Source: Rhodocyclales bacterium | GTDB taxonomy: Bacteria > Pseudomonadota > Gammaproteobacteria > Burkholderiales > Rhodocyclaceae | Direction of reading: 5' to 3' | Length of the DNA stretch: 64,000 nt | NCBI GenBank assembly: GCA_016183655.1 | Contig: JACPEH010000012.1 | Location: 62,001-126,000, forward strand | Part shown: positions 1 to 64,000 of the stretch, piece by piece | Position numbering within the stretch: position 1 is the stretch's first letter | Layout of the letters: each line of letters begins with the position of its first letter | Notes under the pieces: model-generated | The model's database searches: none | The model's input: only the letters and a program-made list of their open reading frames with translations | Told to the model about the DNA's origin: nothing | Program-made: the position numbers and the translations under genes

Positions 1-537
1 TGCGGCTTCCATATCGCCTTCCTCGTCACGCACATGCCCGGCGAGGTCGACCTGTGCGGCCTGCCGCCGGCGGTGGCCAGCTGGACGCTGGCGATCATCG
101 GCCTGACCAACATCGCCGGTAGCCTCTACGCCGGCCACGCCATCAGCCAGCACCGCAGCAAGATGGTGCTGTTCTGGATGTACGCCTCGCGCGCGCTGCT
201 GGTGATCGCCTACCTGGCGGCACCGAAGACCGAATGGACCTTCTACCTGTTTGCCGCCGGCCTCGGCTTCACCTGGCTGGCGACGGTGCCGCCGACCGCG
301 TCGATCGTCGGCAAGCTGTTCGGCGTGCGCTACCTCGGCACGCTGTTCGGCCTGACCCTGCTGTCGCATCAGGTCGGCGGCTTTCTCGGCGCCTGGCTCG
401 GCGGCATCGCCATCACGCAGTTCGGCGACTACAGCTGGATGTGGTACGCCGACATCGTGCTCGCGTCGTTCGCCGCGATCGCCAACCTGCCGATCCGCGA
501 AGCGCCGGTGGCGCAGCCCCAACCGCAACCGGCCTGA
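1..537 (+). CDS. MFS transporter, C-terminal part (5' end outside window)
   Basis: The reading frame is open from base 1, so the ORF-track start at 34 is internal and the N-terminal half lies outside the window. About 178 residues are visible, with several hydrophobic helices rich in Gly and Ala (for example ASWTLAIIGLTNIAGSLYAG and TWLATVPPTASIVGKLFG). These resemble the last five to six helices of a 12-helix major facilitator in the inner membrane. The tail ends in a Pro/Gln-rich soluble stretch (PVAQPQPQPA), as is common in these proteins. The substrate cannot be read from this fragment. It is followed after 23 bp by a YbaK-like gene on the same strand. The family call is fairly safe; the subfamily is unknown. 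Confidence 0.75.
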   Translation, partial: CGFHIAFLVTHMPGEVDLCGLPPAVASWTLAIIGLTNIAGSLYAGHAISQHRSKMVLFWMYASRALLVIAYLAAPKTEWTFYLFAAGLGFTWLATVPPTASIVGKLFGVRYLGTLFGLTLLSHQVGGFLGAWLGGIAITQFGDYSWMWYADIVLASFAAIANLPIREAPVAQPQPQPA

Positions 538-560
538 ACCCGACCGCCGACCGCGCCACG

Positions 561-1049
561 ATGAAACCCGCACAACACCCGACCGCGCTGCGCGTGCAGG
601 CGCTGCTGCATGAAACGGGACAGGCTGTTCAGGTCGTCGAATTCGAGCAGCCGACGCGGACCTGCGCCGAAGCGGCCGCCGCGATCGGCTGTACCGTCGC
701 CGAGATCGCCAAGTCGGTGGTCTTCCGCGGCAAGGAAAGCGGGCAGGCGATGGTCGTCGTCGCCAGCGGCGACAACCGCGTCTGCGAGAGGAAGGTGGCC
801 GCACTGGTCGGTGAGAAGCTCGGCCGCGCCGACGCCGACTTCGTGCGCGCGGCGACCGGCTACGTCATCGGCGGCGTCTCGCCGATCGGGCTAGCCCAGC
901 CGGTAACGATCGTGCTCGATGAGGACCTGCAGCGCTTCGGGAAAATATGGGCGGCGGCGGGGACGCCGTTCTCGGTCTTTCCGCTGACGCCGGACGAGCT
1001 GGCGAGGATCACCGGCGCCGACTGGACCGATATCCGGCAGGATGCCTGA
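561..1049 (+). CDS. YbaK/EbsC-type aminoacyl-tRNA deacylase
   Basis: 162 residues, the usual size of a free-standing YbaK/ProX editing domain. Members hydrolyse mischarged aminoacyl-tRNAs such as Cys-tRNAPro or Ala-tRNAPro in the cytoplasm. Seen here are the early segment TCAEAAAAIGCTVAEIAKSVVF, the Lys of the IAKS motif that is conserved in the family, the central strand VVVASGDNRV, and the signature YVIGGVSPIGL with its glycine pair. I start at ATG 561, because upstream codons in the ORF track overlap the MFS gene and read as unrelated Arg-rich sequence. The gene ends directly against the convergent AEC carrier (stop codons abut). Which tRNA it edits cannot be told from sequence. Confidence 0.85.
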   Translation: MKPAQHPTALRVQALLHETGQAVQVVEFEQPTRTCAEAAAAIGCTVAEIAKSVVFRGKESGQAMVVVASGDNRVCERKVAALVGEKLGRADADFVRAATGYVIGGVSPIGLAQPVTIVLDEDLQRFGKIWAAAGTPFSVFPLTPDELARITGADWTDIRQDA

Positions 1050-1928
1050 TCAGCGCGGCAGCGCAAAGAACAGCGCCAGCGGCACGAAGCCCAGCGAGGC
1101 GACGTTGCCGATCATCACGATCGAGGCGACGCGCTCCGGCTCCTGTTTGTACTTCTCAGCGAAGATGTAGTTGAGCACCGCCGGCGGCAGCGCGCCGAAG
1201 ATCAGCAGCATGCCGGCCTGCATCCCTTCCAGCCCGAGCACCGGCACGATCGCCCAGGCCACTGCCATGCCGGCGAGCGGACAGAGCGCGGCACCGACCA
1301 GGCCGAGACGCAGGTCCTTGGCCGCCGAATCGGTCAGGCGCACGCCGAGCGAGAAGAGCAAGAGCGGGATCGACACGTCGCCGAGCATCTTGATGCCGAT
1401 GTAGAGCGGCGACCACAATTCGATCTTCAGCAGGCTCACCGCCAGCCCGGCGAGGGCGGCGGCGATCACCGGCACCCGCCACAGGTTCCACAGCCGGGCG
1501 TGGTGGTCGAGCATCCAGGTGCCGAGCGAGTAGTGCAGCACGTTCTCGACGAAGAACAGCACCACCGCCAGCGGCAGCGCCTGCTCGCCGAAGGCCAGCA
1601 CCAGCAGCGGCAGTCCCATGTTGCCGGAGTTGTTGAACATCATCGGCGGCAGCAGCGTGTTCGCCGGCACCTTCATCAGCTTCGCCACCGGCCACGCCAG
1701 CAGGCCGGAGCCGAGCACCACGGCCAGTGCGCCGAGCGCCAGCTTCCAGTTCGCCATCAGGTCGAAGTCCTTGCTGGCGAGCGCGGCGAAGACCAGCGCC
1801 GGGACGAAGACGTCCATGTTCAGCTGGTTGGCGAAGGCCATGTCCGGCTTCTTTACGCGCGCATAGGCGTAGCCGACGCCGACAATGGCGAAGATCGGGA
1901 AGATGATGGCGACGATGCGGAGCAGCAT
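1050..1928 (-). CDS. AEC family transporter (auxin efflux carrier-like)
   Basis: 292 residues, almost wholly hydrophobic, with about ten predicted membrane helices. This fits the bacterial AEC/BART permease family, whose members export malonate, malate or other organic anions across the inner membrane. Recognisable features are the N-terminal IVAIIFPIFAIVGVGYAYAR, the first-repeat motif FNNSGNMGLPLLVLAFG and the second-half counterpart VASIVMIGNVASLGFVPLAL; the NSGNMGLP motif is typical of the family. It lies 25 bp downstream of hslU on the same strand and could be read through from it. No nearby catabolic gene suggests a substrate. Confidence 0.85.
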   Translation of the reverse strand: MLLRIVAIIFPIFAIVGVGYAYARVKKPDMAFANQLNMDVFVPALVFAALASKDFDLMANWKLALGALAVVLGSGLLAWPVAKLMKVPANTLLPPMMFNNSGNMGLPLLVLAFGEQALPLAVVLFFVENVLHYSLGTWMLDHHARLWNLWRVPVIAAALAGLAVSLLKIELWSPLYIGIKMLGDVSIPLLLFSLGVRLTDSAAKDLRLGLVGAALCPLAGMAVAWAIVPVLGLEGMQAGMLLIFGALPPAVLNYIFAEKYKQEPERVASIVMIGNVASLGFVPLALFFALPR

Positions 1929-1953
1929 GGGGCTAGGTAGGGGCTAGCCCCTC

Positions 1954-3291
1954 TCACAGCACGTAACGCGACAGATCCTCGTTCTGCGCCAGCTCGCCGA
2001 GCCGCGCATCGACGTAGGCGGCGTCGATCGTCAGGCTTTCGCTGCCCGGCTTGCCGGCGTCGAAGGAGAGCTCCTCAAGCAGCTTCTCCATCACCGTATA
2101 CAACCGGCGGGCGCCGATGTTCTCGGTGCGCTCGTTCACTGCCCAGGCGATCTCCGCCAGCCGGCGGATGCCGTCGTCCTCGAAGGCAAGGGTGACGCCC
2201 TCGGTGGCGAGCAGCGCTTCATACTGGCGCGTCAGGCAGGCGTCGGTCTGCGTCAGAATGCGCTCGAAGTCGGACACCGACAGCGACTCCAGTTCGACGC
2301 GGATCGGGAAGCGGCCCTGCAGCTCGGGGATCAAGTCGGACGGCTTGGCCAGGTGGAAGGCACCGCTGGCGATGAACAGGATGTGGTCGGTCTTGATCAT
2401 GCCGTACTTGGTCGACACCGTCGTCCCCTCGACCAGCGGCAGCAGGTCGCGCTGCACGCCCTGGCGCGAGACATCGGCGCCCTGTGCGTCGGAACGGCTG
2501 GCAATCTTGTCGATCTCGTCGAGAAAGACGATGCCGTTCTGCTCGACGTTCTTCACTGCGTCGAGCTTCACTTCCTCGTCGTTCACCAGCTTCGCCGCCT
2601 CCTCGTCGACCAGGATCTTCATCGCCTCGCGGATCTTCAGCTTGCGCGAACTCTTGCGGCCGCCGCCGAGGTTCTGGAACATGCCCTGGATCTGCGTCGT
2701 CAGCTCTTCCATGCCCGGCGGCGCGAAGATCTCGGCGCTCATCGACGGCGCCGCCAGCTCGATCTCGATCTCCTTGTCGTCGAGTTCGCCCTCGCGCAGC
2801 TTCTTCCTGAATTTCTGCCGCGTCGTGTTGTCCTCGGCCGGCGCATTCTCGTTGCCGAAGAAATTGCTGCCGCGCGGCGGCGGCAGCAGCGCATCGAGCA
2901 CGCGCTCCTCGGCGGCATCCTCGGCGCGCGCGCGCTGGCGCTTCATCGCCGCCTCGCGGCCGCTCTTCACGGCGATTTCGGCGAGATCGCGGATGATCGT
3001 ATCGACGTCGCGGCCGACGTAGCCGACCTCGGTGAACTTGGTCGCCTCGACCTTGATGAACGGCGCGTTGGCCAGCCGCGCCAGGCGGCGCGCGATCTCG
3101 GTCTTGCCGACGCCGGTCGGGCCGATCATCAGGATGTTCTTCGGCGTGATCTCCTGGCGCAGCGGCTCGGCCACCTGCGCCCGACGCCAGCGGTTGCGGA
3201 GCGCGATGGCGACCGACTTCTTCGCCTTGTTCTGGCCGACGATGTGCTTGTCGAGTTCGTGGACGATTTCCTGCGGGGTCATCTGGGTCAT
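1954..3291 (-). CDS. hslU: ATP-dependent protease ATPase subunit HslU
   Basis: 445 residues, full length for the AAA+ unfoldase that feeds substrates into the HslV peptidase in the cytoplasm. It begins [19 protein letters not shown], followed by the Walker [16 protein letters not shown] near residue 57 and the pore motif GYVGRDVD. The variable I-domain is at about residues 110-240, the Walker B is [12 protein letters not shown], and the arginine-finger region is near [12 protein letters not shown]. The C-terminal tail ends DLSRYVL, matching the tail that docks into HslV. It lies 58 bp after hslV, the usual gene order. Heat-shock control is expected for the family but I do not see a sigma-32 promoter here. 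Confidence 0.97.
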
Positions 3292-3349
3292 GCGCGTTGC
3301 TTCCGGAAACGAAACCGCGGGAAGACGGGGCCGGGGCGGCGCCCAGTCT

Positions 3350-3886
3350 TCAATCGAGGGTTTCGAGCGTGAAATTACGGTTGGTGTAGATACAGATATC
3401 GCCGGCGATCTCCAGCGACTTGGTGACCACCTCGACCGGCGCCAGTTCGGTGTTCTCCAGCAGCGCCCGCGCCGCGCTCTGCGCGTAGGCGCCGCCCGAG
3501 CCGATGGCGACGATGCCCTGCTCGGGCTCCAGCACGTCGCCGTTGCCGGTGATGATCAGCGAGCTGTCGCGGTCGGCTACCGCCAGCATCGCCTCCAGCC
3601 GGCGCAGCGCGCGGTCGGTGCGCCAGTCCTTGGCCAGTTCGACGGCGGAGCGCAGCAGGTGGCCCTGGTGCTTCTCCAGCTTGGATTCGAAGCGCTCGAA
3701 CAGCGTGAAGGCATCGGCGGTGCCGCCGGCGAAACCGGCAAGGATGCGTTCCTTGTACAGCCGGCGCACCTTGCGCGCACTGGCCTTGATGACGATGTTG
3801 CCAAGCGTCACCTGGCCGTCGCCGCCCATGGCGACGCGCTGGCCGCGACGGACCGAGAGGATGGTGGTGCCGTGATACTGTTCCAT
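3350..3886 (-). CDS. hslV: ATP-dependent protease subunit HslV
   Basis: 178 residues, the proteasome-like peptidase that assembles as a double hexamer and works with HslU. The leader MEQYHG precedes TTILSVRR; the first Thr is the N-terminal nucleophile exposed after processing. Also visible are GDGQVTLGN, the ARKVRRLY loop and the [14 protein letters not shown] segment typical of HslV. The start follows the STAS gene stop by only 10 bp, so translation is probably coupled and the order STAS-hslV-hslU suggests one transcript. Nothing looks degraded. Confidence 0.97.
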
Positions 3887-3896
3887 GGGCGGGTGC

Positions 3897-5153
3897 TCAG
3901 CTCTTTGCGAATTCGATGTCGGCCACCGCCGCCAGGCCGACCACGCCCAGCAGCTCGGCCACCAGACGGTTGGGATGGCGGACGACGATGCGTTTGCCCT
4001 GGCGCTTGACCGTGGTCAGCAGGTTCACCAGCGTGCCGGCGCTGACGAAGTCGATCCGGGTCACGGCCGAGAAATCGAGGATCAGAACCTCCTGCTTCTC
4101 GGCGAAGCCCTGCAGGTTGGCGAAACGCTCCGCCTTCAGGTCGCCCTTCGGCGCATAGGCCAGGGCTTCCTCCTCGGGCGCACGGGCCGCCAGCGCGAGC
4201 ACCGGTTTCGGCTCCGCCGCGGCGACCCGTTTCGGCTCCCACGACGGCGGCGACATCTCGAAGGTCACCGCATAGTTGATGGCCATGTCCTCGAAGGCTT
4301 CCTGCTTGCCCATCAGCTGGTACAGCTCGATCAGCAGCAGCCAGCAGCCGGATTCCTCGCGCCGGCCGGTTTCGATGCGGGCTTCGAGCAGCGCCGCCAG
4401 CGCATCGCGGCCGACCAGCTCGATGTCCACCTTTTTCTTGCGGGCGGCGCAGAGCACCCCGAGCAGGCGCTCGGCGCCGAGATCGTCGACCGCCGTCACC
4501 TTGGTCAGCTCGACGCGCAGCTTCGGATTCTTGTCGATGGACTGGTCGAGCGCAGCGAAAGCGCTGTCGTTGTCGCCGGTCAGCTCGCCCTTGAACAGCA
4601 TGGTCCCGGCCGGAACCGCCACCACCGCCTTGGCGGCGGGTTTCGCGGTGTGCGAGTTGCGCCAGGCCGGCGGCGACCTTTCGAAGGCTCGCGCATATTC
4701 GAGACTCAGCGCGTCGAACGGGGTGCGCTGGTTGGTCAGCCGGTAGAGGTCGAAGAGCATCAGCCAGAGGCGCTCGCCCGGACCGAAGGGATTCGCGTGC
4801 ACCGCGTTTTCCAGCATCGCCCGCGCCACGTCGTCCTGCGCGTTGGCATAGAGGATCGCGGCCTGTTCGACGTCGGCCTGGATCGGGTCGATGTCGGTCT
4901 CGACGTGGATGTCCCCGGGCGTCTCGCTCAGGTCGCTGAACTGGCTGGAGCTGGTGAAATCCAGCGACTCCAGCTCGCGCGGCGCCTCCTGATTGCCTCC
5001 CGGCGCCGGAGCGGCGGGAGTGCGCGCATCGGCTTCCGGGAGCGGTCGACTGTCGGGGAACGGCGCCTCTCCCGACTTCGGGCGCGGCGGCGCGGCGGCC
5101 GGCTTCGCCACCATTTTTTCCGGAGGCGGCTTCTTGAAGAAGGAAAAAACCAT
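3897..5153 (-). CDS. STAS-domain protein of unknown function upstream of hslVU
   Basis: 418 residues from ATG 5153 (MVFSFFKK). The ORF track begins eight codons earlier at a TTG, for which I see no reason. The N-terminal 65 residues are Pro/Ala-rich linker. Two alpha-helical segments (about 85-150 and 250-300) share the pattern '[23 protein letters not shown]' / '[23 protein letters not shown]' followed by SPPxW. Each is followed by an STAS-like alpha/beta fold: one near 180-235, and a clear one at the C terminus ([24 protein letters not shown]). The protein is therefore an internal duplication. STAS domains bind partner proteins or nucleotides; the role here is unknown. Its position in front of hslV suggests co-transcription, not necessarily a shared function. 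Confidence 0.8.
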
Positions 5154-5197
5154 GCGCTGGGTTGGGAAGAGATGCAATCAGATCGGTGCGAAGGGGT

Positions 5198-5226
5198 GTT
5201 TTAACACATTGACCATCGCGCCGCAA
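5198..5226 (-). promoter_or_regulatory. Putative sigma-70 promoter for the STAS-hslV-hslU run
   Basis: Read on the minus strand: TTGCGG, a 17-bp spacer, then TAAAAC. The -10 element lies inside a small inverted repeat (GTGTT-TT-AACAC on the plus strand, 5196-5207). It sits about 45 bp before the chosen ATG at 5153. Matches to consensus are moderate, so this is a suggestion only. Confidence 0.4.
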
Positions 5227-5252
5227 TTTCCAAACCCGCTCAGAATGAGCCT

Positions 5253-6065
5253 TCAGAGGCCGATATGCAGCCGATGCGCGACACCGGAAAGGACCCCGAC
5301 CAGGACCAGGATCAGTGCCAGTACCGGCCCGAACGGCTGGTCGAGCCATAGCGCGCCGAGAAAGGCGAGGACGTAGGCGACGACGCCGACCGCGACGGCC
5401 AGCGCCAGCGAACGCCGCCAACTGCCCGACCACGCCCAGGCGACCAGCGGCGGCAGGAAGATCAGCGCAAACGCCGACATCACGCCGATGCTCATCGTCG
5501 CCAGCGCCAGCGCGGCCGCCACCAGCAGGTCGAACAGGAAATGCACGCGGCGCACCGAGCCGCCGACGGCGCGGAAATAGTCCGGAAAGAAATGGGACAG
5601 CAGCAGCCGGCGCGACAGCGCGAACAGCCCGGCGCCGGCGACGCCGGTGCAGATCGCGGCGGCGACGAGGTGATCGCGGTCGGTGAAATAGAGCTGCCCA
5701 TCGAACAGCGCATGGCCGAGCCGCTCGGCCAGCGGCAGGTTGGCGACGAGCAGCACGGACGCGCCCCAGCTGCCGACCAGCAGCATCGCGTAGGCGGCGC
5801 CCTGCACGCCGCGGGCGGCACCTTCGAAGACGCTCTTCAGCGCGGCAGCGGCCGCTGCCGCGAGCAGGCCGCCGAGTTGCAGCGGCCAGCCGGCCAGCAT
5901 CGCCAGCAGCGCACCGGCCGCCGCCGTCTGCGCGAAAGCCAGCGCCGCCAGCCATTCGTCGCGCAGGCGCAGGTAGGCGCCGAGCAGCGGCAACAGCACG
6001 GCGAAGGCGAGCCCGGTGAAGAAGGGTTGCACGAACAGCGGATCGAGGAGCGCATCAAACGGCAT
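5253..6065 (-). CDS. znuB: Zinc/manganese ABC transporter permease (ZnuB-like)
   Basis: 270 residues with about eight hydrophobic helices, an ABC-3 family inner-membrane permease that moves Zn2+ or Mn2+ through the importer. I use ATG 6065 (MPFDALLDPLF); the longer track ORF reads Ser/Arg-rich sequence first and would overlap the ATPase gene too far. The family-typical pattern of helices interrupted by short loops is clear (AFALIFLPPLVAWAW, LGAYLRLRDEWLAALAFAQ), and the latter matches the segment that contacts the ATPase. It overlaps the ATPase gene by 11 bp and is the last gene of the zinc operon. Zn versus Mn is inferred from the Zur and COG0523 neighbours. Confidence 0.85.
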   Translation of the reverse strand: MPFDALLDPLFVQPFFTGLAFAVLLPLLGAYLRLRDEWLAALAFAQTAAAGALLAMLAGWPLQLGGLLAAAAAAALKSVFEGAARGVQGAAYAMLLVGSWGASVLLVANLPLAERLGHALFDGQLYFTDRDHLVAAAICTGVAGAGLFALSRRLLLSHFFPDYFRAVGGSVRRVHFLFDLLVAAALALATMSIGVMSAFALIFLPPLVAWAWSGSWRRSLALAVAVGVVAYVLAFLGALWLDQPFGPVLALILVLVGVLSGVAHRLHIGL

Positions 6066-6645
6066 CGTCGTTTCCTCCCAGGCGGACGAGGCGGTCGCAG
6101 GCCGCCGCCAGGAAGGCGGCATCGTGGCTGACGACGAGCAGCCCGGCACCGCCGGCCGCCCTCGCCCGCAGCGCCCCCGCCAGATGGGCGACGCCGTCCG
6201 GGTCGAGATTGTTGGTCGGTTCGTCGAGCAGGACGACGTCGGCCGGCGCCTGCAGGCAGGCCCAGAGATGGAGGAACTGGCGCTGGCCGCCGGAGAGGCG
6301 GTCGAGGCGCCGGCCGACGCACGCGGCCAGTGCCGGCGGCAAGCCGTCGGCGGCGGCCGCGGTCAGCGCCAGCAGCTCGGCGCCGTTCAGCGGCACGCCG
6401 GCAACCGGCGGCTGCCGCTGCGTCTGCAGACTGAATACGGTGTCCGGGGCCTTGTTGATTTCGCCGCCGAAAATGCGCGCGTTGCCGAGCAGCGCGGCGA
6501 GCAGCGTGGACTTGCCGCTGCCGTTGGGCCCGCACAGGCCGACGATTTCCCCGCGCGCCAGCGTGAACGAAACCGGCCCGAGCACCGGCACGACGTAGCC
6601 GGCGGTCAGCCCGCACACCGCCAGCATCGTTGCCGGCGCGCTCAT
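6055..6645 (-). CDS. znuC: Zinc/manganese ABC transporter ATPase (ZnuC-like, short)
   Basis: 196 residues from ATG 6645, overlapping the binding-protein gene by four bases (ATGA). It carries Walker A GPNGSGKST near residue 37, the signature LSGGQRQ near 125, Walker B VVLLDEPTNNLD and the switch His in VVSHDAAF, so all catalytic parts are present. At 196 residues it is shorter than typical ZnuC proteins (roughly 230-260). It lacks most of the helical insertion and the C-terminal extension. It should power the import of the metal held by the periplasmic protein encoded just upstream. Confidence 0.88.
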   Translation of the reverse strand: MSAPATMLAVCGLTAGYVVPVLGPVSFTLARGEIVGLCGPNGSGKSTLLAALLGNARIFGGEINKAPDTVFSLQTQRQPPVAGVPLNGAELLALTAAAADGLPPALAACVGRRLDRLSGGQRQFLHLWACLQAPADVVLLDEPTNNLDPDGVAHLAGALRARAAGGAGLLVVSHDAAFLAAACDRLVRLGGNDDAV

Positions 6646-7541
6646 GGCGTCGGCAACGCCGCGAGCAGGCGGCGCAGCGTGTCGTCGAAGAGCGCGAACA
6701 GGTCGCCGGCCTCGGGCGTGCCGCCGACCGTAAACGGCACGGTCACCGCCGGAATTTTCGCGCGCTCGGCGATCCAGCGCGACGGCGCGTCGTGCTGGTA
6801 GGCCGGACGCAGCACCATGCGCGCCGGCTGCGTCGCCTGGCGCGCCAGCACCTCGGCCAGGTAAGCGGCGGAGGCTTCGACGCCGGGGCGCGGCTCCAGC
6901 ACGCCGACCTCGCGCAGGCCCAGCCAGTCGGTCAGATACGGAAAGGCGCGGTGCTGCACCAGCACCGGCACGCCGCGCAGCGGTGCGGCGGCTTTCTCCC
7001 AACGCGCCAGGGCCGCCCGCCATTTCGCCGCGAATGCCTGCACGCCGCTCCGGTAGGCCGTCGCCTCGGCCGGGTCGAGTTCGGCCATGCGCGCGGCGAG
7101 CGCTTCGGCGACCTTGAGGATGTTGCGCGGGTCGGTCTGGATGTGCGGATTACCGGCGGCATGGACGTCGCCGTGCGCGCGGTCGAGCACCTTCGGCACG
7201 TCGACCAGCGCCACCGCCGACGCCGCTTCAAAGTACCCCGGCCGCCCCGGCTGGATGTTCCGGTTGCCGGATTCGCGCAGCACCACCGGCAGCCAGCCGA
7301 CCTCCAGCTCGGCACCGGTGGCCACCACCAGCTGCGCCGAACGCGCCCGCGCGATCAGCGACGGCTTCGCCTCGATCCGGTGCGGATCCTGCAAGCCGTG
7401 CGTCGCCGCATAGACCGCCACCCGGCTGCCGCCGATTTCCTTCGCCAGTGCCGCCCATTCGGGAACGGTGGCGAAGACGTTGAGCGCCGCGTGCGCCGGC
7501 AGCGCAAGCAGTGCGAGCAAAGCAAGAAACATTTTGTGCAT
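6642..7541 (-). CDS. znuA: Periplasmic zinc-binding protein of ABC importer (ZnuA-like)
   Basis: 299 residues from ATG 7541, preceded by AAGGAG at good spacing; the ORF-track start 21 codons earlier has no such site. Residues 1-18 form a signal peptide ending in PAHA. The cluster A-I solute-binding fold shows candidate metal ligands in order: His in DPHRIEAKPS, His in GNPHIQTDPRN, His in VQHRAFPYLTDW and an acidic residue near QHDAPSR. The His/Asp-rich loop found in many ZnuA proteins is missing; only a short HGDVHAAG is left. Metal delivery to the ZnuBC-like pair encoded downstream is inferred from the operon. Confidence 0.88.
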   Translation of the reverse strand: MHKMFLALLALLALPAHAALNVFATVPEWAALAKEIGGSRVAVYAATHGLQDPHRIEAKPSLIARARSAQLVVATGAELEVGWLPVVLRESGNRNIQPGRPGYFEAASAVALVDVPKVLDRAHGDVHAAGNPHIQTDPRNILKVAEALAARMAELDPAEATAYRSGVQAFAAKWRAALARWEKAAAPLRGVPVLVQHRAFPYLTDWLGLREVGVLEPRPGVEASAAYLAEVLARQATQPARMVLRPAYQHDAPSRWIAERAKIPAVTVPFTVGGTPEAGDLFALFDDTLRRLLAALPTP

Positions 7542-7618
7542 ACCAACTCCTTCATTTGGCGAGCGCGCGCCGCCGAGGCGAGGCGCGCGACGAACTATCG
7601 GCAAGCGCCGCCCCCTTC

Positions 7619-9067
7619 TCAGAACTTATGCGCACCGTGGGCGCCCAGGCTCATGATGTACTGCAGCCACACCCGGTTGTCGGTGACGCCCGGTATCGAC
7701 TTGTCCTGCGCCAGCTGCAGGCGCATGCGCGAGAACTCGCTCCAGCTGTAGTCGGCCATCAGCGTCACGCGCTTCGGGCGGAAGTCCTCGACGACGACGT
7801 TGGCGGCGTTGGCGCCGAAATCGCGACGGCCGGAATCGAGCCGGTCGTAACGCAGGCCGGCGCGCCAGTTCGGCGTAAACTGGTAGACGCCCTGCAGGTA
7901 CCAGCCGGACTGGCGGCTGCGGTAGTCGCTGAGGACGACGGCGCCGGTATTGCCCGGGTCGCAGTTGTTGCCGAGCGACTGCACGGCGTTGGCACAGGCG
8001 AGGTCGCCGCGCTCGCGGCGCTGGAAGTATTCACCCTGCAGCTTGAAGTTGCGGTAGTTCGCATTGCCTTCCGGCGCCCATTTCCAGACGAAGTCGGCAA
8101 TCCAGGTCCGCGACTTGCCGTCGAAGCTCGCCGTCGCGGCGTCGAGGCCGCCGGCGTCGGCAAAGGTCGCCTCGCGCGCCTTCGCCTGCGTCTGCAGGTA
8201 GGAAAGCCCGGCGCGCCAGCTGTGGCTCACGCCGATGTCGTCGCCGACATGCGCGAACAGCGCGCCGCCGCCGGCGCCGTTCTTGTTGCGCTCGCTGCCG
8301 GGGAAGGCGGCACCGCGCCCGGCCTCGGCGCCGACCTCGAAGAAGGTGTCGGTCGGCGCCACCCATTTCAATTGCACGCCGTCCTGCGTATAGCTCGCGC
8401 CTTCACCGAACATCGCCTGGTAGATCAGCGGCGCGTCGGCGAAATCCTGGGCGTGCGGATGCTGCTCGTTGAGGTAGCCGATGCCGGAGCGCAGGCGCCC
8501 GCCCTTGAGGCCGAAGCCGTTGCCGAGGCCGAGCGACTGGAACCAGGCCTCCTCGACCTCGGCCTCGCCGTCGATCAGCGCAACGATTGCCTGGCCGCGC
8601 CAGTAGGGATCGACGTTGGCGGCGAGCACCAGCTCGCTTTCGTCGAGCGAGAAGCCGCGCCGGGTCTCGACCTCGGTCGGCCAGAAGCCGGCGATGCGGC
8701 GGTCGCCGACGTCCTTCATGCGGCGGACCTGCCCCTGCAGGATCAGCGAGGCCTCGGGGTTGAAGCCGGAGGCGGGCGCCGCAGCCGGTGGGCGCAGGCT
8801 GGCCTGGCGGGCGGCGCTTTCGGCTTCGCGGGCGACGCTCTCCGCCTTTGCCGCCGTGCCCTCGGCCTTGGCGGCGACGCCCGCGGCCTGCGCCAGTTTC
8901 TGTTCGAGCGCGGCGATGCGCTGCTCGTAGGCTTCCTTCATCTGCTGCAACTGCTTGCGGATCTCGGCAAGATCGGCGTCGCCCGCGGCGGCCGCGGCCG
9001 GCGGCGAAAAGGCGAGCGCGGTGAACGACAAGGCAACGGCGAGCGCCGTCAGCGAACGGTGTTTCAT
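7619..9067 (-). CDS. Putative zinc-regulated outer-membrane porin
   Basis: 482 residues. A signal peptide (MKHRSLTALAVALSF to AAAA, about 26 residues) is followed by a coiled coil at about residues 30-90 ([24 protein letters not shown]). After that comes a long stretch of alternating polar and aromatic residues, expected to form a beta-barrel. Strands such as WQAGLSYLQ-like repeats and the final VWLQYIMSLGAHGAHKF are seen; this ending is not the classical C-terminal Phe alone but does finish in KF. N-terminal coiled coils of this kind can link porins to the cell wall or aid trimerisation. It lies between DUF2946 and znuA in the Zur operon, so a role in letting zinc across the outer membrane is a fair inference. 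I see no TonB box or plug domain. Confidence 0.7.
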   Translation of the reverse strand: MKHRSLTALAVALSFTALAFSPPAAAAAGDADLAEIRKQLQQMKEAYEQRIAALEQKLAQAAGVAAKAEGTAAKAESVAREAESAARQASLRPPAAAPASGFNPEASLILQGQVRRMKDVGDRRIAGFWPTEVETRRGFSLDESELVLAANVDPYWRGQAIVALIDGEAEVEEAWFQSLGLGNGFGLKGGRLRSGIGYLNEQHPHAQDFADAPLIYQAMFGEGASYTQDGVQLKWVAPTDTFFEVGAEAGRGAAFPGSERNKNGAGGGALFAHVGDDIGVSHSWRAGLSYLQTQAKAREATFADAGGLDAATASFDGKSRTWIADFVWKWAPEGNANYRNFKLQGEYFQRRERGDLACANAVQSLGNNCDPGNTGAVVLSDYRSRQSGWYLQGVYQFTPNWRAGLRYDRLDSGRRDFGANAANVVVEDFRPKRVTLMADYSWSEFSRMRLQLAQDKSIPGVTDNRVWLQYIMSLGAHGAHKF

Positions 9068-9129
9068 GGTGACTCCCGATGGGTGAACGACACGAAGCCG
9101 GCGCACGGACGCCGGCGCGAACGGACCGA

Positions 9130-9435
9130 TCAGGCGGCAGGCGGGGCGCGGGCGCGGGCGCCGGCGAGGAAAACGCGGGCGAAGGAGAGGGCGGCGAAGG
9201 GCGGCGACGCGAAGGTGCCGAGCACCGCCGGCAGCGGCGGCGGGCACGCGGCCGGCGCCGGACCGTCGAGGTCCTGCCCGGCGAGGCAGAGCAGGCAGAC
9301 GTGCGGCGGGTCGACGCCGTCGCCGGCATGGCCGGCGGCATGGGCGAGCATCGCCGCCTGGCCGCAGACGAGGAAGAGCGCCAGCAGACCGAGGCGCAGG
9401 CGGCGCAGCAGGGGCGGCGCGAGGCGGGCGAACAT
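9130..9435 (-). CDS. DUF2946-like small membrane/secreted protein in zinc operon
   Basis: 101 residues from ATG 9435; the start overlaps the stop of the upstream CobW gene (TGATG), so translation is coupled. Residues 10-33 are hydrophobic (RLGLLALFLVCGQAAMLAHAA) and act as a signal anchor. They are followed by HAAGHAGDG, a CxxC pair (HVCLLC) and a Pro/Ala-rich second hydrophobic region. The His-rich and CxxC pattern matches DUF2946 proteins, often found beside metal-uptake outer-membrane genes. A metal-binding or chaperone role is plausible but not shown by sequence. The codon use and GC richness match its neighbours. Confidence 0.65.
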   Translation of the reverse strand: MFARLAPPLLRRLRLGLLALFLVCGQAAMLAHAAGHAGDGVDPPHVCLLCLAGQDLDGPAPAACPPPLPAVLGTFASPPFAALSFARVFLAGARARAPPAA

Positions 9436-10483
9436 CAGGCGTCCGCCGCCGGCGGCTGGCCGCAGAACATGGCGAAGGCTTTCTCGACGTAGTCGCGCGA
9501 GAAGTCGCGGACGATGAAGACCAGCCGCGAGGCATGGTCGTCGTCGGGCCAGGCCGGCAGCGCGGCTTCCGGGTAGCGCACGTGCTGCAAGCAATGGACG
9601 ACGCGCGGCGCCGCCTCGCCGGCGACGGCGACCAGGCCTTTCACGCGCAGGATGCGGTCGCCGCAGGTGGACAGCAGCACGTCGATGGCCTCGGCGAATT
9701 CGCCCCAGGCGAAGGGCTCGGCGAAACGCAGCACGAAGCTATGCACGCGGGTGTCGTGGCGCTCGTGGCGCGCCGGATCGTGCGCTCGTACGCCCGCCCC
9801 GCCGGCGGCACGGACTGCTTCCTCGGCCAGCCAGCGGCGGACGTCGGCGGTCTTCGTGGCCGGGTCGTAGAGGCCGCAGCCGGCCAGTTCCTTCGCCGCC
9901 ACCTCGCCGCGCTGCACCTCGACCTGCGGCGTGCCCGGAGCGAGCGCAGCGAGCCGGGCGCGGATGCGGGCAAGCGTTGCCGCATCGGCGAGGTCGCACT
10001 TGGTCAGCAGCAGGCGGTCGGCCATCGCCACCTGCTTCACCGCCTCGGCGTGCTGCGCCAGCTGGATCTCGGCGTGGGTGACGTCGACCGCGGCGACGAT
10101 GCCGTCGCTGCGGAAGCGCTCGGCGATGAAGAAGTCTTCGAGCAGCGTGTAGATCACCGGCGCCGGATCGGCCAGCCCGGTGGTCTCGACGAGCACCCGC
10201 GAGAACGCCGGAATCTCGCGGCGCAGGCGGCGCATGAAGAGGTTGCGCAAGGCGCGCGCGAGGTCGCCGCGCACGCTGCAGCAGAGACAGCCGGAGTCGA
10301 GCAGGACCAGGTTGTCGTCGACCTTGTCGACCAGGTGGTGGTCGATGCCGATCTCGCCGAACTCGTTGATCAGCACCGCGGCATCGGCCATCGCCGGCTG
10401 CCGCAGCAGATGGTTGAGCAAGGTCGTCTTGCCGGCGCCGAGGAAGCCGGTGAGCACGGTGACCGGAATCTGCCGTGCCGGGT

Positions 10484-10496
<13 letters not shown>
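9435..10496 (-). CDS. CobW/COG0523 G3E GTPase, second copy (zinc metallochaperone family)
   Basis: 353 residues from ATG 10496. Walker A GFLGAGKTTLLNHLL lies near residue 18 and the metal-binding CxCC motif is GCLCCSVRGDL. Also present are ETTGLADPAPV, the guanine-specificity segment LLLTKCDL, and a C-terminal CobW_C domain (HDTRVHSFVLRFAEPF). Zur-controlled COG0523 proteins are thought to carry zinc to essential enzymes when zinc is short. The gene overlaps the end of the first CobW copy by 13 bp and the start of DUF2946 by three bases. The two copies have diverged clearly in their C-terminal halves, so they are not a recent duplication. Confidence 0.9.
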
Positions 10497-11475
<979 letters not shown>

Positions 11476-11479
<4 letters not shown>

Positions 11480-11925
11480 ACGTTGCCCGCGTTGCATTCG
11501 GCGCAGCGGCCGGACAGGTCGAGTTCGGCGCGCGCCAGCGTGAAGCCGCCGGGCAGTTTCGGCGGCCGCGGCGGCGGCGTGTCCAGGCAGAAGACGCGGC
11601 CGCAGGTCTCGCAGCGGAAATGCACATGGCCGTGATGGGTGCCGCCGCCGGCCAGCGAGAAGCGCCAGACGCGCCGCTCGTCGACGCGCTTCACGGCGAG
11701 GCCGGATTCGACCAGCCAGTCGAGCACACGGTAGAGCGTCACCCGGTCGAGGCTGTCGGCGCCCAGCACGGCCTCGATGTCCTGGTGCGACAGCGGCGCC
11801 GGCGCCGCGGAGAGCAGTTCGAGGACGCGTATGCGCGCCGGCGTCGCGCGCGCACCGGTGGCGCGGATGCGCTCGGCGAGGGCGTCAGCGACGGCAGCGG
11901 GGGAGGCAGGCGAGATGTCCGGCAT
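11476..11925 (-). CDS. zur: Fur-family zinc uptake regulator (Zur-like)
   Basis: 149 residues. The N-terminal winged helix (about 10-85) includes TPARIRVLELL and the recognition-helix region DRVTLYRVLDWLVE. The metal-binding part carries HHGHVHFRCETCGRVFCL, with the regulatory histidines and a CxxC, and a second structural pair CAEC close to the C terminus. This is the usual Zn-site layout of Fur proteins. The family name alone would allow Fur, Mur or PerR; Zur is inferred from the genes it precedes. It heads an eight-gene minus-strand run with overlaps or short gaps. Its promoter ends only nine bases before the ATG, so the mRNA may be nearly leaderless. Confidence 0.85.
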
Positions 11926-11933
11926 GGCGCCGG

Positions 11934-11962
11934 ATTAGATCACAGGCGGAGGGCAGATGCAA
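11934..11962 (-). promoter_or_regulatory. Promoter of the zinc operon
   Basis: On the minus strand TTGCAT is followed by exactly 17 bp and TCTAAT, a good sigma-70 match. The predicted transcription start falls within a few bases of the regulator's ATG at 11925. No other convincing promoter was seen in the two internal gaps (7542-7618 and 9068-9129), so all eight genes may depend on it. Confidence 0.65.
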
Positions 11963-11972
11963 CCGAGTTGCA
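11958..11972. promoter_or_regulatory. 15-bp palindromic operator, probable Zur box
   Basis: TGCAAC-CGA-GTTGCA is a perfect inverted repeat with a 3-bp centre that covers the -35 hexamer of the zinc operon promoter. This is where a repressor would block RNA polymerase. That the Fur-family product binds it is inferred from position only. Confidence 0.6.
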
Positions 11973-12007
11973 AAAGACGAGCCGATCGGCGCCGCCACAG
12001 GCCGCGT

Positions 12008-13207
12008 TCAGTCGGCCTGCACGAGCAGCCCCTTCAGGTATTCGCCCTCGGGAAAATGCAGCGCCACCGGATGGTCCGGACCGGCCGACAGCCGCTGCAG
12101 GATGCGCGCGTCGCGCCCGGCATCGACCGCCGCCCCGGCGACGATCTTCTGGAACAGTTCCAGTCCGATGCCGCCGGAGCACGAATAGGTGAGCAGGTAG
12201 CCGCCCGGGTTGAGCAGGCGGAAGCCGAGCAGGTTGATGTCCTTGTAGGCGCGCGCCGCGCGTTCGGCATGCGCCGCCGACGGGGCGAACTTGGGCGGGT
12301 CGAGGACGATCAGGTCGAACTTGCGGTTTTCCTTGCGGAACACGCGCAGCGCGTCGAAGACGTCGGCCTCCAGCCACTCGGCGCGGGTCGCGTCGAGTTG
12401 CGGGTTCAGTGCCAGGTTGGCGCGCGCGCCGGCCAGCGCCGGCCCGGAGGAGTCGATCGAGAGCACGCTGGCGGCGCCGCCGGCCAGCGCCTGCAGCGAA
12501 AAGCCGCCGGTGTAGCAGAAGCAGTTGAGCACCGACTTGCCGCCGGCGAGCGCCCGCGTCAGCAGCCGGTTGTCGCGCTGGTCGAGGTAGAAGCCGGTCT
12601 TGTGGCCGCCGACGACGTCGACGCCCAGACGGACGCCGTTCTCGTCGATCGACAGCGCGCCGGCGTCACCCTGCGGCGCCTCGCCATGCACCCAGCCGGT
12701 GATCGGTTCCAGCCCTTCGAGCTTGCGCACGTCGGAATCGGAGCGTTCGTAGATGCGGGCGACGCCGGTGGCCTTGACCAGCGCACCGACGATCGCGCGC
12801 CGCCACTTGTCCGGGCCGGCGGCGGTCAGCTGCAGGCAGAGGGTGTAGCCGTAGCGGTCGGCGATGACGCCGGGCAGGCCGTCCGACTCGCCGTGCAGGA
12901 GGCGCATGCCGTCCTGGCCGGCGAGCTGCGGCATCGCCTGGCGGCGGGCGACGGCGGCGGCGACACGGCGCTTGAAGAAGGCATCGTCGATGGTCTCGTC
13001 GGCGTCGAAGCTCCACACGCGGGCACGGATCTGCGAGTGCGGGCTCCACGCCGCCTTGGCCAGGTGGCGGCCGTTGGCGTCGACGACCTCGACCGTGTCG
13101 CCGGGACGGGCACGGCCGTCGAGGCGTTCGACCGAACCTTCGAAGATCCAGGGATGGCGGCGGAACAGCGAGCGTTCCTTGCCGGGCTTCAGAATGAGTT
13201 GCGTCAT
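12008..13207 (-). CDS. rlmI: 23S rRNA m5C1962 methyltransferase RlmI
   Basis: 399 residues from ATG 13207 (MTQLILKPGKERSLF); the track extends 41 codons further without homology. An N-terminal PUA domain (about 1-75, HPWIFEGSVERLDG) is followed by an EEHxD-like strand region and a Rossmann SAM-methyltransferase core. The core carries VLNCFCYTGGFSLQAL near 220, DLIVLDPPKF near 295 and the catalytic-cysteine segment TYSCSGG near 345. RlmI methylates C5 of C1962 in 23S rRNA, using SAM. The short intergenic stretch at its 3' end holds the zinc operon operator, so the two transcription units are read in the same direction but look separate. Confidence 0.92.
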   Translation of the reverse strand: MTQLILKPGKERSLFRRHPWIFEGSVERLDGRARPGDTVEVVDANGRHLAKAAWSPHSQIRARVWSFDADETIDDAFFKRRVAAAVARRQAMPQLAGQDGMRLLHGESDGLPGVIADRYGYTLCLQLTAAGPDKWRRAIVGALVKATGVARIYERSDSDVRKLEGLEPITGWVHGEAPQGDAGALSIDENGVRLGVDVVGGHKTGFYLDQRDNRLLTRALAGGKSVLNCFCYTGGFSLQALAGGAASVLSIDSSGPALAGARANLALNPQLDATRAEWLEADVFDALRVFRKENRKFDLIVLDPPKFAPSAAHAERAARAYKDINLLGFRLLNPGGYLLTYSCSGGIGLELFQKIVAGAAVDAGRDARILQRLSAGPDHPVALHFPEGEYLKGLLVQAD

Positions 13208-13503
13208 GATGGCCGGCATTTTACGCTGCCGGCGACAGCCCTTGGGGAGAAGCGCCATCGACGACGCCGCAGCGCCGCCGCCAAGCGCGAGTTGGCCGAC
13301 ACTGAACCGTCCCCCCTCGCACTTGTCCAACCCGACGCCGGAATGGCAGCCCGCAACCGGGGCCTACCGGCATAGCCCACGCATTCAGGCTCCGCGGAGC
13401 ATGAAACGCACGGCAGACGGCGATAGGCGCCGTCGCCAGATCGCAACCAGGCTCGCCCGGCAGGCGCCAAGGCAATGATTCCGGCGAGGTTCCACGGGAG
13501 AAA

Positions 13504-14166
13504 ATGATGGCACTCCACATTGGCGACACTGCGCCCGACTTTACGGCCGAGACGACGGAAGGAACGATCCGCTTCCACGAATGGATCGGCGACGGCTGGG
13601 CGATCCTGTTCTCGCACCCGAAGGATTTCACCCCGGTGTGCACGACCGAGCTGGGCTACATGGCAAAACTCATACCCGAGTTCGAAAAGCGCCACTGCAA
13701 GGTGATCGGGCTCAGCGTCGACTCGGTCGAAGACCATCGGCGCTGGTCCAAGGACATCGAGGAAACCCAGGGCGCCGCGATCTGCTACCCGCTGATCGGC
13801 GACACCGACCTCGCCATCGCCAAGCTCTACGACATGCTCCCGGCGAGCGCCGGCGGCAGCGCTGGCGAGCGCACGGCGGCCGACAACTTCACGGTGCGCT
13901 CGGTGTTCGTGATCGGCCCCGACAAGAAGATCAAGCTGATGCTCACTTACCCGATGAGCACCGGCCGCAACTTCGACGAGATCCTGCGCGTCCTCGATTC
14001 GATCGAGCTGACCGACAAGTTCAAGGTGGCAACGCCGGTCAACTGGCACGAAGGCGAGGATGTGATCATCGTTCCGGCGGTCAAGGACGACGAAGCGCAC
14101 GAGCGCTTCCCCGAGGGCTGGCAGGCACCGAAGCCGTATCTGCGGATCGTACGGCAGCCGCACTGA
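13504..14166 (+). CDS. 1-Cys peroxiredoxin (Prx6 family)
   Basis: 220 residues, typical for the Prx6/AhpC-like 1-Cys group, which reduces H2O2 and alkyl hydroperoxides in the cytoplasm. The peroxidatic site is SHPKDFTPVCTTELG with Cys near residue 48. The resolving Cys of 2-Cys enzymes is missing, and the long C-terminal domain (DVIIVPAVKDDEAHERFPEGW) is the Prx6 hallmark. GGGAGAA lies a few bases before the ATG pair at 13504/13507; either could start. The 296 bp upstream (13208-13503), between this gene and divergent rlmI, hold no gene I can support, only a weak GC-rich hairpin near 13415. Confidence 0.92.
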   Translation: MMALHIGDTAPDFTAETTEGTIRFHEWIGDGWAILFSHPKDFTPVCTTELGYMAKLIPEFEKRHCKVIGLSVDSVEDHRRWSKDIEETQGAAICYPLIGDTDLAIAKLYDMLPASAGGSAGERTAADNFTVRSVFVIGPDKKIKLMLTYPMSTGRNFDEILRVLDSIELTDKFKVATPVNWHEGEDVIIVPAVKDDEAHERFPEGWQAPKPYLRIVRQPH

Positions 14167-14197
14167 AATCCCGCTCGACCAGGCGGCTCAAACAGAC

Positions 14198-14215
14198 GGG
14201 GCAATCAATTGCCCC
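14198..14215. terminator. Convergent-gene hairpin (terminator-like, no U tract)
   Basis: GGGGCAAT-CA-ATTGCCCC is a perfect 8-bp inverted repeat between the convergent peroxiredoxin and xerC genes. It has no run of T on either side, so it may act as a bidirectional 3'-end barrier or need Rho. Confidence 0.4.
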
Positions 14216-14224
14216 ATCCGCACG

Positions 14225-15127
14225 CTAATCCTTCTTCTTCGCGCGCGGATGCGCCGTGTCGTAGACCTTGGCCAGATGCTGGAAATCGAGGTGGGTATAG
14301 ACCTGCGTCGAGGCGATGCTGGCATGGCCGAGCATTTCCTGTACCGCGCGCAGGTCGCCCGAGGACTGCAGCACGTGCGAGGCGAAGGAGTGGCGCAGCA
14401 TGTGCGGATGCACGTGCGTCGGCAGGCCGAGCAGCAGCGCCCGGCGCTTGAGGCGGGCCTCGATCATGCGCACGGAGAGGCGGGTTCCGTTCTTGCCGAG
14501 GAACAGCGCCGGCTCGTCCGGCGCGGCGGCCTTGAGCAATTCACCGCGCCGTACCGCCCAGGCGGCCAGCGCCGCGCGCGCCTTGGCGCCAACGGGAACG
14601 ATGCGCGTCTTGCTGCGCTTGCCGAGGACGCGGATTTCGCCGGCGGCGACGTCGTCGAGACAGCCGACATCGAGCCCGGCCAGTTCGGAGAGACGCAGGC
14701 CGGAGGAATAGAACAGCTCGAAGATCGCCTGGTCGCGTAGTGAGAGGACGTCGTTGCCGGTGCTTTCCAGCAGCGCGCCGGCCTCGTCCGGCGACAGCGA
14801 GCGCGGCAGGGCCTTCGGGCTCTTCGGCGGACGCACGCCGGCGACCGGGTTCTGCGCCGCCTCGCCGCGCAGCCCCAACCAGCGGTAGAAACCGCGCCAG
14901 GCGGAGAGCACCCGCGCCAGCGTACGGCCGGACAGGCCGCGGCCGTGCAGCTGGGCGAGGAAACGGCGGATCTGGTGGGTCTGCAGGTCGGCCAGCGGCG
15001 TCGTCGCCGCCAGTTCGACGAGCAACGCCAGGTCGCGCCGGTAGGCGGCTATCGTATGCGCCGACTGCCGGCGCTGGCCGGCGAGTTCGGCGAGCCAGGC
15101 GTCGATCGGCCCGGCAGTGTCGCTCAT
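14225..15127 (-). CDS. xerC: Tyrosine recombinase XerC
   Basis: 300 residues from ATG 15127. The N-terminal SAM-like core-binding domain (about 1-85) is followed by the catalytic domain. The active-site set is readable: Arg in SSGLRLSEL, Lys in LGKRSKTR, HxxR in HMLRHSFASH, His/Trp-position His in MLGHASIASTQVYTH and the nucleophile Tyr in VYTH. XerC, with XerD, resolves chromosome dimers at dif. The start overlaps the DUF484 stop by four bases (ATGA); the dapF-DUF484-xerC order is the common betaproteobacterial arrangement. No dif-like site or integron feature is seen here. Confidence 0.95.
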   Translation of the reverse strand: MSDTAGPIDAWLAELAGQRRQSAHTIAAYRRDLALLVELAATTPLADLQTHQIRRFLAQLHGRGLSGRTLARVLSAWRGFYRWLGLRGEAAQNPVAGVRPPKSPKALPRSLSPDEAGALLESTGNDVLSLRDQAIFELFYSSGLRLSELAGLDVGCLDDVAAGEIRVLGKRSKTRIVPVGAKARAALAAWAVRRGELLKAAAPDEPALFLGKNGTRLSVRMIEARLKRRALLLGLPTHVHPHMLRHSFASHVLQSSGDLRAVQEMLGHASIASTQVYTHLDFQHLAKVYDTAHPRAKKKD

Positions 15128-15786
15128 GCGGTTTTCAGCGTGCGGGCGATCGCCGCCGAGGCCATGTCGCCGAGGCGTTCCAGGTAAACGGTGCCCATCC
15201 CGGCGTAGAAGCGCTCGACATCGTAGGCGCCGAGCGCGACGATGCCGATCGTGCCGCCGCCGCTCTTCAGCGCGATCAGCGCCTGCGAGCGGATGTTCAG
15301 CGAAGCCTCGCCGAACCAGGTCGAGGTCTCGAAGCCGGCGGTCGAGCCGCAGTAGGGGTGCTTCAGCGTTTCGGCATAGACCTGCAGTTCCTGGCTGACG
15401 GCGGCGAATTCCGGCAGCGCCTCCAGCTCGCCGGCGGGCAGGCTCCACAGGCGGACGGCGACCTCGGGAATCGCGAAGTCCTCGCGCAGGTGGTAGCCGA
15501 GCGTGTGCATCACCGCCGGGAAGGTATAGGCCGAGATCAGCGCGACGGCGAGGCGGTGCATCTTGTCGCTGATCGCGTCGTTCTCCTCGCCGAAGCCGAT
15601 CAGCTCGCCGAGCTTGGCTTCGAGCTGGCGGTTCTTGTCGCGCAGCGTCAGCATCTGCCGCTCGGTGATCGAGATTGCGCGCGCGCCGTGCGGGTGCGGG
15701 ATGGCGATCTGCGCCATCAGGTCGGCGTACTGCTCGAAGAACTGCGGATTGTTCTGCAGGTAATGCGCGACTTCGTCGGCTCTCAT
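15124..15786 (-). CDS. DUF484 family protein
   Basis: 220 residues matching the DUF484 family, which is found almost always between dapF and xerC. The N-terminal helix (EVAHYLQNNPQFFEQYADLMAQ) and the coiled segment ITERQMLTLRDKNRQLEAKLGELI precede a GAF-like alpha/beta domain (about 85-215) ending GAYDVERFYAGMGTVYLERLGDM. The fold suggests ligand or protein binding; the true role is not known. It overlaps xerC and follows dapF after 26 bp. Confidence 0.9.
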   Translation of the reverse strand: MRADEVAHYLQNNPQFFEQYADLMAQIAIPHPHGARAISITERQMLTLRDKNRQLEAKLGELIGFGEENDAISDKMHRLAVALISAYTFPAVMHTLGYHLREDFAIPEVAVRLWSLPAGELEALPEFAAVSQELQVYAETLKHPYCGSTAGFETSTWFGEASLNIRSQALIALKSGGGTIGIVALGAYDVERFYAGMGTVYLERLGDMASAAIARTLKTA

Positions 15787-15812
15787 GGTGGGTTCTCTCT
15801 GCTTTCCGGTTT

Positions 15813-16643
15813 CTAGAGGTCGATTTCGCTGGAGAAGACGGTGACCGCCGGGCCTGTCATCAGCACCGGCGTGCCGGGGCCGCCCCAGGCGATGTTCAGT
15901 TCGCCGCCGCGGGTTTCGACGCGCACCGGCGAGTCGAGCAGGCCGCGGGCGATGCCGGCGACGACTGCGGCGCAGGCGCCGGTGCCGCAGGCCAACGTCT
16001 CGCCGGCGCCGCGTTCAAAGACGCGCAGGCGGATCGCATGGCGGTCGAGCACCTGCATGAAGCCGGCGTTGACGCGCTGCGGGAAGCGCGGGTGCGACTC
16101 GATCTGCGGCCCCTCCTGCGCCACCGGCGCGCGTTCGGTGTCGGCGACCACCTGCACGGCGTGCGGGTTGCCCATCGAGACCGCGGTGATCATCACCGCG
16201 CGGTCGCCGACCTGCAGCGGCTGCACGACGTCGGCGACCGGGCTGACGAAGGGGATGCGCTCGGGTTCGAACACCGGCACGCCCATGTCGACGGTGACCA
16301 GCCCGTTCGCTTCCAGCTTCGGCGCGATGACGCCGCTCATCGTCTCGACGCGGATCTCGGTCTTCCCGGTCAGCCCCTGCTCGTGCACGAAGCGGACGAA
16401 GCAGCGGGCGCCGTTGCCGCACTGCTCGACCTCGCCGCCGTCGGCGTTGAAGATGCGGTAGCGAAAATCGACGCCGGGCTGCTGCGCCGGTTCGACGAGC
16501 AGGATCTGGTCGCAGCCGACGCCGAAGTGGCGGTCGGCGAGGTGGCGCAGCTGCTCGGGCGTGAGCGCAACGGACTGGCGGACGCCGTCGAGGACGACGA
16601 AGTCGTTGCCGAGACCGTGCATCTTGGAGAACTTCAGTTTCAT
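15813..16643 (-). CDS. dapF: Diaminopimelate epimerase
   Basis: 276 residues from ATG 16643 ([15 protein letters not shown]). DapF converts LL- to meso-diaminopimelate, for lysine and peptidoglycan synthesis. The two catalytic cysteines are seen: one in [11 protein letters not shown] near residue 75, the other in [14 protein letters not shown] near 218. Glycine-rich substrate-binding segments FNADGGEVE and VSMGNPHAV are also present. The start overlaps the GNAT gene stop by four bases (ATGA). No defect seen. Confidence 0.96.
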
Positions 16644-17155
16644 GGGGTCGCCTGCGGGATGGATCGCGCCATTATAAAGTCGTCCATGACGAATCCGCCG
16701 CCGATATCGACGCGCACCGATTCGCGCACGGCGAAGCCGCTTTTCTCGTAGGCGGCAATGGCGCGGGCGTTCTGCTTGTTGACGGCGAGGATCAGCGTGT
16801 CGCAGCCGGCGGCCCGGCCGTGGTCGAGCACGCGCGCGATCAGCGCGCCGCCGATGCCGCCGCGCTGGCGGGCGGGATGCACGTAGAGCTTGTCGAGCTT
16901 GAGTTCGCCGGCAACGCCGCTCAGGTAGCACGACGAAAAGCCGGCGCGCTCGCCGTCGACGACGGCCTGATCCCACCAGTAGCCCGGCGCCGCCAGCTCG
17001 TCGAGCAGGCGCGGCGCGTTGTAGCGCTGGGCGAGCATGTAGTCGATCTGCGCCGGGGTGATGATGTCGGCGTAGGCCGACTGCCAGATCTCGCGGGCGA
17101 GGGCGGCGATGGCGTCGACGTCGGCGGGGCGGACGGGCTGGATGGCAAGGGTCAT
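16640..17155 (-). CDS. GNAT family N-acetyltransferase
   Basis: 171 residues from ATG 17155 ([24 protein letters not shown]). The acetyl-CoA binding motif A is [23 protein letters not shown], with the Q/RxxGxG/A signature, followed by motif B around [17 protein letters not shown]. The ORF track extends it upstream into Ser/Arg-rich shadow sequence, which I reject. Its target cannot be told; the family acetylates amines of small molecules, tRNA or protein N-termini. It is translationally coupled to dapF. Confidence 0.85.
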
Positions 17156-17247
17156 GGCGCGGCAGTCGGAAGCGGCGAAGCGGAAATTATCCGTTGCCGG
17201 CGTCATTGCGGCAATTCGCCGTTCCCTCGTCGCCCACTTCCCGTCGT

Positions 17248-17277
17248 TTGACCCCGGCGGCGCGGGCGGGGGATACT
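17248..17277 (+). promoter_or_regulatory. Putative promoter before the first acyltransferase of the LPS cluster
   Basis: TTGACC, 18-bp spacer, GATACT, about 42 bp before the ATG at 17319 and in the gap between divergent transcription units. The -35 is strong and the -10 moderate. Confidence 0.45.
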
Positions 17278-17318
17278 TCGGCCTCCGCCGAATTCTTGAT
17301 TGCCCTCCCGTTTTCGCC

Positions 17319-18245
17319 ATGCTTTCCCGCGCCGCCGTCGCCCTCCTCTGGCTGCTGCATTTCCTGCCGCTGCCGCTGCTGGCGCCGATCGGCCGCGGCC
17401 TGGGCGCGCTGCTCCACCGGTTCGCGCAGAAACGGCGGCACATCGTCCGCGTCAACCTGGCGCTGTGCTTCCCCGAACTCGACGAGGCCGCGCGCGAGGC
17501 GCTGGTGCGCCGCCACTTCGCCGTGCTGGGACGCAGCATGCTCGAACGCAGCCTGTTCTGGTGGGCCTCGCGCGGGCGGCTGCAGCGGCTGATCCGGGTC
17601 GTCGGCGACGACAAGGTGCGCACCTTGCAGGCGGCCGGCCGGCCGGTGCTGCTGCTGGCGCCGCATTTCGTCGGGCTCGACGCCGGCGGCGTCGCGGTGA
17701 CGATGCGCTTCGACATCGTCAGCATCTACGCCGAGCAGAGCGACCCGGTCTTCGACCGCCTGCTGCTCGCCGGCCGCAGCCGCTTCGGCGACCAGCAGCT
17801 GCTGTCGCGCGCCGACGGCCCGCGCGCGACGGTCAAGGCGATGAAGGCCGGCCGCCCGTTCTACTACCTGCCGGACATGGACTTCCGGACGAAGGACGCC
17901 ATTTTCGCCCCGTTCTTCGGCGTTCCGGCCTGGACCATCACCGGCCTCTCCCGCCTGTCGCGGCTGGCCGGCGCAGCGGTGGTGCCCTGCGTGACGCGGA
18001 TGCTGCCGGGCAGCGCCGGCTACGAGGTGAGCTTCGGCGACGCCTGGGAAAACTTCCCGACCGACGACGCCGAGGCCGACACGCGGCGCATGAACGAATG
18101 GCTGGAAGCGGTTGTGCGCACGATGCCGGAGCAGTACTACTGGGTGCACCGCCGCTTCAAGACACGGCCGGCGGGCGAGGAACGGCCGTACCGGGTCAAG
18201 GACCCGCAGACCCTCGCCGCCCGCCGCCACAAACCGGATGCTTGA
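17319..18245 (+). CDS. Lipid A lysophospholipid acyltransferase (LpxL/HtrB family), copy 1
   Basis: 308 residues from ATG 17319. It has one N-terminal membrane segment (AVALLWLLHFLPLPLLAPI) and an LPLAT acyltransferase domain with the HX4D motif in LAPHFVGLDAG near residue 113. Further family segments are GRPFYYLPDMDF, FGVPAWTITGLSRLSRLAGAAVVP and the C-terminal QYYWVHRRFKTRP. Such enzymes add secondary acyl chains to Kdo2-lipid A at the inner membrane. A second, more distant family member sits at the other end of the cluster (34771-35640), on the opposite strand. Which acyl position each fills is not readable from sequence. Confidence 0.9.
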   Translation: MLSRAAVALLWLLHFLPLPLLAPIGRGLGALLHRFAQKRRHIVRVNLALCFPELDEAAREALVRRHFAVLGRSMLERSLFWWASRGRLQRLIRVVGDDKVRTLQAAGRPVLLLAPHFVGLDAGGVAVTMRFDIVSIYAEQSDPVFDRLLLAGRSRFGDQQLLSRADGPRATVKAMKAGRPFYYLPDMDFRTKDAIFAPFFGVPAWTITGLSRLSRLAGAAVVPCVTRMLPGSAGYEVSFGDAWENFPTDDAEADTRRMNEWLEAVVRTMPEQYYWVHRRFKTRPAGEERPYRVKDPQTLAARRHKPDA

Positions 18246-18353
18246 GCCAAGCATCTGATTCTCCGAAGATTGCGGCCGGGAAGGTATACTTGCGCGTTTG
18301 GCGCGGGCCCCTCCCCGTTAAGGCCCCGCCCCCTGACTGCAAGAGACCCGACC

Positions 18354-20111
18354 TTGGCACTGACTGTACTTGGACTCTCCGGCGCGCTGACGCACGACCC
18401 CTCGGCCGCCCTCTATATCGACGGCAAGCTGGTGGCGGCCGCGGAAGAGGAACGCTTCGTCCGCGACAAGCACGCAAAGAACCGCATGCCCTACGAGGCG
18501 GCGAAGTTCTGCCTCGAATTCGCCGGCATCAAGCCGTCCGACGTCGACGTCGTCGCCATCCCGTTCGCGCCGATCAGCCTGGCCGAGAAGGCGCGCTGGC
18601 ACTACGCGAAACGCTACTGGTACGCACCCGACCGCGCGCTGGATGCGATCTTCACCGGCAACCGCCGCCACTTCCGCTACAAGAAGCGCATCGAGTGGTG
18701 CCTGGCGCAGCTCGGCTTCGACCTGAAGAAGATCGAGATCGTGCCGGTCGAGCACCACCTCGCGCACGCCTCCAGCGCCTACCACTGCTCCGGCTTCGGC
18801 GAGAAGACGGCGATCCTCGGCATCGACGGCAAGGGCGAGTACGCAACGACCTTCTTCGGCTATGGCGAGAACGGCCGCATCCACAAGATCAAGGAGTTCT
18901 ACGACCCGGATTCGCTCGGCGGCCTGTACGGCGCGATCACCGAATACCTCGGCTTCGAGATGCTCGACGGCGAGTACAAGGTGATGGGCATGGCGCCCTA
19001 CGGCGACCCGACGAAATACGACTTCTCGCGGCTGGCGAAATTCGAGAACGGCGAACTGATCGTCAACACCGACTACGCCAACGTGATCGGCTTCCGCCGC
19101 TACAAGGAGAAGGGCAAGGGCTACTACTTCTCGCCCAAGCTGATCGACTGGCTCGGCCCGAAGCGCTCCGGCGACATCGCCGACGACCCGTACATCCACT
19201 ACGCGGCGAGCATGCAGAAGCTGTTCGAGGACCTGTCGCTGCAGATGATCGAGTACTACCTCGGCGACATCCTCAAGGAAACCGGCAAGCTGGCCTTCGC
19301 CGGCGGCGGCGCGCTGAACGTCAAGCTGAACCAGAAGATCATCGCCCGCCCCGACCTCAAGGAACTGTTCGTGCAGCCCGCCTCGGGCGACGCCGGCACG
19401 GCGATCGGCGCGGCCTCGTACGTGTCGGTCGCACGCGGCGTGCCGGTGGAGAAGATGGAGCACGTCTACCTCGGCCCGGCCTACAGCAACGAGGACGTGA
19501 TCGCCGCCTGCGCGCGCCATCCGTCCAAGCCGCAGTGGCGGCAGATCGACAACGGCGACGTCGAGGTGCCGAAGCAGATCGCCAAGATCCTCGCCGACGG
19601 CAACCCGGTCGCCTGGTTCCGCGGCCGCATGGAATTCGGCCCGCGCGCGCTCGGCGGCCGCTCCATCCTCGGCTGCCCGAGCGCCGCCGGCGTCGCCGAC
19701 CGCATCAACGAGCAGATCAAGTTCCGCGAGCGCTGGCGCCCGTTCTGCCCGAGCATGCTCGACACCGTCGGGCCGAAGATGCTCGGCAGCGACCACCCGG
19801 CGCCGTTCATGACCTTCACCTTCGAGGTCGCCGAGGAGTGGAAGTCGCGCGTCCCCGAGGTCGTCCATGAGGACGGCACCTCGCGCGCGCAGGTGCTGAA
19901 GCGCGAGTACAACCCGCGCTACTACGACCTGATGCTCGAACTGGAAAAGCTGACCGGCAACGGCGTCGCGCTCAACACCTCGCTCAACCGCCGCGGCGAG
20001 CCGATGATCTGCTCGCCGACCGACGCCCTCAACATGTTCTTCGGATCGGATCTGCAGTACCTGATCATGGAGGACGTGCTGGTGGTCAAGGACTCGGCCA
20101 GGACGGAGTAG
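18354..20111 (+). CDS. NodU/CmcH-type carbamoyltransferase (WapO-like), LPS core modification
   Basis: 585 residues from TTG 18354, read as (M)ALTVLGLSGALTHDPSAAL, with AAGAG upstream. The ORF-track start at 18270 adds a Pro/Arg stretch without homology. The N-terminal domain has DPSAALYIDGKLVAAAEEERF and the HHLAHASSAY histidine motif near residue 134, which binds metal and carbamoyl phosphate. GGGALNVKLNQKI follows near 315, then the C-terminal YrdC-like domain with FRGRMEFGPRALGGRS near 425 and ERWRPFCPS. These enzymes carbamoylate sugars through carbamoyl adenylate. In P. aeruginosa a relative (WapO) carbamoylates heptose II of the LPS core. The next gene, four bases on, is a WapH-like glycosyltransferase, in keeping with that role. 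Confidence 0.88.
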   Translation: MALTVLGLSGALTHDPSAALYIDGKLVAAAEEERFVRDKHAKNRMPYEAAKFCLEFAGIKPSDVDVVAIPFAPISLAEKARWHYAKRYWYAPDRALDAIFTGNRRHFRYKKRIEWCLAQLGFDLKKIEIVPVEHHLAHASSAYHCSGFGEKTAILGIDGKGEYATTFFGYGENGRIHKIKEFYDPDSLGGLYGAITEYLGFEMLDGEYKVMGMAPYGDPTKYDFSRLAKFENGELIVNTDYANVIGFRRYKEKGKGYYFSPKLIDWLGPKRSGDIADDPYIHYAASMQKLFEDLSLQMIEYYLGDILKETGKLAFAGGGALNVKLNQKIIARPDLKELFVQPASGDAGTAIGAASYVSVARGVPVEKMEHVYLGPAYSNEDVIAACARHPSKPQWRQIDNGDVEVPKQIAKILADGNPVAWFRGRMEFGPRALGGRSILGCPSAAGVADRINEQIKFRERWRPFCPSMLDTVGPKMLGSDHPAPFMTFTFEVAEEWKSRVPEVVHEDGTSRAQVLKREYNPRYYDLMLELEKLTGNGVALNTSLNRRGEPMICSPTDALNMFFGSDLQYLIMEDVLVVKDSARTE

Positions 20112-20115
20112 GCGC

Positions 20116-21249
20116 GTGGCCGAACGCTGGGTCCTGCAGTTCTGCCATTCGCACTACGGCCCTTTCGCCGACGTCGCCCGCCAGTACGCGGCGCTGTTCA
20201 AGGGTTCGCCGTACAAGGTGCTCACCGTCTACCTGACCGGTGAGCCGAACGAGGCAGTCCGCCAGGTGTCCGCGTCGGACGAGGTGATCTTCCTCGACTT
20301 CAGCAGCAAGGCGGTCGGCGGCCTCAAGCTCGCCGCCATCCGCGCGCTGAAGAAGATCGCCGCCAGCCGCGACTTCGCGCTGGTGATCGCCCACCGCGCC
20401 AAGCCGATCTACATCGCCTGCCTGGCGACCAGGCTGCCGGTGATCGGCGTGCACCACGCCTTCGGCGACTACAAGCGCATGACGCGCCGCTGCTTCGCCA
20501 ACGCTTTCAGGAAACGTCTGGCGCTGCTCGGCGTTTCCGACGCGGTGCGCGACGACATCCGCAAGCAGTTTCCGGACTGGCCGGCGGACCGCATCGAGAC
20601 ACTGCACAACCGGCTCGACGTCGCCGTCGCGCGCGCCGGGATCGTCCCGCGCGCGGCGGCCCGGCAGGCGCTCGGCCTGCCGGCCGACGCCCTCGTCGTC
20701 GGCAACGTCGGCCGCCTGCACGCGGACAAGGATCAGGCGACGCTGATCGCCGGTTTCGCCCAGGCGCTGCCGGGCCTGCCGGCCGGCACGCTGCTCGCGA
20801 TCGCCGGCAGCGGGCCGCTCGAAGCGGCATTGCGCCGGCAGATCACCGCTCTCGGCATCGGCGACCGCGTCCGCCTGCTCGGCCAGGTGCCGGACGTGCG
20901 CCGGCTGTTCGCCGCCTTCGACCTGTTCGTCCTCAGTTCCGACCATGAGCCGTTCGGCATGGTGCTGCTCGAAGCGATGGCCGCCGGCGTGCCGGTCATG
21001 GCCACCGACTGCGGCGGCGCGCCGGAGGTCGTCGGCCGGGCCGGGCTGCTGTTCGCGCTGCGCGATGCCGACGGCTTGGCGAACAAGCTCGTCGATTTCT
21101 GCAATAGCGACGCCGACGCCCGGCGCGCCTCCTGCATCGACGCTGCGCAGCGCCTCGAAACCGCCTTCTCCGACGCAGCCGCACGCCGGCGCTTCCATGC
21201 GCTGCCGATGGTGCGGCAGGCTCTCGCCAACGGGGAAGCGGCACGATGA
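20116..21249 (+). CDS. GT4 family glycosyltransferase (WapH-like)
   Basis: 377 residues from GTG 20116, four bases after the carbamoyltransferase stop. The C-terminal half shows the GT-B nucleotide-sugar domain: VGNVGRLHADKDQATLI near 198, LLAIAGSGPLEAALR, and the retaining EX7E region HEPFGMVLLEAMAAGVPV near 280. The N-terminal acceptor domain is alpha/beta (VLTVYLTGEPNEAVRQ, VIAHRAKPIYIACLA). It should transfer an activated sugar to the LPS core in the cytoplasm. Similarity to P. aeruginosa WapH is inferred from its position beside the carbamoyltransferase. It overlaps the next gene by four bases. Confidence 0.85.
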   Translation: MAERWVLQFCHSHYGPFADVARQYAALFKGSPYKVLTVYLTGEPNEAVRQVSASDEVIFLDFSSKAVGGLKLAAIRALKKIAASRDFALVIAHRAKPIYIACLATRLPVIGVHHAFGDYKRMTRRCFANAFRKRLALLGVSDAVRDDIRKQFPDWPADRIETLHNRLDVAVARAGIVPRAAARQALGLPADALVVGNVGRLHADKDQATLIAGFAQALPGLPAGTLLAIAGSGPLEAALRRQITALGIGDRVRLLGQVPDVRRLFAAFDLFVLSSDHEPFGMVLLEAMAAGVPVMATDCGGAPEVVGRAGLLFALRDADGLANKLVDFCNSDADARRASCIDAAQRLETAFSDAAARRRFHALPMVRQALANGEAAR

Positions 21250-22280
21250 GCGACGCAACCACAGCCCTCACAGCCCTCGCCGCCCGCGGGGAAGCCCGCA
21301 TCGCGCTGGTCGCCTTCAGCTCGCTCGGCGACGGCCTGATCTACCTGATGATGGCCGAGAACCTGCGGCTGAACGGCTACAACGTCACCTACTTCGGCAA
21401 CATCGCGCATCAGATCCGGCACTGGCTGCCGCAGCTGGACATCCAGCCCTATCCGGCGCCGGAGCGTTTCGATGAAGCGCTGACCGGCTTCGACCTGGTG
21501 ATCATGAGCCCGCCGCAATTCCTCCGCGACCGCATGGACGAGCCGACGACCGAGGCGCTGCGCAAGAAGTGGGTCCTGATCTGCCAAAAGACGCCCCAGG
21601 GCTGGCGGCACGACCATACCGAGCGCGTGCGCAGCACCAGCGACGCACGCACCTTCGAAGCGCTGCGCGACCTGCTCGACTGCAGCGGCTCGATCCGCTT
21701 CCGCGACTTCGACACCGAGAGCGTCGTCGACATCACCTTGCACTACATGCGCGAGAAGATGCACCTGCGCCAGCTGACGCGGCACGTCGCCATCACGCCG
21801 CCCGCCGGCTTGCTGCACCGCCGGCATCGCCAACGCATCGTCGTCAGCCCGGATTCGGCCTGGCCGGTGAAGAAGAACTGGCCGCCGCAGTCGTTCATGC
21901 GCCTGTGCCTGGCGCTGCAGGCGCGCGGCTACGACCCGAAGATCGTCGTCGCGCCGGCCAACCACGACTACTGGGCGAAGCTGCCCGGCAACGTCTTCGA
22001 CACCCCGGTCTTCCCCGGCATCGACGCCCTTGCCGCCTACCTCTACGAATCCGGCGCGGTGATCGCCAACGATTCGGGCAACGGCCACCTCGCCTCCTTC
22101 CTCAACGTGCCGGTGGTGACGCTGTACCGCAAGCGCAACCCGCACTTTCACTGGCGCCCGGCCTGGGGCCCCGGCACCGTCGTCTGCCCGCGACTGACGC
22201 TGCCCTGGTTCGGCGAACCGATCTGGAAGCCGTTCATCGGCACGCGCGCCATCCTCGCCGCGTTGAGCAAGGTGATATGA
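21246..22280 (+). CDS. GT9-like heptosyltransferase family protein
   Basis: 344 residues; ATGA overlap with both neighbours. An N-terminal alpha/beta segment (RIALVAFSSLGDGLIYLMMAENLRLNG) resembles the GT9 opening, in which Gly-Asp-x-(L/I/V) is conserved. The C-terminal domain has IVVSPDSAWPVKKNWPPQSFMRLCLAL and GAVIANDSGNGHLASFLNVPVVTLY, close to the ADP-heptose binding site in which D(S/T)GxxHxA is typical. The helper His of 'GNGH' is present. It may transfer heptose or another sugar to the core. It is divergent from WaaC/WaaF, which I do not see in this window. Confidence 0.75.
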   Translation: MSDATTALTALAARGEARIALVAFSSLGDGLIYLMMAENLRLNGYNVTYFGNIAHQIRHWLPQLDIQPYPAPERFDEALTGFDLVIMSPPQFLRDRMDEPTTEALRKKWVLICQKTPQGWRHDHTERVRSTSDARTFEALRDLLDCSGSIRFRDFDTESVVDITLHYMREKMHLRQLTRHVAITPPAGLLHRRHRQRIVVSPDSAWPVKKNWPPQSFMRLCLALQARGYDPKIVVAPANHDYWAKLPGNVFDTPVFPGIDALAAYLYESGAVIANDSGNGHLASFLNVPVVTLYRKRNPHFHWRPAWGPGTVVCPRLTLPWFGEPIWKPFIGTRAILAALSKVI

Positions 22281-23332
22281 GCCAGCCGCGCAAGATCCTC
22301 ATTCTCGACGGCATCGGCGGCGTTCCGCTCGGCCGCGAAGTCTGCGAGACTTTCGCCGCGCTCGGCATCGACACCACCCACGTCGACTGCCTGCGCCAGC
22401 AGCGGCGCCCGTTCTATGCCGCGCACTCCGCCTACGCCAAGCTGCGCAACCGCGGCGACGATCGCGACGCCTTCTACTTCCTGCCGAAGCTAGTCGGCGA
22501 CGACCTGCGCCAACTGATCGCCCGCGAACAGCCGAGCCACATCCTGGTCGTCGGCTTCATCTACAAGTTCTACGACCCGAAACTGCTGCGCCGGCTTGCC
22601 GACGAAGCCGGGGCCGGACTGTTCCTCTACGACACCGACACCTGCAACCTGTACGCGCGGCGACGCGAGTTCATATTCTTCGTCGAGAGCGAGCTGCCGG
22701 CTTACGATCGCATCCTCTCCTGCTCGGCGGTGACGACGCGCTTCTTCCGCGATACGCGCGGGCTGGACGCAGTCTTTGTTCCGTTCGGCGCCAAGCCGAT
22801 CGACGTCGCGCCCGGCAAGCAGCCGATCGACGTGCTGTTCGTCGGCAGCGGCGACCTGCGCCGCATCTTCCTGCTCGAAGGCATCCGCGACCGCGTGACG
22901 ATCCGCGGCAACCGCTGGCAGCGCAACTTCCCGCTGATCTCGGCGCCGCTGCGCGCACGTATCGACGACCGGCCGGTCTGGGGTGAGGAACTGCATCGCC
23001 TGCTCGGCCAGTCGAAGATCGTGCTCAACATCACGCGCACCGACTTCTTCGGCGCCGAGACCGGCATCAACCTGCGTATCTTCGAGGCGCTCGCCGCCGG
23101 CTGTTTCCTGCTGACCGATCACTGCGACGAGCTGGCCGGACTGTTCCGCATCGGCGAGGAGATCGAGACCTACCGCTCCTCGGGCGAGCTGGCCGAGAAG
23201 GTGAGCCATTACCTCGCCCACGACGACCAGCGTCGCGCCATCGCCCAAGCGGGATACGCGACCTTCCTGCGCGAGCACACCTGGCAGGCGCGGATAGAAC
23301 GGCAGATGCTGCCGCTACTGGCGCGCCGCTGA
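22277..23332 (+). CDS. CgeB-like GT-B glycosyltransferase (Glyco_trans_1_2 type)
   Basis: 351 residues from ATG 22277, overlapping the previous gene by four bases. The N-terminal half is an alpha/beta fold (KILILDGIGGVPLGREVCETFAALG). The C-terminal half shows SKIVLNITRTDFFGAETGINLRIFEALAAGCFLLTDHCDELAGLF, followed by EEIETYRSSGELAEKVSHYL, the pattern of CgeB-like glycosyltransferases. Helix/strand pattern IDVLFVGSGDLRRIFLLEGI links the two. It belongs to the co-oriented glycosyltransferase run and most likely extends the LPS core. Sugar donor unknown. Confidence 0.72.
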   Translation: MSQPRKILILDGIGGVPLGREVCETFAALGIDTTHVDCLRQQRRPFYAAHSAYAKLRNRGDDRDAFYFLPKLVGDDLRQLIAREQPSHILVVGFIYKFYDPKLLRRLADEAGAGLFLYDTDTCNLYARRREFIFFVESELPAYDRILSCSAVTTRFFRDTRGLDAVFVPFGAKPIDVAPGKQPIDVLFVGSGDLRRIFLLEGIRDRVTIRGNRWQRNFPLISAPLRARIDDRPVWGEELHRLLGQSKIVLNITRTDFFGAETGINLRIFEALAAGCFLLTDHCDELAGLFRIGEEIETYRSSGELAEKVSHYLAHDDQRRAIAQAGYATFLREHTWQARIERQMLPLLARR

Positions 23333-23395
23333 GCATTTCCGGCGGAAAACGACGATACTTCACCCCTCGGCGAGCCCCGAACAACAATTTCCAAC

Positions 23396-24892
23396 ATGCT
23401 CAATTCCCTGCGTACCCGCCCCCTGCCGCCCTGGCTGACTCCCGTGCGTGCGGTTTTCCTCGGCAGCCTGCTGCTGTCGCTGATCGCGCGCCTGGGCAGC
23501 ACGCTCAACCGCGACGGCATGCTCTACGTGAAAGGCGCGCAGGCATTCCTTGACGGCGGCTTCGCCGCCGCCCGGGAAGTGTTCAACTGGCCCTTTCTTT
23601 CCATTGCGATGGCCGTTGTCGCGAAGATCACCGGACTCGGCCTGGAGAATGCCGGCCACCTGCTGAACGCCTTCTTCATGGCCGGCGCCTGCGCGTTGAC
23701 GGTCGCCTGCGTCGAGCGCCGGCAGGCCGAGCTGGCCTGGCTCGCGGCCCTTGTCGCGCTGGCGCTGCCGGGCCTGAACGAGTACCGCAACGAACTGTTG
23801 CGCGAGTACGGCTGTTGGTTCTTCGTCATACTGTCGTTGTGGCTGGCGTTGCGCTGGTCGGAGTCGCCGCGCTGGGCATCGGCCGTCGCCGTCCAGGCGG
23901 CGCTGGGTGCCGCGGCACTGTTCCGGCCGGAAGCGCTGGCGCTCTTTCCGGCCTTGCTGGCGTGGCAGTTCGTCGCGGCGCCGCGTGCCGATCGCCGGCG
24001 GCGGCTGCTGATGCTCGGCGCGTTGCCGATCGCCGGCGCAGCCGCGCTGCTGGCGCTGTACCTCGGCGGGCATCTGTCGAACGGCAACCGCCTCGCCGAC
24101 GACCTCGGCCGCCTCAGCGCGTCGCGCTTCGACGCCAAGGCACAGGCACTCGCCTCGGCACTGATCGCCTACGCCAGAGAACAGGCCAGAACGATCCTGC
24201 TCTTCGGCTCGCTCGCCCTCGTCCCGCTCAAGGTCCTGCAGAAGCTGGGAATCTTCGTCGTGCCGCTGGCGTTCGTGTTCGTCAGTCGCCAAGCGCGCCC
24301 GACCTTTTCCCGCCACCCGCTGTTCGCCTGGGGGATCGCGGCCCATCTGCTGGTTCTGGCGGTCTTCGTCGTCGACCTGCAGTTCCTCGCCGGGCGCTAT
24401 GTCGGCCTGATCCTGCTCTTCTCGACCCCGTTCGTCGCCGCCGGCCTGTCGCTGATGCTGCAGCGCTATCCGCGCTGGCGCCCCGTGCTACTGGTCGGCG
24501 CCGGCCTGCTGATGTTCGCCAACGTCGTCTCCACCGGCCCGGGCAAAACGCATCTGGTCGATGCCGGCGGCTGGCTGGCCGGCAATGGCGCGGAATCGAC
24601 CAGGACTTATATCGACAGCGGGCGGACCGCCTATCACGCCGGCTGGCAGAAGGCCAAGATCGCCACCCGGAATCAGCGCGCGGAGGTCGAGCAGGCGATC
24701 GCCGAGGGTCGCTACGAGCTCTACGTGCTGGAGCATTCGCGCAAGGACGCGCCGGTCGAAGACTGGCTCACGCAAGCCGGCCTGCGCGTCGTCAAGCGCT
24801 TCGACCACCCGAACGGCGACGCCGTGATCGTCGCGGCCCCGATTGCCAGAATCCAGGTTCCGGAAAAACCGGAAAGCGCAGGAAACCGATGA
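23396..24892 (+). CDS. GT-C-like polytopic membrane protein
   Basis: 498 residues with about ten membrane helices between residues 20 and 400, then a soluble C-terminal domain (about 410-498). The first loop carries NRDGMLYVKGAQAF, an acidic D-G-x-x-Y pattern like the catalytic loop of GT-C enzymes (ArnT, PMT, EmbC-like). GT-C enzymes use lipid-linked sugars and act on the periplasmic side. The 62-bp gap before it is the only real break in the plus-strand arm. A role in transferring a lipid-linked sugar to the core or to lipid A is plausible but unproven. It could also be a membrane protein of the family without activity. Confidence 0.65.
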   Translation: MLNSLRTRPLPPWLTPVRAVFLGSLLLSLIARLGSTLNRDGMLYVKGAQAFLDGGFAAAREVFNWPFLSIAMAVVAKITGLGLENAGHLLNAFFMAGACALTVACVERRQAELAWLAALVALALPGLNEYRNELLREYGCWFFVILSLWLALRWSESPRWASAVAVQAALGAAALFRPEALALFPALLAWQFVAAPRADRRRRLLMLGALPIAGAAALLALYLGGHLSNGNRLADDLGRLSASRFDAKAQALASALIAYAREQARTILLFGSLALVPLKVLQKLGIFVVPLAFVFVSRQARPTFSRHPLFAWGIAAHLLVLAVFVVDLQFLAGRYVGLILLFSTPFVAAGLSLMLQRYPRWRPVLLVGAGLLMFANVVSTGPGKTHLVDAGGWLAGNGAESTRTYIDSGRTAYHAGWQKAKIATRNQRAEVEQAIAEGRYELYVLEHSRKDAPVEDWLTQAGLRVVKRFDHPNGDAVIVAAPIARIQVPEKPESAGNR

Positions 24893-25809
24893 CCCTCCCG
24901 CTCGTCAGCATCGCCATTCCGGCCTACCGGCACGCGAAGTACATCGAGACCTGCCTGGCTTCGGTGTGCGCGCAGACCTATCCCGAACTGGAGCTGGTGC
25001 TGATCGACGACGGGTCGCCCGACGACACCTTCGAGGTCGCCAGCCGCTTCCTCGATGCCCATCGCGACCGCTTTCGCCGCATCGTCCTTGAACGCCGGGA
25101 AAACCGGGGGGTGAGCGCCAACTCGAACGCCTGCATCGAAGCCTGCAGTGGGGAATGGGTGCATCTTCTCGGGTCGGACGACCGGCTCTACCCGGAAAAG
25201 GTCGCGCGCATCCAGGCCGCGATCGCCGAGTGGAGCGTTCCGGACCTGGCGCTGGTGCATACCGACACCGACACCATCGACGCCGACGGCATGGTACGGC
25301 CGGTGCGCCGGACGGATCGGCATGCGCCGCCGGGCCCGGACCATGCGGCCTACCGCTGGCTGTTCCACCACAACCTGATCTCCAACCCGTCGATCGCGTT
25401 GCGCCGCGACGCCTTTCTCGCGATCGGCGGCTTCGATCCGACGCTGCCGCTGGAGGACATCGATTGCTGGCTGCGGCTGTCCGCCCGCTACGCGATCGGA
25501 CGCGTGCCGGAGGTGCTGGCGAGCTACCGCAAGCACCCCGGCAACTCGCTGCGCCAACGGCAGAAGATGCTCGGCGCCTTCTTCGTCACCTATGCCAAGT
25601 TCATCGAAGCGAACCCGGGGCTGATCCCGGACACGGAGCTGCGGCGGCATTTCCGCTGGTATCTGCGGCGCTTCTGGAACCGCATCCGCGGCAGGGAGCC
25701 GTCGCGCCTGCCGCTGTTCGCCGGCGCCCTGCTCGGGAGTTACTTCCGCACGCCGCGGGCGGCAGACTATCGCCGCTTCGGCGAAATCCTGCTCAAGGCG
25801 GCGAACTGA
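24889..25809 (+). CDS. GT2 family glycosyltransferase
   Basis: 306 residues; start overlaps the previous stop by four bases. GT-A fold with VSIAIPAYRHAKYIETCLASVCAQTYPELELVLIDDGSPDDT at the N terminus and a DxD-like motif HTDTDTIDADG near 125. An acceptor-side motif GGFDPTLPLEDIDCWLRLS (ED) is near 200. The C-terminal about 70 residues are basic and helical (RWYLRRFWNRIRGREPSR). Transfers an activated sugar in the cytoplasm. It ends seven bases from the convergent fusion kinase gene, with no visible terminator between. Confidence 0.88.
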   Translation: MTLPLVSIAIPAYRHAKYIETCLASVCAQTYPELELVLIDDGSPDDTFEVASRFLDAHRDRFRRIVLERRENRGVSANSNACIEACSGEWVHLLGSDDRLYPEKVARIQAAIAEWSVPDLALVHTDTDTIDADGMVRPVRRTDRHAPPGPDHAAYRWLFHHNLISNPSIALRRDAFLAIGGFDPTLPLEDIDCWLRLSARYAIGRVPEVLASYRKHPGNSLRQRQKMLGAFFVTYAKFIEANPGLIPDTELRRHFRWYLRRFWNRIRGREPSRLPLFAGALLGSYFRTPRAADYRRFGEILLKAAN

Positions 25810-25816
25810 AGCCGGC

Positions 25817-28042
25817 TCACTGACGGGGAGCGGAGAACAGGCGCTTCCACGCTTTGCGCCCGACGCGCCGCTTCGCGGCGACCTTCAGGTCGTAGACGAC
25901 GAACGGCCAGCGGTGCCACCAGCGCAGCTTCTCGCGCAGCGCCGACAGGTAGATGCCGAGGAATTTCTCGCGCCCGGCCCAGTGCAGCTTGTTGCAGATG
26001 CGCACCAGATCGGCGAAACGCTCGCGCAGCGGCAGCGGCCCGCGGAAGACGCGGATGCGCCCGGTGTCGATCAGCGAGAAGGCCAGGCCGCCGGCATCGG
26101 TGCGACGGATCAGGATGTTGCCGCCGGAAAGGTCGCGGAAGAGGATGCCGCGGCCGTGCATCGTCAGCAGGTAGGCGGCGAGCTGGCGATAGGCGGTCTC
26201 CTCGTCGACGCCGGCGAACGTTTTCTCGCCTGCGGCGAACGCCGACACCAACTCGCGCGCGGTGAATTCGGCGGGAACGTATTCGCAGACGTAGAAATTC
26301 TGCGTCAGGCTGCGGTCGCCTTCCTTCTCGAACCAGGCCACCGGCGGTGCCGCGGCGACGCCGCGGCGCAACAGCTCGCTGGTGCCGTTCCAGCTGCGCA
26401 GGCCTTTCGAGGGCTTGAAACGGTCCAGCAGCTTCTTGTGCAGATGCATCCTCACCGGCTGCTTGACGACCAGCTTGGCACCGTCGGCGCGCGGATCGTC
26501 GACCGTCCAGATCGCATTACGCGCATGGCGCAGCGTCGCCTCGCGCGGCGGCGCACCGATCCGTTGCGGATGAATCCGCTGCAGCAACCGCTCGGCTTCG
26601 GCGCCGTCGCGGGCGAGCACGATGCCGCGCCAGCCGTCTTCCCGGAAGTAGAAGTGCGTTTTCCCCGGCGCATGGCGGTGGATGGCGACATCCTTCAACA
26701 CCGCAGCCGTCGTCTTCACGACCACCGTGCGCGCTGCCGGCCAGAGCAGGTAGAGCGGCGCCTCGCTGGCCAGCGTCGGCCGCTCGCGCAGGATCTCCCC
26801 GTCGCGGCAACGGCACAGTGCCGTGCGCAGATCCTCGTCGGCATAGATGTCCTGCAGCGCGGCAGCACGGCCGTTGGTGGTCCACACGACATGGACCAGG
26901 CCGGTTCCGGTCTGGAAGGCATGCACTTCGAGCTGCTCGGAAGCGTTCAGGCGGCCGCCGTAGCGGCTGCCCGGAATCAGCTCGGCAAAGGCCGTCAGCG
27001 CGCGCAACGCCGGGCGCGCCCGCAGATCGGAGAGTCCGCCGCGCAGGCCGGCATAGTGGGTGATGCGCTCCAGTGCCGGATAGGGGAAGTCGCCTTCGTC
27101 GACCAGGCCCTCGCGGTGGCAGACCAGCGGCCCCCACCAGGCACGCTCCAGCGCCCCCGACGCCGCGCACAGCACCAGGTAGCGCGTCAGGTAGTCGGCC
27201 TGTTTCTCCTCGCTGTCCGGCAACAGGCGTTCGATGCGCGGCAAGGTCCAGAACGCCGACGGCGAGAACAGCCGCGGCACGCCGAAATCGGCGCCGATAC
27301 GTGCCAACAGCCGCGCCTTCTTGACCAGATTGAATTTGTGCAGCGGCGCCAGCCGGTGGCCGAGGATCTTGTGGTCGTAGCGCTCCGGTTCGGTGCAGCG
27401 CTCCGAGAACAGATTGTCGGTGTGCAGGTCGGGCAACTGCCCGCGCTCGCGCAGCAGCGCCAGCAGCCCGACGTTCCACGGCGGCTCGAAATCGGTGACG
27501 CTCGGTCCGGCGAGCGTCACCCCGCGCGCGCGCGCCTCACGCCAGGCAATGTCCCACAGTGCAAGGAAGCCGGCGAGCGTATGGCCCGCCCAGCGCTTGC
27601 GATTGACCGTCGAGCCGACCTCGACGATCTCGACACGCGTCCCGAAACGATCCAGCGTCGCCGCGACAAAGTCCAGCCATTCCCGACGCGCCTCATCCGA
27701 GGTTTCCATCTTGCGCGCCCGCTCGGCGGGCTGCACCAGATGCAGCGTGACGTGGAAGGCTTCGCCGAGCAGCCGTTCGAGCAGCCGCGCCGCCGGCCGC
27801 TCGGCGTCACCGTAGGTGAAGTCGAGGCGGACGTGGCGGACACCGGCTTCGCGCAGACGGGCCAGCAGCCAGTCGTCGACCGCCGGGTCGGCAGCGGCGG
27901 CGACGCCGACCCCGGCAAAGGCCTCGGCAACGACGTGCCCGGCCGGCGGCCGATGTCCGCCGGGACAGCGCAGGCCGCCGCGCAGCAGATAGCCGAGCAG
28001 GGCCGAGGCAAAACGCAGGCGCGGGCTCGTTGCCTCGCTCAT
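25817..28042 (-). CDS. Fusion: glycoside-hydrolase-like domain + LPS kinase-like domain
   Basis: 741 residues with two unrelated parts. Residues about 40-365 look like a TIM-barrel glycoside hydrolase: VRHVRLDFTYGD, VTLHLVQPAER, VEIVEVGSTVNRKRWAG, VTLAGPSVTDFEPPWN and LERAWWGPLVCH are strand-end motifs in order. Next comes a beta-rich linker (about 370-450, LEVHAFQTGTGLVHVVWTTNG). Residues about 460-741 are a WaaP/InaA-type kinase: VVKQP near 527, the catalytic loop FRDLSGGN (635-642) and LIDTG (657-661) in place of DFG. The kinase Asp and Asn are kept. At the expected barrel acid/base site GSTVN replaces the usual NEP, so hydrolysis is doubtful. The start overlaps the 203-aa kinase-like gene by four bases. 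Function unknown; LPS core modification is inferred from the cluster. Confidence 0.75.
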   Translation of the reverse strand: MSEATSPRLRFASALLGYLLRGGLRCPGGHRPPAGHVVAEAFAGVGVAAAADPAVDDWLLARLREAGVRHVRLDFTYGDAERPAARLLERLLGEAFHVTLHLVQPAERARKMETSDEARREWLDFVAATLDRFGTRVEIVEVGSTVNRKRWAGHTLAGFLALWDIAWREARARGVTLAGPSVTDFEPPWNVGLLALLRERGQLPDLHTDNLFSERCTEPERYDHKILGHRLAPLHKFNLVKKARLLARIGADFGVPRLFSPSAFWTLPRIERLLPDSEEKQADYLTRYLVLCAASGALERAWWGPLVCHREGLVDEGDFPYPALERITHYAGLRGGLSDLRARPALRALTAFAELIPGSRYGGRLNASEQLEVHAFQTGTGLVHVVWTTNGRAAALQDIYADEDLRTALCRCRDGEILRERPTLASEAPLYLLWPAARTVVVKTTAAVLKDVAIHRHAPGKTHFYFREDGWRGIVLARDGAEAERLLQRIHPQRIGAPPREATLRHARNAIWTVDDPRADGAKLVVKQPVRMHLHKKLLDRFKPSKGLRSWNGTSELLRRGVAAAPPVAWFEKEGDRSLTQNFYVCEYVPAEFTARELVSAFAAGEKTFAGVDEETAYRQLAAYLLTMHGRGILFRDLSGGNILIRRTDAGGLAFSLIDTGRIRVFRGPLPLRERFADLVRICNKLHWAGREKFLGIYLSALREKLRWWHRWPFVVYDLKVAAKRRVGRKAWKRLFSAPRQ

Positions 28043-28650
28043 CGCGGATCACCGGCCCCGGCCACCCGACCATTGACGATGGCGTCGAGGTCGAGCCAGG
28101 CGCTCTCCTCGGCCAAACCCTGCATGCGGCGCATGTTGCGCGCGCGCAGATACTTGCCGAGCGCCCAGGGGTGGATGCGCAGGTCGGAGAAGTCGATCAG
28201 CCCGAGGCGGCCGTCCGGCGTGCGGACGACGTTGCCGAGGTGCAGCGAGCGGAAATAGATGCCCTTGTCGTGCAGCCCGATAACGAAGCGGGTGAACGCC
28301 GCCTTCAGTTCGCGTTCGCCTTGCTGCGACAAGCCTGCCCGCGCCATCTCGCGCAGCGTCGTGCCGGCCAGCGGCGTGTAATGGACCGCATCGCGCTCGA
28401 TCGACGGAATGCGCAGGACGTCGATCACCTGCGGCACCGGGATGCCCAGCCGGGCCAGCGCTACCGCGTTGTTGGCAAAGCGCCGGGCGTAGGGATAGAG
28501 CGCGGCCGACGACAGCACCCGCCGGCGACGGAAGAGCTTGAAGATGGTCCCGTCGGCGAGGCGCAGCACCTTGTCGCCGTGGTGGTCGACTTCGAGCACC
28601 TCGGCGCCCTCGCGCAAGGCGAGATAGTCCCGCTGTTCCAGTCTCTTCAA
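28039..28650 (-). CDS. InaA-type kinase-like protein (PA4998/toluene tolerance-like), catalytic Asp missing
   Basis: 203 residues. The opening EVLEVDHHGDKVLRLADGTIFKLFRRRR holds a beta-rich N-lobe with Lys in IFKLF. The catalytic loop reads YFRSLHLGNVV, so the expected D of HGDLHLGN is Ser, and the DFG position is LIDFSDL. The same R-S-L-H-L-G-N pattern occurs, as I recall, in the P. aeruginosa PA4998 family next to msbA; the loss may be a family trait rather than damage. It is divergent from msbA across a 132-bp gap, as PA4998 neighbours msbA. Either a pseudokinase or a kinase with an altered mechanism. Confidence 0.75.
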   Translation of the reverse strand: MKRLEQRDYLALREGAEVLEVDHHGDKVLRLADGTIFKLFRRRRVLSSAALYPYARRFANNAVALARLGIPVPQVIDVLRIPSIERDAVHYTPLAGTTLREMARAGLSQQGERELKAAFTRFVIGLHDKGIYFRSLHLGNVVRTPDGRLGLIDFSDLRIHPWALGKYLRARNMRRMQGLAEESAWLDLDAIVNGRVAGAGDPR

Positions 28651-28726
28651 GGGTCGGCCCGCCGATAAAACCCGCTAGTTTACCGTCTTGCAGCGGCCAG
28701 AGGTACAAAGGCCGCCGGGGGCGGCA

Positions 28727-28735
28727 TGCTAAACT
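28727..28735 (+). promoter_or_regulatory. Extended -10 promoter for msbA
   Basis: TGC-TAAACT is an extended -10 (TGn-TAAACT); no good -35 lies at the right spacing, as expected for that class. It overlaps the ATG at 28726 that heads the track ORF, which argues that the true msbA start is the later ATG 28783. Confidence 0.4.
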
Positions 28736-28782
28736 CCGCCGTCCCCGCGATAACCCGTACGCCGCATCCGAAAGCCCTGCCC

Positions 28783-30609
28783 ATGCCGCAATCCGGCCCG
28801 AAACATCCCGCCAAGCACACCTCGTCGCTGAAGGTCTATCTGCGGCTGCTCAGTTACCTGCGGCCGTTCCTCGGCCTGTTCACGGTCAGCATCGTCGGCT
28901 ACGTGATCTTCGCCTCGTCGCAGCCGATGATGGCCGCCGTCCTCAAGTACTTCGTCGACGGCCTGACGGCGCCGGCCGATGTCACCCATCACGCGCTGCC
29001 GCTGATCGGCAGCGTGCAGTTGATGTATGGCGTGCCGCTGCTGCTGGTGATGATCATCACCTGGCAAGGCATCGGCTCCTTCTTCGGCAACTATTACCTC
29101 GCCCGCGTTTCGCTCGGCCTGATCAACGACCTGCGCCGGGCGCTGTTCGACAACCTGCTGCGCCTGCCCAACGCCTATTTCGACCAGCACAATTCCGGCC
29201 ACCTGATCTCGCGCATCACCTACAACGTGACCATGGTCACCGGCGCCGCCACCGACGCCATCAAGGTCGTCATCCGCGAAGGCCTGACCGTGGTCTTCCT
29301 CTTCTCCTACCTGCTGTGGATGAACTGGAAGCTGACGCTGGTCATGCTCGCCATCCTGCCGATCATCGGCGGCATGGTCGCCAGCGCCAGCCGCAAGTTC
29401 CGCAAGCAGAGCAAGAAGATCCAGGTGGCGATGGGCGACCTGACGCACATCGCCTCGGAAACGATCCAGGGCTACCGCGTCGTCAGGAGCTTCGGCGGCG
29501 AGGACTACGAATCGGCGCGCTTCAAGGCGGCCAGCGAGGACAACACCGCCAAGCAGTTGCGCATGGTGAAGACCGGCGCCACCTTCACGCCGGCGCTGCA
29601 GTTCGTCATCTTCACGACGATGGCGACGGTGCTCTTCCTGGTGCTGCTGCTGCGCGGCGACTCCTCGGCCGGCGACCTGGTCTCCTACATCACCGCCGCC
29701 GGCATGCTGCCGAAGCCGATCCGTCAGCTGTCCGAGGTCAGCGGCACGATCCAGAAGGGCATCGCCGGCGCCGAAAGCATCTTCTCCCAGCTCGACGAAG
29801 CCACCGAGACCGACCGCGGCACGGTCGAGCGCGAACGCGTCAGCGGCCGGCTGGAAGTCCGCGGACTCAGCTTCACCTACCCCGGCAGCGCGCAGCCGGT
29901 GCTGCGCGACCTCGACTTCAGCGTCGCCCCCGGGCAGATGGTGGCCATCGTCGGCCGCTCGGGCAGCGGCAAGTCAACGCTGGCCAGCCTGATCCCGCGC
30001 TTCTACCATCATGCCGAAGGCCAGATCCTGATCGACGGCGTCGACGTCGAAGACTACACGCTGAAGAACCTGCGCCGGCACATCGCGCTGGTCACGCAGC
30101 AGGTCGTCCTGTTCAACGACACGGTCGCCCGCAACATCGCCTACGGCGACCTCGCCCAGGCGCCGCGCGCGGAAATCGAGCAGGCCGCGGAAGCGGCTTT
30201 TGCCCGCGAATTCATCGACCGCTTGCCACAGGGTTTCGACACGCTGGTCGGCGAAAACGGCGTCCTGCTTTCCGGCGGCCAGCGCCAGCGCCTGGCGATC
30301 GCGCGCGCACTGCTCAAGAACGCACCGATCCTGATCCTCGACGAGGCCACCTCGGCGCTCGACACCGAATCCGAACGGCACATCCAGGCGGCGCTCGACC
30401 GCGTCATGCAGGGCCGGACGACGCTGGTCATCGCCCACCGCCTGTCGACGATCGAAAAGGCCGACCTCATCCTGGTCATGGATCAGGGGCAGATCGTCGA
30501 GCGCGGTACGCACGCCGAACTGCTGGCAGCCAACGGCCACTACGCACGCCTGCATGCGGTGCAGTTCGAGGAAGGAACGGAAGACGCCGGCGACGACAGC
30601 GCCGCCTGA
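28783..30609 (+). CDS. msbA: Lipid A export ABC transporter MsbA
   Basis: 608 residues from ATG 28783. Six membrane helices (about 30-320) with the coupling and substrate-cavity regions are followed by the nucleotide-binding domain. Walker A is GRSGSGKST near 393, the Q-loop ALVTQQVVLFND, signature LSGGQRQR near 500, Walker B ILILDEATSALD and the H-loop AHRLST. MsbA is an inner-membrane half-transporter that dimerises and flips core-lipid A to the periplasmic face. It sits in the middle of the core-synthesis genes, convergent with the tandem kinase (19 bp apart). The start 19 codons earlier in the ORF track is less likely. Confidence 0.93.
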   Translation: MPQSGPKHPAKHTSSLKVYLRLLSYLRPFLGLFTVSIVGYVIFASSQPMMAAVLKYFVDGLTAPADVTHHALPLIGSVQLMYGVPLLLVMIITWQGIGSFFGNYYLARVSLGLINDLRRALFDNLLRLPNAYFDQHNSGHLISRITYNVTMVTGAATDAIKVVIREGLTVVFLFSYLLWMNWKLTLVMLAILPIIGGMVASASRKFRKQSKKIQVAMGDLTHIASETIQGYRVVRSFGGEDYESARFKAASEDNTAKQLRMVKTGATFTPALQFVIFTTMATVLFLVLLLRGDSSAGDLVSYITAAGMLPKPIRQLSEVSGTIQKGIAGAESIFSQLDEATETDRGTVERERVSGRLEVRGLSFTYPGSAQPVLRDLDFSVAPGQMVAIVGRSGSGKSTLASLIPRFYHHAEGQILIDGVDVEDYTLKNLRRHIALVTQQVVLFNDTVARNIAYGDLAQAPRAEIEQAAEAAFAREFIDRLPQGFDTLVGENGVLLSGGQRQRLAIARALLKNAPILILDEATSALDTESERHIQAALDRVMQGRTTLVIAHRLSTIEKADLILVMDQGQIVERGTHAELLAANGHYARLHAVQFEEGTEDAGDDSAA

Positions 30610-30628
30610 GTCGCCCGCTGCGGCCGGC

Positions 30629-32071
30629 TCAAGCCGGCGGCAACGTCCGCTGCAGCCAGCGGCCCAGCACCGACGCCTCCGGCCAGTTGCGCAGCAGGCG
30701 GGCGCGATCCCGCCGCCAGGCCTTGCGATAGGCGGTATCGCTGCGGTGCTGCGTGCAGGCATCGAGGTCGATCAGCCAGACCCCGCCCTGATGCCAGAGC
30801 AGGTTGGTCGCCTTCAGGTCGCCGTGACTGATGCGCAGGCGATGCAGCGTCGAGAACAGCGAGGCGATCGCCGCCGCCTCGGCGCCCCCCGGCTCGCAGT
30901 CGGCCGACAGATGCTGCGCGAGGTTGGCCCCGGGGCAGAATTCGGTCACCAGCCAGGCGCGCCGGCGCAACGGGCCGAGACGTTCCTCGATCAGCGCCAG
31001 CGGGGCCGGCGTTGGAATGCCGAACAGGCCCAGGCGGTGCGCCTCGCGCCACGAATGCCAGGCCCGGCTCGGACGCCACAGACGCGACAGCGCATGGCCG
31101 ACGCTCTTTAGGTTGTAGCGCTTGATGACGACATCGCCCCCCGCCGCGCCGGCCCGGGCAACCGTGCAGGTATTGCCCGCCTTGAGGCGCACACCGGCAT
31201 CCACCGCGCGGTCCGGATCGCGTAGCAGGGGCGCCAGCCGGTCGGCCGCCGCGCGCACGACCGCGGAAAAACGCGTGGCACGCTTGTCGACCGCGAACAG
31301 CGAGCAGTCGCGTACGCATTTGGCGAGGAAGTCCTTGAGCCGCCAGTCGCGCACCCGGGCGATCTCCGCCCGCAGCTGCGCTTCGCCGACATCGGCAACG
31401 CCACCCGCGGCCCGGTAGGCCGCCAGCAGCGCGGCGCAGGAATCGTCCCAGGCCGCCGGCAGCTGCGCCAGCAGCATGCCGAGGTTCGCCGCCGCCGCGG
31501 CAGCGGTCAGCGCCTGCCCGCTCCCGCTCACCGAATCGCCGTCGATCACCAGCAGGCATTCGCCGCTGCGCAGGAAATTGCCGAGGTGCAGGTCCCCTTG
31601 CGCCAGACCGGCACGGTGCATCTGCGCCAGCACGTCGAGCGCGGGAACCAGCAGGGCCAGCGCGACTGCGTCGCCGGCCGGTCGTGCGGCAACGCTGCGC
31701 CAGCGCTCGGCCAGCGACACCGCATCGGGCAGGAAAGCCGTGAGCACGGCATGTCCGCCGCCGGCAAGCGGCGCCGCGGCACAGACGTCGGGCGTCGGAA
31801 TCCCGGCCGCCCGCAGCGCTTCGATACCCCGGCACTCCTGACGCCAGTGGCGCTCGCTGCCCGCCGCGACGAACAGTTTGGCGAGCACGCGCACGCCGCC
31901 GAAATCCGCCTCGCCAACGATGCGTTTACCGGGCAGCACCCGCAACAGACGGAAAACCGTCAGCGAGCGGCCATCCGTCAGTTCGACGCGGAACGGCAGC
32001 GGCGGCTGCCGGCCGGCGGCACGCAGCGCGGCGGCGGCGGTTAGCGGCAACGGCGGCGGCGCCTCGCTCAT
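30629..32071 (-). CDS. Tandem InaA/WaaP-type LPS kinase with two kinase domains (PA5006-like)
   Basis: 480 residues from ATG 32071 (MSEAPPP), whose ATGA overlaps the WapQ-like stop. Two kinase domains lie in tandem. Domain 1 (about 30-220) has AKLFV near 64, LAQGDLHLGN at 156-165 and VIDGDS at 175-180. Domain 2 (about 295-450) has VIKRYNL near 315, SHGDLKATN at 415-423 and LIDLDA at 433-438. Both keep the catalytic Asp and Asn; the DFG position is DGD in one and DLD in the other. P. aeruginosa PA5006 (about 474 aa) has a similar size and place in its core cluster. Likely phosphorylates core heptoses; the substrate of each domain is unknown. Confidence 0.8.
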   Translation of the reverse strand: MSEAPPPLPLTAAAALRAAGRQPPLPFRVELTDGRSLTVFRLLRVLPGKRIVGEADFGGVRVLAKLFVAAGSERHWRQECRGIEALRAAGIPTPDVCAAAPLAGGGHAVLTAFLPDAVSLAERWRSVAARPAGDAVALALLVPALDVLAQMHRAGLAQGDLHLGNFLRSGECLLVIDGDSVSGSGQALTAAAAAANLGMLLAQLPAAWDDSCAALLAAYRAAGGVADVGEAQLRAEIARVRDWRLKDFLAKCVRDCSLFAVDKRATRFSAVVRAAADRLAPLLRDPDRAVDAGVRLKAGNTCTVARAGAAGGDVVIKRYNLKSVGHALSRLWRPSRAWHSWREAHRLGLFGIPTPAPLALIEERLGPLRRRAWLVTEFCPGANLAQHLSADCEPGGAEAAAIASLFSTLHRLRISHGDLKATNLLWHQGGVWLIDLDACTQHRSDTAYRKAWRRDRARLLRNWPEASVLGRWLQRTLPPA

Positions 32072-32835
32072 TCCCGCCCCTCGAAGAACTTCAGGATGCG
32101 GCGGATGCGGCGCTTGTCGGCCACGGTCAGCCGCGCATGACCGGCGTAATCGAGATAGAAACGCAGGCGCTGCGTGCGCGACAGCTGATACTTCCCGATC
32201 TTGTCGAGACAGGCGAGGTCCTTGACGATGCGGTAGCGCAACATCGGGCCGCGCCAGAAAGCACCGCTCGGGCAATCGATCAGATAGACGGTCGGCAGCT
32301 CACCGTCATCGACCAGCAGATTTCGCCACTTCAGGTCGTTGTGCGCGAAACCGGCATCGTGCAGCCGCCGCGCGTGGTGCGCCACCTGCCGGCAGACTTC
32401 CGCCATCCAGCGCCGGTTGCGCAAGCGCTGATCGCCCTCGTTGGCCATGCTCCCGAGGTCGGCAGTGCGCGGAATTTCCTCGGTGACCAGCGCGCCGCGC
32501 GCAAAGCTGCCGCGCGTCCGCTCCAGTCCGTACGCGACCAGCGTCGCCGTCGGAATACCCCATTGCCGGAACAGCCGCAGGTTCTCCCATTCCTTGACCA
32601 CGCGCTGTGGCGCGATCAGGCCGCGCAGGCCGAACCAGCGGCGCACGGCGTTCTTGCCGTTGCCGACATAGCGCTTCACGTAGTAGCGCTTGCCGTCGGC
32701 AGCGACGCGCAGCACGCGCGACAGCGGGTCGCTGGCGATCGGCTCGCCGTCGACGGCAAAGGTCGACTCGAGCGTGCCGAACAGCCGCTCGACCGCGCCG
32801 CCGCGATAGTCCGCGTTGAACCACCAGCGCTTCAC
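32068..32835 (-). CDS. LPS core kinase, WapQ/PA5007-type
   Basis: 255 residues from GTG 32835 (VKRWWFNADYR), overlapping the waaP stop by four bases. N-lobe segment LRVAADGKRYYVKRYVGNGK has the VKRY Lys near 52. The C-lobe has a catalytic loop FAHNDLKWRNLLV (HND for HRD) near 165 and LIDCPSG near 185 where DFG is expected. The ORF track runs on to 33609 in the same frame, but that part overlaps waaP out of frame and is a shadow. Related proteins in P. aeruginosa phosphorylate the inner-core heptoses; the exact position is not readable. Confidence 0.82.
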   Translation of the reverse strand: MKRWWFNADYRGGAVERLFGTLESTFAVDGEPIASDPLSRVLRVAADGKRYYVKRYVGNGKNAVRRWFGLRGLIAPQRVVKEWENLRLFRQWGIPTATLVAYGLERTRGSFARGALVTEEIPRTADLGSMANEGDQRLRNRRWMAEVCRQVAHHARRLHDAGFAHNDLKWRNLLVDDGELPTVYLIDCPSGAFWRGPMLRYRIVKDLACLDKIGKYQLSRTQRLRFYLDYAGHARLTVADKRRIRRILKFFEGRE

Positions 32836-33653
32836 AACGCGCCCCCGGCGAACTTCTTCACGAAGCGCCGCTGCAGGCGTGCCGCCTCGCGCTTGAGGTG
32901 CTCCAGCAGGCCGGCTTCGCCGCGCAGGACATCGCGCAGCGGCGCCGCAAAATAGGTGCGCAGGAAACGCAGGAAATCGCGCTGCGTCAGGCCGATGTCG
33001 AGCGCCGAGAAATAGAGCGCGGCCAGGTCCTTGTCGCGCCAGCGACGCGGCGTCTTCGTCCGGACCTGGGCACGGTGCAGGTCGATCAGCGACAGCTTGA
33101 AGTCGCCTGCCGCCGGCGCCGGGTCGAGGTGCAGCAGGAAATGGCAGAGATAGAAGTCGCGGTGATTGACGCCTCCCTGATGCATGCGGCGCGCCATCGT
33201 CGCCACGCGCCCGATCAGCGCGCGCTTCATGCGCGGCGCCGGCAGAGCGGTCTTCCAGTCGCGGCAGAAGTCTTCCAGGCTGATCGTCGGCGCCAGCTCC
33301 TCGGTGACGATGAACGAGTGCTGCGTCGCCGGATTGTCGCCGCGTGCGCCGTAGGCCACCGCACGCATGGTGTCGACGCCCAATTCCTCCAGTCGCCGGA
33401 TCGCCCGCCATTCGTTGCCGGCGCCGAGCACCGGCAGGCGCAGCGAGACGAGGTTCTTGACGATCTCGCCCCAGCCGACGCCGCGATGGATCTTGACGAA
33501 ATAGCCGCGGCCGGCGACCTCGGTGCGCAGCGTGCGGCGCGCTTCCAGCTCGCGATAGACCTTGCCCTGCAGCGCCTCGACGGCGACGAAGGGGTCCTGC
33601 CCGGACCACAGCGTGCGGAAGGGTTCATCGACGAACAATGTCGTGTCGCTCAC
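32832..33653 (-). CDS. waaP: LPS core heptose(I) kinase WaaP (RfaP)
   Basis: 273 residues from GTG 33653 (VSDTTLFVDEPF). Shows the WaaP signature: FVKIHRGVGWGEIVKNL in the N-lobe with catalytic Lys, VTEELAPTISLEDF, then GVNHRDFYLCHFLLH near 170 and LIDLHRAQVR near 195. WaaP transfers phosphate to O4 of heptose I at the cytoplasmic face, which is important for outer-membrane stability and essential in Pseudomonas. The start codon is inside the waaG stop overlap, so waaG-waaP are coupled. Confidence 0.93.
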   Translation of the reverse strand: MSDTTLFVDEPFRTLWSGQDPFVAVEALQGKVYRELEARRTLRTEVAGRGYFVKIHRGVGWGEIVKNLVSLRLPVLGAGNEWRAIRRLEELGVDTMRAVAYGARGDNPATQHSFIVTEELAPTISLEDFCRDWKTALPAPRMKRALIGRVATMARRMHQGGVNHRDFYLCHFLLHLDPAPAAGDFKLSLIDLHRAQVRTKTPRRWRDKDLAALYFSALDIGLTQRDFLRFLRTYFAAPLRDVLRGEAGLLEHLKREAARLQRRFVKKFAGGAL

Positions 33654-34771
33654 GCGCGTTCCTTCAGGATGACGTCGGCCGCAACCTCGGCGTTGTCGTA
33701 GATATCGGCGCGCGCCGCAAAGGCCAGTCCGTTCGCCTGCCACTGCCGGCGCGCCGCGTCGTCGGTCAGCATGCGTTCGAGCGCCGCATTCAGCGCCGGC
33801 TGCGCGAAAGGTTCCGCCAGCACGATGCCGGCGCCCGCCTCGTCAATGTAGTGGGCATAGCCGCAGACGGCGGTGGTCAGCACCGGCAGCCCGGCAACGA
33901 CCGCTTCGAGCAGCACGGTGCCGGTATTCTCGTTGTACGCCGGGTGGATCAACAGGTCGGCACCGAGCAGGAAGCGCGGGATGTCGTCGCGCCCCTGCAG
34001 GATGGCGATGCGTTCGGCGACCCCGAGCGATGCTGCCAGGCGCTGGAAGGCCGAGGGTTCGTCGGCACCGATCGCGATCAGCCGCGTGCGCCGGCGCAGC
34101 GCTTCCGGCAGCGCGACGAGCGCATTCAGGCTGCGGTCCAGCCCCTTGGTCTTGAAGCCGGAGCCGATCTGCACGAGCAGGAAATCGTCGTCCGCCAGCC
34201 CGAACTCGGCGCGGAACGCGGCGCGAATGTCGCCGGCGTTCGCCGGCGCCCGCCGGTCACGCGCGATGCCAGGCGGCAGCAGGTGGAAACGCCCGGCCGG
34301 CGTGCCGTAGTGCTTGACGAACAGCGGCTGCTGCAGCGACGAGATCATCAGGATCTCGGTGCGGCTCTCCGGCGCGAACACCGCCCGCTCGTAGCCGGCG
34401 AAATGCCGGTAGCGGCCCGACAGCCGGTAGAGCGGGTTGCGCAGCGTCTGTGCCTTGTCCTCGTAGCACGGGTCGGCGGCGAAATAGACGTCGAGTCCCG
34501 GCATCTTGTTGAAGCCGACGACGCGGTCGGCCGGCCGGCCGGCGAGATCGCGCGCCACCCAGTCGGTGAACTTCGCATAGCGCCGGGCATTGGTAATCGC
34601 GCGCACCGGTACGACCTGCACCGCGAAGCCCGCGGGAACGTCGCCGCGCCATTCCAGCGTGTAGACGCGGATCATGTGCCCGCGCCGCTGGCAGGCCAGC
34701 GCAATGCGCATGAAATCGCGCTGCAGGCCGCCGTGCGGAAAATATTTGTAGAGGCAGAACGCCAGCTGCAT
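33650..34771 (-). CDS. waaG: LPS core glucosyltransferase WaaG (RfaG)
   Basis: 373 residues from ATG 34771 (MQLAFCLYKYFPHGGLQRDFMRIA). This opening, with the GGLQRD acceptor-site motif, is typical of WaaG. The GT-B donor domain shows LVQIGSGFKTKGLDRSLNAL near 200 and the retaining ENTGTVLLEAVVAGLPVLTT near 285. WaaG adds the first hexose to heptose II. The start overlaps the stop of the upstream acyltransferase (TGATG). Classical partners waaF and waaC are not in this window. Confidence 0.92.
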   Translation of the reverse strand: MQLAFCLYKYFPHGGLQRDFMRIALACQRRGHMIRVYTLEWRGDVPAGFAVQVVPVRAITNARRYAKFTDWVARDLAGRPADRVVGFNKMPGLDVYFAADPCYEDKAQTLRNPLYRLSGRYRHFAGYERAVFAPESRTEILMISSLQQPLFVKHYGTPAGRFHLLPPGIARDRRAPANAGDIRAAFRAEFGLADDDFLLVQIGSGFKTKGLDRSLNALVALPEALRRRTRLIAIGADEPSAFQRLAASLGVAERIAILQGRDDIPRFLLGADLLIHPAYNENTGTVLLEAVVAGLPVLTTAVCGYAHYIDEAGAGIVLAEPFAQPALNAALERMLTDDAARRQWQANGLAFAARADIYDNAEVAADVILKERA

Positions 34772-35640
34772 CACGCGCTTCCGGCGACGGCTTCGGCCGG
34801 CGGCGCGTCGACGCCCTTCGGCCGCTTGTAGCGGTTGTAGCCCCACAGGTACTGTCCCGGGCAGGCGCGGATCAGCGTCTCGACCTCGCGGTTGATCGCC
34901 GCCGCGCGCGTCTCCAGGTCGCCTTCGAGCGGCGCCGTCGGCGCGCTGAAGTGGATGCGGTAGCCGGCGCCGCCGGGCAGGCGCTCGCCCCAGGTCAGCA
35001 GCACCGTCGCCCCGGTCTCGGAGAGGCGCGCTGCCAGCGTCATCGTGTACGCCGGACGGCCGAAGAACGGCAGCCAGCGCCCCTCGCCCATCTTCGGCGC
35101 CTGGTCCGGCAGCAGGCCGATCGCCTCGCCCTTCTTCAGCGCCTTCAACAGCCCGCGCACGCCGGAGAGGTCGGCCGGCGCCAGGTGCAGGCTGGCGCGT
35201 GCCCGCCCGCGTTCGATCATCTCCTGCAGCCAGGCTTGCCGCGGCGGCCGGTAGAGGACGGTGATCGGCGCCTGCGTCGCGAGGTACTGGGCGGTGATCT
35301 CGAAGCAGCCCAGATGCGGCGTCAGGAAGACGATGCCGCGGCCGGAAGCCCGCGCCGCATCGACCAGCTCCTGCCCGTCGACCTCGGCCACCATCGTCAC
35401 CGCCTCCTCCAGCGTCCTCAGCCAGATCCGCGGCAATTCCAGCGCCATCCGGCCGGCGGCGGCCACCGCCGGCCAGCGCCAGCGTGCGGCGTCCCGCTCG
35501 CCGAGCGCCTGCGCCATGTTCTCGCGCAGGTGGCGACGGTAGGTGGGCGAGCCGAGGTAGGCGGCGGCACCGGCAAGGGCGCCGAGCCGGTGGATCACCG
35601 ACAGCGGCAGCAGGGCAAGGAGGCGGAACAGGAGGCGCAT
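34771..35640 (-). CDS. Lipid A acyltransferase (LpxL/HtrB family), copy 2
   Basis: 289 residues. N-terminal membrane segment LLFRLLALLPLSVIHRLGALAGAAAYL, then the HX4E motif LTPHLGCFEITAQ near 112. Further family segments are GLLPDQAPKMGEGRWLPFFG and WGYNRYKRP. The acyltransferase motif has Glu, where copy 1 has Asp. It is divergent from metK, as usual in betaproteobacteria, and starts the waaG-waaP-kinase arm of the cluster. Adds a secondary acyl chain to lipid A; which one is not determined. Confidence 0.9.
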   Translation of the reverse strand: MRLLFRLLALLPLSVIHRLGALAGAAAYLGSPTYRRHLRENMAQALGERDAARWRWPAVAAAGRMALELPRIWLRTLEEAVTMVAEVDGQELVDAARASGRGIVFLTPHLGCFEITAQYLATQAPITVLYRPPRQAWLQEMIERGRARASLHLAPADLSGVRGLLKALKKGEAIGLLPDQAPKMGEGRWLPFFGRPAYTMTLAARLSETGATVLLTWGERLPGGAGYRIHFSAPTAPLEGDLETRAAAINREVETLIRACPGQYLWGYNRYKRPKGVDAPPAEAVAGSA

Positions 35641-35656
35641 CGGAGAGGGGGTGAAT

Positions 35657-35684
35657 TTGCCGCAAGGGCGAAAAAGTCTATAAT
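35657..35684 (+). promoter_or_regulatory. Sigma-70 promoter for metK
   Basis: TTGCCG, 16-bp spacer, then a perfect TATAAT (35679-35684). Transcription should begin near 35691, which leaves a 5' leader of about 136 nt before the metK GTG. Confidence 0.7.
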
Positions 35685-35690
35685 TATCGT

Positions 35691-35826
35691 TCCGCCGAGT
35701 TAATAGGACAACTTGCAGGGCGGAGGGGGCAGGAAAGAAGCTCCGAAAATACTGCTAAAGCGTCGCCTGCCCGTGACCCGGGGCCGGTAACGCCGGCAAA
35801 ACAAGGGTCGTTCAGGAGCAGCCCCC
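35691..35826 (+). ncRNA. Structured 5' leader of metK, candidate cis-regulatory RNA
   Basis: Several pairing segments can be read in order. Hairpin 1: CCGCC (35692-35696) with GGCGG (35719-35723), inner AGTT (35698-35701) with AACT (35710-35713). Long stem: GGGCAGG (35727-35733) with CCTGCCC (35766-35772). Hairpin 3: GACCC (35775-35779) with GGGTC (35805-35809), inner GCCGG/CCGGC with loop TAACG. In competition, CTCCG (35741-35745) can pair with CGGAG (35721-35725), or GCTCC (35740-35744) with the ribosome-site GGAGC (35815-35819). This is the logic of an expression platform. I do not recognise SAM-I, SAM-II, SAM-V or SAH consensus elements in it. Confidence 0.5.
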
Positions 35827-36993
35827 GTGGCAAACGAATTCCTCTTCACTTCCGAATCCGTCGGCGAAGGTCATCCCGACAAGGTCGCCGACCAGATCTC
35901 CGACGCCGTTCTCGACGCCATCCTCGCCGCCGACCCGAAGGGCCGCGTCGCCTGCGAGACGCTAGTGTCCACCGGCCTCGTCGTCATGTCCGGCGAAATC
36001 ACCACCTCGGCGCACATCAACTACCGCGAGATCGCCCAGGAAGCGGTGCGCCGCATCGGCTACACCGACTCCGACATCGGTTTCGACTACAAGAGCTGCG
36101 CGATCCTGACGGCGATCAACCGCCAGTCGCCGGACATCGCCCAGGGCGTGAACGAAGGCGAAGGCCTTGACCTCGACCAGGGCGCCGGCGACCAGGGCCT
36201 GATGTTCGGCTACGCCTGCCGCGAGACCGACGCGCTGATGCCCTTCCCGATCCACTACGCGCACCGCATCATGCAGCGCCAGGCCGAAGTCCGCCGCGAC
36301 GGCCGCCTGCCGTGGCTGCGCCCGGACGCGAAGAGCCAGCTGACGGTGAAGTACATCGACGGCAAGCCGGTGGCGATCGACACCGTCGTCGTGTCGACGC
36401 AGCACAGCCCGGAGGTTTCGCACGACCATCTCGCCGAGGCGGTGATCGAGGAGATCATCAAGCCGGTGCTGCCGAAGGACATGCTCACCGAACACACGCG
36501 CTTCCTGATCAACCCGACCGGCCGCTTCGTCGTCGGCGGCCCGCACGGCGACTGCGGCCTGACCGGCCGCAAGATCATCGTCGACACCTACGGCGGAGCC
36601 GCGCACCACGGCGGCGGCGCCTTCTCCGGCAAGGACCCGTCCAAGGTCGACCGCTCGGCCGCCTACGCCGCCCGCTACGTCGCCAAGAACGTCGTCGCCG
36701 CCGGCCTGGCCGACCGCTGCGAAGTGCAGGTCGCCTACGCCATCGGCGTCGCCAAGCCGGTGTCGCTGATGGTCAATACCTTCGGCACCGGCAAGATCGC
36801 CGACGAGCGCATCGTCGCGCTGATCGGCAAGCATTTCGACCTGCGCCCGAAGGGCATCATCCAGTCGCTCGACCTGCTCCGCCCGATCTACTCGAAGACC
36901 GCCGCCTACGGCCACTTCGGCCGCGACGAGCCGGAATTCACCTGGGAGCGCACCGACAAGGCCGCCGCGCTGAAGGCCGACGCCGGGCTGTAA
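35827..36993 (+). CDS. metK: S-adenosylmethionine synthetase
   Basis: 388 residues from GTG 35827, with AGGAG eight bases upstream. Starts [25 protein letters not shown], the ATP/Met-binding N-terminal motif. Other motifs are [12 protein letters not shown] (the loop motif, near 118-130), [26 protein letters not shown], and the phosphate-binding [19 protein letters not shown] near 264. MetK makes SAM from methionine and ATP and feeds the SAM cycle that ahcY and metF close, further downstream. A strong terminator follows. No anomaly seen. Confidence 0.97.
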
Positions 36994-37032
36994 ACCGCCA
37001 CAAGCCGGTCACGTTCCGGCCACGTTGCAGAC

Positions 37033-37063
37033 ACAAAGGGAGCCTCGGCTCCCTTTGTATTTT
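37033..37063 (+). terminator. Rho-independent terminator after metK
   Basis: ACAAAGGGAGCC and GGCTCCCTTTGT form a near-perfect stem closed by a CTCG tetraloop, followed by ATTTT. It separates metK from the HD-GYP gene. Confidence 0.9.
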
Positions 37064-37094
37064 CAGGGATTTACGGGCGGGGCATAATGGCCCC

Positions 37095-38333
37095 ATGCTC
37101 AAGAAAATCAGCGTCGACCAACTGACCCTCGGCATGCACCTGCACGAGTTCTGCGGCTCGTGGATGGAGCATCCGTTCTGGCGGACAAGGTTTGTCATCA
37201 GGGATGCGGCGGATATCGCGGCGATCCGCGCCAGCAGCATCCGCGAGGTGTGGATCGACGTCGCCAAGGGCCTCGACGCCACCACCGGCGTCTCGCGCGA
37301 AGCGAGCGAGGCCGAGGTCGAGCGCGAACTGCAGGCAGCCGCTGCCGCCGCCGCACCGGCCGTGCAGCAGAAGGCGACGATGCGCGAAGAGGCCGCACGC
37401 GCCGCGCGCATCTGCGCCAAGTCGAAGCAGGCCGTTGTCTCGATGTTCCAGGAGGCGCGCATGGGCAACGCGGTCAGCGCCGAAGACTGCGCGCCGCTGG
37501 TCGAGGAAATCTCCAATTCGGTGGCGCGCAACCCCGGCGCGCTGATCAGCCTAGCCCGGCTGAAGACCGCCGACGACTACACCTACATGCACTCGGTCGC
37601 CGTCTGCGCATTGATGATCGCGCTGGCGCGCCAGCTCGGCCTCGACGAGCAGCAGACGCGGCAGGCCGGGCTGGCCGGACTGCTGCACGACCTGGGCAAG
37701 GCGATGATCCCGGGCGAGGTGCTGAACAAGCCGGGCAAGCTCACCGACGAGGAATTCGCCATCGTCAAGAAGCATCCGGAGCTCGGCCATGCGGCGCTGC
37801 TACTGGGCAGCGGCGTCCCCGAGGCGGTGCTCGACGTCTGCCTGCATCACCACGAGAAGACCGACGGCAGCGGCTACCCGAAAGGCCTGAAAGCCGACCA
37901 GATCAGCCGCTTCGCCAAGATGGGCGCGGTCTGCGACGTCTATGACGCGATCACCTCGAACCGTCCGTACAAGGCCGGCTGGGACCCGGCCGAGTCGCTG
38001 CGCAAGATGGCCGAATGGACCAAGGGGCACTTCGACGAGACCATCTTCCAGGCCTTCGTGAAGAGCGTCGGCATCTACCCGACCGGCTCGCTGGTCCGCC
38101 TCGAATCCGGACGCCTCGGCGTCGTCACCGAACAATCCGGAAAGTCTCTGCTGGCGCCGAAGGTCAAGGTCTTCTTCTCGACCAAGGCGAACGCCCGCAT
38201 CCGCCCGGAAGAGATCGACCTCTCCCGCCCCGGCGTCCAGGACAAGATCGCCGGCCGCGAAGACCCGGCCAAATGGAACATCCCCGACCTCGACGAACTG
38301 TGGGCTGGGAGCGCCATCGCCGAGATGCGCTGA
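37095..38333 (+). CDS. HD-GYP c-di-GMP phosphodiesterase with N-terminal DUF3391
   Basis: 412 residues from ATG 37095. The N-terminal 110 residues (MLKKISVDQLTLGMHLHEFCGSW... FVIRDAADIAAIRA) are DUF3391. The HD-GYP domain at about 155-340 shows YMHSVAVCALMIAL, HDLGKAMIPGEVLNKPGKL, the metal-site HPELGHAALL, CLHHHEKTDGSGYPKGLK (HHE and GYP) and VCDVYDAITSNRPYK. All metal ligands of the HD-GYP motif appear present. Such enzymes hydrolyse c-di-GMP. It lies alone after the metK terminator and before a small membrane protein; the trigger is unknown. Confidence 0.92.
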   Translation: MLKKISVDQLTLGMHLHEFCGSWMEHPFWRTRFVIRDAADIAAIRASSIREVWIDVAKGLDATTGVSREASEAEVERELQAAAAAAAPAVQQKATMREEAARAARICAKSKQAVVSMFQEARMGNAVSAEDCAPLVEEISNSVARNPGALISLARLKTADDYTYMHSVAVCALMIALARQLGLDEQQTRQAGLAGLLHDLGKAMIPGEVLNKPGKLTDEEFAIVKKHPELGHAALLLGSGVPEAVLDVCLHHHEKTDGSGYPKGLKADQISRFAKMGAVCDVYDAITSNRPYKAGWDPAESLRKMAEWTKGHFDETIFQAFVKSVGIYPTGSLVRLESGRLGVVTEQSGKSLLAPKVKVFFSTKANARIRPEEIDLSRPGVQDKIAGREDPAKWNIPDLDELWAGSAIAEMR

Positions 38334-38459
38334 CCCGCCTCGTTCGGGGCTCGCTGCCCGCGGCAAGGCCAACGGACAGGCTCCCGGCCATCGCGCTTTG
38401 CCGCACTTTGCTTTTCCCCGCCGCCGTCTATGCTGAAGCTTCGGCATGGAGGGTCCGCC

Positions 38460-38864
38460 ATGGACACCGTTGTTTCCTTACGCACGCTGGGATTCCGCCG
38501 CTGGTACGAACGCACGCTGATCGAAGCGCACCTGTGGCTGATTACCTGCTTCCTGGCCATGGTGCTCGCCCTGGCGCTGTTCGAAACGCACAATGAGACG
38601 CTGGTCCAGGCGCAGCGACTGCCACTGATTGTCGGCGCGGCATTCAGTGCAATCGGTGCATGGAAGTCCTACCGACGCTACTTCCGGACCCTCCGCTGCG
38701 CCGAGGCCGTCGGCCAGGCAGCCACCTGCCCGCACTGCGGCGCCTACGGGCGCTTCGACATCGTCACGCCCTGTACCGACGAGACGGCCGACGAAACCCG
38801 GGCCATCGCCTGCTGCAACAAGTGCCGCGGCAACTGGCGACTGAGCCTGCAAAATCACGTATAA
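38460..38864 (+). CDS. Small membrane protein with C-terminal zinc-ribbon-like Cys pairs
   Basis: 134 residues from ATG 38460, with GGAGGG upstream; the track start 10 codons earlier is less likely. Two hydrophobic segments (about 25-45 and 58-78, LWLITCFLAMVLALALF and LPLIVGAAFSAIGAW) are followed by RYFRTLRCAEAVGQAATCPHCGAYGRFD and later CCNKCRGNW. The two CxxC pairs look like a small zinc ribbon. I know no function for it. The stop lies inside the -10 region of the next promoter, so the gene abuts the SAH riboswitch unit. Confidence 0.7.
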   Translation: MDTVVSLRTLGFRRWYERTLIEAHLWLITCFLAMVLALALFETHNETLVQAQRLPLIVGAAFSAIGAWKSYRRYFRTLRCAEAVGQAATCPHCGAYGRFDIVTPCTDETADETRAIACCNKCRGNWRLSLQNHV

Positions 38865-38865
38865 T
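38860..38865 (+). promoter_or_regulatory. -10 element of the ahcY-metF unit
   Basis: A perfect TATAAT, overlapping the stop codon of the small membrane protein, placed about 10 bases before the SAH riboswitch. I see no clear -35 at standard spacing. Confidence 0.5.
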
Positions 38866-38874
38866 CCGCGGCTT

Positions 38875-38980
38875 ATCCGAGGAGCGCTGCAGGGGTTGGA
38901 CAACCGGTCCCCCCCAGGCTCGGTTCAAAACGGCGCTCACTGACCAACCCTGCCGGGCGCAGGGGGCGAAGTGAGCCGCA
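38875..38980 (+). promoter_or_regulatory. S-adenosylhomocysteine (SAH) riboswitch
   Basis: The segments CCGAGGAGCGCTGC (38877-38890), CCAGGCTCGG (38914-38923) and AACGGCGCTCAC (38929-38940) are the conserved core of the SAH riboswitch, in the right order. GGGTTGG and CCAACCC (38893-38899 with 38944-38950) can close a further stem. GCTCAC (38935-38940) can also pair with GTGAGC (38971-38976), a likely switch between folds. It should turn on ahcY when SAH accumulates, upstream of a ribosome site AAGGAG at 39019-39024. Confidence 0.9.
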
Positions 38981-39030
38981 CCACCAGCGTCACGCCTCCC
39001 TCCCCGGCCACAGTTCATAAGGAGCTTACT

Positions 39031-40431
<1,401 letters not shown>

Positions 40432-40458
40432 GCGGCCCACCGGACGAAAGGATAGGCC

Positions 40459-40809
40459 ATGCGCTTGCTGCTTCTCTGGCTGTTGCACGCGGCGGCACTG
40501 CTGGCCGTGGCCTACCTGCTGCCCGGCATCCACGTCGACTCGTTCGCCTCGGCATTGATCGCGGCCCTGCTCCTCGGCCTGGTCAATGCCGTTCTCCGCC
40601 CGCTGCTGGTGCTGCTGACGCTGCCGGTGACGCTGCTGACGCTCGGCTTCTTCATCCTCGTCATCAACGGCCTGCTGTTCTGGTTCGTCGGCTCGATCCT
40701 CTCGGGCTTCCGCGTCGACAGCTTCTGGGTCGCCTTCTTCGGCGCCATCGCCTACAGCGTCATCGCCTGGATCCTGAGCTCGCTGCTGGCCAGCGCCGGC
40801 AACAAATGA
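40459..40809 (+). CDS. Phage-holin-4-like small membrane protein (DUF360/PF04020-type)
   Basis: 116 residues with four hydrophobic segments: LLLWLLHAAALLAVAYLLPGI, LIAALLLGLVNAVLRPLLVLLTLPVTLLTLGFFILVINGLLFWFVGSIL and FWVAFFGAIAYSVIAWILSSLL. The internal VNAVLRPLLVLLTLPVTLLTLG is the signature of the 'phage holin family 4' of integral membrane proteins, which are widespread and usually not phage encoded. Sits between ahcY and metF in the SAH-riboswitch unit, the usual place in betaproteobacteria. Function unknown. Confidence 0.85.
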   Translation: MRLLLLWLLHAAALLAVAYLLPGIHVDSFASALIAALLLGLVNAVLRPLLVLLTLPVTLLTLGFFILVINGLLFWFVGSILSGFRVDSFWVAFFGAIAYSVIAWILSSLLASAGNK

Positions 40810-40829
40810 CTGTCCCCACTGGAATTCGC

Positions 40830-41663
40830 ATGAACCAAGTCGAAATCTCCATCGAATTTTTCCCGCCGCAGACGCCGGAAGGCATCGACAAGCTGCGCGT
40901 CACGCGCGCCAAACTGGCGGCGCTGCAGCCCGCGTTCTTCTCGGTCACCTACGGCGCCGGCGGCTCGACCCGCGAGCGCACCTTCGCCATCGTCCGCGAG
41001 ATCGCCGGCGAAGGCCTCTCCGCCGCGCCGCACCTGTCGTGCATCGGCTCGACGCGGGAAAGCATCCGCGCCATCCTCGACGAATACAAGGGCGCCGACA
41101 TCCGCCGCATCGTCGCGCTGCGCGGCGACCTGCCGTCGGGCATGGCCGACGCCGGCGAGTTCCGCTACGCCAACGAGCTGGTCGAATTCATCCGCGCCGA
41201 GACCGGCGACCTGTTCAGCATCGAAGTCGCCGCCTACCCCGAATGGCACCCGCAGGCGCGCTCGCCGGAAGACGACCTGGCCGCCTTCGTGAAGAAAGTG
41301 CAGGCCGGCGCCAACTCGGCGATCACCCAGTATTTCTACAACGCCGACGCCTACTTCCACTTCGTCGACGCGGTGCGCGCGCGCGGCGTCGACATCCCGA
41401 TCGTCCCCGGCATCATGCCGATCGCCGGCTTCTCCAAGCTGGCGCGCTTCTCGGACGCCTGCGGCGCCGAGATCCCGCGCTGGATGCGCAAGAAGTTCGA
41501 GGGCTTCGGCGACGACGCCGAGTCGATCCGCGCCTTCGGCCTCGACGTCGTCACCGAGCTGTGCGCGAAGCTGCTCAAGGGCGGCGCCCCCGGCCTGCAC
41601 TTCTATTGCATGAACCAGGCGGCGCTGACCACCGAGATCTGCAAGCGGCTGCAGATCGCCTGA
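40830..41663 (+). CDS. metF: Methylenetetrahydrofolate reductase
   Basis: 277 residues from ATG 40830 (MNQVEISIEFFPPQTPEGIDKL). A further ATG at 40806 overlaps the previous stop (ATGA) and would add eight residues; I cannot decide between them. MetF makes 5-methyl-THF for methionine synthesis. Motifs: FFSVTYGAGGSTRERT, RRIVALRGDLPSG, ITQYFYNADAYFHF near 165, and IVPGIMPIAGFSKL, as in the flavin/folate-binding TIM barrel. It completes the methyl cycle with ahcY and metK in this window. Confidence 0.95.
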   Translation: MNQVEISIEFFPPQTPEGIDKLRVTRAKLAALQPAFFSVTYGAGGSTRERTFAIVREIAGEGLSAAPHLSCIGSTRESIRAILDEYKGADIRRIVALRGDLPSGMADAGEFRYANELVEFIRAETGDLFSIEVAAYPEWHPQARSPEDDLAAFVKKVQAGANSAITQYFYNADAYFHFVDAVRARGVDIPIVPGIMPIAGFSKLARFSDACGAEIPRWMRKKFEGFGDDAESIRAFGLDVVTELCAKLLKGGAPGLHFYCMNQAALTTEICKRLQIA

Positions 41664-41666
41664 AGC

Positions 41667-42062
41667 ATGCCCCGTCCCGTCCCCGAACTGGTCATCCACG
41701 CCAGCGAGCTATTCGCCCCGCTCGGCCACATCCGCAGCAAGGCCATGTTCGGCGGCTGGGGCTTCTACTGCGACGAGCTGTTCTTCGCCATCGTCGTCGA
41801 CGAGACGCTGTACCTGAAGGCCGACGCCGACTCCGCCGGACGCTTCCGCGCGGCCGGCGGCGAACCGTTCCGCTATGCGAAGAAGGACGGCCGGATGGAG
41901 ACGATGAACTACTGGACGGTGCCGGAAGAGGCGATGGAAACGCCGGCCGGAATGCGGCCGTGGGCGCAGGAAGCGCTGGCCGCGGCGGTACGCGCCCGCA
42001 AGCCGGCGAAGCCCCCGAAGTCCCCGAAGATCCTTCAACCCCGACAGAAAGCCAAGCCGTGA
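41667..42062 (+). CDS. TfoX N-terminal domain protein
   Basis: 131 residues; three bases after metF. Contains the TfoX_N fold (about 8-100): HIRSKAMFGGWGFYCDELFFAIVVDETLYLKADAD and the MNYWTVPEEAME helix. It ends in a Lys/Pro-rich tail KPAKPPKSPKILQPRQKAKP. The competence-activating C-terminal domain of TfoX/Sxy is missing, so it need not be a competence regulator. Overlaps the next gene's GTG by four bases. Role unknown. Confidence 0.85.
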   Translation: MPRPVPELVIHASELFAPLGHIRSKAMFGGWGFYCDELFFAIVVDETLYLKADADSAGRFRAAGGEPFRYAKKDGRMETMNYWTVPEEAMETPAGMRPWAQEALAAAVRARKPAKPPKSPKILQPRQKAKP

Positions 42063-43183
42063 ACGCTTCCACCCCGACCCTGCACTGGGAAGAAAACGGC
42101 GAGGTACGCTCGGCCCGCTGGCGCTCGGAAGCCGGCGCGCCGCCGCCGAAGCGCGTCGTCATCGCCGACGACCAGACCAAGGCCGACGAGGCCTACCGGC
42201 TCACCTGCGAAGGCACTGCGCTGTTATGGCGCGGCGACTTCCAGAACGCCCGCCAGCTGCTGCAAGCGATGGGCCGGCGCGCCGAGAAGAAGGCGAAGAA
42301 GGCCGCCGGCATCACCGAAGCCTTCCACCAGCACCGCATGGCGCAGGCGCAGCGCGCGCGCACGCTCGGCCTCCTGCTGATCCCGCTCGCCGGCGACTAC
42401 GCCATCCCGCTGCGCCGCGCGCCGGACGTCACCGCCGCCTGCAGCGAAGCCTGGGGCGAAGCCGACGGCGAACCCTCGGTGGTCTCGCTGCGCGAACTGC
42501 AGGGGCTGATCGGCGCCCACGAATGGCGCAAGAAGGGCGTCATGATTCCGGCGCTCGGCGAACACATCCATCCGCATTACGGCGTCTTTTCGCCGGTGCG
42601 CGGCGAATACGTCGACCTCGTCGCCGAGGCGCACCTGCCTTCGACCGAACTGGCTTTCGACATCGGCACCGGCACCGGCGTCCTCGCCGCGCTGCTCGCC
42701 CGCCGCGGCGTGCAGCGCGTGGTCGCCACCGACCGCGACCCGCGCGCGCTGGCCTGCGCCCGCGAGAACATCGGGCGCCTCGGGCTGGACAAGCAGGTCG
42801 AGGTCGTCGACGCCGACCTCTTCCCGGAAGGTCGCGCGCCGCTGATCGTCTGCAACCCGCCCTGGTTGCCGGGCAAGGTCGCGGCGCCGATCGAGGGCGC
42901 CGTCTACGACCCGGACAGCCGCATGCTGAAGGGCTTCCTCGCCGGGCTGAAGGAGCATCTCACGCCGAAGGGGGAGGGCTGGCTGATCCTCTCCGACTTC
43001 GCCGAGCACCTCGGCCTCAGGAAGCGCGGCGAAGTGCTGGCGCTGATCGAGGGCGCCGGGCTGAAGCTGGTCGCCCGCCACGACACGCGGCCGACGCACA
43101 AGAAGGCGTCCGACCCGAGCGACCCGCTGTACCTCGCGCGCGTCGCCGAGAAGACCTCGCTGTGGCGGCTCGCCGCCGCCTGA
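42059..43183 (+). CDS. Class I SAM-dependent methyltransferase (NPPW motif)
   Basis: 374 residues from GTG 42059, four-base overlap with TfoX-N. An N-terminal helical region (about 40-140) precedes the Rossmann core with ELAFDIGTGTGVLAALLARRG near 200, VVATDRDPRALACARENI and LIVCNPPWLPG near 263. NPPW is the N-methyltransferase-type catalytic motif seen in PrmC-like and RlmG-like enzymes. The substrate (protein glutamine, RNA or DNA) is not determined. It belongs to the metF transcript by spacing. Confidence 0.8.
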   Translation: MNASTPTLHWEENGEVRSARWRSEAGAPPPKRVVIADDQTKADEAYRLTCEGTALLWRGDFQNARQLLQAMGRRAEKKAKKAAGITEAFHQHRMAQAQRARTLGLLLIPLAGDYAIPLRRAPDVTAACSEAWGEADGEPSVVSLRELQGLIGAHEWRKKGVMIPALGEHIHPHYGVFSPVRGEYVDLVAEAHLPSTELAFDIGTGTGVLAALLARRGVQRVVATDRDPRALACARENIGRLGLDKQVEVVDADLFPEGRAPLIVCNPPWLPGKVAAPIEGAVYDPDSRMLKGFLAGLKEHLTPKGEGWLILSDFAEHLGLRKRGEVLALIEGAGLKLVARHDTRPTHKKASDPSDPLYLARVAEKTSLWRLAAA

Positions 43184-43196
43184 GCCCGACTCCGCG

Positions 43197-44261
43197 ATGC
43201 GCATCGAAACCCTCCGTCAGCGCCTGCGCGACCTCGGCGCCAAGCCCGGTCACGAGGCGCGCGTGCTGCGCGCCTGGCTGCAGGCGCAGCCGCTGACGGC
43301 CGGCCCGCGCCGCGCCGAGGACGTGCTGCCGTTGGCGGTGCGCGAGGCGCTGCCGGCGCTGGCGGCGGAGCTCGACGAGCTCGCCCGCGTGCGCTCCGAA
43401 CACCCCGGCGACGATGGCTCGGCGCGCCTGCTGGTCGACCTCCCCGACGGGCAGATGGTGGAGAGCGTGCTGCTGCTGAAGGACGGCCTGTGCGTGTCGA
43501 CGCAGGTCGGCTGCGCGGTCGGCTGCACTTTCTGCATGACCGGCCGCGACGGCCTGCTGCGCCAGCTCGGCAGCGCCGAGATCGTCGCCCAGGTGGTGCT
43601 CGGCCGGCAGCGGCGGCCGGTGAAGAAGGTGGTCTTCATGGGCATGGGCGAACCGGCGCACAACCTCGACAACGTCTTCGCCGCGATCGACCTGCTCGGC
43701 AGCGAAGGCGGCATCGGCCACAAGAACCTGGTGCTGTCGACGGTCGGCGACCGGCGTGTCTTCGACAAGCTGGAATCCTTGCAGGTGGGCGACGTGCGCC
43801 CGGCGCTGGCGCTGTCGCTGCACACCACCGACGCCGCGCTGCGCGCGCAGCTGCTGCCGCGCGCGCCGCAGATTGGCATCGAGGAACTGGTCGCGCGCGG
43901 CGAAGCCTGGGCGCGCGCCAGCGGCTACCCGATCCAGTACCAGTGGACGCTGCTCGCCGGCGTGAACGACAACGCCGCCGAGATCGACGGCATCGTCCGC
44001 CTGCTCAAGGGCAAGTGCGCCGTGATGAACCTGATCCCGTACAACGAGAACGAAGGCCTCGGCTTCCACCGTCCGGACCGCGAGCGCGCCGCCGAAATGC
44101 TGCGCACGCTGCACCGGCGCGGCATCCTGACCAAGCTGCGCAACTCCGCCGGGCAGGACGTCGACGGCGGCTGCGGGCAGTTGCGCGCACGGGCGGCGAC
44201 GGTGAAACCAGCCGAGATCAGGCGGCAGTGGCGGGCGACGGCGACGGACGCCGCCGGCTGA
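43197..44261 (+). CDS. Radical SAM RlmN-family methyltransferase
   Basis: 354 residues. Cluster motif CAVGCTFCMTG (CxxxCxxC) near residue 105, MGMGEPAHNLDNV and GIGHKNLVLSTVGD, and the C-terminal Cys in QDVDGGCGQLRARA near 330. This Cys pair and the radical SAM core are those of RlmN/Cfr, which methylate C2 (or C8) of 23S rRNA A2503. Many betaproteobacteria hold another RlmN near ndk; this could be a second copy with another target. Its 3' end overlaps the convergent DMT gene by 44 bp. Confidence 0.82.
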   Translation: MRIETLRQRLRDLGAKPGHEARVLRAWLQAQPLTAGPRRAEDVLPLAVREALPALAAELDELARVRSEHPGDDGSARLLVDLPDGQMVESVLLLKDGLCVSTQVGCAVGCTFCMTGRDGLLRQLGSAEIVAQVVLGRQRRPVKKVVFMGMGEPAHNLDNVFAAIDLLGSEGGIGHKNLVLSTVGDRRVFDKLESLQVGDVRPALALSLHTTDAALRAQLLPRAPQIGIEELVARGEAWARASGYPIQYQWTLLAGVNDNAAEIDGIVRLLKGKCAVMNLIPYNENEGLGFHRPDRERAAEMLRTLHRRGILTKLRNSAGQDVDGGCGQLRARAATVKPAEIRRQWRATATDAAG

Positions 44262-45204
44262 CCAGCAGCACGCCGGCCAGCACCAGCCCGGCACCGGCCA
44301 GCTGCGCCGCCGAGATCGGCTCCGCCAGCAGCCACCAGCCGAAGAAGATGGTCAGCACCGGCCCCAGCGTGCCGATCAGCACCGCCCGCGCCGAGCCGAT
44401 GCGGCGGATCGCCGCCGACTGCCAGAGCACCGGCAGCACGGTCGAGAACAGCGCCATCGCTGCGCCGTAGGCGTAGACCGGCAGCGGCTGCACCAGCGCC
44501 GACAGCGGCTGCGCGGCGAAGAAATGCACCTGCGTCGCCGCCGTCGACACCAGCATCGCCAGCGCCGCGAAGCGCGCCGAACCCAGCCGCCGGATCGCCG
44601 GTTCGGCGCCGGCGCTGTACATCGCGTACGTGAGTGCCGAGCCGAAGACAAAAGCGGCGCCGATCAGCACCGTGCGCATGTCGCCGGCGATCTGCAGGTC
44701 GTGGGCGAAGGCCAGGCCGATGCCGGCGTAGGACAGCACGAGCGCGCCGAGCTGCCGCTTCTCGAGCGCCTGGCCCATGAACAGCACGCCGATGAGCACG
44801 GTCAGCGTCGGGTAGGTGAACAGGATCAGCCGTTCGAGGCCGGCCGAGATGTACTGCAGGCCGAGGAAGTCGAGCATGCTCGACGCGTAGTAGCCGAGCA
44901 GCCCGAGCGCGACCAGCATGCCCCAGTCGCGGCGCGTCAGCGGCGGCGCCGAGCGGCTGGCGGTGAAGCCGATCCACAGGAAGACCGGCAGCGCGAAGAC
45001 CATGCGCAAGGAGAGCAGCGTCACCGCCTCGACCGGCGCCGCGGCGTAGGCCAGCTTGACGAAGATCGCCTTGAACGAGAAGCCGAGCGCCGCCAGCACG
45101 GCGAGGGCGATGCCGAGGCGTTCGGCGGACCAGTGTTTCCAGGGCATGAGGACGGCGGCGAAATTCGGGCGAACGGGAAGAGTGTGCGTTTTCTGCGAAA
45201 TCAT
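44218..45204 (-). CDS. EamA/DMT family transporter
   Basis: 328 residues from ATG 45204 (MISQKTHTLPV); an ATG at 45147 (MPWKHW) is also possible. About ten helices form two EamA repeats. Repeat 1 (LGIALAVLAALGFSFKAIFVK) ends LILFTYPTLTVLIGVLFMGQ, repeat 2 ends PVLTIFFGWWLLAEPISAAQLAGAGLVLAGVLLV. Likely an inner-membrane exporter of metabolites. It overlaps the RlmN-like gene and is divergent from the LysR gene, so that regulator may control it. Confidence 0.85.
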   Translation of the reverse strand: MISQKTHTLPVRPNFAAVLMPWKHWSAERLGIALAVLAALGFSFKAIFVKLAYAAAPVEAVTLLSLRMVFALPVFLWIGFTASRSAPPLTRRDWGMLVALGLLGYYASSMLDFLGLQYISAGLERLILFTYPTLTVLIGVLFMGQALEKRQLGALVLSYAGIGLAFAHDLQIAGDMRTVLIGAAFVFGSALTYAMYSAGAEPAIRRLGSARFAALAMLVSTAATQVHFFAAQPLSALVQPLPVYAYGAAMALFSTVLPVLWQSAAIRRIGSARAVLIGTLGPVLTIFFGWWLLAEPISAAQLAGAGLVLAGVLLVSRRRPSPSPATAA

Positions 45205-45311
45205 GAAGCAACCTGCGGCTTTGCCAATAAAACACAGGCTCAATAATGATGGGTCACACAGGCCACCGACAATTGCTATTATCGCAGCAGTGAATTCGTA
45301 ATATCCGAACG

Positions 45312-46202
45312 ATGCGCTACAACCTGACCGACCTCCGCCTCTTCGTCGCCGTCGCCGAGGCGCACAACCTGACCCGCGGCGCCGAGCGCGCGCACCTGGC
45401 GCCGTCGTCGGCCAGCCACCGCCTGCAGCAGCTGGAAGCGGCGCTCGGCACGCCACTGTTCATCCGCCGCGCGCGCGGCGTCGAACTCACCCGCGCCGGC
45501 GAGGCGCTGCTGCGCCATGCGCGGCAGGTGTTCGCCCAGCTCGAACAGATGCACGCCGACCTCGCCCCGTTTGCCGCCGGCGTGCGCGGCCACGTCGCGT
45601 TGTGGGCGAACACGCATGCGACGCACAGCTTCCTGCCGGACGACCTCGCCGGTTTCCTGCGCGCCAATCCGCAGGTCAGCGTCACGCTGGAGGAACACAC
45701 CAGCCCGGAGATCGTCATGGCCGTCGCCCGCGGCGAGGTCGAGGTCGGCGTCGTCGCCGAGCGCGTCGAAGGCGCCGAGGTCGAGCTGATCCCCTACCGC
45801 GCCGACCGCCTGGTGCTGATCACCCCCGCCGCCCACCCGCTGGCGGCCAAGGCGAGCACCCGCTTCGCCGACGTGCTCGACCACCCCTTCGTGATGCTGC
45901 ACGCCGGTTCGGCGATCCACACCTTCACGATGAACGCCGCTGCCGCCCTCGGCCGCCACCTCAACGTGCGCATCCAGGTGCGGAGCTTCGAGGCCGTCTG
46001 CCGCATGGTCGGCACCGGCGTCGGCCTCGGCCTGGTGCCGAAGAGCGCGGTGCCCAGCGGCGGCCTGCGCGAACCGCCGACGGTGGTCGAACTCGACGAG
46101 CCGTGGGCGCAGCGGGATTTGCAGGTATGCGTGCGGAAACGGGCGGCGCTGTCGGGTTTCGCCGCGGCACTGGTCGACAGCCTGGAAGCACGGCCGGCTT
46201 AG
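45312..46202 (+). CDS. LysR-type transcriptional regulator
   Basis: 296 residues. N-terminal winged HTH (5-65: DLRLFVAVAEAHNLTRGAERAHLAPSSASHRLQQLEAALGTPLFIR) is followed by a periplasmic-binding-like effector domain (about 90-290). Divergent from the DMT gene with 107 bp between; the inverted repeat TTCG-N7-CGAA (45295-45309) just before the ATG has the T-N11-A form of LysR sites. Effector unknown; it probably acts on the DMT transporter and itself. Confidence 0.9.
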   Translation: MRYNLTDLRLFVAVAEAHNLTRGAERAHLAPSSASHRLQQLEAALGTPLFIRRARGVELTRAGEALLRHARQVFAQLEQMHADLAPFAAGVRGHVALWANTHATHSFLPDDLAGFLRANPQVSVTLEEHTSPEIVMAVARGEVEVGVVAERVEGAEVELIPYRADRLVLITPAAHPLAAKASTRFADVLDHPFVMLHAGSAIHTFTMNAAAALGRHLNVRIQVRSFEAVCRMVGTGVGLGLVPKSAVPSGGLREPPTVVELDEPWAQRDLQVCVRKRAALSGFAAALVDSLEARPA

Positions 46203-46217
46203 CGAACTCCGGCCCGC

Positions 46218-46255
46218 ATGCCCATAACGGGCATATAGCCGCCCAATATGGGCAT
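46218..46255. repeat. Inverted repeat ATGCCCAT / ATGGGCAT
   Basis: ATGCCCAT (46218-46225) and ATGGGCAT (46248-46255) are perfect complements around a 22-bp spacer. It lies after the LysR gene and before the ATPase gene, so it could be a 3' hairpin (no T run) or an operator. Confidence 0.45.
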
Positions 46256-46271
46256 CCCGGCCACACCCGAA

Positions 46272-46315
46272 CATCCTTGCAAAACAAGGAACAAAACTCC
46301 AGAATTGCAAGGATG
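46272..46315. repeat. Inverted repeat over the start codon of the DUF4143 ATPase
   Basis: CATCCTTGCA (46272-46281) and TGCAAGGATG (46306-46315) are perfect 10-bp complements, 24 bp apart. The right arm includes the AAGG ribosome site and the ATG, so folding in the mRNA would hide the start; as DNA it may be an operator. Confidence 0.6.
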
Positions 46316-47476
46316 ATAAAACGTCGCCTGACCGAAAAAGTCTCCGAAGCGCTGGCCGACATGCCGGCCGTGGCGCTGCTCGGCCCACGCCAGTCCGGAA
46401 AAACGACGCTGGCACTGGAACTCGGCGAAAAGCTGAATGCGCTTTATCTCGATCTGGAGTCCGAACAGGATCGCGCCCGGCTCGCGCAAGCCGAGCTCTA
46501 CCTTGCCGAACAGCAGCACCGGCTGGTGATTCTCGACGAGGTGCACCGTGCCCCCGGCCTCTTCCCCATCCTGCGCGGCCTGATCGACCGCGCCCGCCGT
46601 GCCGGGCACCGCAGCGGGCAGTACCTGCTGCTCGGCTCGGCCGCACTCGACCTGCTCAAGCAGTCCGGCGAAACCCTCGCCGGCCGCATCGCCTATCTCG
46701 AACTCGGGCCGTTCGACGCACTCGAAACCCGGCACCTGCCGGCCGACCAACTCTGGCTGCGCGGCGGCTTTCCGGAAAGCCTGCTCGCCGGCAGCAACCA
46801 GAAAAGCCTGCGCTGGCGGCAGAATTTCATCCGCAGCTATCTGGAACGCGACATCCCGCAATTCGGCCCGCGCATCGCCGCCGAAACATTGCGCCGCTTC
46901 TGGACCATGCTCGCCCACCATCAGGGCGGCCTGCTCAACACCGCCCAGTTCGCGCGCAACCTCGGCGTCGACGGCAAGACCGTCGCCGGCTACCTCGACC
47001 TGCTCGCCGACCTGCTGCTCGTCCGCCGCCTGCAGCCATGGCACGACAACCTCGGCAAGCGCCTGGTCAAGTCGCCCAAGGTCTACGTGCGCGACAGCGG
47101 CCTGGTGCACGCCCTGCTCGGCATCGCCGACCAGGACGCCTTGCTCTCGCACCCGGTCGTTGGCGCAAGCTGGGAAGGCTTCGTTGTCGAGAACCTGATC
47201 GCCGCCGCCCCGGAGGGCGTCGCCGCGCACTTCTACCGCAGCTCCGGCGGCGCCGAGGTCGACCTGCTGCTGGTCTGGCCCGACGACCGCCGCTGGGCGA
47301 TCGAAATCAAACGCAGCCTGTCGCCAAAACTCGAACGCGGCTTCCACGCCGCCTGTGCCGACCTCGCGCCGGAACGGAAATTCGTCGTCTATCCGGGCAG
47401 CGAACGCTATCCGCTGGCAGAAGACATCGAAGCGCTGCCGCTGACCGCACTGGCGGAAATGCTCGCCGGCGCGTGA
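46313..47476 (+). CDS. AAA_14/DUF4143 ATPase
   Basis: 387 residues from ATG 46313. The N-terminal P-loop ATPase has ALLGPRQSGKTTLALELG (Walker A) near residue 22, VILDEVHRAPGLFPILRGLID (Walker B) near 75 and LLLGSAALDLLK (sensor 1). The C-terminal DUF4143 part includes FVVENLIAAAP, YRSSGGAEVDLLLVWPDDRRWAIEIKRSLSPK (a PD-(D/E)xK-like E-I-K pattern). These orphan ATPases are patchily spread among bacteria, of unknown role. Composition matches the surroundings, so transfer is not obvious. The start sits inside an inverted repeat. Confidence 0.85.
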   Translation: MIKRRLTEKVSEALADMPAVALLGPRQSGKTTLALELGEKLNALYLDLESEQDRARLAQAELYLAEQQHRLVILDEVHRAPGLFPILRGLIDRARRAGHRSGQYLLLGSAALDLLKQSGETLAGRIAYLELGPFDALETRHLPADQLWLRGGFPESLLAGSNQKSLRWRQNFIRSYLERDIPQFGPRIAAETLRRFWTMLAHHQGGLLNTAQFARNLGVDGKTVAGYLDLLADLLLVRRLQPWHDNLGKRLVKSPKVYVRDSGLVHALLGIADQDALLSHPVVGASWEGFVVENLIAAAPEGVAAHFYRSSGGAEVDLLLVWPDDRRWAIEIKRSLSPKLERGFHAACADLAPERKFVVYPGSERYPLAEDIEALPLTALAEMLAGA

Positions 47477-47503
47477 ACAGTCACAAGACTGACGACCCCA
47501 AAC

Positions 47504-49171
<1,668 letters not shown>

Positions 49172-49283
49172 GGGCGAGACTTTCCTGAGGGTCGCGCATG
49201 ATAGCCGCCCGGAAGCCCCGACCCTACGAAAATTTCGCGCCGCGCCGGACCGGCGCGACGATTACCCGAGTCGCCGGAGCAAA

Positions 49284-49475
49284 TCAGGCGTCTGGCTTGA
49301 CCTCGTCCGACGAGGTTTCGGCCGAGGATTCGCTGGCCGCATCGGCAGCTTCCGGCTCGCCCTCACCGGCGGCGGCCGACTTGCCGGCGAGCTTCTGGCG
49401 GCGTTTCTCTTCCTGCTTGGCCTTCTTTGCCAGATCGCGCTGACGCTTTTCGAATTGGTAGTTTGGTTTGGCCAT
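49284..49475 (-). CDS. Small Lys/Glu-rich protein of unknown function
   Basis: 63 residues from ATG 49475 ([31 protein letters not shown]). The first half is a strongly charged coiled coil, the second is Ala/Ser/Glu-rich and disordered. The 'MAKPNY(S/Q)FEKRQR(E/D)LAKK' opening recurs in many betaproteobacteria. The track ORF begins at 49604 but has no homology upstream of 49475. No function is known to me; a nucleic-acid or ribosome-linked role would suit its charge. Confidence 0.75.
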
Positions 49476-49623
49476 GATCGTGAGGGCAGACAGTAGAAGG
49501 TTCCCATCTTGCCCGGATTTTCCGCCGCTGCCGAGCACTTCCTGCCGCCCGCCAGCCGGAAGGGCATCCCGGCCGGCTGCTATAATCAGTCCCCTGATTC
49601 CCATCCGCCCTCAGGAAGCCGCC

Positions 49624-49968
49624 ATGTCCACCACCCCACCCTGCCCACAATGCACCCTGGAGAACACCTACCCGGACGGCGCCAACTACGTCTGCGCCGA
49701 CTGCGGTTTCGAGTGGCCGGCAGCGGAAGCTGCCGCCGGTGCCGGTGACGAGGGCCGCATCGTCCGCGACGCCAACGGCAACGTGCTGCAGGACGGCGAC
49801 GCCGTGGTGCTGATCAAGGACCTGAAAGTGAAGGGTTCGTCGACGACGCTGAAGCAGGGCACCAAGGTGAAAAGCATCCGCCTCGTCGGTGATGGCGACC
49901 ACGAGGTCGACTGCAAGATGGATGCCGGCAACTTCATGCTGAAGGCCTGTTTCCTGAAGAAGGCCTGA
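49624..49968 (+). CDS. YjdM/PhnA-type zinc-ribbon protein
   Basis: 114 residues from ATG 49624. N-terminal zinc ribbon [21 protein letters not shown] with two CxxC pairs, then a PhnA domain ([42 protein letters not shown]). It carries the YjdM/PhnA family pattern; the old link with phosphonate use is doubtful. Divergent from the Lys-rich gene with 148 bp between the starts. Confidence 0.9.
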
Positions 49969-50180
49969 ACCCGCTGCTGCTGCAGCGTCGGGGCGGAGTT
50001 GCAGCTTTCTGCGGCGGGCAAGGGCGCCGCCACGATGCGCAGCGCCCGGCGCGGCAAACCACCCGGCCGGGATTACGTCCGACCGCCTGAACCTCCGGCG
50101 CGGCCCCGTTTCTAACCTGACACGACTTCCGGCCATTGCCGCGCCCGCCGCCCATCATGCCGGCCGGCGGCGGCGAGACA

Positions 50181-50675
50181 ATGGCGCGCGCCATTGCTCC
50201 CGGGCCGTCCATGCACAACCATCCCGCCCACTCCATCGCTTCCGCGCCAATCCTCTGGCTGCTGGCGCTGAGCGCCCCCTTGTTCCAGGGCTGCAATACG
50301 CTGGCCGTGACCATGCTCGGCGTCGGCGCCAACATCGGCATCAGCCACCAGATCAGCGGCTACGCGTCGAAAACCTTCGTCAGGCCGCTGCCGGACATTC
50401 TCGATGCCGCCGAGGCGGCGCTCGGCCTGATGGAGATCGGGGTATTCACGATCGACGCGCATGGGGACAACCGCACGATCTGGGCCTATGCCGGCGATCT
50501 GTCGATCGAGATCGAGCTGGACGCACTGACGCCGACGACGACCCGCATGCGCGTCATCGCCCGGCGCAGCATCGGCGTCCTCGTCGATGCGTCGACCGCC
50601 CAGGCGATCACCCTGGAAACCGAAACGCAGCTGCGGCGCGCGCAGGCGGCAGCGAAGGCGCCCGCGCCGCCCTAG
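50181..50675 (+). CDS. DUF3568-like lipoprotein
   Basis: 164 residues from ATG 50181; ATG 50211 (MHNHPAHS) is also possible. A signal peptide ends in a lipobox LFQGC, so the mature protein is a lipoprotein with Cys at its N terminus. The rest has alternating helix and strand ([57 protein letters not shown]), like DUF3568 proteins. Function unknown. The 3' end overlaps the convergent HerA-like gene by four bases. The 212 bp before it (49969-50180) hold nothing I can support. Confidence 0.75.
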
Positions 50676-52219
50676 CCGGCCCGTCGGCGCGACGCAGCGA
50701 GCGACGGCCGGTCAGCGCCGGCGAGGATCGACCCGAGCACGCCGCGAATGATCTCGCGGCCGACCTGCGAGCCGATGGCGCGGGCGGCACTCTTCACCGC
50801 CGCTTCGAGCACGCCTTCGCGGCCGCGGGCAGGGGTTCTGCCGGCAGGCTTGGCGCCGCCGAAGATGCTGCCGAGGCCGTCGAGGAAGCCGCCGCCGGAC
50901 GGCGCAGCGGCGTCTGCGGCCGGCGCCGGTTCGGCCTGCGCCGCGTCCGTGCGCGCCTTCAGCTTCTCGTAGGCCGATTCGCGGTCTTCCGCCTTTTCAT
51001 AGACGCCATAGACCAGCGAGCCGGCGACCACCGCCTGCCGCTCGTCGGCTGACAGCGGCCCGATCCGCGACGCCGGCGGCAGGATGAACGCGCGTTCGAC
51101 GACGTTCGGCCGCCCCTTCTCGTCGAGGAAGGACACCAGCGCCTCGCCGACGCCGAGTTCGGTGATCGCCGCCGCCGCGTCGAAGGCCGGGTTGGCCCGG
51201 AGAGTCTCGGCGGCGGTCTTCACCGCCTTCTGGTCGCGCGGCGTGAAGGCCCGCAGCGCATGCTGGACGCGGTTGCCGAGCTGGCCGAGCACCTTGTCCG
51301 GAATGTCGAGCGGGTTCTGCGAAATGAAATAGACGCCGACGCCCTTCGAGCGGATCAGCCGCACCACCTGCTCGATCTTCTCCAGCAGCGCCGGCGGCGC
51401 CTCGCTGAACAGCAGGTGCGCCTCGTCGAAGAAGAAGACCAGCTTCGGCTTCTCCAGATCGCCGACTTCCGGCAACTGCTCGAACAGCTCGGCGAGCAGC
51501 CAGAGCAGGAAAGTCGAATAAAGCCGCGGACTCGACATCAGCTTGTCGGCGGCGAGGATGTTGACGACGCCCTTGCCGTCGACGGTCTGCATCAGGTCAG
51601 CGATATCGAGCATCGGCTCGCCGAAAAAGGCCTCGCCGCCCTGCTCGCCCAGGGTCAGCAGCGCCCGCTGGATGGCGCCGATCGACGCTGCCGAGACGTT
51701 GCCGTACTCGGTGGTAAAGGATTTCGCGTTCTCGCCGACGTGCTGCACCATCGCGCGCAGGTCCTTGAGGTCGAGCAGCAGCAGGCCCTGGTCGTCGGCG
51801 ATCTTGAACACCAGCTGCAACACGCCGGCCTGCGTGTCGTTGAGGTTGAGCAGGCGCGCCAGCAGGATCGGCCCCATGTCCGAGATGGTCGCCCGTACCG
51901 GGTGACCGCCCTCGCCGAAGACATCCCAGAACGCCGCCGGGAACTTCGCCGGCGCCCAGTCGGCGACGCCGAGCGATTTCAGGCGCTCGGCCAGCTTAGG
52001 CGATTCGACGCCGGCGGCGGCGATGCCGGAAAGGTCGCCTTTCACGTCGGCCATGAACACCGGCACGCCGATCGCCGAGAAGCGCTCGGCGAGGACCTGC
52101 AGCGTGATCGTCTTGCCGGTGCCGGTGGCGCCGGTGATCAGGCCGTGGCGGTTGGCCAGTGCGGGCAGGAGAGCGAGATCGGTGCCCGCATGACGGGCGA
52201 TGACGAGGGGCTGAACCAT
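50672..52219 (-). CDS. HerA-like helicase-type ATPase (DUF853 family)
   Basis: 515 residues from ATG 52219 ([12 protein letters not shown]). Walker [21 protein letters not shown] near 30, [16 protein letters not shown] after it, Walker [14 protein letters not shown] near 275, [38 protein letters not shown] and a Pro/Ala-rich linker before the C-terminal helix. This is the DUF853 (YjgR-like) HerA/FtsK-type ATPase, of uncertain role. The track's further extension to 52327 overlaps yebC and is rejected. Divergent from yebC. Confidence 0.88.
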
Positions 52220-52286
52220 GGGAAAAACCTTGCCTGTGCTAGAATTCGCCGATTCTATCAACACTTTGCAGCAGCCGAGGTACAGC

Positions 52287-53012
52287 ATGGCCGGACACTC
52301 CAAATGGGCCAACATCCAGCACCGCAAGGGTCGTCAGGACGAGAAGCGCGGTGCGGCGTTTTCCAAGATCGCCAAGGAAATCACCGTCGCCGCCAAGATG
52401 AGCGGCGGCGACCCTTCCTTCAACCCGCGCCTGCGCGTCGCCATCGACAAGGCGAAGGCGGTCAACATGCCCAAGGACAAGATCGACACCGCGATCAAGA
52501 AGGGTACCGGCGAACTTGAGGGCGTCGATTACGTCGAGATCCGCTACGAGGGTTATGGCATCGGCGGCGCCGCAGTGATGGTCGACTGCCTGACCGACAA
52601 CAAGACGCGCACCGTCGCCGAAGTCCGCCACGCCTTCAACAAGTACGGCGGCAACATGGGCACCGACGGCTGCGTCGCCTTCCAGTTCAAGCACTGCGGC
52701 CAGTTGCTGTTCGCCCCCGGCACCGACGAGGCAAAGCTGATGGACGCGGCGATCGAGGCCGGCGCCGAGGACGTGCTGACCAACGACGACGGCTCGATCG
52801 AAGTCATCACCCCGCCCGGCGACTACCTGAACGTCAAGGAAGCGCTGGAAGCCGGCGGCTTCACGGCGGAATTCGGCCAGGTCACGATGAAGGCCGAGAA
52901 CGAGACCGAACTTTCCGGCGAGGACGGCGTCAGGATGCAGAAGCTGCTCGACGTGCTCGAAGCGCTCGACGACGTGCAGGAGGTTTACACCAGCGTCGTC
53001 ATCGAGGAATGA
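52287..53012 (+). CDS. yebC: YebC/TACO1 family transcriptional/translational regulator
   Basis: 241 residues from ATG 52287 ([32 protein letters not shown]), the defining N-terminal motif. [25 protein letters not shown] and [14 protein letters not shown] follow. YebC proteins were long seen as DNA-binding regulators, and newer work ties them to translation of polyproline stretches. In many bacteria yebC precedes ruvC; here two genes (DMT, hemerythrin) separate them. A terminator follows. Confidence 0.95.
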
Positions 53013-53035
53013 GCTGAACCCTGACCAACCCGGAG

Positions 53036-53060
53036 AAGCGGCGCCCCGGCGCCGCTTTTC
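53036..53060 (+). terminator. Rho-independent terminator after yebC
   Basis: AAGCGGCGCC and GGCGCCGCTT form a 10-bp stem followed by TTTTC. It separates yebC from the DMT gene. Confidence 0.85.
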
Positions 53061-53092
53061 ATTTGCCGAGACCGTTTCCACCTTCACCCCGC

Positions 53093-53947
53093 ATGCTGCT
53101 GAAGATCGCCCCCTTCCTGTTCGTCTTCCTGTGGAGCACCGGCTTCATCGGCGCCAAGTACGGGCTGCCGTACGCCGACCCGCTGTCCTTCCTGCTCGTC
53201 CGCTACGGCTTCGTGATCGGGCTGATGACGCTGCTGGCGCTGGCGACCCGGGCGCCGTGGCCGACCGACGCCCGGCGCTGGTTCCACATCGGCGTCTCCG
53301 GCGTGCTGGTGCATGCCTTCTACCTCGGCGGCGTCTTCGTCGCGATCGGCCACGGACTGCCGGCCGGGATCACCGCGCTGGTGGTCGGCATGCAGCCGCT
53401 GCTGACCGCCTTCGGCGCCGGCGCCTTCCTCGGCGAAAAGGTGACGCCACGGCAATGGGGCGGGCTGGCGCTCGGCTTCGTCGGCGTCTTTCTCGTCGTC
53501 TCGGGAAAATTCAGCGCCGATGCGCCGCTCGGCGCGATGCTGATCCCGGCCGTCGTCGCGCTGCTGGCGATCACCGCCGGCACGCTCTACCAGAAGCGCT
53601 TCTGCCCGAGCTTCGACCTGCGCACCGGCTCGGTCATCCAGTTCCTGCCGACGGCGGCGCTGACCGCGCTGGCGATCGCGCTGTTCGGCGAATTCCGCGT
53701 TGCGTGGGAACCGCAGTTCGTCTTCGCACTCGGCTGGCTGGTGCTGGTGCTGTCGCTCGGCGCGGTCAGCCTCTTGAACCTGCTGATCCGCTCCGGCAGC
53801 GCGGTCAACGTCGCCAGCCTGTTCTACCTGACGCCGCCGACGACGGCGCTGGTCGCCTGGCTGCTGTTCGGCGAGACGCTGTCCGGCACCGCACTCGCCG
53901 GCATGGCGCTGGCGGTGGGCGGCGTCTGGCTGGCGCGCAAGACTTGA
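53093..53947 (+). CDS. DMT/EamA family permease
   Basis: 284 residues from ATG 53093 (MLLKIAPFLFVFLWSTGFIGAKYGLPYADPLSFLLVRYG). About ten helices in two EamA repeats, the second ending SLFYLTPPTTALVAWLLFGETLSGTALAGMALAVGGVWLA. The W-S-T-G-F opening is typical of DMT exporters. Substrate unknown. It ends four bases before the convergent hemerythrin gene. Confidence 0.88.
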   Translation: MLLKIAPFLFVFLWSTGFIGAKYGLPYADPLSFLLVRYGFVIGLMTLLALATRAPWPTDARRWFHIGVSGVLVHAFYLGGVFVAIGHGLPAGITALVVGMQPLLTAFGAGAFLGEKVTPRQWGGLALGFVGVFLVVSGKFSADAPLGAMLIPAVVALLAITAGTLYQKRFCPSFDLRTGSVIQFLPTAALTALAIALFGEFRVAWEPQFVFALGWLVLVLSLGAVSLLNLLIRSGSAVNVASLFYLTPPTTALVAWLLFGETLSGTALAGMALAVGGVWLARKT

Positions 53948-53951
53948 AGAG

Positions 53952-54473
53952 TTACCCGGCGTAGAGCGGGTAGAGCGTCGCTTCCTCGCGCCGGATGCGC
54001 TCGACCAGCACCTTGCCGACGCCGGCCAGCTCCTCGCCGAACTCGGTGGCCCGCTCCGGATGCGCCGCCAGATCGCGATACTTGCCGAGGAAATCGACGA
54101 CGGCGCGGCCGATGCCGTCCATCTCGTGCCGGAATTCGTGGATCAGCGCACGGCTGGCGGCGTCGTCGACCAGCGCGTGCTGGAGGTAGACGTAGAGGCG
54201 GATGTTCTCGGTCAGCAGATGGCTCTGCAGCGCGACGCGGAACTCCTCCAGCCGGGCGGCGGCGGCGACGACGTCGCCACGTACCGCAGCCACGCTGGTT
54301 TCGCTGAACAGCTTGAGCAGCACCTGATGGTCGGCGGTGAGCTTGCCGATCAGATCCGGGTGGTAATGGATGCCGGTCCCCGGCGCAGCACTTTCCTGCG
54401 CAGGCGTCTCGGCGACGGCAAGGGCAGGCGCCGCCTGCTCGCGCTTGCCGAACAACAGATCGAACAAAAACAT
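53952..54473 (-). CDS. Hemerythrin-domain protein
   Basis: 173 residues. A short N-terminal segment (MFLFDLLFGKREQ) and a Pro/Ala linker precede a four-helix HHE domain at about 40-170. Candidate ligands are H in LTADHQVLLKLF, H in ALQSHLLTEN, H in HALVDDA/ LIHEFRHEMDGI, and E in RREEATLYPLY. Such domains bind a diiron site and sense or carry O2 or NO. GGAGGGG precedes the start. An FNR-like site lies about 62 bp upstream. It could also be read as an Rsd-like four-helix bundle, but the His pattern favours hemerythrin. Confidence 0.72.
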   Translation of the reverse strand: MFLFDLLFGKREQAAPALAVAETPAQESAAPGTGIHYHPDLIGKLTADHQVLLKLFSETSVAAVRGDVVAAAARLEEFRVALQSHLLTENIRLYVYLQHALVDDAASRALIHEFRHEMDGIGRAVVDFLGKYRDLAAHPERATEFGEELAGVGKVLVERIRREEATLYPLYAG

Positions 54474-54534
54474 GGAACCCCTCCCGTACCGATATTTGTG
54501 CGCTGCACACTAAACCCTACAAGTTGTACGGTCT

Positions 54535-54548
54535 TTAATTCGCATCAA
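54535..54548 (-). promoter_or_regulatory. FNR/Anr-like box before the hemerythrin gene
   Basis: On the minus strand TTGAT-GCGA-ATTAA matches TTGAT-N4-ATCAA in nine of ten conserved bases. Its centre is about 41 bp before a possible start near 54500. Two dyads lie closer to the gene: TACAA-G-TTGTA (54518-54528) and TGTGC-GCT-GCACA (54497-54509). Confidence 0.5.
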
Positions 54549-54589
54549 ATTCGCGAAACCGGCACGACAGCCCCCGGCGCCCCCGTAAA

Positions 54590-55168
54590 ATGACGTCCAT
54601 GCCGCCATCCGCCCCAGCCTCCCCCGCTCCGCTGCGCCTGCTCGGCATCGACCCCGGCCTGCGCATCACCGGCTTCGGCGTCGTCGATGCGCAAGGCAGC
54701 AAGCTCGCCTACGTCGCCAGCGGCTGCATCCGCACCGACCAGAAGATGGAACTGCCGGAGCGGCTGGGCGTCATCTGCCGCGGCATCGCCGAGATCGTCG
54801 CCACCTACGCGCCGGCGCAGGCGGCGATCGAAGAGGTCTTCCTGAACAAGAACCCGTGGTCCACGCTGCTGCTCGGCCAAGCGCGCGGCGCCGCGATCGG
54901 CGCACTGGTCGGCGCCGGGCTGCCGGTGGCCGAATACGGCACGATGCAGATCAAGCAGGCGGTGGTCGGCCACGGCCGCGCCACCAAGGAGCAGGTGCAG
55001 CACATGGTGCGCCGGCTGCTGTCGCTGCCCGGCGAACCCTCGCCCGACGCCGCCGACGCGCTCGCCTGCGCCATTGCCCACGCCCATGGCGGGCAGGGCC
55101 TCGGCGCGCTATCCTCTGCCGGTCGCCGCAAGAGCGGCCGCCTCACCTCACTGAGCGAACTGAAATGA
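54590..55168 (+). CDS. ruvC: Holliday junction resolvase RuvC
   Basis: 192 residues; ATG 54590, or 54599 if the second Met is used. RNase-H-like endonuclease fold: [17 protein letters not shown] with the first catalytic Asp, the Glu of [12 protein letters not shown], and the [16 protein letters not shown]-type end with Asp ([11 protein letters not shown]). It cuts Holliday junctions after RuvAB migration. Overlaps ruvA by four bases. Confidence 0.95.
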
Positions 55169-55746
55169 TCGGACGCCTCACCGGCACCCTTGCCGCCAAG
55201 AACCCGCCGCAGATCCTGGTCGACGTCAATGGCGTCGGCTACGAGGTCGACGTGCCGATGAGCACCTTCTACAACCTGCCCGCCGCCGGCGACAAGGTGA
55301 CGCTGCTCACCCACCATGCGGTGCGCGAGGACGGCCATTTCCTCTACGGCTTCGGCAGCGAGGCCGAGCGCTTCGCCTTCCGTCAGTTGCTGAAGATTTC
55401 CGGCGTCGGCGCCCGCACCGCGCTGTCGGTGCTCTCCGGCCTGTCCGTGGCCGACCTCGCGCACGCGGTGGCGATGCAGGAGGCCGGCCGCCTGACCAAG
55501 GTGCCGGGGATCGGCAAGAAGACCGCCGAACGCCTGCTGCTCGAACTGAAGGGCAAGCTCGCCGACGCCGTGCCGACCGCGATCGCCACGGCTGCCGCCG
55601 GCGACAGCCGCCACGACATCCTCAACGCGCTGCTGGCGCTCGGCTACAACGAGCGCGAGGCGCAGTCGGCGATGAAGCCGCTGCCGGCCGACATCGGCAC
55701 CTCCGACGGCATCCGCCTGGCGCTGAAGTCGCTCTCCAAGGCATAG
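55165..55746 (+). CDS. ruvA: Holliday junction branch migration protein RuvA
   Basis: 193 residues. OB-fold domain (1-63, [28 protein letters not shown]), two HhH motifs ([16 protein letters not shown] near 75 and [20 protein letters not shown] near 108), and a C-terminal domain III (about 148-193) that contacts RuvB. Tetrameric, binds the four-way junction. Next gene is an AI-2E permease, so ruvA and ruvB are split. Confidence 0.96.
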
Positions 55747-55754
55747 GCGAAACG

Positions 55755-56825
55755 ATGCAGCCACGTCATACGCAATACGCCCAGTTCGCCATCGTCGCCG
55801 CGTTGATCGTCGGCTGCATCGCCGTGTTGCTGCCCTTCGTCGGCACGCTGCTGTTCGCCCTCGTCATTGCGACAACGACCTGGCCGCTCTACGCCCGCCT
55901 GCTGGCGCTGCTGCGCCAGCGGCACACGCTGGCCGCGCTGATCATGGCGCTGCTGCTGGTCGTGTTGCTGGCGATCCCGATGAGCCTGCTCTCGGGCAAC
56001 CTGGCCGGCAGCATCGACATGGTCACGCAGCACCTGCGCCCGCTGATCGAGAACGGCCTACCGGCCGATCCGCCGCAGTGGCTCGTCCGCCTGCCGCTGG
56101 TCGGCGGCGCCATCGAGGAGTACTGGCACACGCTCGCGGCCAGCCGCGAGGAACTGAACAGCCTGCTGCAGCAGTTCGTCGACCCGGCGCGCAAGCTGGC
56201 GCTGACGGCGGTGAAGATTTCCGCGCAGGGCCTGCTGCAGCTGCTGCTGGTGATCTTCTTCGTCTTCTTCATCTTCCGCGACGCGCACAGCTACGGCAAC
56301 GCGCTGCTGACCGCCGCGCGCAAGCTCGGCGGCCCGCTCGGCGAGCGCATGCTCAAGCTCGCCCGCAACACGATCACCGGCGTCATGGTCGGCATCATCG
56401 GCACGGCGGCGGCGCAGGCAGTGGTCGGCATGATCGGCTACCTGATCGCCGGCGTCCCCGGCGTGATGATGCTGACCTTCGCCACCTTCATCTTCGCCAT
56501 GGTGCCGGTGATCGGCCCGACGCTGATCTGGGGCGGCGCCGCCTTCTGGCTCTACGGGCAGGGGCAGACCGGCTGGGCGGTGTTCATGCTGCTCTGGGGC
56601 ATGCTCGGCATCTCCAGCGTCGACAACTTCATCAAGCCCATCCTCATTTCGCGCACGGCGGCGCAGCCGCTGCTGCTGATCATCGTCGGCGTCTTCGGCG
56701 GCGTGCTGGTGTTCGGCTTCATCGGCATCTTCCTCGGGCCGACGCTGCTGGCGCTCGGCCAGACGCTGATCCGCGAGTGGATCGCCGACAAGGCGGCCGA
56801 CCTCAACTACTCCGAGCCGACGTAG
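55755..56825 (+). CDS. AI-2E family transporter
   Basis: 356 residues with about seven to eight helices. N-terminal FAIVAALIVGCIAVLLPFVGTLLFALVIATTTWPLYARLL and the C-terminal signature MVPVIGPTLIWGGAAFWLYGQ, WGMLGISSVDNFIKPILISR and GGVLVFGFIGIFLGPTLLALG are typical of the AI-2E/PerM family. Members transport different solutes or act as Na+/H+ antiporters. It sits between ruvA and ruvB, an insertion into the usual operon; only 8 and 9 bp separate it from them, so it is likely co-transcribed. Confidence 0.9.
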   Translation: MQPRHTQYAQFAIVAALIVGCIAVLLPFVGTLLFALVIATTTWPLYARLLALLRQRHTLAALIMALLLVVLLAIPMSLLSGNLAGSIDMVTQHLRPLIENGLPADPPQWLVRLPLVGGAIEEYWHTLAASREELNSLLQQFVDPARKLALTAVKISAQGLLQLLLVIFFVFFIFRDAHSYGNALLTAARKLGGPLGERMLKLARNTITGVMVGIIGTAAAQAVVGMIGYLIAGVPGVMMLTFATFIFAMVPVIGPTLIWGGAAFWLYGQGQTGWAVFMLLWGMLGISSVDNFIKPILISRTAAQPLLLIIVGVFGGVLVFGFIGIFLGPTLLALGQTLIREWIADKAADLNYSEPT

Positions 56826-56834
56826 AATCGCGCC

Positions 56835-57890
<1,056 letters not shown>

Positions 57891-57904
57891 AAAGGCCAGC
57901 GACG

Positions 57905-58336
57905 ATGCAGCAACTCCTCGGCGGCTACCTGTGGATTCTGCAAAGCGACGACGCCCTGCTCCTCGGGCTGATCATCTTTTCCTCCGGCGTCGGCATCGGC
58001 GCCGCAGTCATCCAGATCAACTCGATCGTCAGCCGGCAGGCCAACGACGCGGTCACCTCGGTGATCACCTGGATGCTGCTGCTAGCCTTCTCGCTGAGCG
58101 CGATCTACTACCTGTGGCACAGCTCGGCGAACGTGATCATTCCGCTGCTGATCGGCACGCTGGCGCTCAGCTCGGCGGCCGGCCTGGCGGTGTCGCTCAA
58201 CGCCCGCAAACGCCTCGCCGAGGTCGCCGCTGCCCGCCGCCAGCCCAACGACGAGACCTTGCTGCAGGACTATCAGGTGCTGCGCACCGCCAGCGCGCTG
58301 CGCAAGCGCCTGCGCCTCGCCCGCCAGCAGCGCTGA
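57905..58336 (+). CDS. Hypothetical membrane protein
   Basis: 143 residues with three hydrophobic segments: LLLGLIIFSSGVGIGAAVIQINSIV, AVTSVITWMLLLAFSLSAIYYLW and VIIPLLIGTLALSSAAGLAVSL. The C terminus (about 100-143) is basic and helical (ARKRLAEVAAARRQ, ALRKRLRLARQQR). I know no family. 14 bp after ruvB, so in the same transcript; followed by a new promoter for the kinase gene. Confidence 0.75.
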   Translation: MQQLLGGYLWILQSDDALLLGLIIFSSGVGIGAAVIQINSIVSRQANDAVTSVITWMLLLAFSLSAIYYLWHSSANVIIPLLIGTLALSSAAGLAVSLNARKRLAEVAAARRQPNDETLLQDYQVLRTASALRKRLRLARQQR

Positions 58337-58362
58337 GGTTTGGCTGCGCCGAGTCGGTCACA

Positions 58363-58387
58363 CAATTGTTGCATTTCGCAACGATTG
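58363..58387. promoter_or_regulatory. Dyad overlapping the promoter of the two-component system
   Basis: CAATTGTTGC-ATTTC-GCAACGATTG is a 25-bp inverted repeat with one mismatch in ten pairs. It covers the -35 of TTGCAT-N17-AAGAAT (58369-58397), whose start point is almost at the histidine-kinase ATG (58406), again near leaderless. It could be the site of the partner regulator or another factor. Confidence 0.55.
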
Positions 58388-58405
58388 CGTGAAGAATAGC
58401 GGCCC

Positions 58406-59824
58406 ATGCCAAAACTGCAATCCCTGCACGCCAAGATCCTGTTCGGCTACAGCCTGGTCGGACTGCTCTTCGTCGCGCTCGTCGTCAGCTCACTGATCGA
58501 CTTCCGCCGGCTGGAAACCAAGATCAACGAGCAGCAGCACGTCGCCGACCTGCACGACGAGGTCCGCTATTCACGGCGGATGGAAAAGAACTACCTGCTC
58601 TACCGCAAGAACGGCGACCTCGCCGAATCGATCGAGCGCGCCAACAACGCGCTGGCGCTGCTCAAGCAGCTGCCGCCGCAGCTTTCCGACACCGAGATCC
58701 AGGCCAGCGCCACGGAAACGCTGGAGCGCTACCGCGAGCTGCTGATCGAGATGGCCAACGCCGACCGCCATGGCCGGGTGTCGGACGAAGTCACTGACGA
58801 ACTCTTGATCACCGGTTCGCGCATGCTGTCGCTCGGCGAGAAGCTCGACGCCGAAGCGCGCCAACTGCTCGATGACGCCGTCGCCGCACACCACCGCAAC
58901 CTGCAATGGACCATCCTCGCCGCGATCGCGCTTGCCGTCGCCGCCGGCGTACTGGTCACGCGCAGCGTCGTGCAGCCGCTACGCACGATCGAGACCAGCC
59001 TTTCGCGCGTCGCCACCGGCGAAGCCGGCCGCCTCGACCACACCTCGGAGGACCGCGAGGTCGGCTCGCTGACCGACGCCATCAACCGCACGCTGAACGA
59101 ACTCGGCGAGCGGCAGAAAGCAATCACCCGCTCCTCCAGGCTGGTCGCGCTGGGAACGATGCTCTCCGGCGTCGCCCACGAGCTCAATAACCCGCTGTCG
59201 AACATCTCCACCTCGTGCCAGATCCTGATCGAGGAGATCGACGACCTGCCGGAAGACATCCGCCACGACCTGCTGACCCAGATCGACGGCGAGGTGCTGC
59301 GCGCCCAGCGCATCGTCAGCACGCTGCTCGACTTCGCCCGCGAACGGCAGTACGAGCGCGCCGAAACGCCGGTGCGCACGCTGGTCGACGAGGTGCTGCA
59401 GCTGACCCGCAACCTGACGCCGACCGACGCGACGATCGCCGTCGACATTCCTGAAAACCTGCTGATCGACGTCGACCGCCAGCGCTTCCAGCAGGTGCTG
59501 ATCAACCTGCTGCAGAACGCCGCCGGCGTCATCGGCGCCGGCGGCCTAATCCGCATCACGGCCCGGCGCGAAGTGCGAGCGGACGGCGCCGGCACGCTGA
59601 TCGCCGTCGAAGACAACGGCCCCGGCATCGCCGCGGAAAACCTGCCGCGCATCTTCGACCCCTTCTTCTCGACCAAGCCGGTAGGCAAGGGCACCGGCCT
59701 CGGTCTCTTCATCGTGCACGAGATCGTCGGCCAGCACGGCGGCAGCGTTTCCGTCGATTCGGAAGCGGGCCACGGCTGCCGCTTCAGCGTGCACATCCCC
59801 GACCGCAAGAAAACGGAGAAATGA
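58406..59824 (+). CDS. Sensor histidine kinase with HAMP domain
   Basis: 472 residues. Membrane helix 1 (about 10-30, ILFGYSLVGLLFVALVVSSLI), a periplasmic helical sensor region (about 35-165), helix 2 (LQWTILAAIALAVAAGVLVTRSVV), HAMP, then HisKA with phospho-acceptor H in SGVAHELNNPLSNIS near 258. The HATPase_c domain has LINLLQNAA (N), VEDNGPGIA (G1), FDPFFSTKP and GKGTGLGLFIVHEIVGQHGG. NtrB-like H box. Cognate regulator lies 82 bp downstream. The signal it senses is unknown; the periplasmic part lacks a named domain I can recognise. Confidence 0.93.
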   Translation: MPKLQSLHAKILFGYSLVGLLFVALVVSSLIDFRRLETKINEQQHVADLHDEVRYSRRMEKNYLLYRKNGDLAESIERANNALALLKQLPPQLSDTEIQASATETLERYRELLIEMANADRHGRVSDEVTDELLITGSRMLSLGEKLDAEARQLLDDAVAAHHRNLQWTILAAIALAVAAGVLVTRSVVQPLRTIETSLSRVATGEAGRLDHTSEDREVGSLTDAINRTLNELGERQKAITRSSRLVALGTMLSGVAHELNNPLSNISTSCQILIEEIDDLPEDIRHDLLTQIDGEVLRAQRIVSTLLDFARERQYERAETPVRTLVDEVLQLTRNLTPTDATIAVDIPENLLIDVDRQRFQQVLINLLQNAAGVIGAGGLIRITARREVRADGAGTLIAVEDNGPGIAAENLPRIFDPFFSTKPVGKGTGLGLFIVHEIVGQHGGSVSVDSEAGHGCRFSVHIPDRKKTEK

Positions 59825-59859
59825 TGTACCCCCACGCTCACATTCGTTCTCTGCCCCGC

Positions 59860-59879
59860 AAGGAGGCGCATGCCTCCTT
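59860..59879 (+). repeat. Hairpin with anti-Shine-Dalgarno arm before the response regulator
   Basis: AAGGAGGC-GCAT-GCCTCCTT is a perfect 8-bp hairpin in the kinase-regulator gap. Its right arm GCCTCCTT could instead pair with the real ribosome site CAGGAGGC just before ATG 59907, so it may tune translation of the regulator or end part of the message. Confidence 0.55.
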
Positions 59880-59906
59880 CGGGTCGGCCCTTCAGGAGGC
59901 ATAGCC

Positions 59907-61229
59907 ATGAACAAAGGACGCATCCTGGTCGTCGACGACGAGGAAATCGCCCGTCGCAACCTGTCGCACGTGCTGGAGCGCGAGGGCTACCAGGTGGACT
60001 GCGCGCAGGATGGCGCCGCGGCGCTGGCGCTGCTCGCCGAAGCCCGCTACCAGCTGGTGCTGACCGACCTGCGCATGCCCGGCATCGACGGCCTCGAATT
60101 GCTGCGGCAGACCAAGCAGCGCTGGCCGGACACCGAGGTGGTGATGATCACCGCGCACGCCAACGCCAGCTCGGCGGTCGAGGCGATGACCAACGGTGCC
60201 TTCTACTACGTCGAGAAGCCGTTCCGCCTGCCCGACGTCAGGAAGATCGTCGGCGAAGCGACGCAGAAGGCGGCGCTGAAGCGCGAGAACGCCTCGCTGA
60301 AGGCCGCGCTCGACCAGGCGACGACGGCGCCGCGGATCATTTCCAGCAACCCCGAGATGCTCGCCGTACTCGGCACCGCCGACGGCATCGCCGCCACCGA
60401 CTGCGGCGTGCTGATCGCCGGCGAGCAGGGCACCGGCCGCGAGGCGCTGGCCCGTCACATCCACGAGAAGAGCGGACGCGGCGGCGCCTTTGTCGCCGTC
60501 AGCTGCGGCACGCTCGCCGAGGAAGCCCTCGCCACCGAACTGTTCGGCCAGGACGGCACGCCCGGCGCGGTCGAGGCGGCCGCCGGCGGCACCCTCTTCC
60601 TCGACGAGGTGGCGACGCTGCCGGCGGCACTGCAGCCGCGCCTGCTGCGCCTCGTCCAGGACGGCGAATTCTCGCGCCAGGGCAGCAACCAGACGCTGCA
60701 GGCGGCGCTGCGCGTGATCTCCGCCAGCACCCAGGACCTCGCCGCGCTGGCCGAGGAAGGGGCCTACCGCCAGGATCTCTTCTTCCGCCTGGCCGTCGTC
60801 ACCCTGACCTTGCCGCCGCTCAGGAAGCGCCGCGGCGACATCCCGCTGCTGGCCATGCATTTCCTCACCCGCGCCGCACAGCGCATGGGCAAGCCGGTCT
60901 CCGAGATCGCCCCGGAGGCCTTCGACCGCCTGCTCGCCTACGGCTTCCCCGGCAACCTGCGCGAACTGGAAAGCCTGATCGAGCGCGGCGTCGCACTAGC
61001 CACCGGCCATGCGCTGAGCGCCGACCTGCTGCCGGAAACGCTGGGCAACCCGGCGGCACCGGCGGCCGGCGAAGCACCGGCGCTCAAGACGCTGGAAGAA
61101 CTGGAGCGCGAGCACATCCTGAAGGCACTGGAGCATACCGGCGGCAACCGCGCGCTGGCCGCGCAACTGCTCGGCATCGACCGCGTCTCGCTCTGGCGCA
61201 AGCTACGTCGCTACAACGAAGAAGCGTGA
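59907..61229 (+). CDS. NtrC-type response regulator lacking the GAFTGA loop
   Basis: 440 residues with a receiver domain (ILVVDDEE, D in LVLTDLRMPG near residue 53, K in YVEKPF), an AAA+ domain and a Fis-type HTH (NRALAAQLLGIDRVSLWRKL). Walker A reads IAGEQGTGREALA in place of GESGTGKE (Gln for Ser, Arg for Lys), and Walker B is GGTLFLDEV. Between ELFG and GGTLFLDE only about 12 residues remain (QDGTPGAVEAAA), so the GAFTGA loop that touches sigma-54 is gone. The ATP-site Lys is replaced too. It probably does not activate sigma-54 but may work with sigma-70, as TyrR or Rhodobacter NtrC do. Strong AGGAGG before ATG 59907. Confidence 0.88.
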   Translation: MNKGRILVVDDEEIARRNLSHVLEREGYQVDCAQDGAAALALLAEARYQLVLTDLRMPGIDGLELLRQTKQRWPDTEVVMITAHANASSAVEAMTNGAFYYVEKPFRLPDVRKIVGEATQKAALKRENASLKAALDQATTAPRIISSNPEMLAVLGTADGIAATDCGVLIAGEQGTGREALARHIHEKSGRGGAFVAVSCGTLAEEALATELFGQDGTPGAVEAAAGGTLFLDEVATLPAALQPRLLRLVQDGEFSRQGSNQTLQAALRVISASTQDLAALAEEGAYRQDLFFRLAVVTLTLPPLRKRRGDIPLLAMHFLTRAAQRMGKPVSEIAPEAFDRLLAYGFPGNLRELESLIERGVALATGHALSADLLPETLGNPAAPAAGEAPALKTLEELEREHILKALEHTGGNRALAAQLLGIDRVSLWRKLRRYNEEA

Positions 61230-61280
61230 AATAACAAACTGTTACAAACAGATACTCAACCACCAAGTTAAAATCGACCG

Positions 61281-61718
61281 ATGAAGCACGAACAGAAGCC
61301 CAACGCCTTCACGATTCCGGCCCGCATCTACTACGCCGAAACCGATGCCGGCGGCGTCATCTACCACTCGAAGTACCTCGACCTCTTCGAGCGCTGCCGC
61401 ACCGAATGGCTGCGCGACCTCGGGCACAACCAGCAGAACCTGATCGACGAGCACAACATCGTCTTCGTCGTGCGCAACATCAACATCGACTACCTGCGCC
61501 CCGGCCGCCTCGACGACCTGCTGCAGATCGGGCTGGAGGTCGACAAGCTCGGCCGCAGCCAGATCATCTTCCGCCAGCATGCCCGCCGGCAGGAGGCCGA
61601 CGGCAGCTGGACCGAACTGGCGACGGCGACGGTGCAGATCGTCTGCGTCGACTTCGCCCGATTCAAATCCGCTCCCATTCCCGACTGGCTGCGCGCCCAG
61701 CTGGAGACCCTGCAATGA
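61281..61718 (+). CDS. ybgC: Acyl-CoA thioesterase YbgC (Tol-Pal associated)
   Basis: 145 residues. Hot-dog fold with the YbgC signature [28 protein letters not shown], containing the catalytic Asp, then [25 protein letters not shown]. It begins the tol-pal cluster and overlaps tolQ by four bases. Hydrolyses acyl-CoA, possibly for phospholipid trafficking. The 51 bp upstream are A/T-rich with a TAAAAT at 61269, a plausible -10. Confidence 0.93.
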
Positions 61719-62392
61719 ACGTCACGCAAGACCTGTCGATCCTGCACCTGATCCTCAACGCCAGCGCCGTCGTCCAGGCGGTGATGCTGCTGCTTGCCGG
61801 CGTCTCCTTCATGAGCTGGTACTACATCTTCCGCAAGTACTACGCGGTGCGGCTGCAGCGCAGCAAGGCCGAGCAGTTCGAGCGCGACTTCTGGTCCGGC
61901 GGCGACCTCAACGCGCTGTTCAACAGCGCGGTGAACGACCGCCACCACGCCGGCAGCATGGAGCGCATCTTCGAGGCCGGTTTCCGCGAATTCACCAAGC
62001 TGCGCGGGCAGAAGAACCTGGAAGCGAAGGACGTCGTCGACGGCTCGCGGCGCGCGATGCGCGCCACCTACCAGCGCGAGCTCGACGAACTCGAAGCGCA
62101 CCTCGCCTTCCTCGCCTCGGTCGGCTCGGTGTCGCCGTACATCGGCCTGTTCGGCACGGTGTGGGGGATCATGCACGCCTTCCGCGCGCTGGCCAACGTC
62201 GGCCAGGCGACGCTGGCCTCGGTCGCCCCCGGCATCGCCGAGGCGCTGGTGGCGACCGCCATCGGCCTGTTCGCGGCGATCCCGGCGGTGCTCGCCTACA
62301 ACCGCTTCTCGCACGACATCGACCGCCTCGCCACCCGCTTCGAGTCCTTCCAGGAGGAATTCTCGAACATCCTGCAGCGGCAGATGAGATAA
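61715..62392 (+). CDS. tolQ: Tol-Pal system protein TolQ
   Basis: 225 residues from ATG 61715. Three membrane helices: [21 protein letters not shown] (TM1), then a long cytoplasmic loop, then [21 protein letters not shown] (TM2, with the conserved GLFGTVWG) and [20 protein letters not shown] (TM3). Works with TolR as a proton-driven motor that energises TolA during outer-membrane constriction. Confidence 0.96.
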
Positions 62393-62396
62393 GGCC

Positions 62397-62798
62397 ATGC
62401 GCCCGCGCCGCCTGAAAAACGAAATCAACGTCGTACCGTACATCGACGTCATGCTGGTGCTGCTGGTCATCTTCATGGTGGCGGCGCCGATGATGACGAC
62501 CGGCTCGGTCGACCTGCCGTCCACGGGTAAAAGCTCGCAGGTGCCGGCCAACCCGACGCGCGTGCTGGTCAAGGCCGACGGCTCGATCGCCGTCAAGGAC
62601 GCCAAGGGCAACGACCACGGCGTCGACCGCGCCGGACTGGCCAGCTATCTGCGCGCCGAGCAGGCGAAGAATGCGGAACTGGCGGTGCTCGTCGCCGGCG
62701 ACAAGAACGCCCGCTACGAAGCCGTGCTCGACGTGCTCGACGGCATCAAGCAACTCGACATCAAGCGCGTCGGGCTGGAAACCGTGCGCAAGCAATGA
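62397..62798 (+). CDS. tolR: Tol-Pal system protein TolR
   Basis: 133 residues. One membrane helix, NVVPYIDVMLVLLVIFMVAAPM, with the conserved Asp (D of YIDVMLVLL) that carries protons. The periplasmic domain has the ExbD-like pattern VLVKADGSIAVKD and YEAVLDVLDGIKQLDIKRVGLET. Four bp after tolQ, overlapping tolA by four. Confidence 0.95.
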   Translation: MRPRRLKNEINVVPYIDVMLVLLVIFMVAAPMMTTGSVDLPSTGKSSQVPANPTRVLVKADGSIAVKDAKGNDHGVDRAGLASYLRAEQAKNAELAVLVAGDKNARYEAVLDVLDGIKQLDIKRVGLETVRKQ

Positions 62799-63583
62799 TC
62801 CTCCCCTACCCACAGGACGACCGGGAGAAGTGGAAGTCGCTGGCGCTCGCCGCCGGCGTCCACCTGGCGCTGGTCGTCGCGCTGTTCGTCGGCGTGCAGT
62901 GGAAGAGCCACACCCCGGCCGCGGTCGAGGTCGAGCTGTGGGAGAACGTCCCCGCCGCCCGCCCGGCGCCGCCGCCCCCCGAGGTGAAACCGGAGCCGAA
63001 GCCGGAACCGAAACCCGAGCCCCGGGTGGAGCCGAAACCCGAGCCAAAACCCGAACCGAAACCGGAGATCGCGCTCAAGGAAGAGAAGAAAAAGAAGCCG
63101 CCGGAACCGCCGAAGAAGGAGGAACCGAAAAAGGTCGAGCCGAAGAAACCGGAACCGCCGCGCCCCTCGTTCGACGAGGAGCTGAAGCGCGAGCAGAAAC
63201 AGCTCGACCAGCAGAAGCGCATGCAGCAGCAGGCCGCCCGGGCCGAGGCCGAAACGCGGGCGATGAACGAGGCGCGCAACGAGCAGGCCGCCGCCGCCCG
63301 CAACCGCGGGCTGGCCGACTATGTCGGCAAGATCCGCGGCAAGATCCGCGGCAACACCGTGCTGCCGCCGGCGATCCAGGGCAACCCGGAAGCGCTGGTC
63401 GAGGTCACGCAGCTACCGTCGGGCGAGGTCATCTCGGTGCGCATCAAGCGCTCGAGCGGCAACCCGAACCTCGACACGGCGATCGAGCGCGCGATCCTGA
63501 AATCGTCGCCGCTGCCCAAACCCGACCAGCCGGAATTGTTCCAGCGTGTGCTGGAAATCAAATACCGGCCGTTCGAAGAGTAA
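62795..63583 (+). CDS. tolA: Tol-Pal system protein TolA
   Basis: 262 residues. An N-terminal membrane anchor (LALAAGVHLALVVALFVGVQW) is followed by a Pro/Glu/Lys-rich region with KPEP repeats (about 60-125) and a helix-rich middle (QKQLDQQKRMQQQAARAEAETRAMNE). The C-terminal TonB-like domain (about 170-262) has GNPEALVEVTQLPSGEVISVRIKRSSGNPNLDTAIERAI. It links TolQR to TolB and Pal. The gene overlaps tolR by four bases. Confidence 0.93.
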   Translation: MILPYPQDDREKWKSLALAAGVHLALVVALFVGVQWKSHTPAAVEVELWENVPAARPAPPPPEVKPEPKPEPKPEPRVEPKPEPKPEPKPEIALKEEKKKKPPEPPKKEEPKKVEPKKPEPPRPSFDEELKREQKQLDQQKRMQQQAARAEAETRAMNEARNEQAAAARNRGLADYVGKIRGKIRGNTVLPPAIQGNPEALVEVTQLPSGEVISVRIKRSSGNPNLDTAIERAILKSSPLPKPDQPELFQRVLEIKYRPFEE

Positions 63584-63631
63584 ATGCCTAAGCATCGGTA
63601 TAATCACGCCTTTCCCGGAGAACGCACCCCG

Positions 63632-64000
63632 ATGACCCGTCCGAATTTCCGTCGCCTCCGCCAGATTGCCTTGTGCTGCGCGGCGGCCTTCAGCCTGGCC
63701 GCGCAGGCGCAGCTCTCGATCGAGGTGACCGGCGCCGGCGCCAACCGCATCCCGGTGACGATCGCCGATTTCGGCGGCGAGGCCGGCGTCTCGCGCGCGC
63801 TGACCTCGGTCATCCGCGGCGACCTGGAGCGCTCGGGGATGTTCAAGCTGGTCGACCAGGCGCAATCGCCGCTGACCGAAGCCAGCACCGTCGATTTCGG
63901 CGCCGCCCGCAGCCGGGGTGCCGACGCCGTCGCCGTCGGCAGCATCGGCGCCATGGCCGACAGCCGCTACGAGTCGCGCTTCCGCCTGTTCGACACCGCC
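63632..64000 (+). CDS. tolB: Tol-Pal system protein TolB, N-terminal part (3' end outside window)
   Basis: Only 123 codons are present before the window ends. From ATG 63632 the signal peptide (RLRQIALCCAAAFSLAAQAQ) leads to LSIEVTGAGANRIPVTIADFGGEAGVSRALTSVIRGDLERSGMF, which is the TolB N-terminal domain. The seven-bladed propeller would lie beyond. GGAG stands about 12 bases before the ATG. Follows tolA after 48 bp. Confidence 0.93.
   Translation, partial: MTRPNFRRLRQIALCCAAAFSLAAQAQLSIEVTGAGANRIPVTIADFGGEAGVSRALTSVIRGDLERSGMFKLVDQAQSPLTEASTVDFGAARSRGADAVAVGSIGAMADSRYESRFRLFDTA

Follow-up and report, generated by a model that had tools for sequence, protein, structure and literature searches.

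The stretch of DNA analysed here (the window, 64,000 nt of a Rhodocyclales bacterium) carries a gene (nt 25,817–28,042, minus strand) for a 741 aa protein in which a GH39-like (beta-alpha)8 barrel is followed by a Kdo/WaaP-type kinase domain. Each half comes from a known family; what is apparently undescribed is one conserved chain that joins both and in which the glycosidase site is doubly inactivated. An earlier, sequence-only reading of this DNA knew of no described protein of such a layout, and none was found in Pfam, NCBIfam or the literature searched (most subscription journals lie outside it). On balance, we favour a role as a cytoplasmic LPS-core kinase, in which the inactivated barrel would grasp the core oligosaccharide and present a defined residue to the kinase domain.

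The fusion gene and its family

The ORF is a real, conserved gene. Its GC3 (0.87) is of the coding type, and the protein is found at 54–84% identity in six other genomes. Within the source genus, six of the seven searched genomes carry the gene, and the seventh, which is without it, is 74% complete. The genome is of the Rhodocyclaceae type, the nearest named relatives belonging to Propionivibrio (identity at most 69%). A scan of species genomes returned 77 named loci with fusion homologues, and the range of the fusion takes in Rhodocyclales, Methylophilaceae, Methylophaga, Porticoccus, pseudomonads and Verrucomicrobiota MAGs. Full length is kept in 74/74 near-complete homologues, and the barrel and kinase share one frame in every one of the 74 relatives whose match covers ≥600 residues of the query. 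The distances of the two halves across the family are correlated (r = 0.83), as expected for one old fusion. The later joining of a once-separate, close kinase was considered and rejected, such a kinase without the barrel being absent from 61 related genomes. A phage or plasmid origin was also rejected: relatives were absent from the viral contigs and plasmids searched, and viral fold matches to the protein were generic barrels and kinases only. One copy, on a contig of a Pontiellaceae MAG (L046), is 58% identical to the window protein, which is high for another phylum and possibly reflects a binning error or a recent transfer.

Residue conservation counts and AlphaFold2 modelling were based on 52 aligned fusion sequences. 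The whole protein was modelled as two domains (pLDDT 92.4, pTM 0.92), preceded by a predicted N-terminal helix (residues 7–20, PRLRFASALLGYLL, nt 27,983–28,024, minus strand as for all parts of the fusion given below) that may possibly contact the membrane and has a weak hydrophobic moment. The sequence-only reading had described the ORF as a TIM-barrel-like half joined to a WaaP/InaA-type kinase in one 741-residue chain, and had its coordinates right. The TIM barrel is present in the predicted structure at high confidence, its best Foldseek match is a GH39 glycosidase, and the kinase half passes PF06293.

The barrel and its lost glutamates

The barrel (residues ~40–345, nt 27,008–27,925) is of the clan GH-A type, with eight strands in the AlphaFold2 model, and leads into a beta-domain and linker (residues ~346–440, nt 26,723–27,007; strands at 360–435 in the model) like a region of the GH39 structure 5jvk. 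Modelled alone, the barrel gave a pLDDT of 93.1, and its top three Foldseek matches were all entries of PslG (E = 6e-14, TMq 0.66, 17% identity), with GH30 xylanases next. PslG was also the best, if weak, sequence match of the barrel profile in the PDB (E = 0.056, two co-linear stretches). Against three GH39-type proteins taken from related genomes, hhalign gave Prob 85 and E = 7e-6, the same proteins reversed or shuffled giving Prob ≤0.2. The GH39 family of Pfam (PF01229) matched neither the whole protein nor the barrel alone, and no model in Pfam or NCBIfam covers the barrel. Most likely, the N-terminal barrel descends from a GH39-type glycosidase fold.

PslG is an intracellular glycosidase, active while exopolysaccharide is being made, with its gene inside a surface-polysaccharide cluster (PMC9075953). 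Its nucleophile is Glu276 and its acid-base residue Glu165 (PMC11912335). This GH39 enzyme of Pseudomonas aeruginosa (PDB 4zn2, 5bx9, 9g17) shares the (beta-alpha)8 barrel and beta-domain with the fusion protein but has both catalytic glutamates and no kinase, whereas the fusion protein has a kinase and both glutamates replaced. At the end of beta-4 (GSTVN, residues 143–147, nt 27,602–27,616), the GH39 motif YEVWNEPS aligns with VEVGSTVN, and the acid/base column (Thr145) holds Thr in 50/52 sequences, Ala or Val in the remaining two, and Glu in none. At the end of beta-7 (FSPSAFW, residues 259–265, nt 27,248–27,268), which the HMM alignments place against IWSTEWGW of PslG and WNTETGW of GH39, the nucleophile column (Ser/Ala262) holds Ala in 34 sequences, Ser in 10, and Val, Thr, Asn and Cys in two each; here too Glu is absent (0/52). 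Residue 262 faces chain position 250 of PslG, which would be Glu276 if the 416-residue construct is without the first 26 residues, an offset that we infer.

Fourteen barrel residues are identical in 52/52 sequences (R72, D74, E141, N147, R148, D184, N210, E214, R215, E220, D223, R269, R310 and E311). Among the 19 charged or polar barrel residues conserved at ≥98%, 13 lie at C-terminal strand ends, which account for 88 of the 305 positions (p = 2.6e-4), and the sequences thus give this face the apparent look of a ligand site, be it for binding or for catalysis. The exchange of Glu for Thr at residue 145, seen as GSTVN in place of NEP, had already led the sequence-only reading to suggest that the barrel may bind sugar without cutting it. 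That suggestion is strengthened, as the second glutamate is also lost and the pocket is invariant. The loss at beta-7 went beyond what had been noticed earlier, as did a Phe in the kinase half at the His of the WaaP HRD motif.

The kinase domain and the kinase-free barrels

The kinase domain (residues ~441–741, nt 25,820–26,722) matches PF06293 over residues 508–664 with 23.3 bits (gathering cut-off 21.3), and 51/52 family members match it at E ≤ 0.1. Among solved structures, WaaP (6dfl) is the first match of the kinase-half profile (E = 7.7e-7), and Foldseek also returned 6dfl (E = 4.8e-9). In common with WaaP/RfaP and the Kdo/WaaP family, the fusion protein has the kinase fold, the ATP-binding Lys (Lys527, nt 26,462–26,464), the catalytic Asp (Asp637), the metal-binding Asp (Asp659 of IDTGR, nt 26,057–26,071) and a setting in an LPS-core operon. 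The catalytic loop FRDLSGGN (residues 635–642, nt 26,117–26,140) is intact, as had been read from the window, with Asp637 and Asn642 each kept in 51/52 sequences; the same count applies to Lys527 and to Asp659. Basic helices form the C-terminus of the model (residues 708–738, nt 25,829–25,921, containing KVAAKRRVGRKAWKRLF), and their Lys720 and Lys724 are conserved at ≥98%. WaaP consists of one kinase domain (~265 aa) and has the His of HRD, whereas the fusion protein has a 440-residue barrel region ahead of the kinase and Phe at the position of the His (Phe635, 52/52). His161 of this motif is essential in WaaP, where the H161A change led to no growth (PMC6147952), and Phe635 counts against a core-kinase role.

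In a homologue from a Lentisphaeria MAG (L082, 1948–4155), the equivalents of Lys527, Asp637, Asn642 and Asp659 are all replaced, with the barrel pocket left intact, and the divergence of the kinase (0.73) exceeds that of the barrel (0.55). By its sequence, this would be a pseudokinase and a pseudoglycosidase in one chain. Since L082 has lost the kinase residues and kept the pocket, the barrel may act without the kinase.

A class-wide search detected kinase-free barrels in seven gammaproteobacterial genomes, six of them of 362–394 aa (L100, L102–L106) and one of 546 aa (L101). They align with the fused barrels at hhalign Prob 99.9 (E = 1e-30) and have in common with them DFE on beta-5 and NR.KW on beta-4; no Pfam family matched them above cut-off, nor did NCBIfam match those tested. 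Most read GNAVN or a near variant on beta-4, so that the acid/base Glu is gone, and the beta-7 nucleophile Glu is kept, typically in WITE[FT]NW (WITEFNW or a near variant in most). In a tree they form a separate clade (support 0.96) from the fused barrels (0.72), the two together being supported at 0.999. As the kinase-free relatives have lost the acid/base Glu only, their sequences suggest a stepwise inactivation of the barrel, the order of which is inferred, the tree being no proof that kinase-free forms are ancestral. Neighbouring genes of kinase-free barrels include a tRNA methyltransferase (L114, L117), a subtilase and thymidylate synthase (L116) and an O-antigen ligase (L119).

The main rival to a role in recognition, and a rather unlikely one, is a catalytically re-tooled barrel. 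In its general form, which we hold to be equally doubtful, the protein would be a bifunctional enzyme whose barrel uses relocated residues (e.g., Glu186, Glu214, Glu311 or Asp74) to edit or transfer a core sugar, the kinase phosphorylating the product or a neighbour. Candidate acids and bases are available in the pocket, where R72, D74, E141, D184, E186, E214, R215, E220, D223, R310 and E311 are invariant or nearly so; conservation is higher in the barrel than in the kinase (mean distance 0.49 versus 0.54), the pocket is kept in L082 despite the dead kinase, and the nucleophile Glu is retained in the kinase-free barrels. However, both known GH39 catalytic glutamates are replaced in the fusion, by Thr and by Ala/Ser. 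A one-chain, two-step core editor, which by a new catalytic arrangement would both remodel and phosphorylate a sugar, seems slightly more doubtful still.

Genomic neighbourhood and proposed function

The start of the fusion gene overlaps (ATGA) the stop of a second small kinase gene, KIN2 (PF01636; nt 28,039–28,650, minus strand). Beyond it lie msbA, for the lipid A-core flippase (nt 28,726–30,609, plus strand; TIGR02203, 813 bits), and genes for a protein with two kinase domains (nt 30,629–32,275, minus strand; PF06293 twice), a further Kdo/WaaP-type kinase (nt 32,068–33,609, minus strand; real start probably near 32,830), the LPS core heptose(I) kinase WaaP/RfaP (nt 32,832–33,743, minus strand; NF011703, 440.8 bits) and a WaaG-like GT4 glycosyltransferase (nt 33,650–35,665, minus strand; PF00534, real start internal). 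On the other side, a carbamoyltransferase gene (nt 18,270–20,111, plus strand; PF02543/PF16861) is followed by other core-type genes (nt 20,116–25,809, plus strand), which comprise GT4, GT9, one unassigned ORF, a multi-membrane protein and GT2. Five LPS-type kinase genes are present in the locus. The apparent multi-membrane protein (nt 23,396–24,892, 498 aa), matched by no model in Pfam or NCBIfam, is conserved among several core loci of Rhodocyclales. In Pseudomonas, the core locus has the kinase gene PA4998 beside msbA (PMC8005017); the window locus is alike, with a kinase gene by msbA and a carbamoyltransferase, and KIN2 is judged to be PA4998-like by its position.

The cluster waaG-waaP-two kinases-msbA-KIN2-fusion is recurrent across the Rhodocyclales, and outside this order Halopseudomonas (L073) and two Methylobacillus-type loci (L044, L090) also have core genes next to the fusion. 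KIN2 and the fusion gene are closely coupled, by an overlap of 1–14 bases or a 1-base gap, in 16/19 loci. KIN2 was present in 7/7 genomes with the fusion versus 4/54 without it (Fisher p = 8e-7), a co-occurrence that does not count as strong evidence, since six of these seven are of one genus. The four relatives with KIN2 and without the fusion carry other genes at the next position, at least two of which resemble surface-glycan genes. ORFs of 698 and 739 aa after KIN2 in such relatives were considered, by their size, as remote versions of the fusion, and were rejected as a PMT-type protein and an acyltransferase-SGNH protein. One KIN2 homologue (L134, G024:C1:1733312-1733899) was reported with one in-frame TGA, which may stem from where the match was delimited or may mark a decaying gene.

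Several lineages are without core genes beside the fusion, which also counts against a core kinase. Recognised LPS core genes are absent there in Methylophaga, Porticoccus and most Methylophilaceae, and no glycan genes were recognised near the fusion in the Methylophaga and Porticoccus loci. Just upstream of it in 12 loci, mostly of Methylophilaceae (e.g., L035:5849-7873), is an LtaS/OpgB-like sulfatase-fold gene that scores below family cut-offs. These cases, together with the action of PslG, the nearest fold, on the exopolysaccharide Psl, would suit a different target glycan (an exopolysaccharide, an osmoregulated glucan or a glycerophosphate-bearing polymer), with the LPS locus as the setting in some lineages only. 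We consider this improbable, as the waaP, waaG and msbA core operon accompanies the fusion in many Rhodocyclales, in Halopseudomonas and in the two Methylobacillus-type loci. A ligand-free structural scaffold or membrane adaptor would accord with the loss of the catalytic glutamates but is very improbable, since so many charged residues at the barrel mouth would not be expected to be kept across phyla (p = 2.6e-4).

As an LPS-core kinase, the protein would phosphorylate a hydroxyl of nascent lipid A-core through its WaaP-type C-terminal domain, with ATP as the donor, on the inner side of the inner membrane. The barrel, without both catalytic glutamates, would grip the core oligosaccharide via its conserved pocket and bring one defined residue to the kinase. 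That the protein works on the cytoplasmic side of the inner membrane is suggested by its requirement for ATP, by the basic helices at its C-terminus and by the absence of any evident signal sequence. That the barrel would choose which core residue receives the phosphate fits the context of an LPS-core operon.

Core phosphates contribute to the cohesion of the outer membrane, and to our knowledge it is not settled how LPS kinases choose the core hydroxyl. If the fusion protein is a kinase that carries a sugar-binding barrel of its own, that question could be addressed with a single protein. It would also be an instance in which a glycosidase fold has become the recognition module of a different enzyme and a half-inactivated relative survives. 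Glycosidase barrels reused without hydrolysis are known from the Klotho-type pseudo-glycosidases, which belong to a different family from the fusion barrel and lack a kinase domain in their chain; one of them, alpha-Klotho (5w21), appears among the remote fold matches.
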